Below, one piece after another: positions 1 to 64,000 of a DNA stretch of 64,000 nucleotides. A program made the position numbers and the translations under genes. The DNA lies in the NCBI GenBank assembly GCA_039654915.1, contig CM077596.1:77687751-77751750 (forward strand), written 5' to 3'. Numbering within the stretch: position 1 is the stretch's first letter; the number at the start of each line of letters is the position of its first letter. This DNA is from Aquilaria yunnanensis. Taxonomy: Eukaryota; Streptophyta; Magnoliopsida; Malvales; Thymelaeaceae. The notes below the pieces were generated by a model. That model saw nothing but the letters and a program-made list of their open reading frames with translations. It did not search any database and was not told where the DNA came from.

Positions 1-941
1 AGGCGGCTAAACTGGTGGTGGTAGGCGGGGAAGGAAAATGAAAGGTCATGGGTATAATTGTCCAAACATACATTTTTATCATTTCTTAAACTTCGTGCTA
101 AACATAAATGGAGCAGAAAATCTGAGATGGAGAGAGTATTATATAGTATTGTTCACGGTTGAAAGTCATTGATTACTATTATCAAACTATCAAATCAGAT
201 CCTCTAAGCACCCCTATTAGTTCCAAATTGGCGAGCTACAAGCTGAGTAGAGAGCCTAAGATAATTGGTCAGGCTTTGGTGGGTTGGATTCATCAATCTT
301 CCCCGGTGCAAGAATCTGAGCTCCAAACATCTGTAAGGCAAAATAGTATCTAAGACGGAGGGAATTTGCAAGGTTTATGGTGATTAACAGCTAATAAATG
401 TAGGGATACAATGACATAAATGAAGGAGGAATGAGTATTTATAGGTTTTGAGGTGTACAATACACATCATGGTTTGAGATCAATACGTGTAGTGGAGGAA
501 CTACTATAGGGCGGGGGTTGTCATCACTTCTCTAGAAATTTTGAAAATACATAGAGTATGAGTGTTAAACTGGATATCTTATAAAGAGTTAAAGATTGAG
601 TGTTAAATTTTGTTCTCCTCATATGGTGGAAGGATATAAAATTGAGGACAGTATGGCATGTAAATGACAATTTAAGGAATGTGTGCTTGATTCTCCTTAG
701 CTGAAGTACATGTCAATTTTTGCCTCACCCTTCTCTCTAATCCATGTTGTCTCCTCCAATATCTTAACCCTATCAATTTATCATAGAACCCTCAAATCCT
801 CAAATGTCCCTTGATTGTGACCACTTGCATCCTACACTTTGAGGCTGCACCGCACCACTTATACTCAGTCTTGCCTCTTCAATTGCCACCTGCCCCTACG
901 CTTAAATTAAAAGTCCTAGTTTTGCAACTGGATATATATAT
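1..941. other. Intergenic AT-rich DNA, no gene seen
   Basis: No open frame with recognisable protein content. The stretch around 500-625 loosely resembles the left part of the hAT-type element at 10974 (a G-rich start followed by similar AT-rich text), so it may be a decayed relative. I see nothing else to annotate. Confidence 0.6.
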
Positions 942-1500
942 GGCAGAAATATCAAATTTGTCACTAATGTTTTGGGTAGGAAGCAGATATGCCATTATAA
1001 TTTTTTTTTTGTCCAATATCTCACTAATGTTTTAAAATGGGCCAAATATGTCTGTTAGAAAATAACAGAAAATTGTAAAAATATCAAATTTTGAAATTTT
1101 TTGGTTATAATGTATCTTTTAAAAAAAATCAAGATCTTTGAAAAAATTTTCCAAAAAAGGATTTGATCTCTGCCATCAGCACTTTAGTCTTGTTGCTTTC
1201 TCCGTCACTAGCGCCCCAACCCATCACTACCCCCTCTGCATCTGTTGTTTAATCTCCTCGTCGGCATTCAAGAAAGATAAATAGAGTATAATTACAAAAA
1301 ATCTTTAAAGTTTGTTAAAACTTATATTATTATCCTAAAATTTCAAAACTTGTGATTTTTTACATTTTTTGTTGACTTTTTAACGGCTAGTAGCATATCC
1401 GGCTCATTTTAAAATATTAGTAGGAGATTAGATAAAAAAAAAACTAAATGACATGTCCACTCCCAACCAAAACATTAATGACAAATTTAATATTTCTGAT
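942..1500. mobile_element. Small non-autonomous element with long inverted repeats
   Basis: The first ~180 bp and the last ~200 bp are diverged inverted copies of each other. Both ends read inward as an (A/T)-rich start, then a 'caaatttgtca(c/t)taatgtttt'-type block, then further alignable AT-rich text. The middle (about 1140-1260) is unrelated and richer in GC. No transposase is encoded. The layout of long terminal inverted repeats (TIRs) with a small unrelated centre suggests a Mutator-like or MITE-type derivative. I could not fix the target duplication because both flanks are TA repeats. Confidence 0.6.
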
Positions 1501-2049
1501 GTATATATACATAGTAGATTGTGCTGCAGAGCTAATGCGTGTGCCACCCTTTTTCCCTCACACGGATGGGCACGTTAAGTGATCAAACAACCCCCTCCAA
1601 AACAAAAGAGAAGAAAAGTGAAAGGCCGCACGTGGTAACTTCTAGGGTGCTAGTCTACCAGCCAGTTGCACACTTGCATGTGATGTTGCCTGCCCAAAAC
1701 GTGGACCGAGTCCAGCCACCTTCGCCGGTTCACCGAGTCCCATTGTCCGTCAATCTACAGTGCACGCCACACGCTTTACGTACATCACACGGTTATTTCA
1801 TTCTAAAAGAACAAAACTCTGGCGTTAGTTCGGCCAAGCATAAACTGAGTCAATCTTCGTGCTGAAATTTCCTCAGCATGTGTCCATTTTATCACAAGAA
1901 ATACCCGAACTCGATATCTATATAATATTTAGCTTCACGGACATGTAACATAAAGTTTGGAAAACTACCTAGCATTGTTTTTGTGTAAATTTAATTTTCC
2001 AATTGTTGATATATATTGTTCAAAACTTTGACACTAATCAAACAAGATA
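1501..2049. other. Intergenic, downstream of the coiled-coil gene
   Basis: This stretch lies 3' of the minus-strand gene that ends at 2050. A 108-codon open frame on the plus strand (1539-1865) has no recognisable domain and is not called. Nothing else is seen. Confidence 0.5.
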
Positions 2050-4359
2050 TTACAAAATGGACCTCCAGCGTCGCTCTCGCCTTGCTTCTAGTAGCTTAGC
2101 CTTCAAGCTATTCTCCTGAACAGCCTGAAGCAATCTCAGGGAAGATTTGAACTTGTTCAACTCCAGAGAAGTCAACTTAGGCTCCCATAATCCACTTGCC
2201 GGACTGGATTGGCCTGTAGCTGTACATGTAACACAATAATTTTATAAACGATCTCTGACCAAGTTATTAAATATATGGTTTGAGCTCAATCCAATAGATT
2301 CCTCCCCTCACCTTTGATTTGTCTGTCATTTAATTTAGCTAACTTTTTTATTAGCTCATCTTGCTGGCTCCCAAAATCATCGTGTTCAACAAGTTCAGAC
2401 CCTCTGACGCATAAGTTGTTATTTGCTTCATTGCTACTGGAATCAGTACCTTCACATGAGACATCTCCATCATCTGCAGCATCTTGAGGTGAGCTTACGG
2501 GCTCATTTTGTGGGCAGGACTCTAAAAAATGTCGCTTTAAGCAATTATCTTTAATGCCATCTCTGTCCAGGTTGGGAATTGTCGTTGCTACTGTTGAGGT
2601 TTTAGATTGAAGAAATGTTTCTTTGTCCAGGCTCAACTCAACCACGGTTGTCTCCTTGCCTGAAATCTTACAAGGACAACCCTTTTGCTTTATTTGCATC
2701 CGTTCATTGAGCCATGCCTCTGAAATGCGAAGAACCGGCTTCTTCCCAGATGCATGGTCAGTGTCATGTTTATGTCTCATGATCCGTACATCTTTTTCAT
2801 AATCCCTAATTCCCTTAGCAAACTCATCACACAATCTCTCTAACAGAGTTCGCGCTTCCCTTTCTCCTTCAACTTCTCTCAGAGCATCAGATAAAGATTG
2901 CTTCATTCGAGAGAGCTCCTCTGCTTGCTTCCTGTGAAGCCTCTCTGAGCTCTTGCCCTCTGCAAGTCTCCTGAAATGATTCATTGCTTGTCTGTCCGCC
3001 TGCTTCTCTGCTAGTAACTCCTCAATTCGAGCATGTGAGCGATCCACTTCCTTCTTCAAAGCCTTGACTAAGTCCATATTTGATGCATGCTGCTCTTCAA
3101 GAGCCAAGATTTGAGTAACAACTTTGAGTAATTCTGATGATGCCTTAAAGCTGTAAGAGGAGCCCCCCATCCTTCTCTTATGAACCAAAGTATTGGAACA
3201 AGTTACTGCAGGATTATAAGGTGCCATCTACAGAGAAGAAATCTAGGTTTAGTCATGTGACCTGGTGAAACATGGAGCTGCTGAGCTTAATGGTCATCCA
3301 AGTAACTAGCATAAATACAAATTTGGTTGGAGAAATTAATCGCTACAAGGCAGAATTTATTCGCTAGAAGATGAGACATCACCTGCATTGAGCTATAATA
3401 ACTCACAGGAGACATAGGCTTTATAGCATCACCATTTCTTTCAACTGATTGATACTGAATCCTTGATGCCGCCACATGTTTCCTTGAGTTACTTGCAGTT
3501 CCCGGCTGTAACAAGGCAAGATTAACATAGATTACTTACTCATTTTCTGCAGCGCTGAAGAGAAAGATTAGGGATAACTAGTAGTGTCCAAATTTAAGTT
3601 ATTTTTCATATTGCTCATAAATGTTTAGAACTTGTACCCGTATAGGGATACATTCATGGTTCAGCTGCTGCGGCTGCCATTGGAAAAAAGAAACACACAT
3701 AGATGTCAGGGAAGAAACTGGACAGAGGACAATCAAACTGAAGATGACATGATCAGAGCTTTCAGGTCACCATATAGAAGTCCATTAAATCCACAATACA
3801 AAGACAGATTTGTTGAAACGGAGACCAAATGAAGCTTTGCACTTTTACCTCAACGATGGTGTCAAAAGGAGACAACTTTCCGTTACTTTGAGAGCAAAAA
3901 TGCTAGAGAGAGAAAGGAGTGGCTGCCAGTTGAACAAGAAGATTATAACATGAAAGGCAGACACTAAAAGAATCCGTGTCTCTTTTCTGTGATTACCTGG
4001 TCAAGAAGGTTGGGGTACTCGGCCTCAAATCCCTCGCCTCCGCCATCTCCTTCACGTGCAAGGCACGACTTAACAGCTCGTTCACATATTTTAACAAATG
4101 GGTGGTGAGGCTGATGAAGCTCCCACAATCTGGCTCCGAGGATTCTTGCAGAAACAGTCGTTGCAGCAGAATTTGTGAACCGTCTGCTGGGAGTTCTGAA
4201 GTAGCAGCAGTTGTTGAAATTCTCGGAGTCAAGTCCCCGAGAAGGTGAAGGAGTCGAGGGGCAAGCCCTCTTACCTCCCAAAAACCCAAGTTTCGACATT
4301 TCATCCATGAATTCTTTCTTCCTGGAACCTCTCTCAAATGCTTTTTCTTTCTTGCTCAT
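2050..4359 (-). CDS. Coiled-coil protein of the USO1-like / BRANCHLESS TRICHOME-related plant family
   Basis: Four exons on the minus strand (4359-3997, 3505-3383, 3227-2312, 2219-2050) join in frame with GT-AG borders and give about 523 residues. The start is the first Met of an open frame in a basic leader (MSKKEKAFERGSRKKEF). Exon 1 holds a region rich in Ser, Pro and Arg, then a motif read as ILGARLWELHQ that is typical of this plant family. Exon 3 holds the conserved coiled coil (roughly residues 180-280), including KKEVDRSHARIEELLAEKQ and LERLCDEFAKGIRDYEKDV, followed by an acidic, poorly conserved tail. Exon 4 adds a C-terminal helix rich in Lys and Arg. Related Arabidopsis proteins are described as intracellular-transport USO1-like or trichome-branching coiled-coil proteins; the molecular role is unknown. 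There are no membrane segments. Family placement is from recognised motifs. Confidence 0.85.
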
Positions 4360-5559
4360 ATTCTCTCTCTTTTAGATCCTTTTAGGAGTGGTTAGTATGT
4401 TTTATGGAGTAATATTTTACTGTTTTGTGGGTTTGTTTTTGTCATTTCTCTTATTTATCTTTCTTTTTGGCTGAGTCTGTTTACAATTTTATATGCCTCT
4501 TTTCTTTCCTTTTTCTTCTAGTAACGTGTTCTGAAGTTCATGAGACAGAGAGAGGAGAAACTGTTGCTTTTTATATTCACAGTTGAAATCTCAAAGAAAT
4601 ATAGGTGCAGTATTATGTTTGTCGCCCCTTGTAACTATAGATTTGGTAAGATCATTATTGCTAATTATACATTGACCACTAGTAACAGTAAAAAAATGAA
4701 AAGGAGGTAATGAAGAAGAAAAGAAAACGAAATTCATCCTACTGTTGCAATTCACAATGCCTTTCGTCCAACTTCGAAGCTAAAAGTTATCGTTATTGGC
4801 AACTGAGAACATCTGTCAGTTAAAAAAGTTTAACCAATCCGATCGTACTCCTGCTCATGTGAGTTGGTGACTCACTCTGAAAAATCAAAATTCACTGTGT
4901 GTGATGATGAAGAATATTCATGGGGAAGATTAAAAGGCTTTTAACTTAAACATGCGTCTCATGAAATCTGCGACATAAAAAGCAGCTGCCTATTGACACG
5001 CCATGAACAACTCTAATTGCCTAGACTCTCTTAACACAGGGTGAGAAAAATCTAAACTCAAAAGTCATTTTTATCAGACAGCTTCTTACGAAAATAAGCT
5101 CTGCCAGTACTAAATTTTCATTTATCTTGGGACCACTGTGAAATAGATACTTATGAAATTTCTGATCCACGATAATATCCTCCATTCAAGGCCCCTCACA
5201 TTTTGATGTTACACCAGCGTCATTACACTGAGATGAAGATTAACTTCACTATGAAAGAGGACCACAAGAGTCCTACGATGGTCCAAGAGAGAAGCTACCC
5301 AACAGCTATCTTGTATATGATGCTAGTGTAACTAGTTCTCAAGCTTAACAAATTTCTTTCCCCATATATAGCTTCAGTTAGACAATGAAGCTTGAGTTCG
5401 GGTTCGCCAGCACTGAGGCTTAACTTGCTTCAATCCCATTCAAGTGCTCCAATCAACCCCACCAAGATCAGGAGAACTTACCAGCTGAAGGGTGGCGCGG
5501 TCTCAAAAGGTGTAGCCAGCCACAACACTAGAACTTTGCCATGCCAGAGCTCAGAAGAA
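4360..5559. other. Intergenic: promoter side of the coiled-coil gene and 3' side of the PIP5K gene
   Basis: Both neighbouring genes run on the minus strand, so this 1.2 kb should hold the upstream region of the coiled-coil gene and the 3' end of the kinase gene. A CT-rich tract lies directly upstream of the start codon (about 4360-4540). I see no further gene, repeat or clear TATA box that I would defend. Confidence 0.5.
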
Positions 5560-8500
5560 CTACCCATTAGCCTCTTTGAACAGCTCTCCCATAAAATCTT
5601 GAAATCGAGAAGAGTATGCTCTTGGATTTACTGCTGTGATCATCCTGGGATCGAACTGCAGCCACTTGTAGCAATGCTCAATTCGCTTGAAGACATTGTA
5701 GTCTTGGCAAATATCCACTATTGCAAAGTAGAGATGAACATCATAAACTTTTGGTGGTTTCTGTGGACAACTTTCATTTCGAGACTCGCTCCTTGGTATC
5801 TGAATGGCATGTGCCACCAATTGTGAACCAAATTTATTAGAGCTGCAACAAATAATCAGGTTAGCACTTAGCACAATAAAAGAACTCTCTTATCTACACA
5901 TCTATATTGAGAGGTATTCACCAGTCTGTCCGCAGCCAGATGTCACCGGGAGATAGCACGCCAGCAGCATTTTCTCTAAAATCATCACTGGAGGCCGTGC
6001 TTATGACACAGGAGCTTGTGCCCCTTACTGATCCTGTAGGATCATAATAAACGAAAAGAAAATGTAGTGGGACTATGTAATCAAGTCATTTAGAGTTAGC
6101 TTCATCTGTATTTTTCCATTGTGCTCTAATGTCAACAGTCACCTAATCAGAGTGAATACCTCTTTTGCCACATCAATTTAAAGAAATCCTAGTTCGTCAG
6201 ACATTGCTGCTTAGAAACGATGATCAACACATATATCATTATAACTCAAACAAAATCTTCAGAATCTTATCAGAGAACCTCACCTTGAGGTGAAGAGCCA
6301 ATAGAAGAACATACAGTTCCATCACCAATGAAACCTGCGAGAGAGGTAAGGTAAAGCTGAGAGATAGTAACTTAAGTGCTTAGAAGATACAATAACGCTG
6401 CACTGCTTATGAATTTAAAAGAGAGGTTATGAATATAAAGCAGGGTTGCTAATTGATTGGAGAGTTCTACCTTGATGCACTTTGATGACCCGAAACCCAA
6501 GTAATAGACTATAGTTGATGAGACCAGCAGCCTCCAAGAACTCACAGTCTCGCTTAATTTGCCTACAAAGATATTAGACACCACACATGAACAAGCGGAA
6601 AAACAAAAACAGAAAACAAAAGCCTTCTGCCAAGAAGTGCTCATCCAAGAGGATCTGTTTTAAATGCCCAAAATTTATATGTGAAGTATTTCTAGAACAA
6701 AATTAGGGAGAGGCCAATCAGTCAATCATCCAGGAAAAAGACAACTGTGAAATCAAAAGCAATGCCGCCTACATTTATCAACCTCAAAGACTGCATAGAA
6801 GAATCAATGCCACAAACTAAAAAAGAAACAAGAACTGAATATATTCTCAAGGATCATTCTCAGTAGATACAATTTTAAGGTCTACAATAGAAACATTTCC
6901 TTTTTGAGTAAGTAGTACAACTGATAAACAAACATGTAAAACTCGTAACACTGAAGAACAGATATACCCAGGGATCCTGCTGAAAAGGAGTGACGTCAAG
7001 GCTAAGCCACTCATTTTATAATCCAAACAAGAAACAATGGATTACTGCAAGCTAAATCTGACACCATTACAGTTATGAGTCACAAGGCCAACAAAAAAAC
7101 TCCACATTCAGTAAGTATAAGGAGACTGGCCAAGTGTCACTTTTGCATATCATAAAAGCAGGCTTCCCTTTCAGACAATATACACGTGCCTTATCAGTAA
7201 AAACTAAAAACGATAACAGGATGATCAGGATCTGCTCTCTGATAAGGGTAGTCATATTTGGGTTACTGACAAGTAACGAACAGGTAAAACAATTGAAGTA
7301 CAACGTCAGCCAAATTCACCTAACAAATTATAACTTGAGTCTATGGTATGAAGTGAGATTGTGGGAAAAATAGATGATCACATACATTAAAAGTTGAAGT
7401 CGAGTAAATGGCTCAAGGTAAAACTGAAAATCAAGATCAATGTCCTTGAGAATAATTTTGTCTCGAACTTTCAGTTTCATGGCTGTCCGGCCTTGTGTTG
7501 ACCCTTTGAGATCATAGCACCTGTGCAACGGTAGATCTTGCTGGAATATGTTTGAACTGATGACAAAATAAATCTGTCCAATGAAATAAAGATAGAAGCT
7601 TTTTCAATAACAGTATCAGAAGTGGCAATATGCAAAGAAATTTTGAGTAGACACGAAGATTGTCTTGCTTGTTTTACTCTAATTGCAGGATAGATTGCTG
7701 GTCATATAACCAGATATGTTTTCTGTAAATCTACAACAATCATCAAAGTGCAAGTAATCTCAGGACATTTCCTTTTCTTTTTTACCTTTAAAAATCATAA
7801 ACAACAGTGCACGCACTTATATGTCCAATAGTTCTCTCTTAAATGTTTCCAAAGCTAAAGTAGTAGCAATTACAATCAATAACTTTATTCAAGGGGACAT
7901 GAAACCATCAAAATATCAATTATGGGAAAATATGATCATTCCTGGGAAGAATCACCAACATAATTGTAAAAAATAATATATCTGATTGGCTGCAGTGACT
8001 CCAGGGAAATAGCTTGTTCATTGAGGAAGACTCACAGGACTAGGTTACGGATGAAGACAGAAGGAAACATAGTTTGGCAACAACGTACCCTCAGAAAGTT
8101 GAACAAAATTTTAAGTACCTTGAATACAGAACATGAGTCAGTGGCTTTTGAACAGTCTTCATCATTTTTGCTGAACTAGATGCCAGCTTAGTGCCCAAAA
8201 ATGCTTCAGTGACAGGTTTAGCTCATCCAATTACTATTATATTGAATGGAAACACATATATGACACATGATGTTGAGGACATGAACTGAACTTGTTCAGT
8301 TTTTTGTTGTTGGTGTTTCCCTTTATATGTTGTTGTGAATTATTAAGGAAAAAAAATTAAATCAGATTTAGAGTTGTGAGTGATGAAAGAGAAGAACTAA
8401 TGACATTTACTCCAATTTCTCATTGACCAAAAGGGCTTTGCTCTAATCAATTAAGCCCCCTCAGTCACCTCAAAATTGCCTATCCGGGCCCTCTATATGT

Positions 8501-9481
8501 ATTTTCCCAAACCCTATAAAAGCATAAATTCCCGAGTTGCTTAAATATATCCACTTTCTCTGTTGGTTTATTTTGCATTACTTGAGAGTTGAAACTTATC
8601 CTATTGAGGTAACTGCATAGTAGAATACCTTCATAGCTTCAGCAGGCTCCACAAGATGGACTCCATACACTTTTCCCAATACTGTACTGGGGTGGTTTTT
8701 AATATGGGAATAATACTTTGGAAGTGTTTCCAGAAGGACCTGCGCCAATGGAAAAGAAAGAATAAGATTAGAGGCATTCCGGTTAAGGTGGCAAAAGAGA
8801 AGTTAGTAACTTCAAGTGCAAAAAATGATCCCCAGTAACAAAAGACTTCCAGGGACAAAAAAAGATGGTTTTGAGGATGCTCCAGTGACTTGTGCCATGT
8901 GAATGGAAAATAGCCAACGTAAGACACCTATGGTGGTTGTGTTTTAACCTGTCAGCTTAAGTTTTTACATTGAAAGCTGACTCTTAGGCAATATGTTCGT
9001 CCCAAATTACTGTAGATCCATACAATACAAACTTAATTACCTTGAGTTCAGATTTGTAAAGTGTTTTTACTACAAAACGATCATCCTTAGACAAAAGGCA
9101 TACTTTGCGAGGTCTTGCCATTACACAGACCTTCCTCACTGTTTCCTCGCAACAAATCGACCTAATGTAGTCATGGTCAATATTGTCAAGCTCTCTTATA
9201 AGTCTGCCAAAGAAACACCATCAAGCAAATAATTCATTGATCTTTCTCAGCTTGAGCATTATTTAAAACGAACTGACTCTGACATGCAATCTGACATAGC
9301 ACTGGATGTGAATTGAAGTGAAAGACAAGTACCTGAAAACCTCAGAACCATAATCTGCCCATTTAACACCAGCCACAAAACGTTTTTCAGGACGATCATA
9401 GTAATTACTACTAAGAAATGGTATACAGTTGCCCCCCTCAGCTTTGAGCCCGGCAGGTGTAAGCTCCTCAGTGGATGCCAT
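5560..9481 (-). CDS. Phosphatidylinositol-4-phosphate 5-kinase, short form without MORN repeats
   Basis: Eight coding exons (9481-9333, 9194-9041, 8739-8629, 7573-7386, 6562-6471, 6334-6284, 6033-5922, 5842-5560) join in phase and give 379 residues. The product phosphorylates PtdIns4P to PtdIns(4,5)P2 at the membrane. Visible motifs are the ATP-site lysine in RFVVKTLYKSE (K93), the family signature HRCYDLKGSTQGR (155-167), the core RDCEFLEAAGLINYSLLLGF (205-224), and the metal-binding aspartate in AIVDICQDY (D329), followed by the activation-loop region ending ...SSRFQDFM. Large plant enzymes (~700-800 aa) carry N-terminal MORN repeats. This one starts just before the kinase domain, like the short Arabidopsis PIP5K10/11 class, so its full length is normal for that class. 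One oddity: the family's MDYSLL motif reads INYSLL here. All exon borders are GT-AG. I am confident of the family and moderately confident of the exact exon 8 acceptor. Confidence 0.9.
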
Positions 9482-10490
9482 TGATTTTCCTCCTGTAAAG
9501 TTCCATTAAGAAATTGGTGAGCTTTTAAATTTTGCAAGCAGTAAAGGGCAAAGGACAGAGATGAGGAAAGAAGATATTTTTCCAGCCACCTGTTCAATAT
9601 TAAGAAACTTCCGCATGTGCGAAAGGAAAAATAGACTTGAGCAGCCACAAAGGATCGTGTCTGCATAGTATATGCACAAGCAAGAGAAAGTTATGAGTCC
9701 TTCCTCAAACTATTCTAGAATTAAAAGCTTCTGCACAAATTGAGGACCTGCAACTGACCTTTTCCTAACCATTACTGAAGCTAAACCTATATGTCTGAGT
9801 ACCGTGACTGCTGCCTTGTTGCAGAAGCCATTTTCATTTCCCATCCAACATCCAAATACTAGTTAAGCGGAGGGATGGAGGAACCAGTAAGGCCAAAAAA
9901 CTTGCCCCAAAAGCAATAACTTATCAAACATCTAACCTGCATATCCTCCATCCCTCCACTTATATCTATTTCCCAAATTCAAGTCCCTGTCCATTTGAAG
10001 TACTTAGCAAACCATAAACATCGAGCAGATGAACGTCTCCTGGTACATCACAATAAAATACGAACTGCTCTCCGGAGAAACCAAAACACAACAGAAATAT
10101 CCATGATTATCGTAATCACATCAGATAAAAGAAAATCCCAAAAGGAGGGAAAACCACAGATCTAGATGGCATCCTAGGAGAATTCTTTCACAATCCCAGG
10201 TTCTCCATCTCAGCATGGAATTAACAGAAATAAAAACTTGGAGGCAGACCAATTCCATGTACCTGTATGCGTACGTTGCGGCGAGAAGCTTTTGAGCCTT
10301 TGAGGTCGATTAAGAGAAAGCAATCCAAGCCCACGCGTCGTTTGTTTTGGCGCCAAATTTTGGGGTGGGGGGCCCGAGCAGAACCAAGAGCAGTTCTGGG
10401 AAGGAGATCGGACCCGACGAAATTTCGAGCTCCTGAGTTTGTTAAGAAGCGGGAGAGGAGCCAAATAAAATTAGATAGACCAACCAAAAA
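9482..10490 (-). other. Probable 5' UTR exons and leader intron of the PIP5K gene
   Basis: A consensus acceptor lies just upstream of the start codon (exon from 9492 down), and a consensus donor lies at 10262-10261. This implies a non-coding first exon of about 230 bp ending at 10263 and a leader intron of about 770 bp. The upstream exon is richer in GC than its surroundings, as plant leaders often are. The open frames on both strands at 10210-10518 show no known domain and are treated as leader sequence. The transcription start is not determined. Confidence 0.55.
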
Positions 10491-10499
10491 TGCTCCTTT

Positions 10500-10965
10500 T
10501 TACCGGACAAATTTTTAATTTTGTCCTGTGCTTAGCACACCAATTCACCATGATTTCAGCAACAGAATGAGTTAAGACTGAGAGTAAAGTGTTCGCCAAC
10601 TCAATTTTTTTTCCCTAAAAAAATTGACATTGAAAATTGTTCATTCTTTTCTTTTCTCGAAATTTTTTGTGAGTTTGCGAGTAGGTGATATATTTTACAA
10701 CAAGGCAAATTAGAATTGGAACCTTAAACCCGTTTGTATTCCTAGATCAAGACTTGGTTGTTTGCGAACGTGTCAATGATGGATTGAACTTTGAGTATGA
10801 AATATTTGCGTCCTGCTTTCAAAAAATTTCAGTTCACTTTTTTCGTGCAATATTTTAGAATTAAGAAGGGAAGAGTTTTAAAAGTCGGTTAACATTTAAG
10901 TCTTAAATCTTTTGTAAAGTTAGAGGTCATAAAACTTTCAATATTCATTTTGCGTTAGTCATATG
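10500..10965. other. Intergenic upstream of the PIP5K gene
   Basis: AT-rich DNA with no open frame worth calling. It presumably includes the PIP5K promoter, but I found no convincing TATA box in a suitable place. Confidence 0.4.
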
Positions 10966-10973
10966 GAGTGGAG

Positions 10974-11283
10974 CAGTGGCGGAGGGGGCTGGGGTGCTGC
11001 TGCCCCGAGAATTTCAAAATTTTGTAAATATTAGTTATTAAGTTGGTTATTTTGTGAGGAGTTAAGGATTATGTGTGAATTTTTGTCCCCAAACCGGCTG
11101 AAAACTATAAAAAGGGTAAATAGCGCTAACAGTCCTAAATATTTATTTTTTATTACAAATTTATCTCTAACCTCTTAAGTATTATATATCCATCCCAAAC
11201 TATTGTGTAGCATTGCAAATTCCCCCTAGCAGTCCGTCTCACCTCCGCTTAGCCCTGAGCTTAAAAACCCAGTTATGCCACGG
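10974..11283. mobile_element. hAT-type non-autonomous element
   Basis: The left end begins CAGTGGCGGA, a start typical of plant hAT elements, and the right end reads TATGCCACGG, an imperfect inverted match. The flanks are gagtggag (10966-10973) and gagtagag (11284-11291), an 8-bp target duplication with one mismatch, which is the hAT length. At 310 bp it encodes nothing and would need a transposase in trans. Confidence 0.65.
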
Positions 11284-11839
11284 GAGTAGAGATGCTCAAA
11301 CTAACTGTGATAACCAAAAATCCTATCAACTTATTGATAGCTAATCCAACTCATCCTAGTGTCGGAGGATTTAAGATTCAAGCACTAAAAACAAGTAAAC
11401 TTTGAGCTGTTTTCTTGTTCCCTCAGTAGAGCAGTATTTTTGTCAAAAGTTATTTTAGGTTAGTAAGCTACAAACGAGAGCATATTTATTTTCAAATATA
11501 TGTTCAAGGAAAGCAAATATATGTTCATCTCAATCAAAATGAGATAAACAATATTTTACGGACAAAAAAAGGTCATAAGACTCTAAAAAACAACATAAAT
11601 ATAAGACTTTAAGAAACAAAATAAACATCTTACAAACCAAAAATCTCATATATTTGTTCTCGCAACACCAAGCAAAAGAAAAAAGATTGAATTAAGTCGA
11701 ACCATCTATGTAAACTAGAATAAATCTGAAAATACATAACTCACAAACAATTAAAACTCACAAATGATAAACGATTCAACTAAATAAAAGGTAAATTAAG
11801 ACATAATAATAGATCAACCAACATAAAATTTAATGCTCA

Positions 11840-12055
11840 CTCTCTCTCAAGTTCTTTGTACCATTTCAATCATTTGACTTAAATTTATTTATTTTAATAT
11901 TTGCTAAATATTTTTTAAAAAATTATATTTAAAAAATACAAGACTTATAGTTTTTAAATGTAAATTTTTAAAAAAAATATAGAAAATATTAATATAAATA
12001 AATTTAAGTTAAAAAACTAAAATAGTGCAAAAACAACTTGAGACGAATGTAATAT
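11840..12055. mobile_element. MITE, almost a full inverted repeat
   Basis: The left arm (from about 11845, containing 'ctctctcaagttctttgtacc') and the right arm (ending near 12052, read backwards as 'cgtctcaagttgtttttgcac') are inverted copies through most of the element, with an A/T-only centre. This is the layout of a short hairpin-type MITE. The superfamily is uncertain because the target site is AT-rich. Confidence 0.6.
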
Positions 12056-12059
12056 GATG

Positions 12060-12545
12060 AATAAATAATAAATTCTAACATTATCAGTTGATCCATTATT
12101 TGAAAGTGTGTCATCATCGATATCTACCGTTTTCCACCCTTGAGACTCCACCTGACCCACTAACAAAATATCCTAACAATAAAAACAAAATATCACACAT
12201 TATTCAAGAAATAAAGACAGAGGTAAAGTAATAAAAACAAATTGCAAGCTTCATGGTCTAAGTAATTGTCTAATGTAATGCGCGTGTTCAAACTCAACTA
12301 CACCCAGGTTGTTGTTACTTGTTAGACTCGTGGTCCCTTTTCTCATGAAGAACCCAACACCTTCGCGCAATCCCTCTCTTGAATGGTTTCAGTTTCGGGC
12401 TCAGGGAGGAATAATATTCTCTTCCCGCTGTATAACTCAATGAGGCGTATTGTGCCCCTTAAATTAAAATTAGAAGAAGGAATGAAAAAAACAAAAACAA
12501 AAGCAATCCTCTCTTGGTACCACTCGCAGCAGGTTGGAGTTACTA
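12060..12545. other. Intergenic, nothing recognised
   Basis: AT-rich DNA between the MITE and the Mutator-like nest. A 95-codon open frame at 12383-12670 runs into the next element's inverted repeat and is not a gene. Confidence 0.5.
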
Positions 12546-12663
12546 GGCTTTTTTTGGAAAATTACAAAAAAAAAACCCTCGAGTTCTGTCTTCAATGTTT
12601 CAAATGGCTACACTTTCCCCCTGTTTCAAATACCAACACTTTCTCTCTTAGCAACTTAATAAT

Positions 12664-14174
12664 TGGTTAACTTTCATTTATGGTCCCTAACCTTTTGTAA
12701 ATGTCCTAAATAGGTCCCCAACCTTCATTTTATTCTATTAAAGTCCCCAACCTTCCTATTTTTGTCATAATCATGGTCCTTCCGTTAATTTCACAGTTAA
12801 ATGTGATGGAATTGCAGGGAAAAATGACAACATTCATCCTCCATTTTCTTATTCCCACTCAAATTACTAAGAACCTAGTAAATCTAACTTTTAATCTAAC
12901 TTTTCAACCATTATCTCCCTCTCTCTCCCTCCATTACCATGCCCGGCCACCATCTACGACCAGCCCCTTCTCTGCCCTCTTTGACCACATCTACAGCATC
13001 CATTGCTATTGCTAGCCCCAAAAGGATTGGCCAAATCCGCACCTCTCTTATCCCCCGCCATGTGACTGTCGAAACAACAACGATGATGAACAATCTGTTG
13101 CAAGAAAGTACGATCTATTTCAATTGATGAAAAAGCAGCAGTCGATGATGCCGATGAACACAGTCTTGACTTAGACGGCACTCAATTTGGGCTCCGATGG
13201 TTCCAAATCTCTGCAGCTGCCCAGGCCCTCGATTTTGGCTCTAATGGTGGTCAGACTGATCACGTGATCCCAAGACATCAATGCAACAATCTAACTCAAA
13301 GCAAACACAGGAGGAACAAATTCAGATAACTCATACCTGATTTCTTGGAAGTGAGGGTGAGACGCTTTCTTATGACAATCAAATTGAGAGGCGAGGATTT
13401 CTCGACCTTAGACCACAAGCGCAAACTCCGGCAACCCATCGGCGAGTTTAATCGGAAAACAGTGATTCTGGTTGGCTTGCTTCCGCCGTCCAATAAAGAA
13501 CCAGAGTAAGAAACGAACGACGAGAAATGGGAAGAAATCACAAAGTGGCTGGACAATCAGAAAAAAGAGTCTGTCCTCTACGTCGCTTTCGGGACTGAAG
13601 CAATGTTAAGCCCAGAAGAGCTGAAGGAATTCGCGCTCAGGCTGGAAAAATCTGGCGCCCCCTTCTTCTGGGTACTCAAGGGAGAGAACGAATTGCCAAA
13701 AGGATTCAAATCTCGAGTCGCAGATCGAGGCCTTGTTTAGAAGAACTGGGCATCGCAATTTTGAATTCTAGGGCACAAATCCGTTAATGGATTCTTAACC
13801 CACTGCGGATAGGGTTCGATCATCGAGGGTCTCTTCTTCGGCCTGCCACTAGTGATGCTTCCGTTCGTGCTGGACCAAAGGCTCAACACGAGGCTCTTCG
13901 AGGAGAAGAAGGTAGGCATCGAGATTAAAAAAGTGGAGACAGTGATTGAAGAGTTAAATTTATTAGGTTCATAGTGATTTGAGTGAAAAAAAAAATGTAG
14001 GATGAATGTTGTTATTTTACCTTTCAATTCCATCATATTTAACTGTGAAATTAACGGAAGGACCACGATTAGGACAAAAATAGAAAGGTTGGAAAAATTA
14101 ATAGGATAAAATGAAGGTTAAGGACCCGTTTAGGACATTTATAAAAAGTTAGGGACCATAAATGAAATTTACCC
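12664..14174. mobile_element. Pack-MULE-like element carrying a glycosyltransferase fragment
   Basis: The inverted repeats (about 12664-12910 and 13955-14174) share the blocks 'tttatggtccctaac' and 'ggtccttccgttaatttcac', which pair on opposite strands. A perfect 10-bp direct repeat, cttaataatt, flanks it (12654-12663 and 14175-14184); this is within the 9-11 bp range of Mutator-like elements. Between the arms is a UDP-glycosyltransferase fragment, so the element carries host gene sequence. No transposase is present. It sits inside the left TIR of the larger element. Confidence 0.85.
13381..13940 (+). pseudogene. UDP-glycosyltransferase fragment (UGT91-like), broken
   Basis: One continuous reading frame shows the middle and C-terminal part of a plant family 1 glycosyltransferase: VGLLPPSNKEPE, then KKESVLYVAFGTEAMLSPEE, then a PSPG box (about 13747-13876) with ILGHKSVNGFLTHCG and ending ...PFVLDQ. 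Four in-frame stops break it (13507, 13738, 13762, 13810). The one at 13810 replaces the tryptophan normally found after HCG in the box. The N-terminal acceptor domain is missing. Intact enzymes of this group move sugar from a UDP-sugar to a small molecule in the cytosol. The UGT91 placement rests on the VGLLPP and YVA(L/F)G patterns and is moderately sure. The element's inverted repeats on both sides show it is captured DNA, not a resident gene. Confidence 0.85.
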
Positions 14175-14290
14175 CTTAATAATTCCTTGATTCGCCGTTA
14201 TGAGAGAAAAGAGAAAATAATTGATTTTACCCTCCTAACCTCCTTTCTTATAAATTTTGAATCTCAAACTTATTCATCTAACAAAAAACC

Positions 14291-15185
14291 CCTATTTTCT
14301 CCCTCCCTAATCTTTTCACGTCAGGAACCCAAAAATTCATCGAACAAACCAGTACAGTGAAACGAATCAGACTTGCTGCCATCATACCGTCGTCTCTTCC
14401 TGCCCTCACCCATTGAATTTCTCACTCTCACTCGAATGATTTTGATTTTGAAGACCTGGCTAAAGCGGCGAGAATTGACCGATCGAGAAACGCAATTTGT
14501 TGCCTCTCTAGCCCAAAAATGCTAGAGCCACCACAGGAAGGAGTTCCTTTCCATCATCCAGATGCCTTTGACGGCTAGGGTTCTGGCGAGGCGAAGCTGG
14601 GTCTGGTTCTAAATGGGTTATTGACGTCGGATCCCTTGACGATGGCAGAGTATCTCTGGTGGATTTTTTTCTGGGATAATTTTTATAGATTTCTTCCAGG
14701 TTTTGTGCCGCTTGCATCTCTTCTCCATCATCTTCGCTCCCATCTCTGCTCCAATCTCTGCTCAAAATTGTCCGACGGTGCTTAGGAATCGCGGCATCTC
14801 CAATTATGCCTCAAAGTCTTTGCTCGAAATCGTCGGTCGCTTCATTGGCTGCACGGATTCGTGAATGATTCGCGACCCTCCGGTTTCTCTGTTGCTCTGG
14901 TTTCTTGGCGATGTTCTAGTTTCTCACGATGCTCCGAGAATTACGCGTTGTTGCTCCCCTGCCCAACCATTCGTGAGATTGATTCCAGCCATTCGCCGTA
15001 GCGAGATCAATTCCAACCGCTTGCAGTTGGTGGACCGTCGAATATTGGGAGGCAAATTGGAGACCGTCAGTGAACCATCGGACTTTTGCTCGTTCATCGA
15101 AACTAAGAAAATGGGGAGGAGGAAGGAGGAACTGTTTATAAACCCAGTTTCCGGCGATGTGGAAGCTAGAGACAAAGGGGGACAA
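14291..15185. other. Core of the outer Mutator-like element, gene-like but unidentified
   Basis: This stretch is clearly richer in GC than its AT-rich arms and has short open frames on both strands (minus 14508-14765, plus 14865-15191) without a domain I recognise. Such cores in Mutator-like elements are often captured host exons or leaders. I cannot assign a parent gene. Confidence 0.45.
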
Positions 15186-15292
15186 AGTTAGATGCATAAG
15201 TTTGGGGGGTGAAGTTATCGAAATAAGGAGGTTAGGGGGAGAAACCGAGTTTTTCCCTTTTTGTTTTAATGGGTCATTAACAAAGTTAAGGC

Positions 15293-16399
15293 TGAGTAAA
15301 TTGCACCTATGACCTCTAATCTTTTATTATTGTCCTATTTTGAACTATAACCTCAAAACTTCATATGGGAAGTCTTCAACCTTAATTTTTTGTTTTATTT
15401 TAAACCTTTGGATGATAAAAATCATTAAAATTAATGGAACTGACCACGTGGCATATCAATGTGAAGAGATTGCTACAATGGCAAAAAAAAAAAAAGATAA
15501 CTAATAAAAAAAAGAAAGAAAACTAACAAATAAAGAAAGAAATTATATAAAAAGGATATTTTCTTTTAAAAAAAGAAAGAAAACGGACAAATGTTCACGC
15601 CCTCTTGCCACCGTCATTCGTCCATGTCACCACCTATTTACATTGAAATCAAGAGGAAATTGAGTCAAAATTGAAGATGGAGGGCTACAATCTAGACGAG
15701 CAGAGGAAATGACCGAGGAGTAAAAGGCATAATCGATAAGATGGGGTCGTCCAAAAGCTAAGGAAGTGGTGAGTTTACTTGGATCCGACAACAGAGAACG
15801 CATGATTGGTGGACGAACGTAGAGACGCCTAAGCAATCGCTGGTGTCCCTTCCATCCCTTTCGGCCATCACTCACCTTTCATTCTCTCTCAATCTCCCGA
15901 TACCCGTTCTCTCAATTCACGATCTCCCGATTCCCAATCTCCTAATTCCCGCCACCGCGTTCTCCTGAATCACGATTTGGATAGTCCGAATTACCACAGG
16001 TTGTGTGCATGAAGATCTGAACGGTGTCGCCATAAAGAAGGAGGACGCCGAAGGATGCCATAAGGGTAGTTGAGGTGTTGCCGGAGTTGAGGCAAAGAGA
16101 GAAGAGACTTCACTAGCAGAGAAAGAGGGGGACTTCATGATCTAGGTTTGAATTTAATTTTTTTATTATTTTTCTTTTTCCATGTCATCACTAGCAATTG
16201 ATTAATTGTATCACCAAGGCAAGTTGCTCCATGTTGGCATGCCACATGGCCTATTTCATCAATTTTAATGTTTTCCATTATCCAAATGTTTAAAATGGAA
16301 CAAAAAATCAAGATTGAAGACTTCTCACATAAGGTTTTGAGGTTATGGTCCAAAATAAGATAATAATAAAAGGTTAAGGGTCATGGGTGCAATTTACCC
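15293..16399. mobile_element. Mutator-like element inserted in the right TIR of the outer element
   Basis: It begins (t)gagtaaattgcacc and ends ggtgcaatttaccc. The inverted arms of about 180-220 bp (15293-15480 and 16180-16399) include matching blocks around 'cctcaaaac(c/t)t' and 'ccacgtggcat/ccatgtggcat'. Flanks agttaaggc (15284-15292) and aattaaggt (16400-16408) agree at 7 of 9 positions, a plausible aged target duplication. The centre holds short open frames with no recognised product. Confidence 0.75.
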
Positions 16400-16523
16400 A
16401 ATTAAGGTTGGAGAGGGTAGCTGTAGGTATTTGAAATAGGGGGACAAAACTTAAGGTTTTGCTAAATCTCAAGGGTTTTTTTTTGTAATTTTCCCTTTCT
16501 TTTTACCGGTAAGGTAACAAACA

Positions 16524-17221
16524 TGGGTAAATTGCATCCATTGTCTTTAACCTTTAACTCATGTACAATTTTAGACCTTAATCTCAATTCTGTACATAAA
16601 AAATCTCTAACCACATTTAGATGTTCTATTTTGAACCTTTTATAAATGAAAAATATTAGTGTAGATGGAAAATATCATGTGACATATTAGTGTGGACGAT
16701 TTGACATGTTGGCACAATAAATTAATTTGCAAAACCTTATGCCCTTTAAAAAATGGGTGAAATTGCTCCCTTAACCTCCTACCCACCCTTATTCTAATAA
16801 ACTCTAAACTTCCCCACTTGTTGTTTGCCACCCTTAGGGAATGACGACAACAACAGAGGCAAACGGGGGAAACGACAGAGGTGAACGAATAGGAAAGCGA
16901 AGCGCCTCAGGGGTGGAGGCGATCTAATTCTCTCTCTTTCTTACTCTCTCTCTTTGATTTTTTTCTTATTTTTTAATTTTTTAATTTTTTTTCTTACTTT
17001 TCCATGTCATCCATATCAATTGATTTATTATGCCACAATGGCAAAATGTCTACGTTATCATGCCACATGGCATTTTTCATCCACACTAATATTTTTCATT
17101 TACAAAAAGTCTGAAATGAAACATTTAAACGAGATTAATGATTTTTCATGTATCAAATAGAGATTAGGGTCTAAAATGGTATCATAATTAAAAGTTAGGG
17201 GCCACAGGCAGAATTTACCCA
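16524..17221. mobile_element. Second Mutator-like element of the 'gggtaaattgca' family
   Basis: The ends are tgggtaaatt and aatttaccca. Inverted arms of roughly 200 bp match each other and resemble those of the element at 15293-16399, so both belong to one family. The flanks taacaaaca (16515-16523) and taataaaca (17222-17230) match at 8 of 9 positions, the Mutator target length. The centre (about 16740-17000) is short and non-coding. Confidence 0.8.
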
Positions 17222-17230
17222 TAATAAACA

Positions 17231-17789
17231 CTGTGTTTTAATTTGTAATGCCCAAGCAAGGTGGCTGTCCGGTAAGGCAAATGTCAAACAACTTGCATGT
17301 GTCGAGACACTCAACATCTTAACAGAAATGGTAGCAGTTGGGTCAGAAACATGGGATGGCATGGGATGGGATGGGACTGGGAGCCCATCTCTGAATCCTT
17401 CCTGCCTCACGCACTCGAGATTTCTGGAACTAGGACTGGCACGTCCGAATCTCAAGATTTTGATTTGGGTAAAAGTTGTTTTCATTTCACCTCCCCCGGG
17501 AAACCAAAAGTAAACCCCAACTATCCTCAACTCAACTCAACATCTTCCTCGGATTTTGTACATTTTCTACGTCATCTACCACCTAACAGTTAGTTGTACA
17601 GTACAGGGAAAACTACTCTCCCCCAACAAAGTAACTGTAACTTATATAGAATAGAAGCCCAATTTTCAAAAGATTGGAGGCAAAAAAATTGCTATAAACA
17701 AGAAGAATATGACTATATCTGGCATTTGCCACTCTCTTGCAAGGCTGATTCTATACAGAGATCGAGCCTGTCATAAGAAAAGAGAGTTC
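17231..17789. other. Intergenic, left flank of the LTR retrotransposon
   Basis: Two overlapping open frames around 17297-17593 contain a short GGGAT repeat but no domain, and are not called. Before the retrotransposon inserted, this DNA continued directly into what is now 34673, so it may include distal 3' sequence of the F-box gene. Confidence 0.45.
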
Positions 17790-18299
17790 AGGAGTGTTGA
17801 CACCCAATTTCGTCCGGGTGTTTTAAAATTTTGAAAAAAATTTTATTAAAAAAAAATTAATTTAAAAAAAAATATATATTACTATTATTATTAAAAAAAA
17901 TTTAATTAGTTTAAAATATATTTTTGTTTTGTGAAAATTTGATTTAAAATGATATATGTGTGAATATGTGTATGTTTGAAATAAAATAAAATTTCATGAA
18001 AAAAATGACAAAAAATTAAAAGTTTGAGGTAAAAATGACAAAATTGAGAAGTTTCGAAAAAAATTGACAAATTCTAAAAGTTCCAGGAGCATTTGGTAGT
18101 TTGTCACATAAAATTTTGAGCCTGCCGACGTTTTTGGCTCAAATTGACAGAAAACGACAAAATTGTCAAAATCAGAAGCTTCAGGAACTTATCCTGAGGC
18201 TGAGAGACGTAAAGGACTAAAATTGTCATTTTACCAATTTAAGAGATAAGTTTGAAATTTTTTATTAATTTATCCATCAACAGTTCAGCTAAACTTCCT

Positions 18300-18308
18300 C
18301 TATAAATA
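18300..18308 (+). promoter_or_regulatory. LTR TATA box
   Basis: The sequence ctataaata is a close match to a plant TATA box and lies about 505 bp into the LTR, before a C-rich stretch where the transcript (R region) could begin. The same box lies at 32667 in the 3' LTR, which could drive transcription outward toward 34.7 kb and the 3' side of the F-box gene. Inferred from position and consensus only. Confidence 0.6.
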
Positions 18309-18735
18309 GCCCCCCAAATTTTGTGCTGAACACAGATAAAAATAGAAAGAAAAGCTTAGAGCTCCGTTTTTAAAATAGAAAAAATTACAGCCTTAGTCCC
18401 TAGCTCTCCTTCCTTTCCTCAGAAAATCTCAAAACTTTTCATTTTGACGATTAAGCCATCTTCTCCCCCCTCGCGCGCCCTCTGTTTCCATTTCTCAGAA
18501 TTCAGAATTTAAAATCAAGGGTACAACTCTCATTTAATCCTTCATCTTTTCAATTTCTTTCACTTTGGTCACTAACTTTGTATTTTATTCTTGCAGAATT
18601 AATTACTAACCCTTTTAATTTTTACTTGTTTGTTTATTATTTGTTTATTACTAACCCCTTTTTTTATTGTTGTTATTAACTTACTAACAACTAACTTTTA
18701 ATACTATTATTGTTACTAACCTTTTAATTTTTGCA

Positions 18736-19150
18736 TTATTACTAACTTTTATAATTGTTGTTAACAATTAATTAACTTTTATTATTGTTGTTAATTAATT
18801 AATTTAATTAACTTGGCTAACTTTTATTATTGTTGTTAATTAATTAATTTAATTAACTTGGCTAGCTTTTTATTATTGTTGTTAATTAATTAATTTAATT
18901 AATTTGGCTAACTTTTTATTTATTGTTGTTAATTAATTTAATTAATTTGGCTAACTTTTTATTATTGTTGTTAATTAATTAATTTAATTAACTTGGCTAA
19001 CTTTTTACTGTTGTTAATTAATTAATTTAATTAACTTGGCTAACTTTTATTATTGTGGTTAATTAATTAATTTAATTAACTTGACTAACTTTTTATTATT
19101 GTTGTTTAACAATTAATTTAATTAACTTTGCTAACATTTATTATTATTTT
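18736..19150 (+). repeat. AT-rich minisatellite inside the LTR
   Basis: About nine units of roughly 45-55 bp, each a 'ttattattgttgttaatt' start followed by alternating aatt runs and 'aacttggctaac'. The same array is present at 33103-33517 in the other LTR. Confidence 0.9.
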
Positions 19151-19937
19151 TAAAGTGGATGGCCAAAAAGCCCCACTTTATTATTATTAATTTTTTTTCT
19201 TTATATAATTTTTTATTTAATTCACCTTTACCCTTTACTAATTAATAAATAAATGAAAATTAAAAGAAGATTATTTTGTAATTAATTATTAAGGCTAATA
19301 AAAATTATTTTTAAAAAAAAAGCCAATTATTTTTATTTTTACATACATGTTTTTAATTCTTTAAAGATAGCAAAAAGTTAAAATTAATTTTAATAGTTAT
19401 TTTTATCCAGTAAAAATAATAAAAAAATAAAAATAAAACCTGTTTAAAAAAAATACATGAAAATTAAGACTTTATATTTTACTGATTTATTTAAAATATA
19501 ACTTTTAAATCCACTAAAATAATAAATATTTTTCATTAAACAAGAAAACAAAAAGAAAATTAAAACAAGATAAGAAAAAGATAAGAAAGATAAGAAAAAG
19601 ATAATAAAGATAAGAAAGATAAGATAAGATAAGAAAGATAAGAAGGAAAAGAAAGAAAAGAAAGAAAAATATAGAAAATAAAAATTTTTAGATTATTAAT
19701 GAATCTAAAAATTCTATAACAAAAAGAATTACGAATTAGTAATTAAACTAATAATTAATTCCATAAAAATAAGAATTAAATAATTAACTATAAATTAAAT
19801 CAACTTACATATCCGGATGATCCGTCAGGATCTGCGGTTTAAAAAAAATATCACCCTTTTAATTAAATAAATTAAATAAAAAAAAGATAAAAATCCATAT
19901 TTACAATATGGATTAAATTATTTAAAAGTTCACCAAA

Positions 19938-20026
19938 TTCCGTGTCCAAATGACTCGGCAGAGTCCATGGTTCGGAATCAAAAATCTTCCGTGTCCAAAT
20001 GACTCGGCAGAGTCCATGGTTCGGAA
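19938..20026 (+). repeat. Duplicated 40-bp hairpin motif in the LTR
   Basis: Two direct copies (19938-19977 and 19987-20026) of a motif that starts ttccg and ends cggaa, with an inner inverted repeat gactc-ggca-gagtc. It could be a structured RNA element in the LTR transcript or a protein-binding site. Function unknown. Confidence 0.7.
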
Positions 20027-20303
20027 GTATAAAATTTCATACAAATTAATTAATTTAAAAATCCACATTTCGACTAATCCAGTTAAAATTTCTAATTTTG
20101 AAAATTAACTGAGAATTATTTAAAAGCAAAGCAAAACAAAATTAAAATCAACTAAGGTGCCAATTTTTGGGCGTTTTAACAAAGTTGTTTTAACGTAACC
20201 GTACTCCCGATCCCCGAACTCTCGCAGACCAATTTTAAGGTGACCAATCGACCTAAGAAAACTGATTGGTGGCGACTCCCGAAAACCCGACGTTGCCACA
20301 GCT

Positions 20304-20321
20304 TGGCGACTCCGCTGGGGA
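20304..20321 (+). other. Primer binding site, tRNA-Arg type
   Basis: Three bases after the 5' LTR the sequence reads tggcgactccgctgggga. A closely similar site complementary to the 3' end of tRNA-Arg is known in Ogre retrotransposons. This starts minus-strand cDNA synthesis and supports the Tat/Ogre placement. Confidence 0.75.
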
Positions 20322-21040
20322 CTCCACGTTAGTGAGTCGAGCCTAAAATTGATTTGTTTTGATTTACTTTGCTTATTATGTGGATTTATATGTTATATTT
20401 ACTTATTCTAAACATGCATAATGCATTCACAATATGAAGCTCTATACCCGAGCTTTCTCAAATCGAACACAATTCTTTCTAAGCGGAATTGGTGTTGTTG
20501 TCCTTGTGAGGCCATGGTCTCGAAGCCTTCACCGGTTTCAAAGTAGCAAAGTAGTGTATTGCCTCCTGAGACGGTTAGTCTCTGCATGGGCCCACGAAAA
20601 GCTATGACTCGAATTAATCCATTCCTTACATTAACCCTAGAGGGTAAGGAATCGGGCCATCACTATAATTTAGTGATGGGATTCGGGAACTATCCCTTGC
20701 CTTTTTGATAAGCCACCTTATGCATATAGAACTCCCCACTTAACCATAGAACTGACCATAGAATTTCTACCATTTTACCAACGCCATAAGCACGTCCTTG
20801 TTATGCTATGTTGTTGCTCTACACTTTTATTTTCTTCGTGTCTTATATTTATGGTTTTAATTCATTTTTCCATAATACTTCATGAGTTGTTAATTGCTAT
20901 TTAACTTATTAATAACCTTATCTTTCTTGTGCAATTATTCTTCATGCATTAAAACCACGCATCAAATTATACTAACTTTTTGGTCTTTATAATGACAACT
21001 AAAAGTTTTGAAGTTCCACGATAGTGGATAATCAAATTCA
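20322..21040 (+). other. Retrotransposon leader before gag, non-coding
   Basis: Untranslated leader with no long open frame. It may contain packaging or dimerisation signals. Nothing specific is recognised. Confidence 0.5.
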
Positions 21041-21335
21041 CTCATCGCATACATCCATTACATTAATCACGTGCATACAAAGTCTGATAAAAACATAATC
21101 TCATTGCATACATCCATTACATTAATCACGTGCATATAAAGTCTGATAAAAACATAATCTCATTGCATACATCCATTACATTAATCACGTGCATATAAAG
21201 TCTGATAAAAACATAATCTCGTTGCATACATCCATTACATCAATCATGTGCATACAAAGTCTGATAAAAACATAATCTCATTTTTCCTACATGCATCCAT
21301 TGCATCAATCACATACACATAGGATCTAATAAAAT
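21041..21335 (+). repeat. 60-bp tandem repeat in the retrotransposon leader
   Basis: About five units built on 'gcatacatccattacattaa' plus 'tcacgtgcata' and 'aagtctgataaaaacataat'. Units 2-4 are nearly identical; the last is diverged and contains an insertion. Each well-conserved unit holds a cacgtg hexamer. Confidence 0.9.
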
Positions 21336-21404
21336 ATATCTTACTTTTAAAAGGATAAAATTGGACCTCGACACTGATATTCAACTCGGCTCCAAATAAG
21401 ATTA

Positions 21405-22229
21405 ATGGCAGAACAAATCGAAAGACGTCTCATAAAGATAGAGTCCAAGATAGAAAGTATGGCCGAACAAATGAGACAATTGATCGAGTTAATCAAGGCG
21501 AAAGCAATTCAAGAAGCACAAGTTCAGCCACCCATGACAGAAAGAGAAATGGTCACTTTGTTTGTCCAGACACTGAAGTACCTATATTATGACGAACACC
21601 TTGGCAATTCGGCAACTAATTTTTCTAACATTGTCATGTCTGGAGAAAGAATCGAGCATGAGATTAGGACTGGGAATATTACTGAATCCTTTAATAATCC
21701 TATGAAAAGAGGAGGACCATCTAGAAGAAAAGATGACGAAGTACAACAAATAGGACGCAGAAGAAGGATTCCCCTCGTGGATACTGTGGCTATCGGACCT
21801 CGCCTATCCTATTTTGCCAATGGGCCCAATGATTATCCTTCCAATAGGCCCAACAATTATCCTTTTAACAGACCTAATCAGTCATGGCCACCTGCTCCTA
21901 CTCCTCCAGTACCTGCACCAAAACCAAGAGAAGTTTTCACACCAATTTCCATAACTTATACCGAGTTATACCCAAAACTCATCGAAAGACAATTTATCCG
22001 TCCAATTCCTACAAAGCCATTCAAACCCCCATATCCAAGGTGGTATGACCCTAACATTACCTGCCCATATCATGATGGCGTTCCAGGCCATGGCTTGGAA
22101 AACTGCATGGCATTGAAGCGTATAGTTCAACAATTAATCGAGTCAAAGTGGTTGGACTTTTCCGATGAGCCAAATGTCACCCACAATCCATTGCCGCCTC
22201 ATCAAGCAAAACCAAGTCCAAGTTGCTAG
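21405..22229 (+). CDS. Shortened Tat/Ogre-type gag protein
   Basis: A 274-residue open frame. The N-terminus (about 1-45) is a predicted coiled coil, IERRLIKIESKIESMAEQMR. It then moves directly to PMTEREMVTLFVQTLKYLYY, which normally lies well inside gag, so most of the capsid N-terminal domain appears deleted. The middle is rich in Pro and Asn with repeated NRPN motifs. The C-terminus holds the lineage-typical pattern FTPISITYTELYPKLIE, PPYPRWYDPNITCPYH and GHGLENCMALK, a Cys/His nucleocapsid-like motif. A stop follows soon after, with no pol frame. Full gag packages the element RNA; whether this version can do so is unknown. The start is the first Met after the leader repeats. Confidence 0.85.
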   Translation: MAEQIERRLIKIESKIESMAEQMRQLIELIKAKAIQEAQVQPPMTEREMVTLFVQTLKYLYYDEHLGNSATNFSNIVMSGERIEHEIRTGNITESFNNPMKRGGPSRRKDDEVQQIGRRRRIPLVDTVAIGPRLSYFANGPNDYPSNRPNNYPFNRPNQSWPPAPTPPVPAPKPREVFTPISITYTELYPKLIERQFIRPIPTKPFKPPYPRWYDPNITCPYHDGVPGHGLENCMALKRIVQQLIESKWLDFSDEPNVTHNPLPPHQAKPSPSC

Positions 22230-22804
22230 GCCCGATGTGATTGATAATTGAAAAGTGAAGATTTCGAGCTAGAATTACATTGACTTTGGAAGGCCTCCAA
22301 GTCAGATCTGACCTAACAGTTCGCACACATTTTTGAATGACAAGGAATCCTTTGAATAAACTTGTATCTTTGATAGCTTGCCAAAGTAATCTAATAGTAA
22401 AAATCTCCTAGATTTAGTCCAGAATCTAGGGTGTAGTCTTTGTTAAATGGACACCTGCTATTCTTTTTCTGGTACAACAAAAAGATGTGATGCGTGCATT
22501 CTACTACTTTCCATTTTTACACTCTTTCCATTATACTATCCATTATTGCTATCATACTTTGCTTTCTAAATGATACTACTCGTGGGTGAAAATAAAAAGT
22601 TAAGGGAAATTTGATAGTAATGATCTTGAAAGTGCTGCCAAATCTAGTAAGAAGGATTTCATATGTTGCACCTCAACCCTAAAAAAGAATTCACAGTGGT
22701 TATCAACATCCTTGCAAGAAGTCTGGGGTTAGCTTCCAAACAAGGTACCTCTCATATTAAATGACTTCAGTGGCCTCCCAATTCTCACAAATGCTCAATA
22801 CAAA

Positions 22805-23115
22805 AAAAAAAGATTCTCAGTTTTCCGCAACACAAATTCCAACAAAGGAAAGAAGTTCATCCCTTCCATCAAAAGCCATTAAAGGGAAAATCCAAAACAA
22901 AAAAAAGAGACTGAGAGCAAACACAAGCAACTAAGGCCACTTGAATCATTTCACTTCAAGAGGGCTATGATCTCAGTTCTTTGCAACACAAACTCCGAAA
23001 AGAGAAATTCATCCCTTCCATCAAAAGACAACAAGGGAAAATTCAAAACCAAAAAGAACTGAGAACAAGCACGAGCAAGCAAGGCCACTTGAGTCATCTC
23101 ACTTCAAGAGAGTTA
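22805..23115 (+). repeat. Two tandem copies of ~155 bp
   Basis: Both copies contain 'ttcatcccttccatcaaaag' and 'aaggccacttga(a/g)tcat'. They are about 85-90% alike by eye and non-coding. Confidence 0.8.
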
Positions 23116-23399
23116 TCAAGTATGTCATCACCATAGCTTACAAAAAAAAAAAAAAAGGAAACAAAAAAAAAACAAAAAAAAAAAAAGAAAAAAGGGCTCA
23201 AACTAGAGCAAAAGAAAAAAAAGAAAACAAGTGAGCTATGGATTCTAAACTGAAAACCTGCAAAGGCGGTTTAGAACACAAAAGCAACCCTCAAACCAAG
23301 CAGGCATAAAGATCACAATAGTTGGGGGGCAACAGATGAGGTCTAACTTTCTGGAAAGAGTGGCAAGTTGAGGTCATCACTATTGAGTTTTTCACCATA

Positions 23400-23880
23400 A
23401 TCAAATTTGCTCACGAGTAGTATTAAAAGACCATTCTTCCACACCACTTAAATTTAACTTTTCTCAAACCGAACATCCTCATTCAGTTAAAAGACTATCA
23501 TTGTGAATCATGTTTCTACCTTGTTTAATACTGCTCACGAATAGTATTAAAAGACCCTTCTCCCACACCACTTAAACTTAACTTTCCTCAGACTGAACAT
23601 CCTCATTCAGTTAAAAGATTATCATTGTGAATCATGCTTCTACCTTATTTAATATTGCTCACGAGTAGTATTAAAAGACCCTTCTTTCACACCACTGAAA
23701 CTTAACTTTACTCAGACCTAATATTTACCTCTTAATATCATTCTCATTCAGCTAAAAGACTGCCACAAAAAAAAAAAACATTCAAACTTAACTTTCCTCA
23801 CACCTAACATTTACCTCTCGATATCATCCTCATTCAGTTAAAAGGCTATTATTGTGAATCATGTTTCTACCTTATTGCCT
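23400..23880 (+). repeat. Tandem repeat, ~120-bp unit
   Basis: Three to four units share 'acgagtagtattaaaagacc', 'cacaccact' and 'catcctcattcagttaaaag'. The last unit is disrupted by an A-run near 23770. Non-coding. Confidence 0.8.
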
Positions 23881-24859
23881 TGCACAGTTTATGTCTTCGA
23901 GTTGGAAAGGGAAGAATGACAGGACATTTTAATTGAAAACAAAGACCGTAAATTACTTTGTCAAGCTTTGAAAATTGATGAAAGTTTTTCTTTAAGGCCA
24001 AACCATTATTCATTAATGTATGTAGACTTAAAAGTAAGGAGATAGCTTGAGTCTTTCTTTAATAAGATGTGGTTCTTGTAAGAGAAATTTACGATCAAGT
24101 GCCATCACAAAGGTCTAGAAATCCTCAACCTTCTGTTAAATCAAAGGCGAGATGATATCTCTTTTCACATAAACACCATAATCAAGGGGGCAAAGTAGTC
24201 TCTACTAAGCGCAAGAAAAGTACTGCCAAGAAAGAAGCTCAATAGACAAGGGGGCAAGTCTTATGGATCAGAACCTGAGTCTAAGGAAGAGCAATCATTC
24301 GGACTGTAACATGGGGGTAAACAAGTGTCCGCACGGCCAGAAGAAAATGGGCAAAGCAGACATTGAAAGTAAAGCCTTTGATGGTATCAAATCCATGACA
24401 ATGGATGAGTACCCGAAAGAGATATAAATTATGAGGCGGGCCAACTTTAAAGAAATTGAGGCCAAAATTCAAGAACAAGTCAAAGAAAGGGGATTTTGAA
24501 AAGAGTTGGGCTTTTGAGGCAGTGAACAAAAGCTGGAAAGCATAAAGAGATTCAATGATAGTCCAAGAAGGCAATTATAAAGAGGATCCAGTAAAGCAAA
24601 GATATGAAGAACTAGATCAATCCAAAAAAAATAAAAAATAAAAAAATAAATATAAATAAAAAAAAAAAACCATCAATTACACATGCTTTGCATTCATGCA
24701 TTTCACATCATGCATGCATGATTTTTACACGATAGGAATCAAATGGGAAACACATCCACCGCACCGTTACAGCAGTATAAGCTGAGATCTCAATAATATC
24801 AGCTCTTACCAATCTATCACTGGATACACAGCTAATATGCAGGACCAACCCGCATCAGG

Positions 24860-25200
24860 AATTCAAGGATAAGGTAGACAATATGTCAAAAGCCTGGCAA
24901 TTGATTCAATAATCGAGACTACACCTGGAAGGACAGGATTGACATCAGCTAGTAGTATCCAAAATAAGAGATAGCTATAGCCAAGGATAAGGCAGATATC
25001 AAAAAGGATAAAGTAGACAATATTGTCAAAAGCTTGGCAATTGATTCAATAATCGAGGCTACACCTGAAAGGACAGGATTGATGCCAGCTTAGCAGCATC
25101 CAAGATAAGAGATAGCTGTGGTCAAAGATAAGGCAGACATCAAGAAATATTGTCGTTGAAACTTTGTCAAAAGCGGACAATGGATTCAATAATCGAGGAC
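24860..25200 (+). repeat. Tandem repeat, ~145-bp unit
   Basis: Two to three units share 'gacaatattgtcaaaagc', 'attcaataatcgag' and 'ggacaggattga'. The last unit is partial and ends shortly before the first zinc-finger gene. Confidence 0.8.
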
Positions 25201-25363
25201 TGGATCAACGGATAAAAAAAAAAAATATCTATCAAAATGAAGTAGGATCTACTTTTCCGGTTAAACGGCGGATACGGTACTCCGTGACTCTCAAGTCGGT
25301 TCTCTCAGTTGCCCATAATAACTGATTCCTTCACCCCTTCTTTCTTTTACTTCCTCCTAGAAA

Positions 25364-25912
25364 ATGGATCCTACTTTTTCCGCCTTGCGAAAGTATTTCC
25401 CTTCTCTCCCAATGAACATCCTCAAAAAGATCTACCAAGTTCGCTGTGAACGATTAAGAGTTCTGATGCACAAAGGAATCCCTGAAGATGTGCGGTGGTT
25501 AATCGAAGCCAAGGTTCGTCTAGCAGGTGAAATCCCAGAGGCATTTGTGTCTCACATGCCTGGTATAGGCAAAAGCTCTTATGCCAAAAAGCGAAGAGCG
25601 AAAAGGTTACAAGTCTGCCATAAATGTGGACGGTGGACTTGTAATACTAAATGTCGTTCTTTAGGGATGATCTCTGATAATCGAGAAGATAAAATACGAT
25701 TCATTAAGAATGGCTTGAGTAAAGACTCGTTGGATGATATCCAATTGACTCTTGAGACGCATTCTTGTGGATCTGTGCAACGTGAACTACTTGGTTTGTG
25801 GAGCATTTTTCATGAAGAACGAGAACGATACAGTCCCGGGAATCTGACGTTAAACGACCCTATTTGTCAGCTTGTAAGGAAACTGGATGGGAAGCAAATC
25901 CTTGACTCATAG
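25364..25912 (+). CDS. Cargo zinc-finger protein, copy 1 (carlavirus-type nucleic-acid-binding-like)
   Basis: A 182-residue intronless open frame. The N-terminal ~65 residues are helical and basic. The core is a Gly-Ser-Tyr-Ala start followed by a basic run (KKRRAKRL, about 75-82) and four cysteines spaced CxxC-x4-C-x3-C (C85, C88, C93, C97), then RSLGMISDNREDKIRFIKNG. This order of basic run, Cys cluster and FI-NG tail resembles the cysteine-rich nucleic-acid-binding proteins of carlaviruses and relatives, some of which are reported to act in RNA silencing suppression or as transcription factors. The resemblance is in pattern; I could not align it by computer, and the ~100-residue flanking parts are unlike those small proteins. 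Predicted nuclear or RNA-binding. Unlike copies 2 and 3 it lacks an obvious TATA box just upstream. The function in the element is unknown. Confidence 0.8.
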   Translation: MDPTFSALRKYFPSLPMNILKKIYQVRCERLRVLMHKGIPEDVRWLIEAKVRLAGEIPEAFVSHMPGIGKSSYAKKRRAKRLQVCHKCGRWTCNTKCRSLGMISDNREDKIRFIKNGLSKDSLDDIQLTLETHSCGSVQRELLGLWSIFHEERERYSPGNLTLNDPICQLVRKLDGKQILDS

Positions 25913-25939
25913 AAGCCATTAATCCCGTTACTGGACGTA

Positions 25940-26090
25940 AAACCAGTGGAAGATGTGAGCCACAGTCACAATCACTGTACATACAATTTATCATATTTAA
26001 AATTTTCCATTTTTCTTTTAATAATGTATTTGCTCCCGTAAGTGTAATCGACACGTTATCCATTTCATCGCTATAAATGCATGTTCTTCC
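25940..26090 (+). promoter_or_regulatory. Promoter module upstream of cargo copy 2
   Basis: After copy 1 comes a block with 'cacagtcacaatcactgta', 'aaaattttccatttttc' and 'ataatgtatttgctcc', then 'gtaagtgtaatcgacac' and a TATA box (ctataaatgc, about 26071). Related blocks precede copy 3 and the LOG gene. The spacing of TATA to the copy 2 start codon (about 85 bp) suits a plant Pol II promoter. Inferred from conservation among the modules. Confidence 0.6.
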
Positions 26091-26158
26091 AGTCGGTTAT
26101 CTAAGTTTCCTTCAATAACTAATTCCTTTCCATCATCTCTCAAATTCTTCTCTCATCA

Positions 26159-26707
26159 ATGGATTCTACTCTTTCAGCACTGCGAAAATACTTTCCTTCC
26201 CTTCCAATAAAAGTCCTTAAAAAGATCTACCTTGCTAGATGTGAAAGAATCAGAGTTTTTACACGCAAAGGCATTCCCGATAATGTGCAGTGGATAATTG
26301 AAGCTAAGGTCCGTCTGGCGGGTGAAGTTCCAGATGCATTTATGCCCCGCATGCCCGGTTTAGGTAAAAGCCGTTATGCCAAAAGGCGAAGAGCAAAGAG
26401 ACTAGGCGTGTGTTATAAATGTGGGCGATGGAATTGTAATACTAAATGTCGCTCTTTAGGATACATCTCCACAAATCGTGAAGATAAAAGAAAATTCATT
26501 AAGAATGGCCTGCGTAATGAATCTCTGGAGGATATCCGGGGGACTCTTGAAGCGCATTCTTGCGGATTTGTGCAATATGAAATTATCGATTTATGGATAA
26601 CTTTCTGTAAAGAACAAGACCGTTACAGTCTTGGGAATCTGACTTTAAACGATCCTGTTTGCCAGTTTGTAAGAAAACTGGATGAGAAGCGAATCCCCGA
26701 TTCATAG
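26159..26707 (+). CDS. Cargo zinc-finger protein, copy 2
   Basis: 182 residues, the same length as copy 1 with no gaps, and about 70% identical by eye. The basic run (KRRRAKRL) and all four cysteines (CYKCGRWNCNTKC) are kept, as are the RSLG and FIKNGL segments and the C-terminal GNLTLNDP block. Substitutions are spread along the protein while the core motifs hold, which suggests selection on the product. It has its own upstream promoter module with a TATA box. The family resemblance and uncertainties are as for copy 1. Confidence 0.8.
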   Translation: MDSTLSALRKYFPSLPIKVLKKIYLARCERIRVFTRKGIPDNVQWIIEAKVRLAGEVPDAFMPRMPGLGKSRYAKRRRAKRLGVCYKCGRWNCNTKCRSLGYISTNREDKRKFIKNGLRNESLEDIRGTLEAHSCGFVQYEIIDLWITFCKEQDRYSLGNLTLNDPVCQFVRKLDEKRIPDS

Positions 26708-26729
26708 ATGGCATTAAAGTCATTAATGG

Positions 26730-26900
26730 ACATAAATCGGTAGAAGATGAGAACGACAGTCATGATTGCTGTACATTTAAGTTGTCATTTGTCTTTTCTT
26801 TTGACAACAATGTACTAGCTTCTGTAAGTGTAATAAACGCTTCATCCTTTCATCACTATAAATATATGTTCTTCCTTCAGGATATGGTACTCCATAACTC
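26730..26900 (+). promoter_or_regulatory. Promoter module upstream of cargo copy 3
   Basis: It repeats the module before copy 2: a 'gtcatgattgctgtaca' block, 'gtaagtgtaataaacgc', then a TATA box (actataaatata, about 26856). Related to it by sequence, diverged at scattered positions. Confidence 0.6.
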
Positions 26901-26960
26901 TCAAAATCATTTATTTACGTTTCCTACAATCACTAATTTCCTTCTATGCCTCCTTCATCA

Positions 26961-27512
26961 ATGGAGTCTTCTCTTTCCACCCTACGAAAATATTTCTCTT
27001 CTTTCCCAATAAATGTTCTTAAAAAGGTTTATCAAGCTAGATGTGAACGATTCCGACTATTTATGCACAAAGGCATTCCTGATAATGTGCGATGGCTAAT
27101 CGAAGCTAAAGTTCGTTTGGCTGGTGAAGTTCCAGATGCGTTCTTTCCCCGTATGCCCGGCTTTGGTAAAAGCGCTTATGCCAAAAAAAGAAGAGCAAAG
27201 AGGATATGCGTTTGTCATAATCGTGGATGGTGGATTTGCGGCAATAAATGTCGTTCTCCAGGAGTGATCACCAGAAATCGTAATGATAGAATAAGATTCA
27301 TTAAGAATGGCTTGCGTAAGGAATCTCTAGAAGATATTTGAGAGGTTCTTGAAGCGCATTCTTGCGGAATAGTGCAATTTGAGGTTGTTGGATTATGGAC
27401 AATTTTCCAAAAAAAAAATGAGATCGTTACAGTCTTGGGAATCTGACCCAAAATGACCCTGTTTGCCAGTTTGTGAGAAAGCTAAGATGAGATGCAAATC
27501 ACCGATTCATAG
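26961..27512 (+). pseudogene. Cargo zinc-finger protein, copy 3, broken
   Basis: The reading frame follows copies 1 and 2 from the Met aligned with theirs, then meets a TGA at 27339-27341 about two thirds of the way. An A-run near 27410-27418 then shifts the frame for the rest. The second cysteine of the zinc-binding set is replaced by arginine (CHNRGWW), so the finger would fail even in the part still readable. The remnant of the C-terminal block is visible to about 27512. It is the most decayed of the three copies. Confidence 0.85.
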
Positions 27513-27539
27513 AAAGCATTGAAGCCATTACTGGACGCA

Positions 27540-27990
27540 AAGCCAGTGGAAGACGAGGATCAAAGTCACGATTACTGTACGTGCTAGCTGTCGCTTTTGA
27601 AATTTTCCTCCCCTTTTGGTAATAATGTATTCACTACTGACGTGAACCAAAGTCACGATTACTGTACATGCTAGCTGTCACTTTTGAAATTATCCTCCCA
27701 ATAATGTACCCACTCCTGACATGAGATACAGTTATGATTACTGTATATAGCTGCCACTTTTTAAAATTTTCCTTCTCTTCCAACAATCATGTACCTACTC
27801 CTGACGTAAGTTATAGTAGTGACTACTGTACATGCTAGCAGCTATTTTGAAAATTTTCCTCCTCTTTTAACGATAGTGTACCCATACCTGACCAAAGTCA
27901 TACTCGTGACTACTGTGAATAGCTGGCAATAATGTATCCATTCTTGAAAATAAAATTATTGCCTTATCTCTTCATCTCTATAAATATATC
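27540..27990 (+). promoter_or_regulatory. Amplified promoter/enhancer array and TATA box upstream of LOG
   Basis: Five imperfect units of about 80-95 bp, each with a 'tgactactgtacatgctagc'-type block, a 'tttgaaattttcctcc' block and an 'aatgtacccactcctgac' block, are related to the single modules before copies 2 and 3. TGACG motifs occur at 27638 (tgacgtg) and 27802 (tgacgtaag); the latter resembles the as-1 type element of strong plant promoters. A TATA box (ctataaatata) lies at 27978-27988. The start codon at 28019 is only about 40 bp from TATA, so the leader would be very short. Confidence 0.6.
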
Positions 27991-28018
27991 CTCTTTTCTC
28001 ATAAGGGTAAGGATAGGA

Positions 28019-28648
28019 ATGGAGAAAACCCCAACTCGTAAATCCCGAAGTATTTGTGTATTTTCTGGGGCTTTTCCTGGAAAAGATGAAGAGTATTTAA
28101 AGGCAGCCAACCATTTGGGTAGAGTATTAGCTGAGCGAAAAATACATTTAGTTTATGGAGGAGGTAGTGTCGGATTAATGGGAGGTGTAGCATCAGCAGC
28201 ATCTTTAGGAGGAAGTCAAGTTTTGGGCATCATCCCTGGACCTTTGAAATTTGTTTCCGGGGGCACGATTGGAGAAGAATTAGTGGTTAAAAATTTGCAA
28301 GAGCGTGTGTTACAAATGCTTTTAAATGCTGATGCTTTTATCGCTCTACCAGGTGGTTTTGGCACATTGGGAGAAGTCTTTCAAATTGCTTCCATGGCCC
28401 AACTTAATTTGCATAAGAAACCCATTGGGCTTTTAAATGTTAACAATTTCTTTACAGGTCTGATAGCTTTTATGGATTATGCTATGCAGAAGAATTTCAT
28501 ATCAAGAGTGGCACGGCGAATTATAATATCCGCAACAACTGCTGAAGAATTGCTAGATAAAATACAAGCTTTTGTTCCTGAACCAGATCCAGCAATGATT
28601 CAGATAGACTGGACACGACAGTCTTTTCCGACTAGTTCACTCCAATAA
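28019..28648 (+). CDS. LOG-type cytokinin riboside 5'-monophosphate phosphoribohydrolase
   Basis: 209 residues, the usual LOG length. LOG enzymes release active cytokinin bases from their ribotides in one step. Visible signatures are RSICVFSGAFPG (about 10-21), the nucleotide-binding YGGGSVGLMGG (46-56), the arginine in LQERVLQM (R96), which aligns with the catalytic arginine of the usual HQRK segment, and the hallmark PGGFGTLGE (111-119) with its catalytic glutamate. ARRIIISA and a C-terminal segment follow. I chose the Met at 28019 because it sits just before the conserved N-terminus; an in-frame upstream Met (27932) would lie before the TATA box. Plant LOG genes normally have several introns; this one has none, which suggests capture from an mRNA or an intronless source. 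It lies inside the LTR element, downstream of the zinc-finger copies. Confidence 0.93.
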   Translation: MEKTPTRKSRSICVFSGAFPGKDEEYLKAANHLGRVLAERKIHLVYGGGSVGLMGGVASAASLGGSQVLGIIPGPLKFVSGGTIGEELVVKNLQERVLQMLLNADAFIALPGGFGTLGEVFQIASMAQLNLHKKPIGLLNVNNFFTGLIAFMDYAMQKNFISRVARRIIISATTAEELLDKIQAFVPEPDPAMIQIDWTRQSFPTSSLQ

Positions 28649-29160
28649 TGGTCCTCTACTCACCCTGTTGAAGTATTGTGGAAGAAAGAAGCGATCTGAT
28701 CCGTTTTTCTTGTCCTTTCGTTTTAATTATCAGCATTTTCTTTCGTATTTCAGTTTTTCTTTTCAGGGAATTTTGTTATCTTATAAGATAGTTTCGTCCA
28801 TGCTGATATTAAAACCATGAGACAATGCCTTTAGGTTGGAATGGCTGAGTAAAGAGTAATTTTTGTTACTCTTGAGACGCATCCTATTAGGTCTACTAGG
28901 CATAACATTTTGGGGTAGTTAAGCTTTAACCTTATTTGGATGACATATCTCACAAGGGAATCTATATTTACTGAAGGAAATATTAGATTAACCTTGGATA
29001 TTGATTCCAAACATCCGTTCCCTTTACATAATTTGTCAGTGTTATTGTCGTCATCAAGATTCACTCGTTTTATCGAAGCCTAATTCTTTGCACTCGCCTA
29101 TTATGAAAATTCACACTTTCAAAGAAAATTATTCCAATTTCAATTACTTTCATATAAATT
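28649..29160 (+). other. 3' side of LOG, no gene seen
   Basis: AT-rich DNA with short open frames of no recognisable content. It presumably holds the LOG 3' UTR and polyadenylation signals. Confidence 0.45.
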
Positions 29161-29164
29161 TCGC

Positions 29165-31800
29165 TCGAGGTCATAAGGAAAGCTCCTTAGCCTCAAAATT
29201 AATTTTCATCATCGAGGTTTTAAGGATGGAACCTTTGCCTCGAAAACAATCAATTATCAATCCGAGGTTTTAAGGATGGAACCTTTGCCTCGAACTCAAT
29301 CAATCGTCGAGGTTTTAAGGATGGAACCTTTACCTCGACATCAATTAATCAATCCGGGGTTTTAAGGATGGAACCTTTGCCTCGAGAAAACAATCAATTC
29401 GAGGTTTTAAGGATGGAACCTTTGCCTCGAAAACAATCAATTCGAGGTTTTAAGGATGGAACCTTAGCCTCAAAAACAATCAATTTTCATCAATCCGAGG
29501 TTTTAAGGATGGAACCTTTGCCTTGAGATCAATCAATCAATTCGAGGTTTTAAGGATGGAACCTTTGCCTCGAAAACAATCAATTTTCATCGTCGAGGTT
29601 TTAAGGATGGAACCTTTACCTCGACATCAATTAATCAATCCGGGGTTTTAAGGATGGAACCTTTGCCTCGACATCAATCAATCAATTCGAGGTTTTAAGG
29701 ATGGAACCTTTGCCTCGAGATCAATCAATCGTTGAGGTTTTAAGGATGGAACCTTTGCCTCGACATCAATCAATCAATCCGAGGTTTTAAGGATGGAACC
29801 TTTCCCTCGAGATCAATCAATCAATTCGAGGTTTTAAGGATGGAACCTTTGCCTCGACATCAATCAATCAATCCGGGGTTTTAAGGATGGAACCTTTACC
29901 TCGAGATCAATCAATCAATTCGAGGTTTTAAGGATGGAACCTTTGCCTCGACATCAATCAATCAATCCGAGGTTTTAAGGATGAAACCTTTGCCTCGAGA
30001 TCAATCAATCAATTCGAGGTTTTAAGCATGGAACCTTTGCCTCGAAATCAATTAATCAATCCGGGGTTTTAAGGATGGAACCTTTGCCTCGACATCAATC
30101 AATCAATTCGAGGTTTTAAGGATGGAACCTTTGCCTCAAAATCAATCAATCGTTGAGGTTTTAAGGATGGAACCTTTGCCTCGACATCAATCAATCAATC
30201 CGAGGTTTTAAGGATGGAACCTTTTCCTCGAGATCAATCAATCAATTCGAGGTTTTAAGGATGGAACCTTTGCCTCGACATCAATCAATCAATCCGGGGT
30301 TTTAAGGATGGAACCTTTACCTCGAGATCAATCAATCAATTCGAGGTTTTAAGGATGGAACCTTTGCCTCGACATCAATCAATCAATCCGAGGTTTTAAG
30401 GATGGAACCTTTGCCTCGAGATCAATCAATCAATTCGAGGTTTTAAGGATGGAACCTTTGCCTCGACATCAATCAATCAATCCGGGGTTTTAAGGATGGA
30501 ACCTTTACCTCGAGATCAATCAATCAATTCGAGGTTTTAAGGATGGAACCTTTGCCTCGAAATCAATCAATCGTTGAGGTTTTAAGGATGGAACCTTTGC
30601 CTCGACATCAATCAATCAATCCGAGGTTTTAAGGATGGAACCTTTTCCTCGAAAACAATCAATTTTCATCGTCGAGGTTTTAAGGATGGAACCTTTACCT
30701 CGACATCAATTAATCAATCCGGGGTTTTAAGGATGGAACCTTTGTCTCGACATCAATCAATCAATTCGAGGTTTTAAGGATGGAACCTTTGCCTCGAGAT
30801 CAATCAATCGTTGAGGTTTTAAGGATGGAACCTTTGCCTCGACATCAATCAATCAATCCGAGGTTTTAAGGATGAAACCTTTGCCTCAAAAACAATCAAT
30901 TTTCATCATCGGGGTTTTAAGGATGAAACCTTTGCCTCGAAAACAATCAATTTTCATCATCGGGGTTTTAAGGATGGAACCTTTGCCTCGAAAATAATCA
31001 ATTTTCATCATCGGGGTTTTAAGGATGGAACCTTTGCCTCGAAAACAATCAATTTTCATCATCGGGGTTTTAAGGATGGAACATTTGCCTCGAAAATAAT
31101 CAATTTTCATCATCAAGGTTTTAAGGATGGAACCTTTGCCTCGAAAACAATCAATCAATTCGAGGCTTTAAGGATGGAACCTTTACCTCGACATCAATCA
31201 ATCAATTCGAGGTTTTAAGGATGGAACCTTTGCCTCGACATCAATCAATCAATCCGGGGTTTTAAGGATGGAACCTTTGCCTCGAGATCAATCAATCAAT
31301 CCGGGGTTTTAAGGATGGAACCTTTGCCTCGAGATCAATTATCAATCCGAGGTTTTAAGGATGGAACCTTTGCCTCGACATCAATCAATCAATTCGAGGT
31401 TTTAAGGATGGAACCTTTGCCTCGAGATCAATCAATCAATCCGAGGTTTTAAGGATAGAACCTTTGCCTCGAGATCAATCAATCAATCCGGGGTTTTAAG
31501 GATGGAACCTTTGCCTCGAGATCAATCAATCAATCCGAGGTTTTAAGGATAGAACCTTTGCCTCGAGATCAATCAATCAATCCGGGGTTTTAAGGATGGA
31601 ACCTTTGCCTCGAGATCAATTATCAATCCGAGGTTTTAAGGATGGAACCTTTGCCTCGACATCAATCAATCAATTCAAGGTTTTAAGGATGGAACCTTTG
31701 CCTCGACATCAATCAATCAATCCGGGGTTTTAAGGATGGAACCTTTGCCTCGAGATCAATCAATCAATCCGAGGTTTTAAGGATGGAACCTTTGCCTCGA
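29165..31800 (+). repeat. Hairpin-forming minisatellite
   Basis: Several dozen tandem units, mostly 36-50 bp. The constant part is cgaggttttaaggatggaac followed by ctttgcctcg; the variable spacers are catcaatcaatcaatt, gatcaatcaatcaatc and aacaatcaattttcatc. The constant part has inverted ends (cgagg and cctcg) with an inner aggtt/aacct pair, so every unit can fold. Higher-order blocks of alternating spacer types recur, suggesting multi-unit duplications. Open frames across the array are by-products of the period. Confidence 0.95.
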
Positions 31801-31802
31801 AA

Positions 31803-32060
31803 ACAAATAATCAATCAATCAGTCCATCTTACAACGATAGGAGCTTTCCTATCGTTAGAGGTTCTAAGGACATTTCCTTAACCTAAAACAAACAATCAAT
31901 CCATCAGTCCATCTTACAACGATAGGAGCTTTCCTATCGTTAGAGGTTCTAAGGACCTTTCCTTAGCCTCAAACAAATAATCAATCAATCAGTCCATCTT
32001 ACAACAATAGGAGCTTTCCTATCGTTAGAGGTTTTAAGGACCTTTCCTTAAACCTTACTG
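31803..32060 (+). repeat. Three ~85-bp units with a strong hairpin
   Basis: Each unit contains aacgatagga-gctt-tcctatcgtt, a 10-bp stem with a 4-base loop (one mismatch in the third unit), then a 'gaggttctaaggac...ccttagcctc' part that mirrors the layout of the preceding minisatellite. Units start near 31803, 31886 and 31972. Confidence 0.9.
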
Positions 32061-32148
32061 TTTGGGCGGCGAGAACATTCTCAATGCCTACCTAAGCCGG
32101 ACGAAATTTGGTAACGACTTTGCATACATCATGTCCCATGAAGCATGC

Positions 32149-32160
32149 AAAGGGGGGCAG
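32149..32160 (+). other. Polypurine tract
   Basis: The sequence aaaggggggcag lies directly before the 3' LTR, where plus-strand cDNA synthesis starts in LTR retrotransposons. Confidence 0.85.
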
Positions 32161-32161
32161 C

Positions 32162-34667
32162 TGTTGACACCCAATTTCGTCCGGGTGTTTTAAAATTTTG
32201 AAAAAAATTTTATTAAAAAAAAATTAATTTAAAAAAAAATATATATTACTATTATTATTAAAAAAAATTTAATTAGTTTAAAATATATTTTTGTTTTGTG
32301 AAAATTTGATTTAAAATGATATATGTGTGAATATGTGTATGTTTGAAATAAAATAAAATTTCATGAAAAAAATGACAAAAAATTAAAAGTTTGAGGTAAA
32401 AATGACAAAATTGAGAAGTTTCGGAAAAAATTGACAAATTCTAAAAGTTCCAGGAGCATTTGGTAGTTTGTCACATAAAATTTTGAGCCTGCCGACGTTT
32501 TTGGCTCAAATTGACAGAAAACGACAAAATTGTCAAAATCAGAAGCTTCAGGAACTTATCCTGAGGCTGAGAGACGTAAAGGACTAAAATTGTCATTTTA
32601 CCAATTTAAGAGATAAGTTTGAAATTTTTTATTAATTTATCCATCAACAGTTCAGCTAAACTTCCTCTATAAATAGCCCCCCAAATTTTGTGCTGAACAC
32701 AGATAAAAATAGAAAGAAAAGCTTAGAGCTCCGTTTTTAAAATAGAAAAAATTACAGCCTTAGTCCCTAGCTCTCCTTCCTTTCCTCAGAAAATCTCAAA
32801 ACTTTTCATTTTGACGATTAAGCCATCTTCTCCCCCCTCGCGCGCCCTCTGTTTCCATTTCTCAGAATTCAGAATTTAAAATCAAGGGTACAACTCTCAT
32901 TTAATCCTTCATCTTTTCAATTTCTTTCACTTTGGTCACTAACTTTGTATTTTATTCTTGCAGAATTAATTACTAACCCTTTTAATTTTTACTTGTTTGT
33001 TTATTATTTGTTTATTACTAACCCCTTTTTTTATTGTTGTTATTAACTTACTAACAACTAACTTTTAATACTATTATTGTTACTAACCTTTTAATTTTTG
33101 CATTATTACTAACTTTTATAATTGTTGTTAACAATTAATTAACTTTTATTATTGTTGTTAATTAATTAATTTAATTAACTTGGCTAACTTTTATTATTGT
33201 TGTTAATTAATTAATTTAATTAACTTGGCTAGCTTTTTATTATTGTTGTTAATTAATTAATTTAATTAATTTGGCTAACTTTTTATTTATTGTTGTTAAT
33301 TAATTTAATTAATTTGGCTAACTTTTTATTATTGTTGTTAATTAATTAATTTAATTAACTTGGCTAACTTTTTACTGTTGTTAATTAATTAATTTAATTA
33401 ACTTGGCTAACTTTTATTATTGTGGTTAATTAATTAATTTAATTAACTTGACTAACTTTTTATTATTGTTGTTTAACAATTAATTTAATTAACTTTGCTA
33501 ACATTTATTATTATTTTTAAAGTGGATGGCCAAAAAGCCCCACTTTATTATTATTAATTTTTTTTCTTTATATAATTTTTTATTTAATTCACCTTTACCC
33601 TTTACTAATTAATAAATAAATGAAAATTAAAAGAAGATTATTTTGTAATTAATTATTAAGGCTAATAAAAATTATTTTTAAAAAAAAAGCCAATTATTTT
33701 TATTTTTACATACATGTTTTTAATTCTTTAAAGATAGCAAAAAGTTAAAATTAATTTTAATAGTTATTTTTATCCAGTAAAAATAATAAAAAAATAAAAA
33801 TAAAACCTGTTTAAAAAAAATACATGAAAATTAAGACTTTATATTTTACTGATTTATTTAAAATATAACTTTTAAATCCACTAAAATAATAAATATTTTT
33901 CATTAAACAAGAAAACAAAAAGAAAATTAAAACAAGATAAGAAAAAGATAAGAAAGATAAGAAAAAGATAATAAAGATAAGAAAGATAAGATAAGATAAG
34001 AAAGATAAGAAGGAAAAGAAAGAAAAGAAAGAAAAATATAGAAAATAAAAATTTTTAGATTATTAATGAATCTAAAAATTCTATAACAAAAAGAATTACG
34101 AATTAGTAATTAAACTAATAATTAATTCCATAAAAATAAGAATTAAATAATTAACTATAAATTAAATCAACTTACATATCCGGATGATCCGTCAGGATCT
34201 GCGGTTTAAAAAAAATATCACCCTTTTAATTAAATAAATTAAATAAAAAAAAGATAAAAATCCATATTTACAATATGGATTAAATTATTTAAAAGTTCAC
34301 CAAATTCCGTGTCCAAATGACTCGGCAGAGTCCATGGTTCGGAATCAAAAATCTTCCGTGTCCAAATGACTCGGCAGAGTCCATGGTTCGGAAGTATAAA
34401 ATTTCATACAAATTAATTAATTTAAAAATCCACATTTCGACTAATCCAGTTAAAATTTCTAATTTTGAAAATTAACTGAGAATTATTTAAAAGCAAAGCA
34501 AAACAAAATTAAAATCAACTAAGGTGCCAATTTTTGGGCGTTTTAACAAAGTTGTTTTAACGTAACCGTACTCCCGATCCCCGAACTCTCGCAGACCAAT
34601 TTTAAGGTGACCAATCGACCTAAGAAAACTGATTGGTGGCGACTCCCGAAAACCCGACGTTGCCACA
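32162..34667 (+). repeat. 3' LTR
   Basis: The same length as the 5' LTR with no insertion or deletion (constant offset of 14,367). The one mismatch I found is 32424 (G) against 18057 (A). It ends at the target duplication aggag. Confidence 0.97.
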
Positions 34668-35107
34668 AGGAGTAAGGAGCAGCATACAAGTTAAAGTAAA
34701 CGAGTGGCTTCACTTTCGCATCATAGCACGAGAGAACTTCCCAGCTAAGTGAACAAAACGATATCTTTAACGTTAAAACCAAAGTTCTCTTTTAAAATCA
34801 ATTCTCTCTCTAAGAAAGAGAGAGCTATCTGTCATTTTGGAGCCCGGTTAACAAGATTACTGGATCTCTCAGTGAGAATTGAGAAATTGGCAAGGCAACA
34901 AAAGATTGAAATTCAAAAGAATATATTTCCCATTTCATAAATGGCAGCTTTATCAGCTGGTACATGCTGTGAACTTTCTCCAACAAACAGATTTCATTTC
35001 CATCCCCCAAATAAGATTTAAAAAAAAAAAAATTCAAACAAACAAATGAAAAATGTGCAACTTAAGACAAATTTGTGAATGCCAACAACAATGATGTGAG
35101 GAAGCAA
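34668..35107. other. 3' flank of the F-box gene, between its stop and the retrotransposon
   Basis: About 440 bp that should include the F-box gene's 3' UTR and polyadenylation site (minus strand). The open frames at 34749-34940 and 34825-35037 have no known domain. Confidence 0.5.
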
Positions 35108-36319
35108 CTACGGAGCAACTTCAAGCCTGGGTTCAAAACAAAAACCAGTAAAAAGCTGGAGAGGGAACCTTTTCGACACCGGGCACTTCTGTGACCATTT
35201 CCACTGTTTCTGAATCATGTCAAAGACTAGAAGAGCTGGAGCTCCATAGCTCTGGATGTATACCAGATCATCTGTCCCACTGCTCGCGAACACATCATCA
35301 AACTCACCAAATCCTTGAAAGAACTTATGCGGCATTCTAGCAACTTCTTGCCAATCCTTACCATCGAGAACCCATATACCAATCCCCTTGATTATATCTG
35401 GCCGATCATGCTTCCCTATACCTCCCACCATTACCAACTTCTCCTTTAGGTTCATCAGACGACCACATGTAAGAGGTCCAGGTACAGGGATGAAACTTCT
35501 CATCAATGAGGATGATCGACTGGAGAGGTTATACATAATGAGGCCATGACGGTTTTCTGGAGTGCTACCCCCAGTAGAGTAAATCAAAAAGTACAAAACA
35601 CCACCACAAATCACACTTTCATCTCCAGCTCTCCATCCGTTCAAGACTTCTGTCGTAGATGTAACCCAGACCATGGTTTCCGATTCATACATGTATATAG
35701 ACAGGTCCCACTGGTAGAAATTTCCTGGAACTTGCTTAGACTTCACAACAGCAATGGTGTAGTTGCGCAATGCCCTGTTCACTGAAATAGCAAGGGCACT
35801 ATAGTCAGAAAATTTCGGGCCGGGTGGCTCCGTAAGCTTCTTGCAGTGTTTGGTAATTGGGTTGCAAACGTACAACTCGCTTCTGCTGTCATTATCCATG
35901 AAGGAAACCAAACCATAGGATGAGGCAATAAACCAATTTGAAGTCCGAATGCAGGGTAGTTCAATGCTGTACCACTTCCGGAGGATGGGATCATAGGCAT
36001 AGCCAGCTGGTTCATCAGAGCTTGTAAACATAAAATACCAAGGTCTCTGCGACAGGACATGCGAAAAATTCCACAAAAACCTTTTTGCACTAACAATCTC
36101 ATGCCATCTTTTACACACCAACCCAGCTCTGAAAATGCTTGCAATGGGAAGAAATGCAATGATCCGTTCCAACAACTCATCAGGGAGAATTAAGTCGACG
36201 GAAATCGCAGTGGCTTCCTTGCTGCTTTCATCACTAAACTCTGATAATGAATCCACCTCAGCACTGTCTTTTGAGACTTCATCAACACAATGGCTTGTCC
36301 AGGAAGCCTCTTCCTCCAT
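35108..36319 (-). CDS. HWS: F-box/kelch-type protein, HAWAIIAN SKIRT orthologue
   Basis: A single-exon open frame of 403 residues. The F-box spans about residues 43-85 (DLILPDELLERIIAFLPIAS, then FRAGLVCKRWHEIV). The C-terminal part carries the HWS-type kelch-like region, with SQRPWYFMFT, YAYDPILRKWYS, SKQVPGNFYQWDLSIYMY, RLMNLKEKLVMVGGIGKHD and the highly conserved end FPLQLFTGFCFEPRLE. HWS is the substrate receptor of an SCF ubiquitin ligase that affects organ growth, sepal fusion and microRNA activity in Arabidopsis. The start is the Met before EEEASW, which fits the family's N-terminus; an upstream in-frame Met at 36421 would add 34 residues unlike the family. The gene looks intact. A young LTR retrotransposon sits about 440 bp downstream of its stop. 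Confidence 0.95.
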   Translation of the reverse strand: MEEEASWTSHCVDEVSKDSAEVDSLSEFSDESSKEATAISVDLILPDELLERIIAFLPIASIFRAGLVCKRWHEIVSAKRFLWNFSHVLSQRPWYFMFTSSDEPAGYAYDPILRKWYSIELPCIRTSNWFIASSYGLVSFMDNDSRSELYVCNPITKHCKKLTEPPGPKFSDYSALAISVNRALRNYTIAVVKSKQVPGNFYQWDLSIYMYESETMVWVTSTTEVLNGWRAGDESVICGGVLYFLIYSTGGSTPENRHGLIMYNLSSRSSSLMRSFIPVPGPLTCGRLMNLKEKLVMVGGIGKHDRPDIIKGIGIWVLDGKDWQEVARMPHKFFQGFGEFDDVFASSGTDDLVYIQSYGAPALLVFDMIQKQWKWSQKCPVSKRFPLQLFTGFCFEPRLEVAP

Positions 36320-37800
36320 GCTTAGGCAATGATACAGAAGAACTGACCATAAATAACAAAGACAAGTATTAGAGGAAGAAAAAGGCAAGCCTTTAGCCTC
36401 TAAACTACTAACAGAAAACAACCAACACCTTCATATGAATGGATCAGGAAGAAATGTGAAACTGGTTGTTCAAGTAAATGTAAAAATATTTTAACAAGTG
36501 TAAAGATCTCACAACAGAATGGAACACTGATGAACACAAGCGTGAATGAAGTGTCAAAAGCCCACAAGGAAAGTTAGCTTGAGCTTTGTGTAATCTAATC
36601 TGAATGGTTATATTCAATGCTGAAGCAACTCCTGTCAATTTAATAACAAAACTCAAAATGGAAAAAAAAAAATCAATTAAATATGTGCCGCTATCAATCT
36701 GATTGGCATAATATGACCAAAACTCAAATCATGTTGAGAACTGGACTCCCACCAAATGCATAAACATCCAAAAATCATTACAATCATCATCCAACAACCA
36801 GCCATGACAGGAGCTATCCTACAGAACTGATGACCTAATTAGATGTCCCACCAATTCCAGTTCCCTTTTGCCCATTCCCAGAATCTGAACACGGAAGGCA
36901 TGTTGCTGGAGCTCACTTGCTGGAAGAAGAAGAATAATACATAGCTAGCTTCCTTCAGACTCCGATTCAGCTGTTAAACAAGATTGTTCCCAGCCAACAA
37001 TGACTACGAAATAAAAAAAACTAGTCCTGGGAAATGAAGAGGATAAACAACACCAACACAATGAAAAATATGCTTAATATGTGAGAGATCACGCAGTAGC
37101 AGCTTCTGCAAGTATCAGCCTTTGATTGGGAATGGGAAATTGAACTCGGAAGGGAAAGCTGAAAGGTCACATGGCAACAAAGTTATGCATTTGGATTCTT
37201 CGGACGATGAGCATGATCAAGCACAGAAAAAGCAGATCAGCAATTTCTAGGAGCAGAATGATGAAGAGATTAGACCCAGAAAAATCTAGAAAACAAAAAT
37301 CTGGCAAAATTCTCCAGAATGATATGGCTAATCTGAGAACAGGATATGGGAATTTCAACAGCCAAACCCTAAAGTTATTAATATATTATATAAAAACACC
37401 AGCAAATCGATGTTGGGTGTTGAAATTAGATTAGGCCATCCACGCCCATCAATCAAACATCAAAACCCCCCAAATAACTAAAACCCAATAAAGTCAAATA
37501 ACTACACCTACATCGCCAGAGTAGAGACAGCAACAGATGAACAAGAGCAAAGAAGGCAGTTCCAGAAGGCATATGAAGAACAGTTCTTTTAAGAAATCAA
37601 AACAGCTTAGAGCCTAAGACCCAGTAAGAACAAGATCCCGTACCTTGTCTAAATCCTCCTCCAGCGTCAGCGACCAAATGGGTGTGTCCACAATGGCCAA
37701 AGCCTCAAGCCTTAACAGAAAATTGAAATAAGGAGAGCTAAAAAGGCATCCTTTCTGATTTAAAAAACCGGTTCGTGGCAGTTAAAACGTAGGGAGACCC
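36320..37800 (-). other. Probable 5' leader and intron(s) of the HWS gene
   Basis: The gene's coding part is one exon, but a good donor on the minus strand near 37643 (gacaag followed by gtacggg) suggests a non-coding first exon upstream and an intron across much of this stretch. No coding content is seen. The open frames at 36135-36332, 37167-37358 and 37171-37434 are not genes. Confidence 0.45.
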
Positions 37801-38520
37801 TTTTACGGCGAGCATTAAAGACATAAAGAACATGGACGAGCCTATATTCCGATATTTCCTTCAAATGGTAGACAACTCTGAAATGGGTTAACCCAGATTT
37901 GGTTCACAGCCAATATCCAAGAAATACCAATTCAGAGAGAGAGGGTTTGATTCGTCCGAGTCTATTTTTCGCTAAATATCAAAAAAAAGACGGGGAAGGA
38001 ACGAAAAAGGCGGTTTTCTATAGGAGTGTGCTTAAGGGACTGTAGGAACAAGAAACGGGATCATAGAAGACAAGAAGGCGCGTGTAAGCGCGTGATCTGC
38101 TACCAGTTTGAAAGTCTTTTTTTTTTTTTTTTCTTCTTTTTTCGTTCCCAATCAATTATGAGTTGAATGCATTAGAACTTAAAAGCCACTCTAAGAGAAT
38201 TGATTAGTGAAGCGTCTGCAAAATCTGCAGATTTGAGTCGTAAATTAATCACTTTTAAAATTCATCACTTTAAGAAATGCAGTGGCCGCTCTTCAAATCC
38301 TAACCTTGATCAAAAGTACTAGCAGGTAATAGCATTACCATTTACCAGCTGAGCTTCCTTGCTGAGGGCACACATTATTAAAGTGAAACAACGTAAACAA
38401 GCAACAAACAATGAATAAAAAATGCAATATCTTGGAATTACCCAATTAGTTCAGTCCGCTTTCTTAATTTCCGCCTTTACCTTGAAAGGATTTATTTAAG
38501 AGAAAAATCATGAAAAGACT
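37801..38520. other. Upstream region of the HWS gene
   Basis: Likely promoter territory. A T-run lies near 38118-38132. The stretch 38285-38375 read on the minus strand has a tRNA-like A-box but no convincing B-box, and is not called as a tRNA. Nothing else is seen. Confidence 0.4.
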
Positions 38521-38523
38521 AAC

Positions 38524-38762
38524 ATAAAATTTGTTTTAATTTAATTTAAAATAATTTTTTTAATTTTTATATTTCTTTTATGAATCAATTTAATTTGAAA
38601 ATCAATATTAGGTAAGTGTAATAAGTCATTGAAAATAAATTTTTATATTGTTATCAAGTTTTTATGAATTTTATTTTTAATGGATTATTAAATCGGACAA
38701 AAAATATAAAATAAAAATAAATTTCTTTAATTTAAGTTAACTTAACTTAAAATATGTTGGGC
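38524..38762. mobile_element. AT-rich MITE, copy 1 of a local family
   Basis: The ends are inverted 'attttgttttaatttaattt'-like sequences. The inner text, with 'aatcaatatta(g/t)gta', 'ataataagtcatt' and 'tttttatgaattttattttt', recurs at about 42918-43274, 45937-46273 and 50316-50655. This copy is shorter than the others. Confidence 0.65.
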
Positions 38763-38769
38763 GTAGTTA

Positions 38770-40970
38770 TATGAGACGATGATTTTTATGCTAATGAGGC
38801 ACTGACGTTGAGCACAAAATGTTGCTTTTATAATCAAATTTTAGGTTAATTACAATTTGAATTCTTAGATTTAGGTGAAATTACTGTCTATTCCCTCTTA
38901 TTTCAAAAATATGCATTTTACCCCATGTCTTTTTAATATAATCCAATAGTAATTTTTGAAATATTAATTTAAACTGTACGATTGTCATTTTCAAGTAATT
39001 TTAATGTATATAATATATATTTTTATAATTAATTGGTATTTAAAAATATTATTTTAAAACTGAAAGAAATATAAAAAAATATTTATTAACTATAAACAAA
39101 TACTATAAATATTGAAATTACTGAATGATAACTACCATAATACCTAAATTAGGATTTCATAAGTTATTGTCAGACTATATTAAAAAATAAGAGGTAAAGT
39201 ATATATTTCTGAAATATAAATGAGTAAAGTATAATTTCATCTAAATCTTAAGAGGTAAAATATAATTATTTCTAAAAATTTTTAGTAGCTACTTTAATTT
39301 ACATATTGTTTGAAGAGAGACAAAAAAAAAAGCAATGAAGTAGACCTAGGGAATGGTTCATTGTTCAAGCTAAAACTAGAGTGAGAGATATTGGCCACAT
39401 TGGCACAATCTTTAAAAGAAAATAATAATGCTGTCTTACTCATCAACTCATGTTTTTGGACCCTTTTTTTTCCTAGCGTGTCTTCTTTTTCTGCTATTTT
39501 TTTCTTTTTCTTTTGTGCGTATTTTCCATCTTCTTATTCATAATATTCGATTTTGGATTTATTTACTTTTGGTATATATCTTGCCAACCGAAACAAGTTT
39601 GCCTCTCCAATCCAGCCACTCCGAAAAGGGTAGGGATCTCTCTCTCTCTTTTTGCTTGTTATCTTCCTTATAGCAAAGAGAAATCCCGATGGCCAGACCC
39701 CTTGGTTGAACCTGAGGAATTGTTATGAAAGGGCAATCTTCCCTCATGTGTTGAATTTATATGTAAATCTTACATGAACCAGTATTATGCTATGTGAAAT
39801 GATGCTAAAATTACACATGAATCTATAATACTAATATGAAGATTTGTGATTAAAATATAAGTATATATATGACTCATTTAAATTTAAAGTGTCTAATTAC
39901 GGTTTATCACATAGTATATATAGTACTGATAGCTTGGGCACTGGCGAACTGCACTACTCCTCTTAAAGTAACAAAATGAGATTAAATGCCTGTATACATG
40001 AAGATAATATTATTCTAACAGTAAAAGAAAGCTAGGGATAAATTTAAGTAAATAAGGATAAGGTAAAACTGAAAATAAAAACATGAAAAGAACATATAGG
40101 TTAAAATTAAAGCAAAGATCATTGTGCGCAAAAGCTGCAACAAGCAACGCTGCAATACGTAGCCGATTGATTGATCAAACCCATTCCTAGTCCCTTGTTT
40201 ATAATTAATCCCTTGGCTTGTTTTACTTCATTCCTTTAATTAGTTAGAAATATAATATTAGTAGTATTAATTTAAGGAAAAGAAAATATCAGTATTTTTT
40301 TTTTTGAATGGTTAAAAAATCTGAACGATCTAATTCTCTAAAAAAAATAAATATGGACGGTCAGGTGATAATCGAAATCAATCTCAATAAAATCCCATTT
40401 TAACATTCAAACCACGTTTAGTTCATTGCAACCGACATGAATTATTTAGAATAGCAATTTAATGCACGAAACTTGTCAATTATTAGTACACTTAATATGT
40501 AAAAGTCAGGAGTCAAAATTGAGGTAAAAAGGGAAAATCAAGAGTGGCATTAATTTTTGTTCGTGGGAGATGGGGATGGTACGGGCATGTTCAACTCCTC
40601 TCGAGCACGGCAAGAAGTAAGATGAAAATAAATAATAAACCCAAGTCCATGACTTTTATACCAAAAAAACAAAAAAAGGAGTGGCATGTGAGATCGATGC
40701 GAAGCAAACGTGTATGGAAGATACAAGAAAAGGTGTGGCAGTGGCATACAACTATACATACATTACATTCCGGGGGAGCTGGATGGAATGAATGAATAAA
40801 AGCAAGCAGATGCTACAGCATATGCCATCTGGCCTCAATAAGTAAAGTACACTCCAATTTTTGCAGCAACAAGACAAACTTATAAATACTCTATTTGCTA
40901 GGCTAGCTTCTCCAGTGACGTCTGGAGATACTGTACAATTTTTACGCGATAAAGGTACTGTAATTCTTTT
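38770..40970. other. Gene-poor AT-rich stretch
   Basis: No gene recognised. The open frames around 39428-39747 and 40544-40795 are low-complexity or lack any domain. Short T- and A-runs are common. Confidence 0.5.
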
Positions 40971-40973
40971 AAA

Positions 40974-42715
40974 GGCCAAAATACAGTGGAGGCCCTCTAA
41001 CTCGGTTAACCAGGACACTTAGCTCCCTTAACTTCAAATCGAGGCAACTTGGCCCCTAAACTTGACTGCATGTGCAACTCACGTGACACCAAAGGAGATG
41101 AATGTGCCTCATTTTCTGTCAAATCTGCAATCCATAAGAAAGGACAAACCACTTGGCTAACCAACAACTTTCTTATCCTACACTTTTGCAAATAATGACT
41201 TCAAGCCCTCATCCCAAGCATCTCCCTTGAAGCCACCATAATCACAGCCACCATTGATCTACAATCGTTAGGTCTCATGTTTAAAGTTACTTTGTTATAT
41301 TTTTCTATCAGTAATATTTTATTTTATTTAATAATTGTAATTATTTTTTCTAAAAAAATATAAACTAATTCATCATGAATTAATTCAAGTGAATAAAAAA
41401 ATCCTACCCTTTAAATTATATAAATTATTTACCATTTGATTATGCAATTTTACTCCAACATCACCAAGAAAATGTAAGTTAAAAATTAATTAATTGTATT
41501 AGGAAAAGTTAAAAAGGTCACTGATCGATCGAGGAATCAAACAATTTCTTCTCAACTTGACATCTAGCGATTTTAATTAACCCAACTTGTTTGTTGTGGA
41601 AATCAACACATAAGTTGTTTATTTAACTAATTTTACTCTATTATGTTTTTCTATCCTTAAAATTTTTGCATCTTGCTTTAGAAGTTGTTTGGTTTTTGTC
41701 TCATGTTCTTGATTTCTTAATGCTTCTTGACAATCTTAAATTTCTAGTTAAAGGTTTTTTTTTTCATGACCATTAACATGTGTTTTTATCAGCCAAAGAC
41801 AAACTTTATTGTAATAATGAAAAAGTACAAAGCCTAAAAATGTTGATATTGTTATACCAAGATAATAAGTTTTAGTTTAATTTCAATGTACTTAAAAGAA
41901 TTTTGAAATAAAAAAAAATTGATATGTATGTGAGTCTCTTTTATTTTTCAATATATATAAGTGAATTTAAAATTATTGAAAATTCTTAATATATTTCTTG
42001 GTTTTCAATTTTTAGTCCAATCATGAAACGCATCCAAAGCATTAATATGTGGAAGTTGGTTCACAAGTGGTCAAAGAGAGGCTACTATACCAATCTTTTA
42101 ATATTATTTGGAGTTCAAAAACTATCGATTGATGTTCTATATTTTTTATGCTATTTAACAATGAATCTAATGACAATTATTTTCTCAATATACATGATTG
42201 CTTTTTTTGTTGATGTAAATCTGAATATATATTGTGAATCCAACCATGCAAGATATGAATAATATGAAGCCAAAAGTTTTGAATAACAGCTTGAAGTAAT
42301 AAGCTGCTGGTGGCTACTTTGGATGAGGGCTTGAAATCATGGTTGGAAAAAGTGTAGGATGGGAAAGAGAAAAATCAAGAAGTTTGTTGGCTTGCTAAAT
42401 GGTTAACCCTTTTTAATTGGACAGAAGGGAAGGCTGTCGGTTTTTTTTTTTTTTTTGCATTACATGAGGTCAACATGGTTGATTGACCCGTTTATTCAAG
42501 TTTAGGGGCAACGTTGGCCTGCTAAGTGGTTAACCCTTTTTTAATTGGACAAAAAGGAGGGCCGTCCATCTTTTTTTTTTATGTCATGTGAGGTCAACGG
42601 TGTTGATTGATCCGTTTATTCAAGTTCAGGGGCTGGGTTGCCCCAAGTTGAAGTTCAGGAGGCTAAGTATCCTAGTCAAATGAGTTGAAGGGCCTTTTCT
42701 GTATTTTGGGCTTTG
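40974..42715. mobile_element. Long-TIR element, Mutator-like
   Basis: The left end (aaag(g)ccaaaatacag from about 40970, with 'ggacacttagctccctta') is an inverted copy of the right end (ending ctgtattttgggc near 42710, preceded by 'ggaggctaagtatcctag'). The arms extend over about 200 bp on the left and, with an internal 125-bp tandem duplication (42386-42510 and 42511-42635), over 350 bp on the right. The interior is AT-rich and encodes no transposase. I could not confirm a target duplication. Confidence 0.7.
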
Positions 42716-42917
42716 TTAAACTTGACGGTGATACTGAAATGAAAACAATCATAATCTTTAAGTGATCCATTTAGGCACCGTTTTTTCAATATGGGTTGGG
42801 ATATTGCAGAATTTTCATGCAATAGGTGACTTCTTGGTTAAATTTAATGTTGATACCAAAATGAAAACAATTCAATGCCCTGAAGATAGACAAAACATTA
42901 AAACTGAATCTAAATAA

Positions 42918-43274
42918 GACAATCAACACCCAATTTAATTTAATTTAAATATAGCTTAATTTAAAATAACTTATTTTTATTTTTTAATTTTTTATTCACA
43001 ATTACCAATTTTATTTTAAAACTAATATCATGTAGGTATAAAAAGTCATTTAAAATAACATTTTTATGGTGTTATTAAATTCCTATGACTTTTTCAATGC
43101 ATAAGGAAGAAAATTTGACAAAAATTTAATAGTATCATAAAATTTTATAATCAATAGATTATTACATTTTACACCTAAATCATAGTATTGATTTTTAGAT
43201 GATATTGATACTAGGCATAAAAATAAAAAATAAATAATTTTAGATTAAATTAATTTAAGTCAAACAAATAAGGT
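42918..43274. mobile_element. AT-rich MITE, copy 2
   Basis: It starts near 'cacccaatttaatttaattt' and ends with an inverted match, 'aatttaagtcaaacaaataa'. The inner blocks match the copies near 38524, 45937 and 50316. Non-coding. Confidence 0.7.
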
Positions 43275-43510
43275 GTAAATCTCACTAAAAACACGGGTCC
43301 TAGGTTGGTACAGGTCACACAAATAAATAAGTGGTTGAAAATATTGAGAAAAATCATTTATTCACGACTGCTGATGAATGATTGCTGGAAGAATTAAGGA
43401 TTAGGAACCCATGTGTTGACAAAAGCAAAGGCTTCGGGCCAAGGCGAAATCAAAGAAAGGGCAACAGTCAATAAAGTCAGAGTTTTCAACTTTTTAATTT
43501 TTTATTTTCA

Positions 43511-44575
43511 GTGCCTAAATTCATTTTTAACCCTTAAACTTGCCAGACTCAGACACTTCACCCCCATAATTTGAACTCAGTTGAACTCGCCCCCTAAACT
43601 TGCAAACATGGGATATTTTAGCCCTTTTAGCCCCATGTAGGCATCACGTGACTTAACGTTGCTATTTCCGTCTCAAATCTCTCAACTTGGCCCACACTCA
43701 CCTTGTTGTCAGTGTTGGTCCTCCATTTCTCCCTCTCTACCTTCCGCCCTTTGACAATGACCACTCCTCTTTCGTCGACTCTGATCGCCTCTCCTTCCTC
43801 TTCTCCCTTTCCGCCTACTTTGCCTCATCCTTCGCTCTCTCCTCACCCATGTCCTATACCCACCTCGGTCCCCTCTGCCTTTGGCTCTACTACACAATAG
43901 CGCTTCTCAAGAGCTCATTGTAGTGACCTATACCGGCCAATTACATCAACCTCCTTGAACACCTTAGAATCGCCATTGACCTTCGGCCTTTAAGGTCAAA
44001 ATCATAGCAAAATTGTTAGGGCTTTTGCACAAGACAATAAGTGAAATGCAAATTTTGATTTTGATATCTTCTTGTATCCTTGTTTCTCCTTGTTTCAACA
44101 GGCAACAATGTTTCAAAATGAATGATTGATCTTGTCTTATTGGATGAAACATATCGTGTCCTTTTAATGAGCTCAACTTTGGCTAGTTCGTGAGAAATGA
44201 TGGCTAGTTTCTTGATTGTTTTCTTTTTGATAATGTGTTCATGTGACTATATTTGCTGCTTCAAGTTTTCTAGTTCATGCACAACTATGTTCTTGTTTGT
44301 TGTATACAAAGATTGAGACTTAGAAATTTTTTAAATTTTGAAGCTAAAAGTGATAAAGATTAGGCACAAAAAGTGTTTGTTGAAATGCCTGAATGAGTAA
44401 GACGAGAGACTTTTGATGGAGCAAATGGCATTAAGCATGTGATATGCACATGAGGCCAAAAGTGCCAAAGTGTCCTATATTTGCAAGTTTAGGGGGTGAG
44501 TTAGACCAAGTCCAAGTTGAGGGTGCTAAGTGTCTGGGTTTGGCAAGTTCAAGGGTTACAAATGGATTTAGGCCC
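43511..44575. mobile_element. Long-TIR element with a GC-rich centre
   Basis: The left arm (gtgcctaaattcattt, then 'aacttgccagactcagacac' and 'cgccccctaaacttgcaaa') and the right arm (ending aaatggatttaggccc) are inverted copies over about 170 bp. The centre at 43690-43920 is CT-rich with open frames on both strands and no domain I recognise. This could be captured host sequence, as in Pack-MULEs. The target duplication is unclear. Confidence 0.65.
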
Positions 44576-44899
44576 TAAAAGAATTCTACTCCCGCCCTAC
44601 CAAATTATACGAATTACTTTCTGTTTTCTATTTTTGTTCTAAAAATGCTGGTCTTTTATATATAATAAATATTTTTATAAGGATAACATTTATAAAATAT
44701 TAAAAAACAAAAATATTACCTAAAAATCCGTAAAAATATAAATGGATCATATAAACTCGAACGGAGGAATTAAAGCTCAGTGTACGTGTAAACTGATATA
44801 GATTATACAGTTACCTAGTCCTTAACTAAGATGGAAAAATTGAGATGAAACTCAACTATCCTTAACATCCATTCATCAGGGTAATATTTTGGTTAAAAA
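44576..44899. other. Intergenic, nothing recognised
   Basis: AT-rich DNA between two long-TIR elements. Confidence 0.5.
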
Positions 44900-45421
44900 G
44901 TACTAATGGTCCCAAATCTTTAATTTATATTATAAATTGGTTCCCAACCTTCATTTTGTTATAAATTGGTACCAAACCTTTATAATTCATTATATATTGG
45001 CCCTTTGCCCTAGGTAGACACAGAAACTCGATTTATAGAGAAAAAAATCTAATAGTCTAATAGTTTAAATTATCCATTAACTGTTAGAAAATTATATTAT
45101 AGTTTGAATTTATATAAAGCTATTACAAAATAGTTCAAATTAAAATTTGAAAAGTTAATGTGTCATAATTCATGATAGTTAATGAATTCAAACTGTTCGG
45201 TAGTTTTCTTCCAACAAATTCAAACTATGTCATAATTTTTTCATAATTAATAAACAATTTTAACTATTAGTTTTTTTCTTTGTAAATCGAGTTTCTATAT
45301 CTACCTATAGGTTAGGGACAAATATGCAATAAATTATAAAGATTTAGGACCAATTTACAATGAAACAAAGATTTGACATCAATTTGTAGTGGGCATTAAA
45401 TGTTTAGGACTATTAGTGCTT
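44900..45421. mobile_element. Long-TIR element with near-palindromic layout
   Basis: The left arm (gtactaatggtcccaaatct...) and right arm (...tttaggactattagtgc) are inverted copies through about 170 bp, including 'gtagacacagaaactcgattta' type text on both sides. A truncated relative lies at about 48402-48675, and a fragment at about 45570-45690 resembles the inner part. Non-coding. Confidence 0.7.
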
Positions 45422-45936
45422 ATACTACTACTATTTATGTTTGATTTATTCTCAAGTTATGCAATAATTTGAATGTAGCTCATTGAACTTATGTTAATAT
45501 TGTAATTACACTTATGAAATTTGAGAATCTATATTTTTCCTTTTTTTTTAATTTATATTGTCCATCAGAAAATTTTAAAATTATAATTTAGATTATTCCA
45601 TAACTGCCCACCAGCAGTTTAAACTTGCCTAGTTTTTTTTTATAGTTAATGAGTATTTTAAGTTATTGGTTTTTTCTATCTATAAATAAAAAAAAATAAT
45701 GTGTTTAAGATTTCAATTAGCTGTAAAAAAATTAGACAAATTAAATTACTAGAATTTAAAAAACTATTGTTGCATGGTGTAAAATAAAAAAGAACGGGAA
45801 ATTTTAGATTTTTAAATTTTAAGAATGCAACCGTAATCTCAACATAAGTTGAGGGCGGCTGAGTGTAAATTAGTGAAAATAAAAGCATGTGTCACGACCC
45901 TACTGCCATTGATGACAACATTTAGGTTTTGAGAGC
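45422..45936. other. Intergenic with a fragment of the preceding element family
   Basis: 45570-45690 resembles the inner half of the 44900-45421 element. No gene. Confidence 0.45.
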
Positions 45937-46273
45937 CATTTCATTTTAATTTAAGTGAATTGATTTATTTTTATTGTTATAAATTGTTTAGTTTGAAATT
46001 AATTTTATTTGAGAGTCAGTATTATGTAGATATAATAATTCATTTAAAAATAAATTTTTTATAATGTTGTTAATTTTTTATGAATTTTATTTTTTAATGC
46101 CTTAAACTAGAACATTTCATTAAAATTTAATAAGATTATAAAAATTATATTTTTTATTAATTATTGTATCTACATAACATTAACTTTTAACTAAAATTAA
46201 TTTTAATTAAAAAAATATAAAAATAAAAATAAATTATTTTAAAATTAATTGATTTAAATTGAAACAAATCGGA
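45937..46273. mobile_element. AT-rich MITE, copy 3
   Basis: The ends (catttcattttaatttaa and its inverted match aatttaaattgaaacaaat) and the inner blocks ('tattatgtagatataataa', 'ttttatgaattttatttttt') match the family seen near 38524, 42918 and 50316. Confidence 0.7.
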
Positions 46274-48401
46274 TGTAAGTTAACAATCGAGTCACAGACA
46301 GAGCCAGGTAAAGGAGAAGGAAGGGAATTGATTAAAGCAGAGGGCCGGGCCAGACAGTGGGTTAGAAAGTTGATGGTGGCAGCGGCACTAATATTTCTAT
46401 AGCTGCCACCTCTTTCCAGCTCCAGCCCAGCCACCTTGTGCACATTAAGTCACTTCTCACTTCCAATACCCATTTTTAAAAAAAAAAAAAAAAATTATAC
46501 ATGAAGCTTTTTCAGTCACTTTTATTTTATTCCAAATTTGAAACAACGACAATGAAATTTCATCATGTTTGTTTTTAACGGATCTGTAAAGTTATAAGGA
46601 AAATAATCAGTTTGAGATGAACACAATATTTTGCACTGGTTTTTAAGGTATTAAAGAATTTGACTCATGAATCATTCGGTCGTTATTATATATGTACTAC
46701 TCCACTATATAAAATACATGTAAATTAGGGGACAGAATCGAAGAAAGAGATGTGATTCGTTACTTAACCAAAGGAGTGAAGGTTGGTGGTGAGGGACTGG
46801 TCGGAGTTTTGGTCGGGTCAGGGCAGGCGCCGGGGGAGGAAGAGAAGGGAACACATGACAGGAAAAGGCACGATCGTGGCATAGGGAGTTAGTGGAGCCA
46901 GTGAGTGAGTGAGCGAGCGGAGACGGAAAGGGACAACACACATCTCACGCACGCCCCAGAACAACTCCCACTGTCATTTAACTATGCAGGGCACTACCCG
47001 TAGTACTAGCAACTTCTGTTACTCGGCTGCTCCCGCGCTGATTACATTTTCCTTCCATGTCAAATTATGTCATCCATTTCTGAAATGTTTGTCACTTTTC
47101 AATTTTTTTTATAAATATTATTAATTTTGTGACACATAATTAGTATATTATATATATTTTTTTAAGATTCTTATTGATAAATATTTTCTTAATCCATCTA
47201 AAATTTCATATATGATTGCATCAAATTTGGAAGAAGAGTATAAAAACCATGTCCAATGATGCACATTTCGAAAGTAAATTTAAATCAAGTTGAAGTTTTG
47301 AAATCTAGTCAAAATTTTCATGTTTCTTCTCTCACGTATCATAATACTTTTACATGTATAAGCTACTTAATGAGAAAGGGTAATTTATAAAAAAAAATTG
47401 GCCACACATAAAAGTAAAAAAAATGAAAAATATTTTAGTACGAGGGTCGTAGTACATGGACACCCAACTTGAGACCCCTACAATGAGCAAACGCTAAGTA
47501 CATGATTGATTTTGGAGCAAGTGCAATTCCAAATTTCTTCTTTATTCGCCCATTGATTTGGACTATAACACGGCATAAGGTAGCTCCTTTATTAACTCAT
47601 CCGCTGCAAACTCCGGGGGCCAATCCAAAAATTTTAAGTGCAGCTTCAAACGTATGGAAAAAAAATCGAATATATACATATATAAGTAATGCCAGTTAGT
47701 GACAAATCTAAATTGGCTATCATGTTAATTTTAGTGAAGAGCAAGTCTTCTATGAACCAGACTTGTAACATGTAAGGTAAAATACATAAATTAGTATTTC
47801 GGTCCAAATTATCAGAAATCAGGCAATCACGTCACTTCTACACCAAATCTTGCAAATTATGGATTTGTCACACCCAAAACCATAACATTCGTACTCCAAT
47901 GATCGCCAATATCAATACAGCTATCCACTAGAAAAATGAGCGAAAATTGCTCTGATTGCGATTTTCATCTCTAATCAGTTATTTATTTGTTCGATATCCT
48001 TTTCTTGTTAATTCAATCCCCAATATCGTTCTCTTTTGATTTTCGGAAGCAGATACATTCTTAATTTGTTGATTCACGTTCGGAATCTCCTGTGCTGATC
48101 TCCTTCTCCTATGATTTACAGTATCATATCAATTATTTACCGATTTAATTACTTGTTGATCTCCTCCACCGATCTACTTCTCCTACCATCTTTTCTAGTA
48201 TATCCATTGTTTCATGATTTGCTTATTCAACCTCCTTATTGATCTCATTCTCTAATCTTCGTTTTTTCGTGATCTTCGGCATTAATCGAGTTATCTACAA
48301 AAAAATGGTGACAATGAGCAACGAACCCTTGCATAAACATTGCAAGTTCAACTAATTCTTTCCTCTGATTTGTTTGCTCTAAATTCAATTTATGAAATAT
48401 A
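46274..48401. other. Gene-poor stretch
   Basis: A short segment (about 46780-47040) is richer in GC than its surroundings with no coding content I trust. The rest is AT-rich. The open frames at 46705-46941, 46909-47124 and 47502-47699 are not supported. Confidence 0.45.
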
Positions 48402-48675
48402 GTTACTGAACATTTTAATTTAGAATTTGAAAAATTAGTGTCATATAATTTGTGTGAGTTAACACATTTAAATTTTACGGCAGTTTTCTTCTAATAAACT
48501 CAAATTGTGTCATAATTTTCTTATAGTTAATGAATAATTTTAACTATCAATTTTTCTTCTCTATAAATTAAGTTTTTGTGTATGCAAATGGGTTAGGGAC
48601 CAATATGCAATGAAATGAAGGTTTGACACCAATTTATGATGAAAATTAAAGGTTTGGGACTATTTGATGCTAGTT
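48402..48675. mobile_element. Truncated copy of the 44900-45421 element
   Basis: It matches the right-hand half of that element, from 'gtgtcatataatt' through 'gggttagggaccaatatgc' to 'ggtttgggactattt'. The left arm is missing. Confidence 0.6.
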
Positions 48676-50082
48676 ACCCTATTTTTTTAACCAATTTCTT
48701 CTTATTCTTTTTATTTTATGTTTCTTCTCTTGTTCGTAGTTTCTTTTTATTTGGCTCAACTTTTTTTATTTCTTTGCAAGTTCTTCTTGTTTGTTTAGAT
48801 AAATTAGTTGTTCTTTATTTAGTAGTTATTTTGTTTTTTGTTTCAACTTACCATTCAATACATCTATTTGTCATCATATGTTATGGATCAAATTTTACGA
48901 CAAGATGCTATAGAACACATGTCTGTGAAACAATGCAACTAATTGCTAGCAATCCAACTCATAAAAAGTGTTGTTGTTGATATCAGTTTTGAAAGTATTT
49001 TATAATTCTCATTGGTCTTTGTTAGAGCAATTCCAATGACTTCCCTATAGTTTTTGTAAAATAGGGAATTGTAAAAATCAAAATATCTATAAGTTTCTGC
49101 TCTAATTTCAATAGACTTTCTATTTTATAAAATCTTGCGTATTATACAAGAATTAAATATTATGCATTTAAAGCAAATTCAAAACACAGTATAATAAAAC
49201 AACAATATAAGTAAATCTTATGTTTTTAGGGCAAATCCACCATTGCAGGAGGCTGATTTACTCCAACTCAAGAACGTTGCTTTGGTGGTAAATTCACCTA
49301 TATAAGTAAATTAGCAGAGATTTGCCCAAAATAGATAATATAAATGGTAGTTCATAATTTTTGCCACGTCCAGAAGACAGGAATACATAGAGACTTGAGA
49401 GCAAAATGATACGATTTTGCTTTTGAGTGTCTAGCGATGAAAAAGAAAATAATTCTAAAGGATGAGAAAGATTGTAGAAGAAATCAAGAATTTGAATCCT
49501 GCGTCATCAGAGAACATGGTGGAATCAGTTTTCAAGACCATCGGCCCATCTCTCCCCTCCTGAATTCTCATTTATTTTTTCATCCGGGTACGTATTTATA
49601 CTTGTTATTTCTCTTTTTCTTATTCATGCATGTATTAATATTTAGAGTTTATGTAGATATAAGAAATTGACTATTACCTTTCATTTCATTCATCTTTTAG
49701 AAAATAGGATAGATAATCTGTTAAGATACAATATGACTCGATGTTTTCTAAACTAGAGAAAACCTACAAAACAGGAGAATTTTTTAGAGTTGCTCTCAAG
49801 CATTTTTTGTTTAGCTTTTGTGTTTACGGAAATATGAGAGATAAAAAGCTGCAAAACTCTTTTGATGTTGTTCATGTATATTCTTTTATCTAGCAAAATT
49901 GTTCTGTTTATGTCACAAATTTGTTATTTTTGTACTTTTAATTTCTGTTACATAGTAGAGAGTTTACATTATCTTATTTTAAAATTAATGTAAGAAAGTA
50001 TTTCAGCTATGCTAATCTTTTTCTGCAATAAAATATATAAGATCTGGCAATGATAAAATCACACATCAACAAAGAACAGTAA

Positions 50083-50118
<36 letters not shown>

Positions 50119-50315
50119 GCTTCTATTTCTCTCTTTCTGAAGCAAGGAACAATAAGATCTAAAACAAGTGAAGAAACAGAAAATAATGATTAATGAATTT
50201 AAAATAGAAAAAATTGTATCCACATATAACTCGTCAATTGGTAGTTGGCTGTCTTGGCACATGGGTAAGCCTGCATCACGCAAAATTGATGACAAAAATT
50301 ACAAAAAGTTTCACC
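48676..50315. other. Gene-poor stretch
   Basis: AT-rich, no gene recognised. The open frame at 49437-49670 lacks a domain. Confidence 0.45.
50087..50115 (+). repeat. (TC)n microsatellite
   Basis: An uninterrupted run of about 14 TC units. Confidence 0.95.
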
Positions 50316-50655
50316 ACCCAATTCATTTTAACTTAAATCAATTAAATTTAATATAATTTATTTTTATTATTATATATTTTTTAGTTAGAATTAATTTTAA
50401 TTAAAAATTAATATTATATAGCTATAATAATCTATTAAAAATATAATTTTTGTAATCTCATTAAATTTTTATGAATTTTTCTAGTTTAAGGTATTAGAAA
50501 AGAAAAATTCATAGAAAATTAACAATATTATAAAAATTTATTTTTAAATAAATTATTGAATCTATATAATATTAAATTTTAAATAAAAATAATTTTAGAT
50601 AAAAAAATATTAAAATAAAAATAAATAAATAAAATTAAATTAAAATGAATTGGAC
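50316..50655. mobile_element. AT-rich MITE, copy 4
   Basis: It starts 'cacccaattcattttaactt' and ends with the inverted match 'aaattaaaatgaattggac'. The whole element is close to an inverted repeat around its centre. It shares blocks with the copies near 38524, 42918 and 45937. Confidence 0.75.
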
Positions 50656-52680
50656 AGTAATAAATGTGAGGGTTGAGAGGGATTCGTAGTGGAGGTTCTC
50701 CTTGGTTGTGGTGGGATTTGTGTAGAAGAAAGAAAACAATCACAAATGATAATATGGTTGACTTGCTAAGTTGTCTATATGCTGTCGCATTCCACTTGCC
50801 TCTGCCCACGTGGACCCATTCACTGCCATCCAATCCAATCCAATCCAACTGCAACCGTTGCTTTCCTAACGACAGTTTCGACTTTCAATTTTCAAAAGCA
50901 TCAAATATTTCTCACTTTGCAATTTCCATCCGGTTATTCCCAGCCCAGGGTAGCCTTCCTTCGCGTTGGGTATTCCTTTTCAAACTTTTTATTTTTTTAA
51001 AGTAGAATTGCGAAGAAAGCATCCAATAAATAAGAATCGATTCTTATTTTTAGTGGTATTGTGGGGTAAAAAGGGGGGAAGAAGCAAAACAAGGGGTGGG
51101 CGAAAGAATCGAAGATGGCGTAGCGTAGGCGGCAGGCAGAAGCAGAACAGAAGGGGAATTAAATGGGGCCAATCAATTAAACGCGTGTCCTTAGGAGGCC
51201 AGCCTGCTCTGCCTCCCTCTCCCCCTCTCCTCTGCCACTGCTGAATTTTCACGCCTAGCCCAGGCCCAGGCCCTAACATTAACCTGTGCTTCGGGCAGGG
51301 TTCAGCTTCGGCTAGCCTGGCCTAGCATTCCAATGCCACTCTTCTCCCCTCTCTCCTCTCCTGCTTCATTTTGATAACAGAAGCGACAGCTCTGTCTCGG
51401 ATCCCATTAATCCAATATTGTTGTTCCCCATTCCACCTTTTTTATTACTCCTCACATTTTTTCAATCCTTTTTTCTTTTTCTTTCCTGGGGAGTTTATGT
51501 TTTTTGTTCCTTGATGGTAATTTTTTTGATACATTCTTTTTACAATATTTTTAAATTAATTCAGTTTCAAATTTATTAATTTAAATTTTTTTAGTATAAA
51601 TTTAGAATTAATTCATTCTAAAACTCATCAATTAAGAAAGTAAAACACGCATACAGTTAGTAAACCTGTTCACCTCATCAGGGGAGTTTTTTAAGCCTAT
51701 TTGTTGAAGCCATTTTAACAGACTGTGTGTAACCCCCCCTCAGCATTAGAAATGAAGATTGTTTTGTTGTTGGGTGTTAAGTGTCAGTGAATAACATAAA
51801 ATCATTTCTTGCTTACTCATGTAGTATGTTCATTGTTGTAATTCACCGCCAGGTAATGAGGTGCACATGTTAGCAAATATCTCCATCTTAAACTCACAAT
51901 GTTCATTTATTTTATTCAACCTATAAAAACAACTATTTGGTGAAACCATGTGCATGTGTACTTCTCGAATGTTCCCATCCAAAAACATAATCAAACTAGC
52001 AAAAAACGTAACCTTATAACTGTTGATTCTATCACCTGGTTTGATAGAGGTACTTTACACTGCGAGTTCTAAGACTGTCCACATATGTGTTTGTACACAT
52101 AGTAATACTATTAGTGTTATTAATAGAATTTGCCATTAAGACAAAGTTTGAAACAAATTGAAAAGCATGAATTTGGAGAGCGAAGATTAAGGAAATACCT
52201 CATTAGAAACAATTACCTTACAAGATCATATCCAATCACTCATAATCCCTAAACTTACGATTCCCAGATCCACAATTGTGTGTCCCCCATTTTTCCAATA
52301 CCTTGATGGCCATTCTTCAATGCCGAGAAGCATAGAAACACTGATGGTGCAAAGTCACAAGTGGCGCAAAAACCGAAGCGGTGCGAAGTCGTTCAGATGG
52401 AGGCAAACGTGTTCTAAACAAGGCGAGGACGAAAATGAAGCTGTTCAAAGCGAGGCAAGGACAACAATGACTATATCAGAGGGCGGCAAACAACAGTGGA
52501 TCAAAACTCGTGAAGAGGGAAAACATACAAAAAAAGTTTACGAAGCAAGTACAATGGACAATAATGGTTAAGATGTGGATTTTGGCAAAGAAACAGAATG
52601 CCTGTATCATTTTTTGAGATCCATGATAAAAACATCTATGATTTGTGTTTTATATTGCAAAAATAACATGAATTTATACA
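50656..52680. other. Gene-poor stretch with a GC-richer patch
   Basis: 51060-51400 is richer in G and C, with purine-rich and CT-rich halves and no coding domain on either strand. A 97-codon open frame at 52278-52571 shows no family signature. It may be an old promoter or captured element core; I cannot decide. Confidence 0.4.
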
Positions 52681-52699
52681 TATGTATGCTACTGGGTTA

Positions 52700-52985
52700 T
52701 ATATATATGTTATAGATTTATAAATAACACAAATATATATGTATTTTTTTTGGGACTTATATGTATGTTTTGGGCTTATAAAGAACATAGGTGTGTATAT
52801 GTTTGCTTTTGATGTTTATATGTATGCTTATGTGTTTGTAAAAACACAAATATATATGTGGGCTTTTGGACTTTATATGCGTGCTTCTAGTTTTGTAAGG
52901 AATATAGGTATATATGTATGTTTCTGGGGTTTATATGTATGCTCTCGAATCCATAAAAACAAAAATATATATGTATACTTTTGGA
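52700..52985 (+). repeat. Minisatellite, ~60-65-bp unit
   Basis: About four to five degenerate units with 'tatatgtatg', 'tttgggcttata' and 'aaaaacacaaatatatatg'. Confidence 0.7.
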
Positions 52986-53325
52986 TTTTATGTGTGCTTC
53001 TAATCTGTGTATAATATGTGTTATACTGAAAGTAAAATGTATTAAGTTGTATAGGATATGTGTTAAACTAGAAGTGAATTGTATTAATTTGTGTAGGATA
53101 TGTGTTAAAGTAAAAGTAAAATGTATTAATCTGTGTAGAATATGTGTTAAACTGGAAGTAAATTTTATTAATCTATGTAAGATATGTATTAAATTGAAAG
53201 TAAAATGCATTAAATTATATGAGATATGTATTAAATTGAAAGTGAATTGTATTAAATTGTGTATGCTATATATTGGTTTGTACGTGAAACGTATTAAACT
53301 ATAAGTGAAATATATTAATCTATGT
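52986..53325 (+). repeat. Minisatellite, ~42-bp unit
   Basis: About seven units built on 'aaaatgtattaatctgtgta' plus 'gatatgtgttaaactggaagt'. The length is a multiple of three, so both strands stay open across the array (long reading frames at 52887-53363 and 52981-53304); these are not genes. Confidence 0.85.
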
Positions 53326-55642
53326 GATAAAATCATCACACGTGAAAATGACATATTATACAAAATAAATTTCTATTATATGAAATTGAATATTTATAAA
53401 ATTATTTTAAATAATTACCATATTTATCATATTATCTTTATTGTTTACTTAAGATTATTTTTCCAAATGAATTCAAACTCATAAAGTTTCCATAATAAAA
53501 CTACTAATTTTGGACAATTGAGAAAAAATAAATAAGAGAAAGAGAACATAAATTTGTGGAAACTCACGAAGGAGAACAAGAAATGAAGACGTCGAATTAA
53601 ATAAATAAGAAAATGTTTAAAACTAAATTTTTATAACTAAAAATTTTAAATACAATTAATATCTTAATTAGAATTTAATCAAATCTTCTACCTTAACAGA
53701 CATAACTATCATAAATGATCTAAACCAAACAAAAACTTTTATCCTTCTAACGTCATCAAGTATGTACATATACACATATGTATATTTTAGAATTCACCCT
53801 CCACTGCATGCTCTTAGACTAAAAACGTGTTATACTCTAATGATTAATTTGTTCAAGGGTTTTTTTTTTTTTTTTTTGTGTCTGTAAAGAAACTCATACC
53901 AAAATCGGCTCTTGACATCAATGACAAGGGTTTCTCGTTCGGCTATACCTCCCCTTTTCACATGTATGGCTACCTCTCCCTTTCAGTTTGTCAGTTTTTT
54001 CCCCCAGTTTTTTAAAAGAAATATAAAAAATATGTCAGTAAAATAATTATAAAAAAAAAGAGTAAAATTTTGGAAAAAAAAAATATATACGAAGACAATG
54101 CTTTCCACGTTGGTTTGGAACAGTTGTTTAAATTTGGGAATTCTATATTCTATTTTCTTGGAAACATGAATAAAACAAAAATGGAAGCGGCCTTAGATGA
54201 TGATTACAAGCATTCCTTTGAATTAACGGGCCTCCGCCCAAGCTCAGTTTCTTTTGGACTCCTCCACCTAATGATATTTTAGGACTAACCCTACAGAAAG
54301 CCCGAGTTGAGCAATTTCAGAAGCCCAATCTCATGCTATGTGACAAATCTGATCTGGCCATCTTCCGCGCTAAGTCATGGGCTCCCTACTCATGTTGTTC
54401 CAGAGAAACAATTATTCTGACTGATTGATCGGAAAAGAAGCCAACACTTCTGCAAACAATACATTTGAAAGGCAGAAATACAAACTTGAAATTAGATTTA
54501 TCGTCTTGATTTAGAAATCTCTTAAAACCATAAAAGTTATAATAAACCTATACCCTCTTAAGACCATGGTGTTTAGTTATTATTAATATTTCTCCTTAAT
54601 ATTAAATTGCTTCATAAATTATGTTTTGTCTATGACATACATTTTTTATATATAGTTCCTTTCAACTTACTTTTTTCATAATTATTTTTTATGGTCCAGT
54701 TTTTGCTTACTTTTCATTATCCTTACTTATTTTTATTTTTACATTTCAGTTTTTTTATTTACCTCTAATTAAGAACAAAATTTTTGTTTTTGAAATTGTT
54801 TGCGTCTTCCACCTTTTTTCAAAACTTGTTATGGTGACTATTAAATCTCCATCGTTCAGATTAATGGACCATTGTTCATCGTGTTTGTAATTTTAAAATT
54901 TATTTATTTATTTCTTTTAAAAAATATTAATTTCATTTGTTAAATAATGAATTAGAAGCCATTATAGTTTTTGAACATTATAGTATTTAAAAGAAAGCAA
55001 TTATATATACTTCAACAAACGTATAATGATTGTAGTTTTTTCTTGTTAACGTTTAAGTAGGAATCAAGGAATTTGTGTAATATTTATTCTAAATTAAAAA
55101 ATGTGGAAAAAGATGATTGGTTGCTCAATTTGATTGAAATTAAATTATTCATAAAAAAGTATATAATTTTTTGTAAGTTAAATACTAACAATAAAATATG
55201 CATGGTCCACAATAAATTATTTTCTTACTTTGATGTTGATTGTACAATAAAATATACTAGTATTTTAGCTTGAAAGTTATAATTGTAAATGAAGTAAATA
55301 AATATATGGTTCACATGAACCATAGACTTGATATATTTACACTTGTTTTATGTTATGAAGAATAATATTAAAATAAAAATATATATAAATATAAAGAGTA
55401 GGATACACATTAGAATTATATTGTTTGCAACAACCTTCTTAAGCTAGAAAAGGATAAACTACAAACAAAAAAATTTTATGGACAAAATTTTAAATGAGAT
55501 GCATGCATACATCAACAAAAAGTCAACTTGAGTCAGCTTAGAACATATTTATTTCTATCCTATCATCAACAATTAAATCAAGAACAAGAAGAGACTGAAG
55601 AGTGAACTAAAGAAGAGAAAGAAAAAAGAATTGGCAATCAGT
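53326..55642. other. Gene-poor AT-rich stretch
   Basis: No gene recognised. Open frames at 54070-54282 and 55073-55273 are AT-driven. The last part should hold the 3' flank of the gene at 55643. Confidence 0.45.
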
Positions 55643-56362
55643 TTACAAAGCGGTGGCAGCGTTGAAGCACCCGAACAAAGACGATTTTGTCTTCCGGGAA
55701 TTCCTCATATTGATCAACGCCATGAATTCGTCATACGACATGGCCAAATCCCAGCAAGCGCGGCCACCCACACAACTCAATGAGCCCTCCCATAAACACA
55801 CTTCCACGTTTAGCTTCCCAATTGTATTGGAGCCCTTCAAGATCTTCAAACTTGTCTTCTTCCACCGACCGCTCTTTTCTTCTTGTTCATGGTCTTGCTC
55901 GTCTTCTTCTTCGTCGTTCTTTGAGGACTCGAACAAGTTCTCGAACCTGGGGTCTTGTCCGAAGTCGTAGTCGCCCCAAACTTCTTCATCGTACACCGTC
56001 GCTCCCATTCCCAACTCATCGGAGGCAATATCATCTTTCTCCTCAAAACACGAACCCAAATCCAGTGCGGCAGTACCCAGCAGCGAATCTTTGTAAAATG
56101 ATTTCTTGTGGATGTTGAAGTAAACCCACGGATCCCGGCCATGGAGCCCGCTCTGAGGGACGGAAAACACGTATTTCTGGTTCAAGACGAGGTCCGAGTC
56201 CAACAGTCTGAATTTGGGCTCTGTTTTTAGCATCCGCTCTGTATTTCGCCACATTGTGACAGAGATTTTGGCAGCTCTGCTGCTTCTCAACTCGGCGGAT
56301 TTGAGGTTTATTTCCACAATTCGGAGTCCACTGGGACGAGTCATGACAGGTTTCTGCGACAT
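55643..56362 (-). CDS. Intronless acidic protein of unknown function
   Basis: 239 residues from the first Met (MSQKPVMTRPSGLRIVEI). I do not recognise the family with confidence. The first ~110 residues alternate hydrophobic strands and charged loops (ISVTMWRN, YVFSVPQSG, DPWVYFNIHKK, LLGTAALDLG), a pattern like a C2 domain, but this is weak. A very acidic stretch follows (about 148-165, rich in Glu and Asp), then a C-terminal conserved-looking block (KLNVEVCLWEG, ACWDLAMSYDEFMALINM). No signal peptide or membrane segment. A CDS with this length and codon pattern in otherwise AT-rich DNA is likely real. The open frames on the opposite strand are antisense shadows. It might act as a C2-like membrane- or protein-binding factor; this is a guess. 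Confidence 0.75.
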   Translation of the reverse strand: MSQKPVMTRPSGLRIVEINLKSAELRSSRAAKISVTMWRNTERMLKTEPKFRLLDSDLVLNQKYVFSVPQSGLHGRDPWVYFNIHKKSFYKDSLLGTAALDLGSCFEEKDDIASDELGMGATVYDEEVWGDYDFGQDPRFENLFESSKNDEEEDEQDHEQEEKSGRWKKTSLKILKGSNTIGKLNVEVCLWEGSLSCVGGRACWDLAMSYDEFMALINMRNSRKTKSSLFGCFNAATAL

Positions 56363-57440
56363 GAATATAACGATGGTTGTTTCAAATTAATGGATTTTCG
56401 ATGATCTCAGAGTGAAGGTGAACAGGGGTTATAAAGGAAGTTACAGGGAAATTCATAGAATGATCGGAATCAGTTTTCTTGTTGGAAAAGGATCCGTTGA
56501 AATTCTTGGCCCTGTTTTGAATAGCTACCTGAAGCCTAGATGAGTTAGAATTACCGAATCCAGTCGGAGTGGAACTTAGGAGTAGTTTCTATGAAATTAA
56601 CAAGTTCTTTTGTATTCTTTTATTTCTAGATAGATAATTTATATTTCGCCCCGTATGACCGTATCAACACTCTTAAAACCTACATTTACCCTGAATTAAG
56701 AATGGGATAAGACATCACAACTCCTAAACGTTTTTATTATTTAGCAGTTAAGCCCGTAATATTCTAAAATGGTGGCAAAACTTCTAAAACTTTTAATACT
56801 TGCTTCTGTTAGTCCTATATGATGCTTATGGTGCCCGTGTGTTGCAGCAGTTCAATCCGTGTGATAAATTTATCAAAAAATTTTAAATATGAAGAGAGAA
56901 ACAATATGAAAAAGTTAATAATATAAGATAAATAGTCCAATTTCAATTACAAAAAGTGGCGACTAAAATGATCTTCAGGCTAAGAGAGAAAATGTAAAGA
57001 CGACTAGAATGATCTTTAGGCTAAGAGAGAAAATGTAAAGAATTTTGAAATTAAAAACCTAACCATCAACTTAATAAAGAAAAATAAAGAAATAAAAACA
57101 TTAGCTAAAATGAATCAATTCAAACCATACAAAAAAGTAGCAAACTCATATTGACTAAAGTTTTGTTAAAAAAAAAACAAAAATAAAAAACCAATAAAAA
57201 AAAGTCTAAACGAAGTCACTATAGTTGATTAAAAAAGTTAAAAAAAAAACAAACTATGGTTGCAAAGATTGTTCTTTAGAAGACAATAAATAAAATAAAT
57301 AAATTTTAATTGATTATCATAAATTTATTAATGATAAATATTTAATTAATTATTATTAAAATTTATTACAAAAAAATATCTAATAAGATTTACGGCTTAT
57401 TAAACTTCTCTATTTGTTCTCTTGGTCTCTAGTTTTAAAC
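56363..57440. other. Upstream region of the acidic-protein gene and AT-rich DNA
   Basis: 56363-56600 is likely promoter. The rest is AT-rich, with a 50-60-bp direct duplication near 56950-57045 ('actaaaatgatctt(c/t)aggct'). Confidence 0.45.
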
Positions 57441-58850
57441 TAGAACCATTCCAAAAATAGGGAAATTATAATTATTAAAATTTAATTTTAGAAAACAACA
57501 ACAAAGAACATCAATAAAAAAAAAATTAGGATTAAGACAAAAAAAAAAAAAAGGAAACACTTCAGGTATTAAGGATTTAACAATTGACTTAATAAAGATA
57601 AAAAATGAATTAAATAAAAAAAATAAATAAATTATGATCACCAATGACTTACTTGAAATGATAGTGCATAAAATAACAACAACAAAAAAAGGCTTGGGGA
57701 CTAGGAGAGTAAATAGAAAATCTAGTTAAATAATTATAAAATCTAGAGACCAAAATTTAACACGGACGTAACTTAAAGCCAAAAATGGAAAGATTTAAAA
57801 GTTAGGGATTAGAACTGCATTTTTTTTGGCTTTTTTCAAATGTGATTTACTCAAAATCTAATTTTTAATATTGATGAAAAATTTACTTTCAATTTTAACA
57901 ATTATAGATCAAATTACTTTATTAAAATATAGAATTTGAAGTAAATAATTGATGCTATAAAACTTAATCATCAATAATGATAAAAAATGACCGAAATAAA
58001 AAAATATTTTTAATATATTAATCAATTAACAGTCTAATCATTAACTTAACAAAGATTAAAAAAAAAAAGAAAGTAAAAAAAATTGACTAATGTCGAATCA
58101 GGTAGAATCAGATCAAAAGTAGGCAAATTATAATGATTAAAGTTTCATTTTAGAAAATAACAATAAATAAAATAAATTATAAAATGTTAGGATGAAGACA
58201 AAAAAAAGGAAAAATTTTAGGTTTTAAGGATTTAACAATTAACTTAATAAACATAAAAATTTAATTAAAAAATAAACAAATTATGGTCACCGATGTCTCA
58301 CTCTGGAATATAGTACATAAAACAACAACAATAAAAAACTTGGGGACCAAGAGAGCAAATAGAAGATCTAGTTAAATACTCACTCTATCCTATAATAATT
58401 GAAACGTTTATCTGGGCATATAGATTAAATTATATGCAGTTTATGTGGTTTTTTTAAAATTTTACTCATGAAACTAAAATTAAAAAAATTTATTTTTGAG
58501 TTTTGTGTAGTGAAAGGTTAGATAATGATTAAAAAAGAAAATAGTTTTTTTTGGGTTTTGAGCGGTGAGAGTTTAAATGAAGATTAAAAAAAATTTTATT
58601 TATTGAATTTTGTGTAGTAAGTTTAAATGAGAGTAGTAAGATAAATTAGAAGTTAAAAACTTTCTAAAAAGGAAAATGTTTCATTCTTTTTAGGATAGCC
58701 CAAAAAGAAATAAATTTCATTTTTTTGAGACAGAGAGAGTAGCTATTAAGGTTGGGACCCAAATGTAATACGAACATAACTCGTAGCCTAAAATGGAAAA
58801 TTAAAAAGGTAGGGATTGAAACCGAGTTTTTAATCAAAACAAAATGTGAG
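57440..58850 (+). repeat. Imperfect tandem duplication of ~400 bp
   Basis: 57440-57830 and 58130-58850 share 'aaattataat(t/g)attaaa', 'aaggatttaacaatt', 'acttggggac(c/t)a(a/g)gagag' and 'ggaaaattaaaaaggtaggg'-type blocks. The second copy is longer because a MITE (58379-58739) is inserted in it. Non-coding. Confidence 0.75.
58379..58739. mobile_element. Stowaway-type MITE
   Basis: TIRs begin ctcactctatcc on the left and, read inward from the right, ctctctctgtctc. It has a TA target duplication (58377-58378 and 58740-58741). 361 bp, non-coding. The uninterrupted sister copy of the duplication (57440-57830) shows the empty site. Confidence 0.8.
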
Positions 58851-58949
58851 GTAGATTGAAATCTAAAAGATTACAATACAAGCCCTTAGAAAGTAGAGCG
58901 TCTTGCGAAAATAGGATTAAACTTAAAAAAGGAGCACATCGCATTCCCC

Positions 58950-58964
58950 GGGGGGGGGGGGGGG
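58950..58964 (+). repeat. G homopolymer of 15
   Basis: It directly follows four C bases, giving a short ccccgggg palindrome. Such runs are prone to length errors in replication and assembly. Confidence 0.85.
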
Positions 58965-59499
58965 ATGAACTGTTCATCTATAGTAAATGAATGGTGAAAT
59001 GCATTCTTCTTTTAGAATATAGTATAATATGATATAAGACTTGTTCTAGTTAACAAAAGTGAATAAATTAAATAGAGTATGACCCTCTAATGAAACGAGA
59101 AAAAATTAGACGTACAGAAAGTTTCAGAAGTTTTGCCTAAAGTTTAAACGATAAGGCCTGAAGTTGGGGGACTATCAGCTCATCTTTCAGGACTTCTGGC
59201 AGCATTTCCTGGTTAAGTATATGGAAGTTTGAGATTCCAATATTAAAGGCACATGAGAGGATTATGTGGCTCCATCATTAGCGAGAAAACTGTAACTTGA
59301 AGTTGATTTCCGAGAATGGAGATAGCAGGTCATGTCATGTACTTATGGTTTGACGGGTAAACTCATTAAGCAAAACAGAACTTGAGGAGTTTCATGAAAA
59401 CAAATGGAAACAAGTCGAATTTATTATAACACAATATTACAACACTTATCTTTCACCGAAGAGTACAACAGAGCCGCAAGCATACCAACGCTTGGTCTT
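58965..59499. other. Intergenic, downstream of the BAG6-type pseudogene
   Basis: No gene seen. Presumably old 3' UTR of the pseudogene. Confidence 0.45.
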
Positions 59500-62400
59500 T
59501 CACATTGCAGCATTTCTGGTCCTCTGCCTTGCCTGAACATAAACCCAAGTGTTGCGCCAAGGAGCGAATGCTGCCCTCCTCTTCCCTGGTTTCCCGAGCC
59601 TACTTCTCCTAGATTTGGATAGCTTTCTCTCCAAGTCTTTCATCCTTCCTGTCAGATTCAATATAACATCTAACTACCCTTTTCCTGCTTCCATTAGCTT
59701 TTCCATCATCTCCCTTAACCTCTTGTTCTCTTCAATCAACCTCTTGTTGTCACTAGAGATCTCCAAGTTGCCAACAGAGGTCTGCTCCTCATCAGCCAAA
59801 TCATGTTCAGCTTCATGGCGCTTTGATTCATCTTGCTGCTCTTCCTTGCCTCCTTGCTTCTCCTCATCTACAACTTCTTTTACCTCTGTTGCATCACTTC
59901 CATCTTCTGACTCTGACAATGGCGGATAATCAGTAGGAGCAATTTCGACTCTACCATCACCTATTTGCACTTATTTGCCTTCAAGAGCTGAAGATAAATC
60001 TTCCTGCTGACACTCCACTAAAAGCCCATCCTCAGAGGCCTTCTCAGATACGGAGTTATTAGGAAGTTTTGTTTCCACCTGCACCTTCACAGGGCACTCT
60101 GCCTTCGGATCATCCAGTTCACCTTCAATCACTACTCTCGCAGCAGCATCCGTCACAGTTGTTCTGCCTTTTCCTACTTCGCTGGAACGGTCTCATCTCT
60201 TTCATGCATCTCACTATTTTCAGGTCCTTGAACAACAGGCTCTTCATCATGGTCCCCAGCAAACAGCTCTTCGACTAACTTGATTTCTTCTTCTTTCTGA
60301 GGCATAAAATTCAGAACGTCACCCTGCACTTCTTCAATTGCGAGAACCACATCTTCCCTTTTTCCTTTTGCTGTAACATTTTCTGCACAACCAATAGGAG
60401 ATTCATCATCTAACAGTCCAGTGGGAAGCTGTTTCAGCAGCTTATCTTCTTCATCCTCAACAGGCAGAGTAGAGTTGTCCAGTGGCTCTGAGGATTGATC
60501 TTCATTCTCTTCTTCATTATGGCATACAGGCACTGAAGCATCAATTAAGCCATTGAGCAGTTCTTTTCCTTGCCCATCTGAATCAAAATTCGTGTGGCTT
60601 AGTACCTTGGTCTCCTCATAAGGGAAGGTACTGCCATCTCCTGCATCACTTGTGGCCAGTTCTTGATTGTTAGCTCTTTCTACTAATACTAGCGCAGGTG
60701 TTGCTTCCATCATTTGGCACCTTTTATCCTTTTGATTTTCTTCTGAGCCGGCTTTGCTTGGCACCTATCATTTGCCACTGGCTCATAGAAAGTTTGATTG
60801 GACAGATTCTTGTCACTCCTGGATGGTAAATTCGTGACAGAGGAAAGTTCTTCCTCATCTTCACCATTCCCATGATTCCTTACCAAGCCACTCTCAGCTC
60901 CTGCCAGCTCCCCGCTCTGGAACTCCTGCATGCTAACCTCTATGCCCTGATCACCAGCTAGTTTAGAAGGATGTGGTGCTTCAACCAAATTCGGCTGCCT
61001 GTTATATATTGAATCAAGTTTCTCCTACAGGGTTACAAGCTTCAATGCCAATGATTTTTTGATGTCTCTAAGATCCGGATTCAAGGCCTAATAACCGAAG
61101 ACATTCAAATGTCTGACAAGGTTCGGTAAACACTTTCTAGAAACAGAGTAATCTAAAAGCTGTTCCCACTGCATTTGAAGCTACATAAAGTTGCTAATTC
61201 CAAGGTTGATGATAAACCAAATCAGAGGACCCGAAAAAGATAAATTACACAAGAGCAATTACTAAGTGTAATATAAAATTTTTGCAGTCTAATAATAAAT
61301 AGTTGATGTCTTTCACATACCTGAATTGTATTTAATTTTAACAGCAGGTTCATTATCATTTCTCCAATAATCACTTTCTGTCTTTCATCTCTCCCAAGAT
61401 CAGGCGAAGACTCGAGAGCTTGAATACGACTGCCAACTTCCGTCACTTGCACTCGTACGTTAGCCATTTGTTTTTTTTTCTTAAGAGGTTCCCATCTCCT
61501 CACCTCGTATCCAAGGTAGGCTGATTGGATTAATGTTGCTGCTTCAACATCTGACAACGTTCTTGACATAGGCTTGCACTCGCAAGAGGCAGTCTTGGCA
61601 TTCTCAGAATCTGTCCTTACTTCCACAAATTCCTCAGACCTGACACCATTTTGTTGATATTTTTTGTTCTCTCCTATTCTCTGTTTATTACTTGTACCTG
61701 TCAAATTTTCCTTTGAGGCTTCCTTCAGATCACCAACACATTTTCCAGGCCTCTCATACTCCACTCTTTTTTTCTGCAACCTTGATATGTGTAACGACCT
61801 CTTTCTCGGACTCGGAGTTCAAAGTTTGGCCAGTAATTTGAAGCCTGCGTTTCCTTCGTCACGTCTTCTTTAACAGGTGATGAAGTAGAGGCCTTTGAAC
61901 CTTCTTTTGATGTCCCTGATAATGGTGCTTTAGGAGGACTAGGAGACCTTGAGAAACCATTACCATTTTTCTTCTTAGGCAAAGGATCTATCCTCAAACA
62001 CACTGGTGGTAACTTGGATGATTTTTTCGGGGATGAAGATTACCTTTTGGCGCCATTTTCTGAAGGTCCAAGGATTGCAGTCTCATCCGAGGGCTTCCTA
62101 TCTTCACCTGTTCCTCTCTGTCTCTTTAAGGCTATCCGTTTCTAACTGCATATGCTTCACGGGAATGCATTTCTTCTTATCTTTTTGTTCCACGATCTCT
62201 TGGATGTCTTTCGGAGAAGTTTGTTCATTGCTTTGAAGATTCTTCACAATACCATCTTTTGCGCCCGAATTTAAAGGAAGTATCTTGAAATTCTTCCCAG
62301 CCACAGTCAAATTCTGAGAAGCAGCACCATCTTTCAGGTTTTCTTGATTCGCTGCCTCCCTTTGCTTCCCATAAGATGGCACCCAGATGATGGGGAAAGG

Positions 62401-63132
62401 AAAAGACCTTCTCCCTTCATTATGGTGGTCCTGCGCTCTCTCCTCACCAACACATTCCATCAAAGACCTAAGGCCATACGCATCAATTGGAAGCCATCCA
62501 TTGCTTACGTTCTGCTGCTCTGGATCAGAATGCTTGGCACTCCCATGAGATTTCGCATTCCAGTCCCTCACCTCCGATTCAGAAGGCTTCCCGTCACTCT
62601 CATTTTTCTTGTATTCTGGAGGTATAAAAACAATAAGATGCTTAAACTTCCGTGGTTGAGTTGGAACAAGCGCATCACCTCCATTTCTGCTTACATTAGC
62701 GTCTTGCTCTTCTTCAACCCCCACGTTCTTCTCATCCTTCAGGTGATAGGGGTGGTTAGGACAGTCACAACAGTGATAGCTCCTGGCACCCTCCGTGTCA
62801 TACTCATACCTAGGCCGCTCCATCGTGTAAGACGGGGGAGGAACATGGTATGGGATACCCTCAGGAAATGCAGGATAGTTCCCCCAGTGATAAAAAGCAG
62901 GAGTTGGAGCAAAGTAAGGATATGGAGGCCTAAACCCACAATACCCCGGGAAGCTACTGTGATTGCAGCAACCATGACATGGATGTCCATAGCTGCCGCT
63001 ATAAAACCACGGTTCAAACATCATGGGATGTCTGGGCCAATCAATCTTCATTTGAGGCTGTTCAAAACCCGGGAAGAACAACTGATTGCCCTCATGAAGG
63101 TTCGACTCCATATATCCGTACATCGGCGTCAT
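59500..63132 (-). pseudogene. BAG6-type chaperone regulator, broken by stops and frame changes
   Basis: Exon 1 runs 63132 to about 61321 and exon 2 from 61087 to 59500, with GT-AG borders. The N-terminus has the BAG6-like Pro/Tyr/His-rich region (PYPYFAPTPAFYHWGNYP). Then come CLRIDPLPKKKNGNGFSRSP, an IQ motif (AATLIQSAYLGYEVRRW) and a BAG domain (MIMNLLLKLNTIQ, then NPDLRDIKKSLALKLVTL), and a long acidic tail ending NKRLREMMEKLMEAGKG. Intact BAG6 proteins bind calmodulin through IQ and Hsp70 through BAG, and act in stress and cell death responses. Here there are in-frame stops at about 62041, 61026 (inside the BAG domain), 60175, 59972 and 59675, plus frame changes near 62110, 61780, 60730 and 60165. 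Several stops look like CAG or CAA turned to TAG or TAA. A low-quality assembly could mimic this, but neighbouring genes are clean. Confidence 0.85.
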
Positions 63133-64000
63133 TTTCTGCAGACCTTTATAAAGGTAATAGCCCTCGGTTGGTCTTCAAGCTCGAACCACCAGGTCCAGGC
63201 GCTCTTTATCTTTATTCTGATAAAGAAACTAAGAATCAGCAACAACAACAACAAATTTCTGCGACACGCAGGAAAACAACATTATCACTAATCTGAAGCG
63301 CAAAGAAGTTCCTTGCGCCTCATAAACTCATAGTGACAGACTTCGCTCCTAGGGTGACTACTATTTAGGCTAAATAAAAAAAAACCGAAAAATTAAATTT
63401 TTTTGAAAATTCAGTTCAGTATTTTGGTTTGGTTTCAGTTGAAATCGAATAGAGGTGATTTCAGTTTCGGTTGTATAGGTTGGTTATTTCAGTAACTGAA
63501 ATAACTGAATTAGAGTTTTGGACTTTCGCCAACATTTTCGTTCATTGTATATTATTGGGCTAATCCACCCATGCCCAACAACAGCCCTTGATCCCTTACC
63601 CCCTTACAGCCTTACCTACCCGGTTGTCCCTTTTTTGTTTGGTTTGCCATTTGCCAATCTCGTTTCCCTCCCACTCCCTGGTGACCCCTACCCTGCGCTC
63701 ACCTCAGTTTCTGATCAAATTCGACCTAGTCTGATAGTCCTCAGTTGCCGTTGTCAGCCCCAACCCCCAATCGCCATCCAGTGGCACGTTATCCTTCACG
63801 TTCTCCTTTTGCTCGGCAGCTCTACTTGATCCTGGTCCTCATGGAATTTGGTGACGTTCTCAGTCTTCTCTTTCTTGCTCTTAGCATTCTCAGGCCGTCT
63901 TATCCTTGTCAGATTTGCCTTGATTCACGGCCTTCCACGCAGACACAGCAAAAAGTTTGGCTAATTTGGCCAAATTGTAGGACATTTCGATTTTAAACTC
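63133..64000. other. Upstream of the BAG6-type pseudogene, nothing recognised
   Basis: 63133-63300 is probably old leader. 63380-63520 has a run of 'ggtttcagttgaaat'-type repeats that looks like simple-sequence drift. The open frames at 63518-63829 and 63745-63996 show no domain. Confidence 0.4.

Follow-up and report, generated by a model that had tools for sequence, protein, structure and literature searches.

A young pol-less LTR retrotransposon of Aquilaria yunnanensis, probably of Tat type, shares a cassette of putative virus-type zinc-finger genes and a LOG gene with pol-bearing relatives

Non-autonomous elements of the TR-GAG type have LTRs, a primer-binding site, a polypurine tract and a gag frame, without pol. 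Two Athila-like elements with similarity to LOGL4 are reportedly described in Steinbauerova 2011. That work is cited by PMC9289625, and in the available part of the same source a LOG-type (YgdH) domain is placed on Gypsy-type consensus sequences of two Citrus species and of Populus trichocarpa. Gypsy elements of Phalaenopsis that are likewise giant (25 kb) carry a different enzyme, AlkB, which also occurs in plant RNA viruses and was tested in vitro (PMC9289625, in the part available), whereas the cargo described here is known from sequence. In angiosperm elements of the Tat clade (Ogre/Retand), the pol domains are given in the order RT-RNaseH-aRH-integrase in the accessible sections of PMC6317226, where aRH is the additional RNase H. 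Among plant viruses, the CRPs of carlaviruses are described as silencing suppressors, and one as an inducer of hyperplasia (PMC12172455, accessible part). LOG-type cargo in plant Gypsy elements is already known; our literature search found no report of zinc-finger (CRP-like) cargo in LTR elements, and the main text of the Retand paper (PMC11963269) contains none of the terms NABP, nucleic acid binding, cytokinin, lysine decarboxylase or carla. A preliminary description of the present locus knew of no family combining LOG with a viral-type zinc finger.

The window analyzed here (64,000 nucleotides of A. yunnanensis, GCA_039654915.1, contig CM077596.1, positions 77,687,751 to 77,751,750) contains a 16.9-kb LTR retrotransposon at 17795-34667, with paired LTRs, a target site duplication (TSD) on either side, a primer-binding site and a polypurine tract. 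No pol lies between the LTRs, in agreement with sister copies, and a tblastn search of the whole window with the 1144-aa pol of a relative returned no match at E 1e-3. The element is a young pol-less LTR retrotransposon, as had been proposed, and its features are as follows.

17790..17794, no strand: left target site duplication AGGAG
17795..20300, +: 5′ LTR, 2506 bp, TG...CA termini; CTATAAATA at 18300
20304..20321, +: primer-binding-site-like TGGCGACTCCGCTGGGGA (read from sequence)
21041..21282, +: 59-bp tandem repeat, 4 copies, in the 5′ leader
21405..22229, +: shortened gag ORF, 274 aa, without most of the PF03732 capsid match
22230..25363, +: spacer of ~3 kb where pol would stand
25364..25912, +: N1, carlavirus CRP/NABP-like zinc-finger protein, 182 aa
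26071..26079, +: TATA-like box, 88 bp upstream of the N2 ATG (predicted own promoter)
26159..26707, +: N2, carlavirus CRP/NABP-like zinc-finger protein, 182 aa
26856..26864, +: TATA-like box, 105 bp upstream of the N3 ATG (predicted)
26946/26961-27341, +: N3, third zinc-finger copy, truncated, with a stop at codon 127 counted from the inner ATG
27978..27986, +: TATA-like box, 41 bp upstream of the LOG ATG (predicted)
28019..28648, +: LOG, predicted cytokinin riboside 5′-monophosphate phosphoribohydrolase, 209 aa, frame intact
29213..31816, +: 47-bp hairpin-forming tandem repeat, 55 copies
31800..32051, +: 85-bp repeat, 3 copies, two hairpins per copy
32149..32157, +: polypurine tract AAAGGGGGG (read from sequence)
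32162..34667, +: 3′ LTR, 2506 bp, TG...CA termini, 1 mismatch relative to the 5′ LTR
34668..34672, no strand: right target site duplication AGGAG

TGGCGACTCCGCTGGGGA may be of the tRNA-Arg / Ogre-Tat type. The shortened gag, also noted in the preliminary description, lacks residues 62-258 of the 601-aa gag frame of a related copy, and with them the greater part of the PF03732 match; the element resembles the TR-GAG type in its parts and differs in this loss of most of the capsid match and in the added host- and virus-type genes. Promoters of their own are predicted for N2, N3 and LOG, each of which is preceded by a TATA-like box. Three tandem zinc-finger genes (the third truncated), a full LOG gene and the subsequent hairpin repeats are all present as first described; it is the ~3-kb spacer, and not this cassette, that sits in the place of pol.

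The viral link of the zinc-finger genes is a weak sequence match. N1 and N2, like the carlavirus proteins, pass the Pfam cut-offs of both Viral_NABP and Carla_C4, N3 is below both, and 61 and 56 of 65 aligned related proteins match the two families, respectively. The protein has a basic stretch next to its Cys cluster. Unlike in carlaviruses, the genes (182 aa) occur as tandem copies inside a retrotransposon, and the fold match is weak: the structural model of the CRP is of low quality (pLDDT 64), the best BFVD match has an E value of 0.049, and no viral fold was matched at E 0.001 or better, with 16 of the first 20 BFVD rows named as RNA silencing suppressors or nucleic-acid/RNA-binding proteins of flexiviruses. 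A search of the PDB with N2 gave no match, and scans of viral contigs with N2 and with LOG found no relative.

The LOG gene (209 codons) has both the expected domain (Lysine_decarbox, E 1.7e-30, Pfam) and the expected fold (model pLDDT 85), with Arabidopsis LOG-type proteins as the top matches among solved structures. In alignment with 2a33, 1ydh and 5zbj it retains an Arg followed by a Glu, the latter being the residue that differs in 5zbk; presumably these are the catalytic residues. Relative to plant LOGs, the active site differs in PGGFGTLGE and at the position beside the Arg (Val instead of the Lys of AtLOG3). From its domain and model, LOG is predicted to be a phosphoribohydrolase that activates cytokinin. 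The LOG tree, built on just two references from Arabidopsis, one from bacteria and rows drawn from the best matches to the window, would be compatible with a single capture.

The cassette is multi-copy in the same genome. With LOG as query, the best 40 of 1343 first-look candidates were scored and all were at least 99% identical; with N1, the best 40 of 2584 candidates were all 100% identical after rounding. Together these matches mark at least 75 distinct high-identity places. Ten further copies selected by LOG all carry zinc-finger genes and LOG, with N1 adjoining LOG in each, whereas no virus-type zinc-finger protein is named for the Citrus and Populus elements in the available part of PMC9289625. 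Two of the ten, again in distinction to those elements, have a Tat-type pol: they are 23-26-kb elements with RT-RNaseH-aRH-integrase upstream of the cassette (RVT_1, RNaseH, RVT_3, H2C2 and rve in both), perfect TSDs (CCATA and AAATT), LTR mismatches of 8/2558 and 4/4107, and gag-pro frames, read in part, of 589 and 826 aa. One has an in-frame stop in pol, and the LTR of one is 97% identical to that of the window. A further copy, also young, has the TSD CCCAT and shows no difference between its LTRs over 2587 bp, so that perfect TSDs were found in four elements including that of the window.

Both pol-bearing relatives have the additional RNase H (RVT_3) between RNase H and integrase that distinguishes Tat from Athila, which has no aRH. 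Their domain order, their long 3′ region and a G-patch, a domain already known from Gypsy elements (PMC9289625, available part), are shared with the Tat clade; what sets the present elements apart is a cargo in which LOG is accompanied by three or four CRP-like zinc-finger genes. Since the window copy itself has no pol, it is assigned to Tat through similarity in LTR, gag and cassette. Athila had also been considered as a carrier in other species from the look of the fused gene models P0081 and P0106, and was rejected when Pfam found neither integrase nor protease there; given this result and the Tat identity of the pol-bearing relatives in the same genome, only Tat is claimed as carrier.

The cassette is, then, cargo in the 3′ region of a giant family of the Tat lineage, shared by pol-bearing relatives in the same genome. 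Because these relatives carry it 3′ of pol, the cassette did not replace pol, contrary to the preliminary description. The "distinct non-autonomous family" of that description is indeed non-autonomous and multi-copy, but the cargo is that of a Tat family in which pol is present, the window copy being a derivative that lacks it. This copy falls in a pol-less sublineage in which a common ~3-kb spacer stands in for pol: 2936-3118 of 3137 bases of the spacer are present in all eight pol-less copies read, versus 1023 and 1027 bases, about a third, in the two pol-bearing copies. The pol-less copies also have three zinc-finger genes each (8/8) and the pol-bearing copies four (2/2). From the common spacer and this difference in gene number, the pol-less copies appear to be an older sublineage that multiplied.

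To control for selection by LOG, eight copies were selected by N1. LOG was at the expected offset in seven, with 91.8-98.4% identity and dS to the window of up to 0.21, and was not found in the eighth stretch. Gene conversion, considered as the cause of the uniform LOG identity of at least 99% in copies with LTR differences of as much as 23%, was dropped after this control; the uniformity comes mostly from choosing copies by LOG, since the N1-selected copies vary. Among the LOG-selected copies, N1 is open in 10/10, LOG in 9/10 (with a stop in C3-0.35M) and N2 has a stop in one, while LOG is broken in three of the seven N1-selected copies that have it; some copies are therefore without working cargo. 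The N3 frame of copy C1-112.6M remains open over 182 codons, and that of C1-107.2M has a stop at codon 8. The apparent 182-codon N3 frame in C6-19.6M, C6-95.9M and C4-84.0M was rejected, the frame there being another tandem unit.

The dN/dS between N1 and N2 within the window is 0.23 (bootstrap 0.14-0.37). Among copies it is 0.13 for N1 (54 of 55 pairs) and 0.17 for LOG (43 of 55), after removal of the pairs in which a frame had a stop, dS was zero or the calculation failed; the remaining pairs are non-independent. The N2 value of 0.45 (32 of 55 pairs) is unreliable, as the C6-19.6M row is probably another paralog and one row has a 12-base gap. The low values for N1 and LOG support selection, and a dN/dS below 1 is compatible with the success of the element depending on its cargo. 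Zinc-finger and LOG relatives recur in other eudicots, in several named plant genera, and indirect matching places CRP and LOG relatives on common contigs there (covering 106 CRP rows and 68 LOG rows, each out of 120; chromosome-scale contigs left out, one source letter kept per row).

That the cassette is a one-off capture, an RNA-virus fragment inserted by chance or a chimera of the assembly is barely credible. An endogenous betaflexivirus-like sequence is known in cucumber (PMC3136472, available part), but the at least 75 places and the independent perfect TSDs refute a single or chimeric origin, as the preliminary description had required; moreover, relatives occur in several plant genera, and inspection of the ORF frames by eye noticed no viral polymerase or coat gene beside the cassette. 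It is also very improbable that each pol-less copy arose separately by a recent deletion and has no life of its own: a pol-bearing copy with a nearly matching LTR does exist, yet the spacer common to all eight pol-less copies, partly found in the pol-bearing pair, and the difference in zinc-finger gene number speak against separate deletions.

The cargo could instead be a neutral passenger, captured long ago and tolerated in the Tat 3′ region, given that Tat/Retand elements are described with long 3′ regions and diverse extra ORFs (PMC6317226; PMC11963269, in the parts available) and that N3 and LOG are damaged in the copies noted above, N3 also in the window. We regard this as unlikely, since N1 and LOG have dN/dS well below 1, stay open in nearly all LOG-selected copies, and recur in other eudicots, on common contigs by the indirect matching above. 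Somewhat less unlikely, but still not what we expect, is that the zinc-finger protein serves the element as an RNA chaperone or packaging protein offsetting the lost part of gag, and not as a silencing suppressor. The basic stretch beside the Cys cluster, the missing capsid match and the reported association of viral CRPs with virions (PMC11213338, available part) would fit such a role; against it, the pol-bearing copies, with their partly read gag-pro frames, have more of these genes than the pol-less ones, and the families matched by the relatives are of carlavirus CRP type, with silencing suppression reported for several of them (PMC12172455, accessible part).

We consider it probable that the window holds a young pol-less Tat-type element which shares its virus-type zinc-finger and LOG cassette with pol-bearing relatives and likely moves on their Gag and Pol. 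Its RNA would be made from the LTR, then packaged and copied in trans with Gag and Pol likely supplied by those relatives. The zinc-finger protein may bind nucleic acid and, by analogy with carlavirus CRPs, might weaken RNA silencing or turn on growth genes, while LOG would free active cytokinin so that the host cell goes on dividing; dividing, meristem-like cells would be the place where a new insertion can be inherited. We infer from these predictions a possible role of the cargo in silencing suppression and proliferation.

A broader proposal is offered tentatively, as one that may well not hold in full. A giant Tat family may have carried, since early eudicot evolution, a host-manipulation cassette with two arms, in which tandem plant-virus-type CRPs would block silencing and turn on growth genes and LOG would feed the same cells active cytokinin. 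The LOG of most relatives would have gained a basic LxLxL (EAR-like) tail directing the enzyme into the nucleus and towards TOPLESS co-repressors, the CRP gene would have been exchanged between RNA viruses and these retrotransposons, and the pol-less sublineage would live on the pol of its cassette-bearing partners.

Many genes annotated as "LOG" and "carlavirus" in plant genomes may be transposon cargo, and the finding bears on the origin of flexivirus CRP genes. Silencing suppressors and growth regulators are known from plant viruses; if the proposal is true, the same strategy would exist in inherited, non-transmitted elements, and would allow a direct test of how plant retrotransposons reach the germ line, namely by pushing host cells into division.

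The element under study is a pol-less LTR retrotransposon carrying a cassette of three tandem zinc-finger genes resembling carlavirus CRP/NABP genes (N1, N2, and N3) and a predicted cytokinin riboside 5'-monophosphate phosphoribohydrolase gene (LOG):

17795-34667: LTR retrotransposon, with paired LTRs and the target-site duplication (TSD) AGGAG
26946-27341: N3, truncated
28019-28648: LOG, an intact frame of 209 aa

The two LTRs (2506 bp each, with TG...CA ends) have a single difference between them. If about 1.3e-8 substitutions per site accumulate each year, this divergence places the insertion some 15,000 years ago. A PBS-like sequence and a polypurine tract are present, and the LTRs enclose, in order, a tandem repeat with a 59-bp unit, a 274-aa gag frame, a spacer of ~3.1 kb, N1 to N3, LOG, and repeat arrays, namely 55 hairpin-forming repeats of 47 bp, spanning 2.6 kb, followed by three of 85 bp. 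When four repeat stretches were folded, two were unmatched by any shuffle (z -4.3 and -6.0), the third was equaled by 2 of 200 shuffles (z -3.4), and the fourth, whose cut ran through a unit, did not stand out (z -1.2; equaled by 26 of 200). When aligned with a 601-aa gag frame, the gag of the element covers residues 19-61 and 259-515, so that most of the PF03732 match of that frame (residues 188-279) is missing from it. No pol was matched in the window at E 1e-3 with the pol of a relative as query, and blastn with the element as query found no second copy in the rest of the window. The motif CTATAAATR occurs eight times in the window (2.07 expected), five of them inside the element: one in each LTR, and upstream of N2, N3, and LOG. 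A 437-aa ORF on the minus strand (35108-36421) resembles an F-box gene; about 440 bp separate its end from the 3' LTR, so that the insertion lies immediately past a likely host gene. Outside the element, tandem repeats of 42, 57, 84, and 115 bp occur at 52676-53274.

The preliminary description had proposed a distinct family, and LOG is indeed multi-copy in the 842-Mb assembly containing the window: all 40 places scored, out of 1343 first-look candidates, have at least 99% identity, and all 40 scored for N1 (out of 2584 candidates) display 100% after rounding. Five places are common to both sets, giving 75 distinct places on contigs C1-C7. Of the remaining 39 LOG places, we examined the copies at 10, and N1 and LOG occur together in every one. 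The 182-codon N1 frame is open in all ten; the second zinc-finger unit is open for 182 codons in eight and 178 in one, with a stop at codon 89 in the other; and the 209-codon LOG frame is open in nine, with a stop at codon 51 in one. N3, covered in full in two copies, has an open frame of 182 codons in C1-112.6M and a stop at codon 8 in C1-107.2M. LTR segments range from 77 to 100% identity to those of the window, and the cargo is thus common to several LTR subfamilies. Clean TSDs flank C1-2.0M (CCCAT, with LTRs identical across 2587 bp), C6-95.9M (AAATT), and C4-84.0M (CCATA); the ends of C1-107.2M have no matching TSD pair. C1-2.0M (genome pieces L019/L020), a young copy, has inserted into an oppositely oriented Tat element, within its pol, which is 97% identical to that of C6-95.9M.

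Two copies, C6-95.9M (26.2 kb) and C4-84.0M (23.1 kb; both sizes from coordinates), encode RT, RNase H, additional RNase H (aRH; RVT_3), H2C2, and integrase, followed downstream by a cassette of four zinc-finger units and LOG; a G-patch lies in the frame preceding pol. Their order of RNase H, aRH, and integrase agrees with that given for angiosperm Ogre and Retand elements of the Tat clade (PMC6317226). The pol is a single 1144-aa ORF in C6-95.9M and has one in-frame stop in C4-84.0M; the LTR pairs have 4 mismatches in 4107 positions and 8 in 2558, respectively, and the C4-84.0M LTR is 97% identical to that of the window. Pol is absent upstream of the cassette in the other eight copies examined, each of which has three zinc-finger units. 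Of the 3137 bases of the window spacer, 2936-3118 are matched in these eight, compared with 1023 and 1027, about a third, in the pol-bearing two. The pol-less form is therefore most likely one sublineage rather than the product of separate deletions. The extra unit of the pol-bearing copies lies between N2 and N3 (L025 and L027, near 9000) and is 81% identical to N2 and 76% to N3. The second unit of C6-19.6M has similar identities (83 and 77%) and is probably another paralog.

Within the window, dN/dS between N1 and N2 is 0.23 (codon bootstrap 0.14-0.37). Among copies, it is 0.13 for N1 and 0.17 for LOG, as ratios of means over pairs that are not independent; the N2 value (0.45) is unreliable, because of the probable paralog in C6-19.6M and a 12-base gap in the C1-112.6M unit. 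In a control set of eight copies picked by N1 instead of LOG, seven have LOG at the expected offset: three are open to codon 209, one stays open as far as the piece extends, and three are broken. The three complete frames have dN/dS to the window LOG of 0.07, 0.07, and 0.24.

N1 and N2 score above the curated Pfam cut-offs for Viral_NABP and Carla_C4, and the truncated N3 falls below them. Among 65 aligned CRP-like proteins (two from the window), Viral_NABP is found in 61 and Carla_C4 in 56, and the four-cysteine pattern occurs in 109 of the 120 relatives listed (of 146 matches). The CRP structure model is poor (pLDDT 64) and had no match at E 0.001 among the viral models of BFVD; 16 of the top 20 entries are named flexivirus RNA silencing suppressors or nucleic-acid/RNA-binding proteins, a result that is supportive only. 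One relative from another record, P0066, stops at the same codon as N3, and the short form may therefore be inherited and used.

The LOG model (pLDDT 85) best matches the solved Arabidopsis structures 1ydh and 2a33 (46-49% identity, rmsd <2). Two presumably catalytic residues are kept, the Glu at which 5zbj and 5zbk differ and the Arg preceding it. The residue after this Arg is Lys in plant LOGs (RK in AtLOG3 and AtLOG8) and Val in the window; the 120 relatives listed have RM (45), RI (31), RL (24), RK (4), and RT (1), with 15 unmatched. A C-terminal, EAR-like LxLxL is found in 99 of the 120 transposon-type LOGs listed (P0121-P0240), just after a basic run in 94; the window LOG is without this tail and ends in SFPTSSLQ. 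In a tree of 32 sequences, 29 transposon-type LOGs, including that of the window, stand apart from three references (support 96/96).

Related proteins also occur in other plants. Named matches to the CRP-like protein (120 of 146 listed) include Xanthoceras, Acer, Rhamnella, and Orobanche, and those to LOG (120 of 7828 listed) include Reevesia, Diplodiscus, Paulownia, Populus, Parasponia, and Xanthoceras. Four contigs of at least 2 kb agree in length and source between the two lists, against 0.07 expected, and one Rhamnella gene model (P0097) joins a CRP-like protein, its zinc-finger part below the Pfam cut-off, to LOG. Additionally, in fused gene models from Rhamnella (P0081) and Orobanche (P0106), the zinc-finger protein is joined to further sequence that resembles an Athila/Tat protease and integrase C-terminus; Pfam gave no confirmation of either domain in these two models.

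LOG-type cargo in Gypsy elements is already known (PMC9289625), and a literature search combining LOG, Athila, and transposable elements returned nothing further among the matches listed (20 of 40). No report of CRP/NABP cargo in retrotransposons was found among the literature matches listed. Silencing suppression is a reported role of carlavirus CRPs, and p12 of chrysanthemum virus B is described as a transcription factor causing hyperplasia (PMC12172455). By homology, LOG would release active cytokinin, and the zinc-finger and LOG arms of the cargo may both drive host cells to division and away from silencing.
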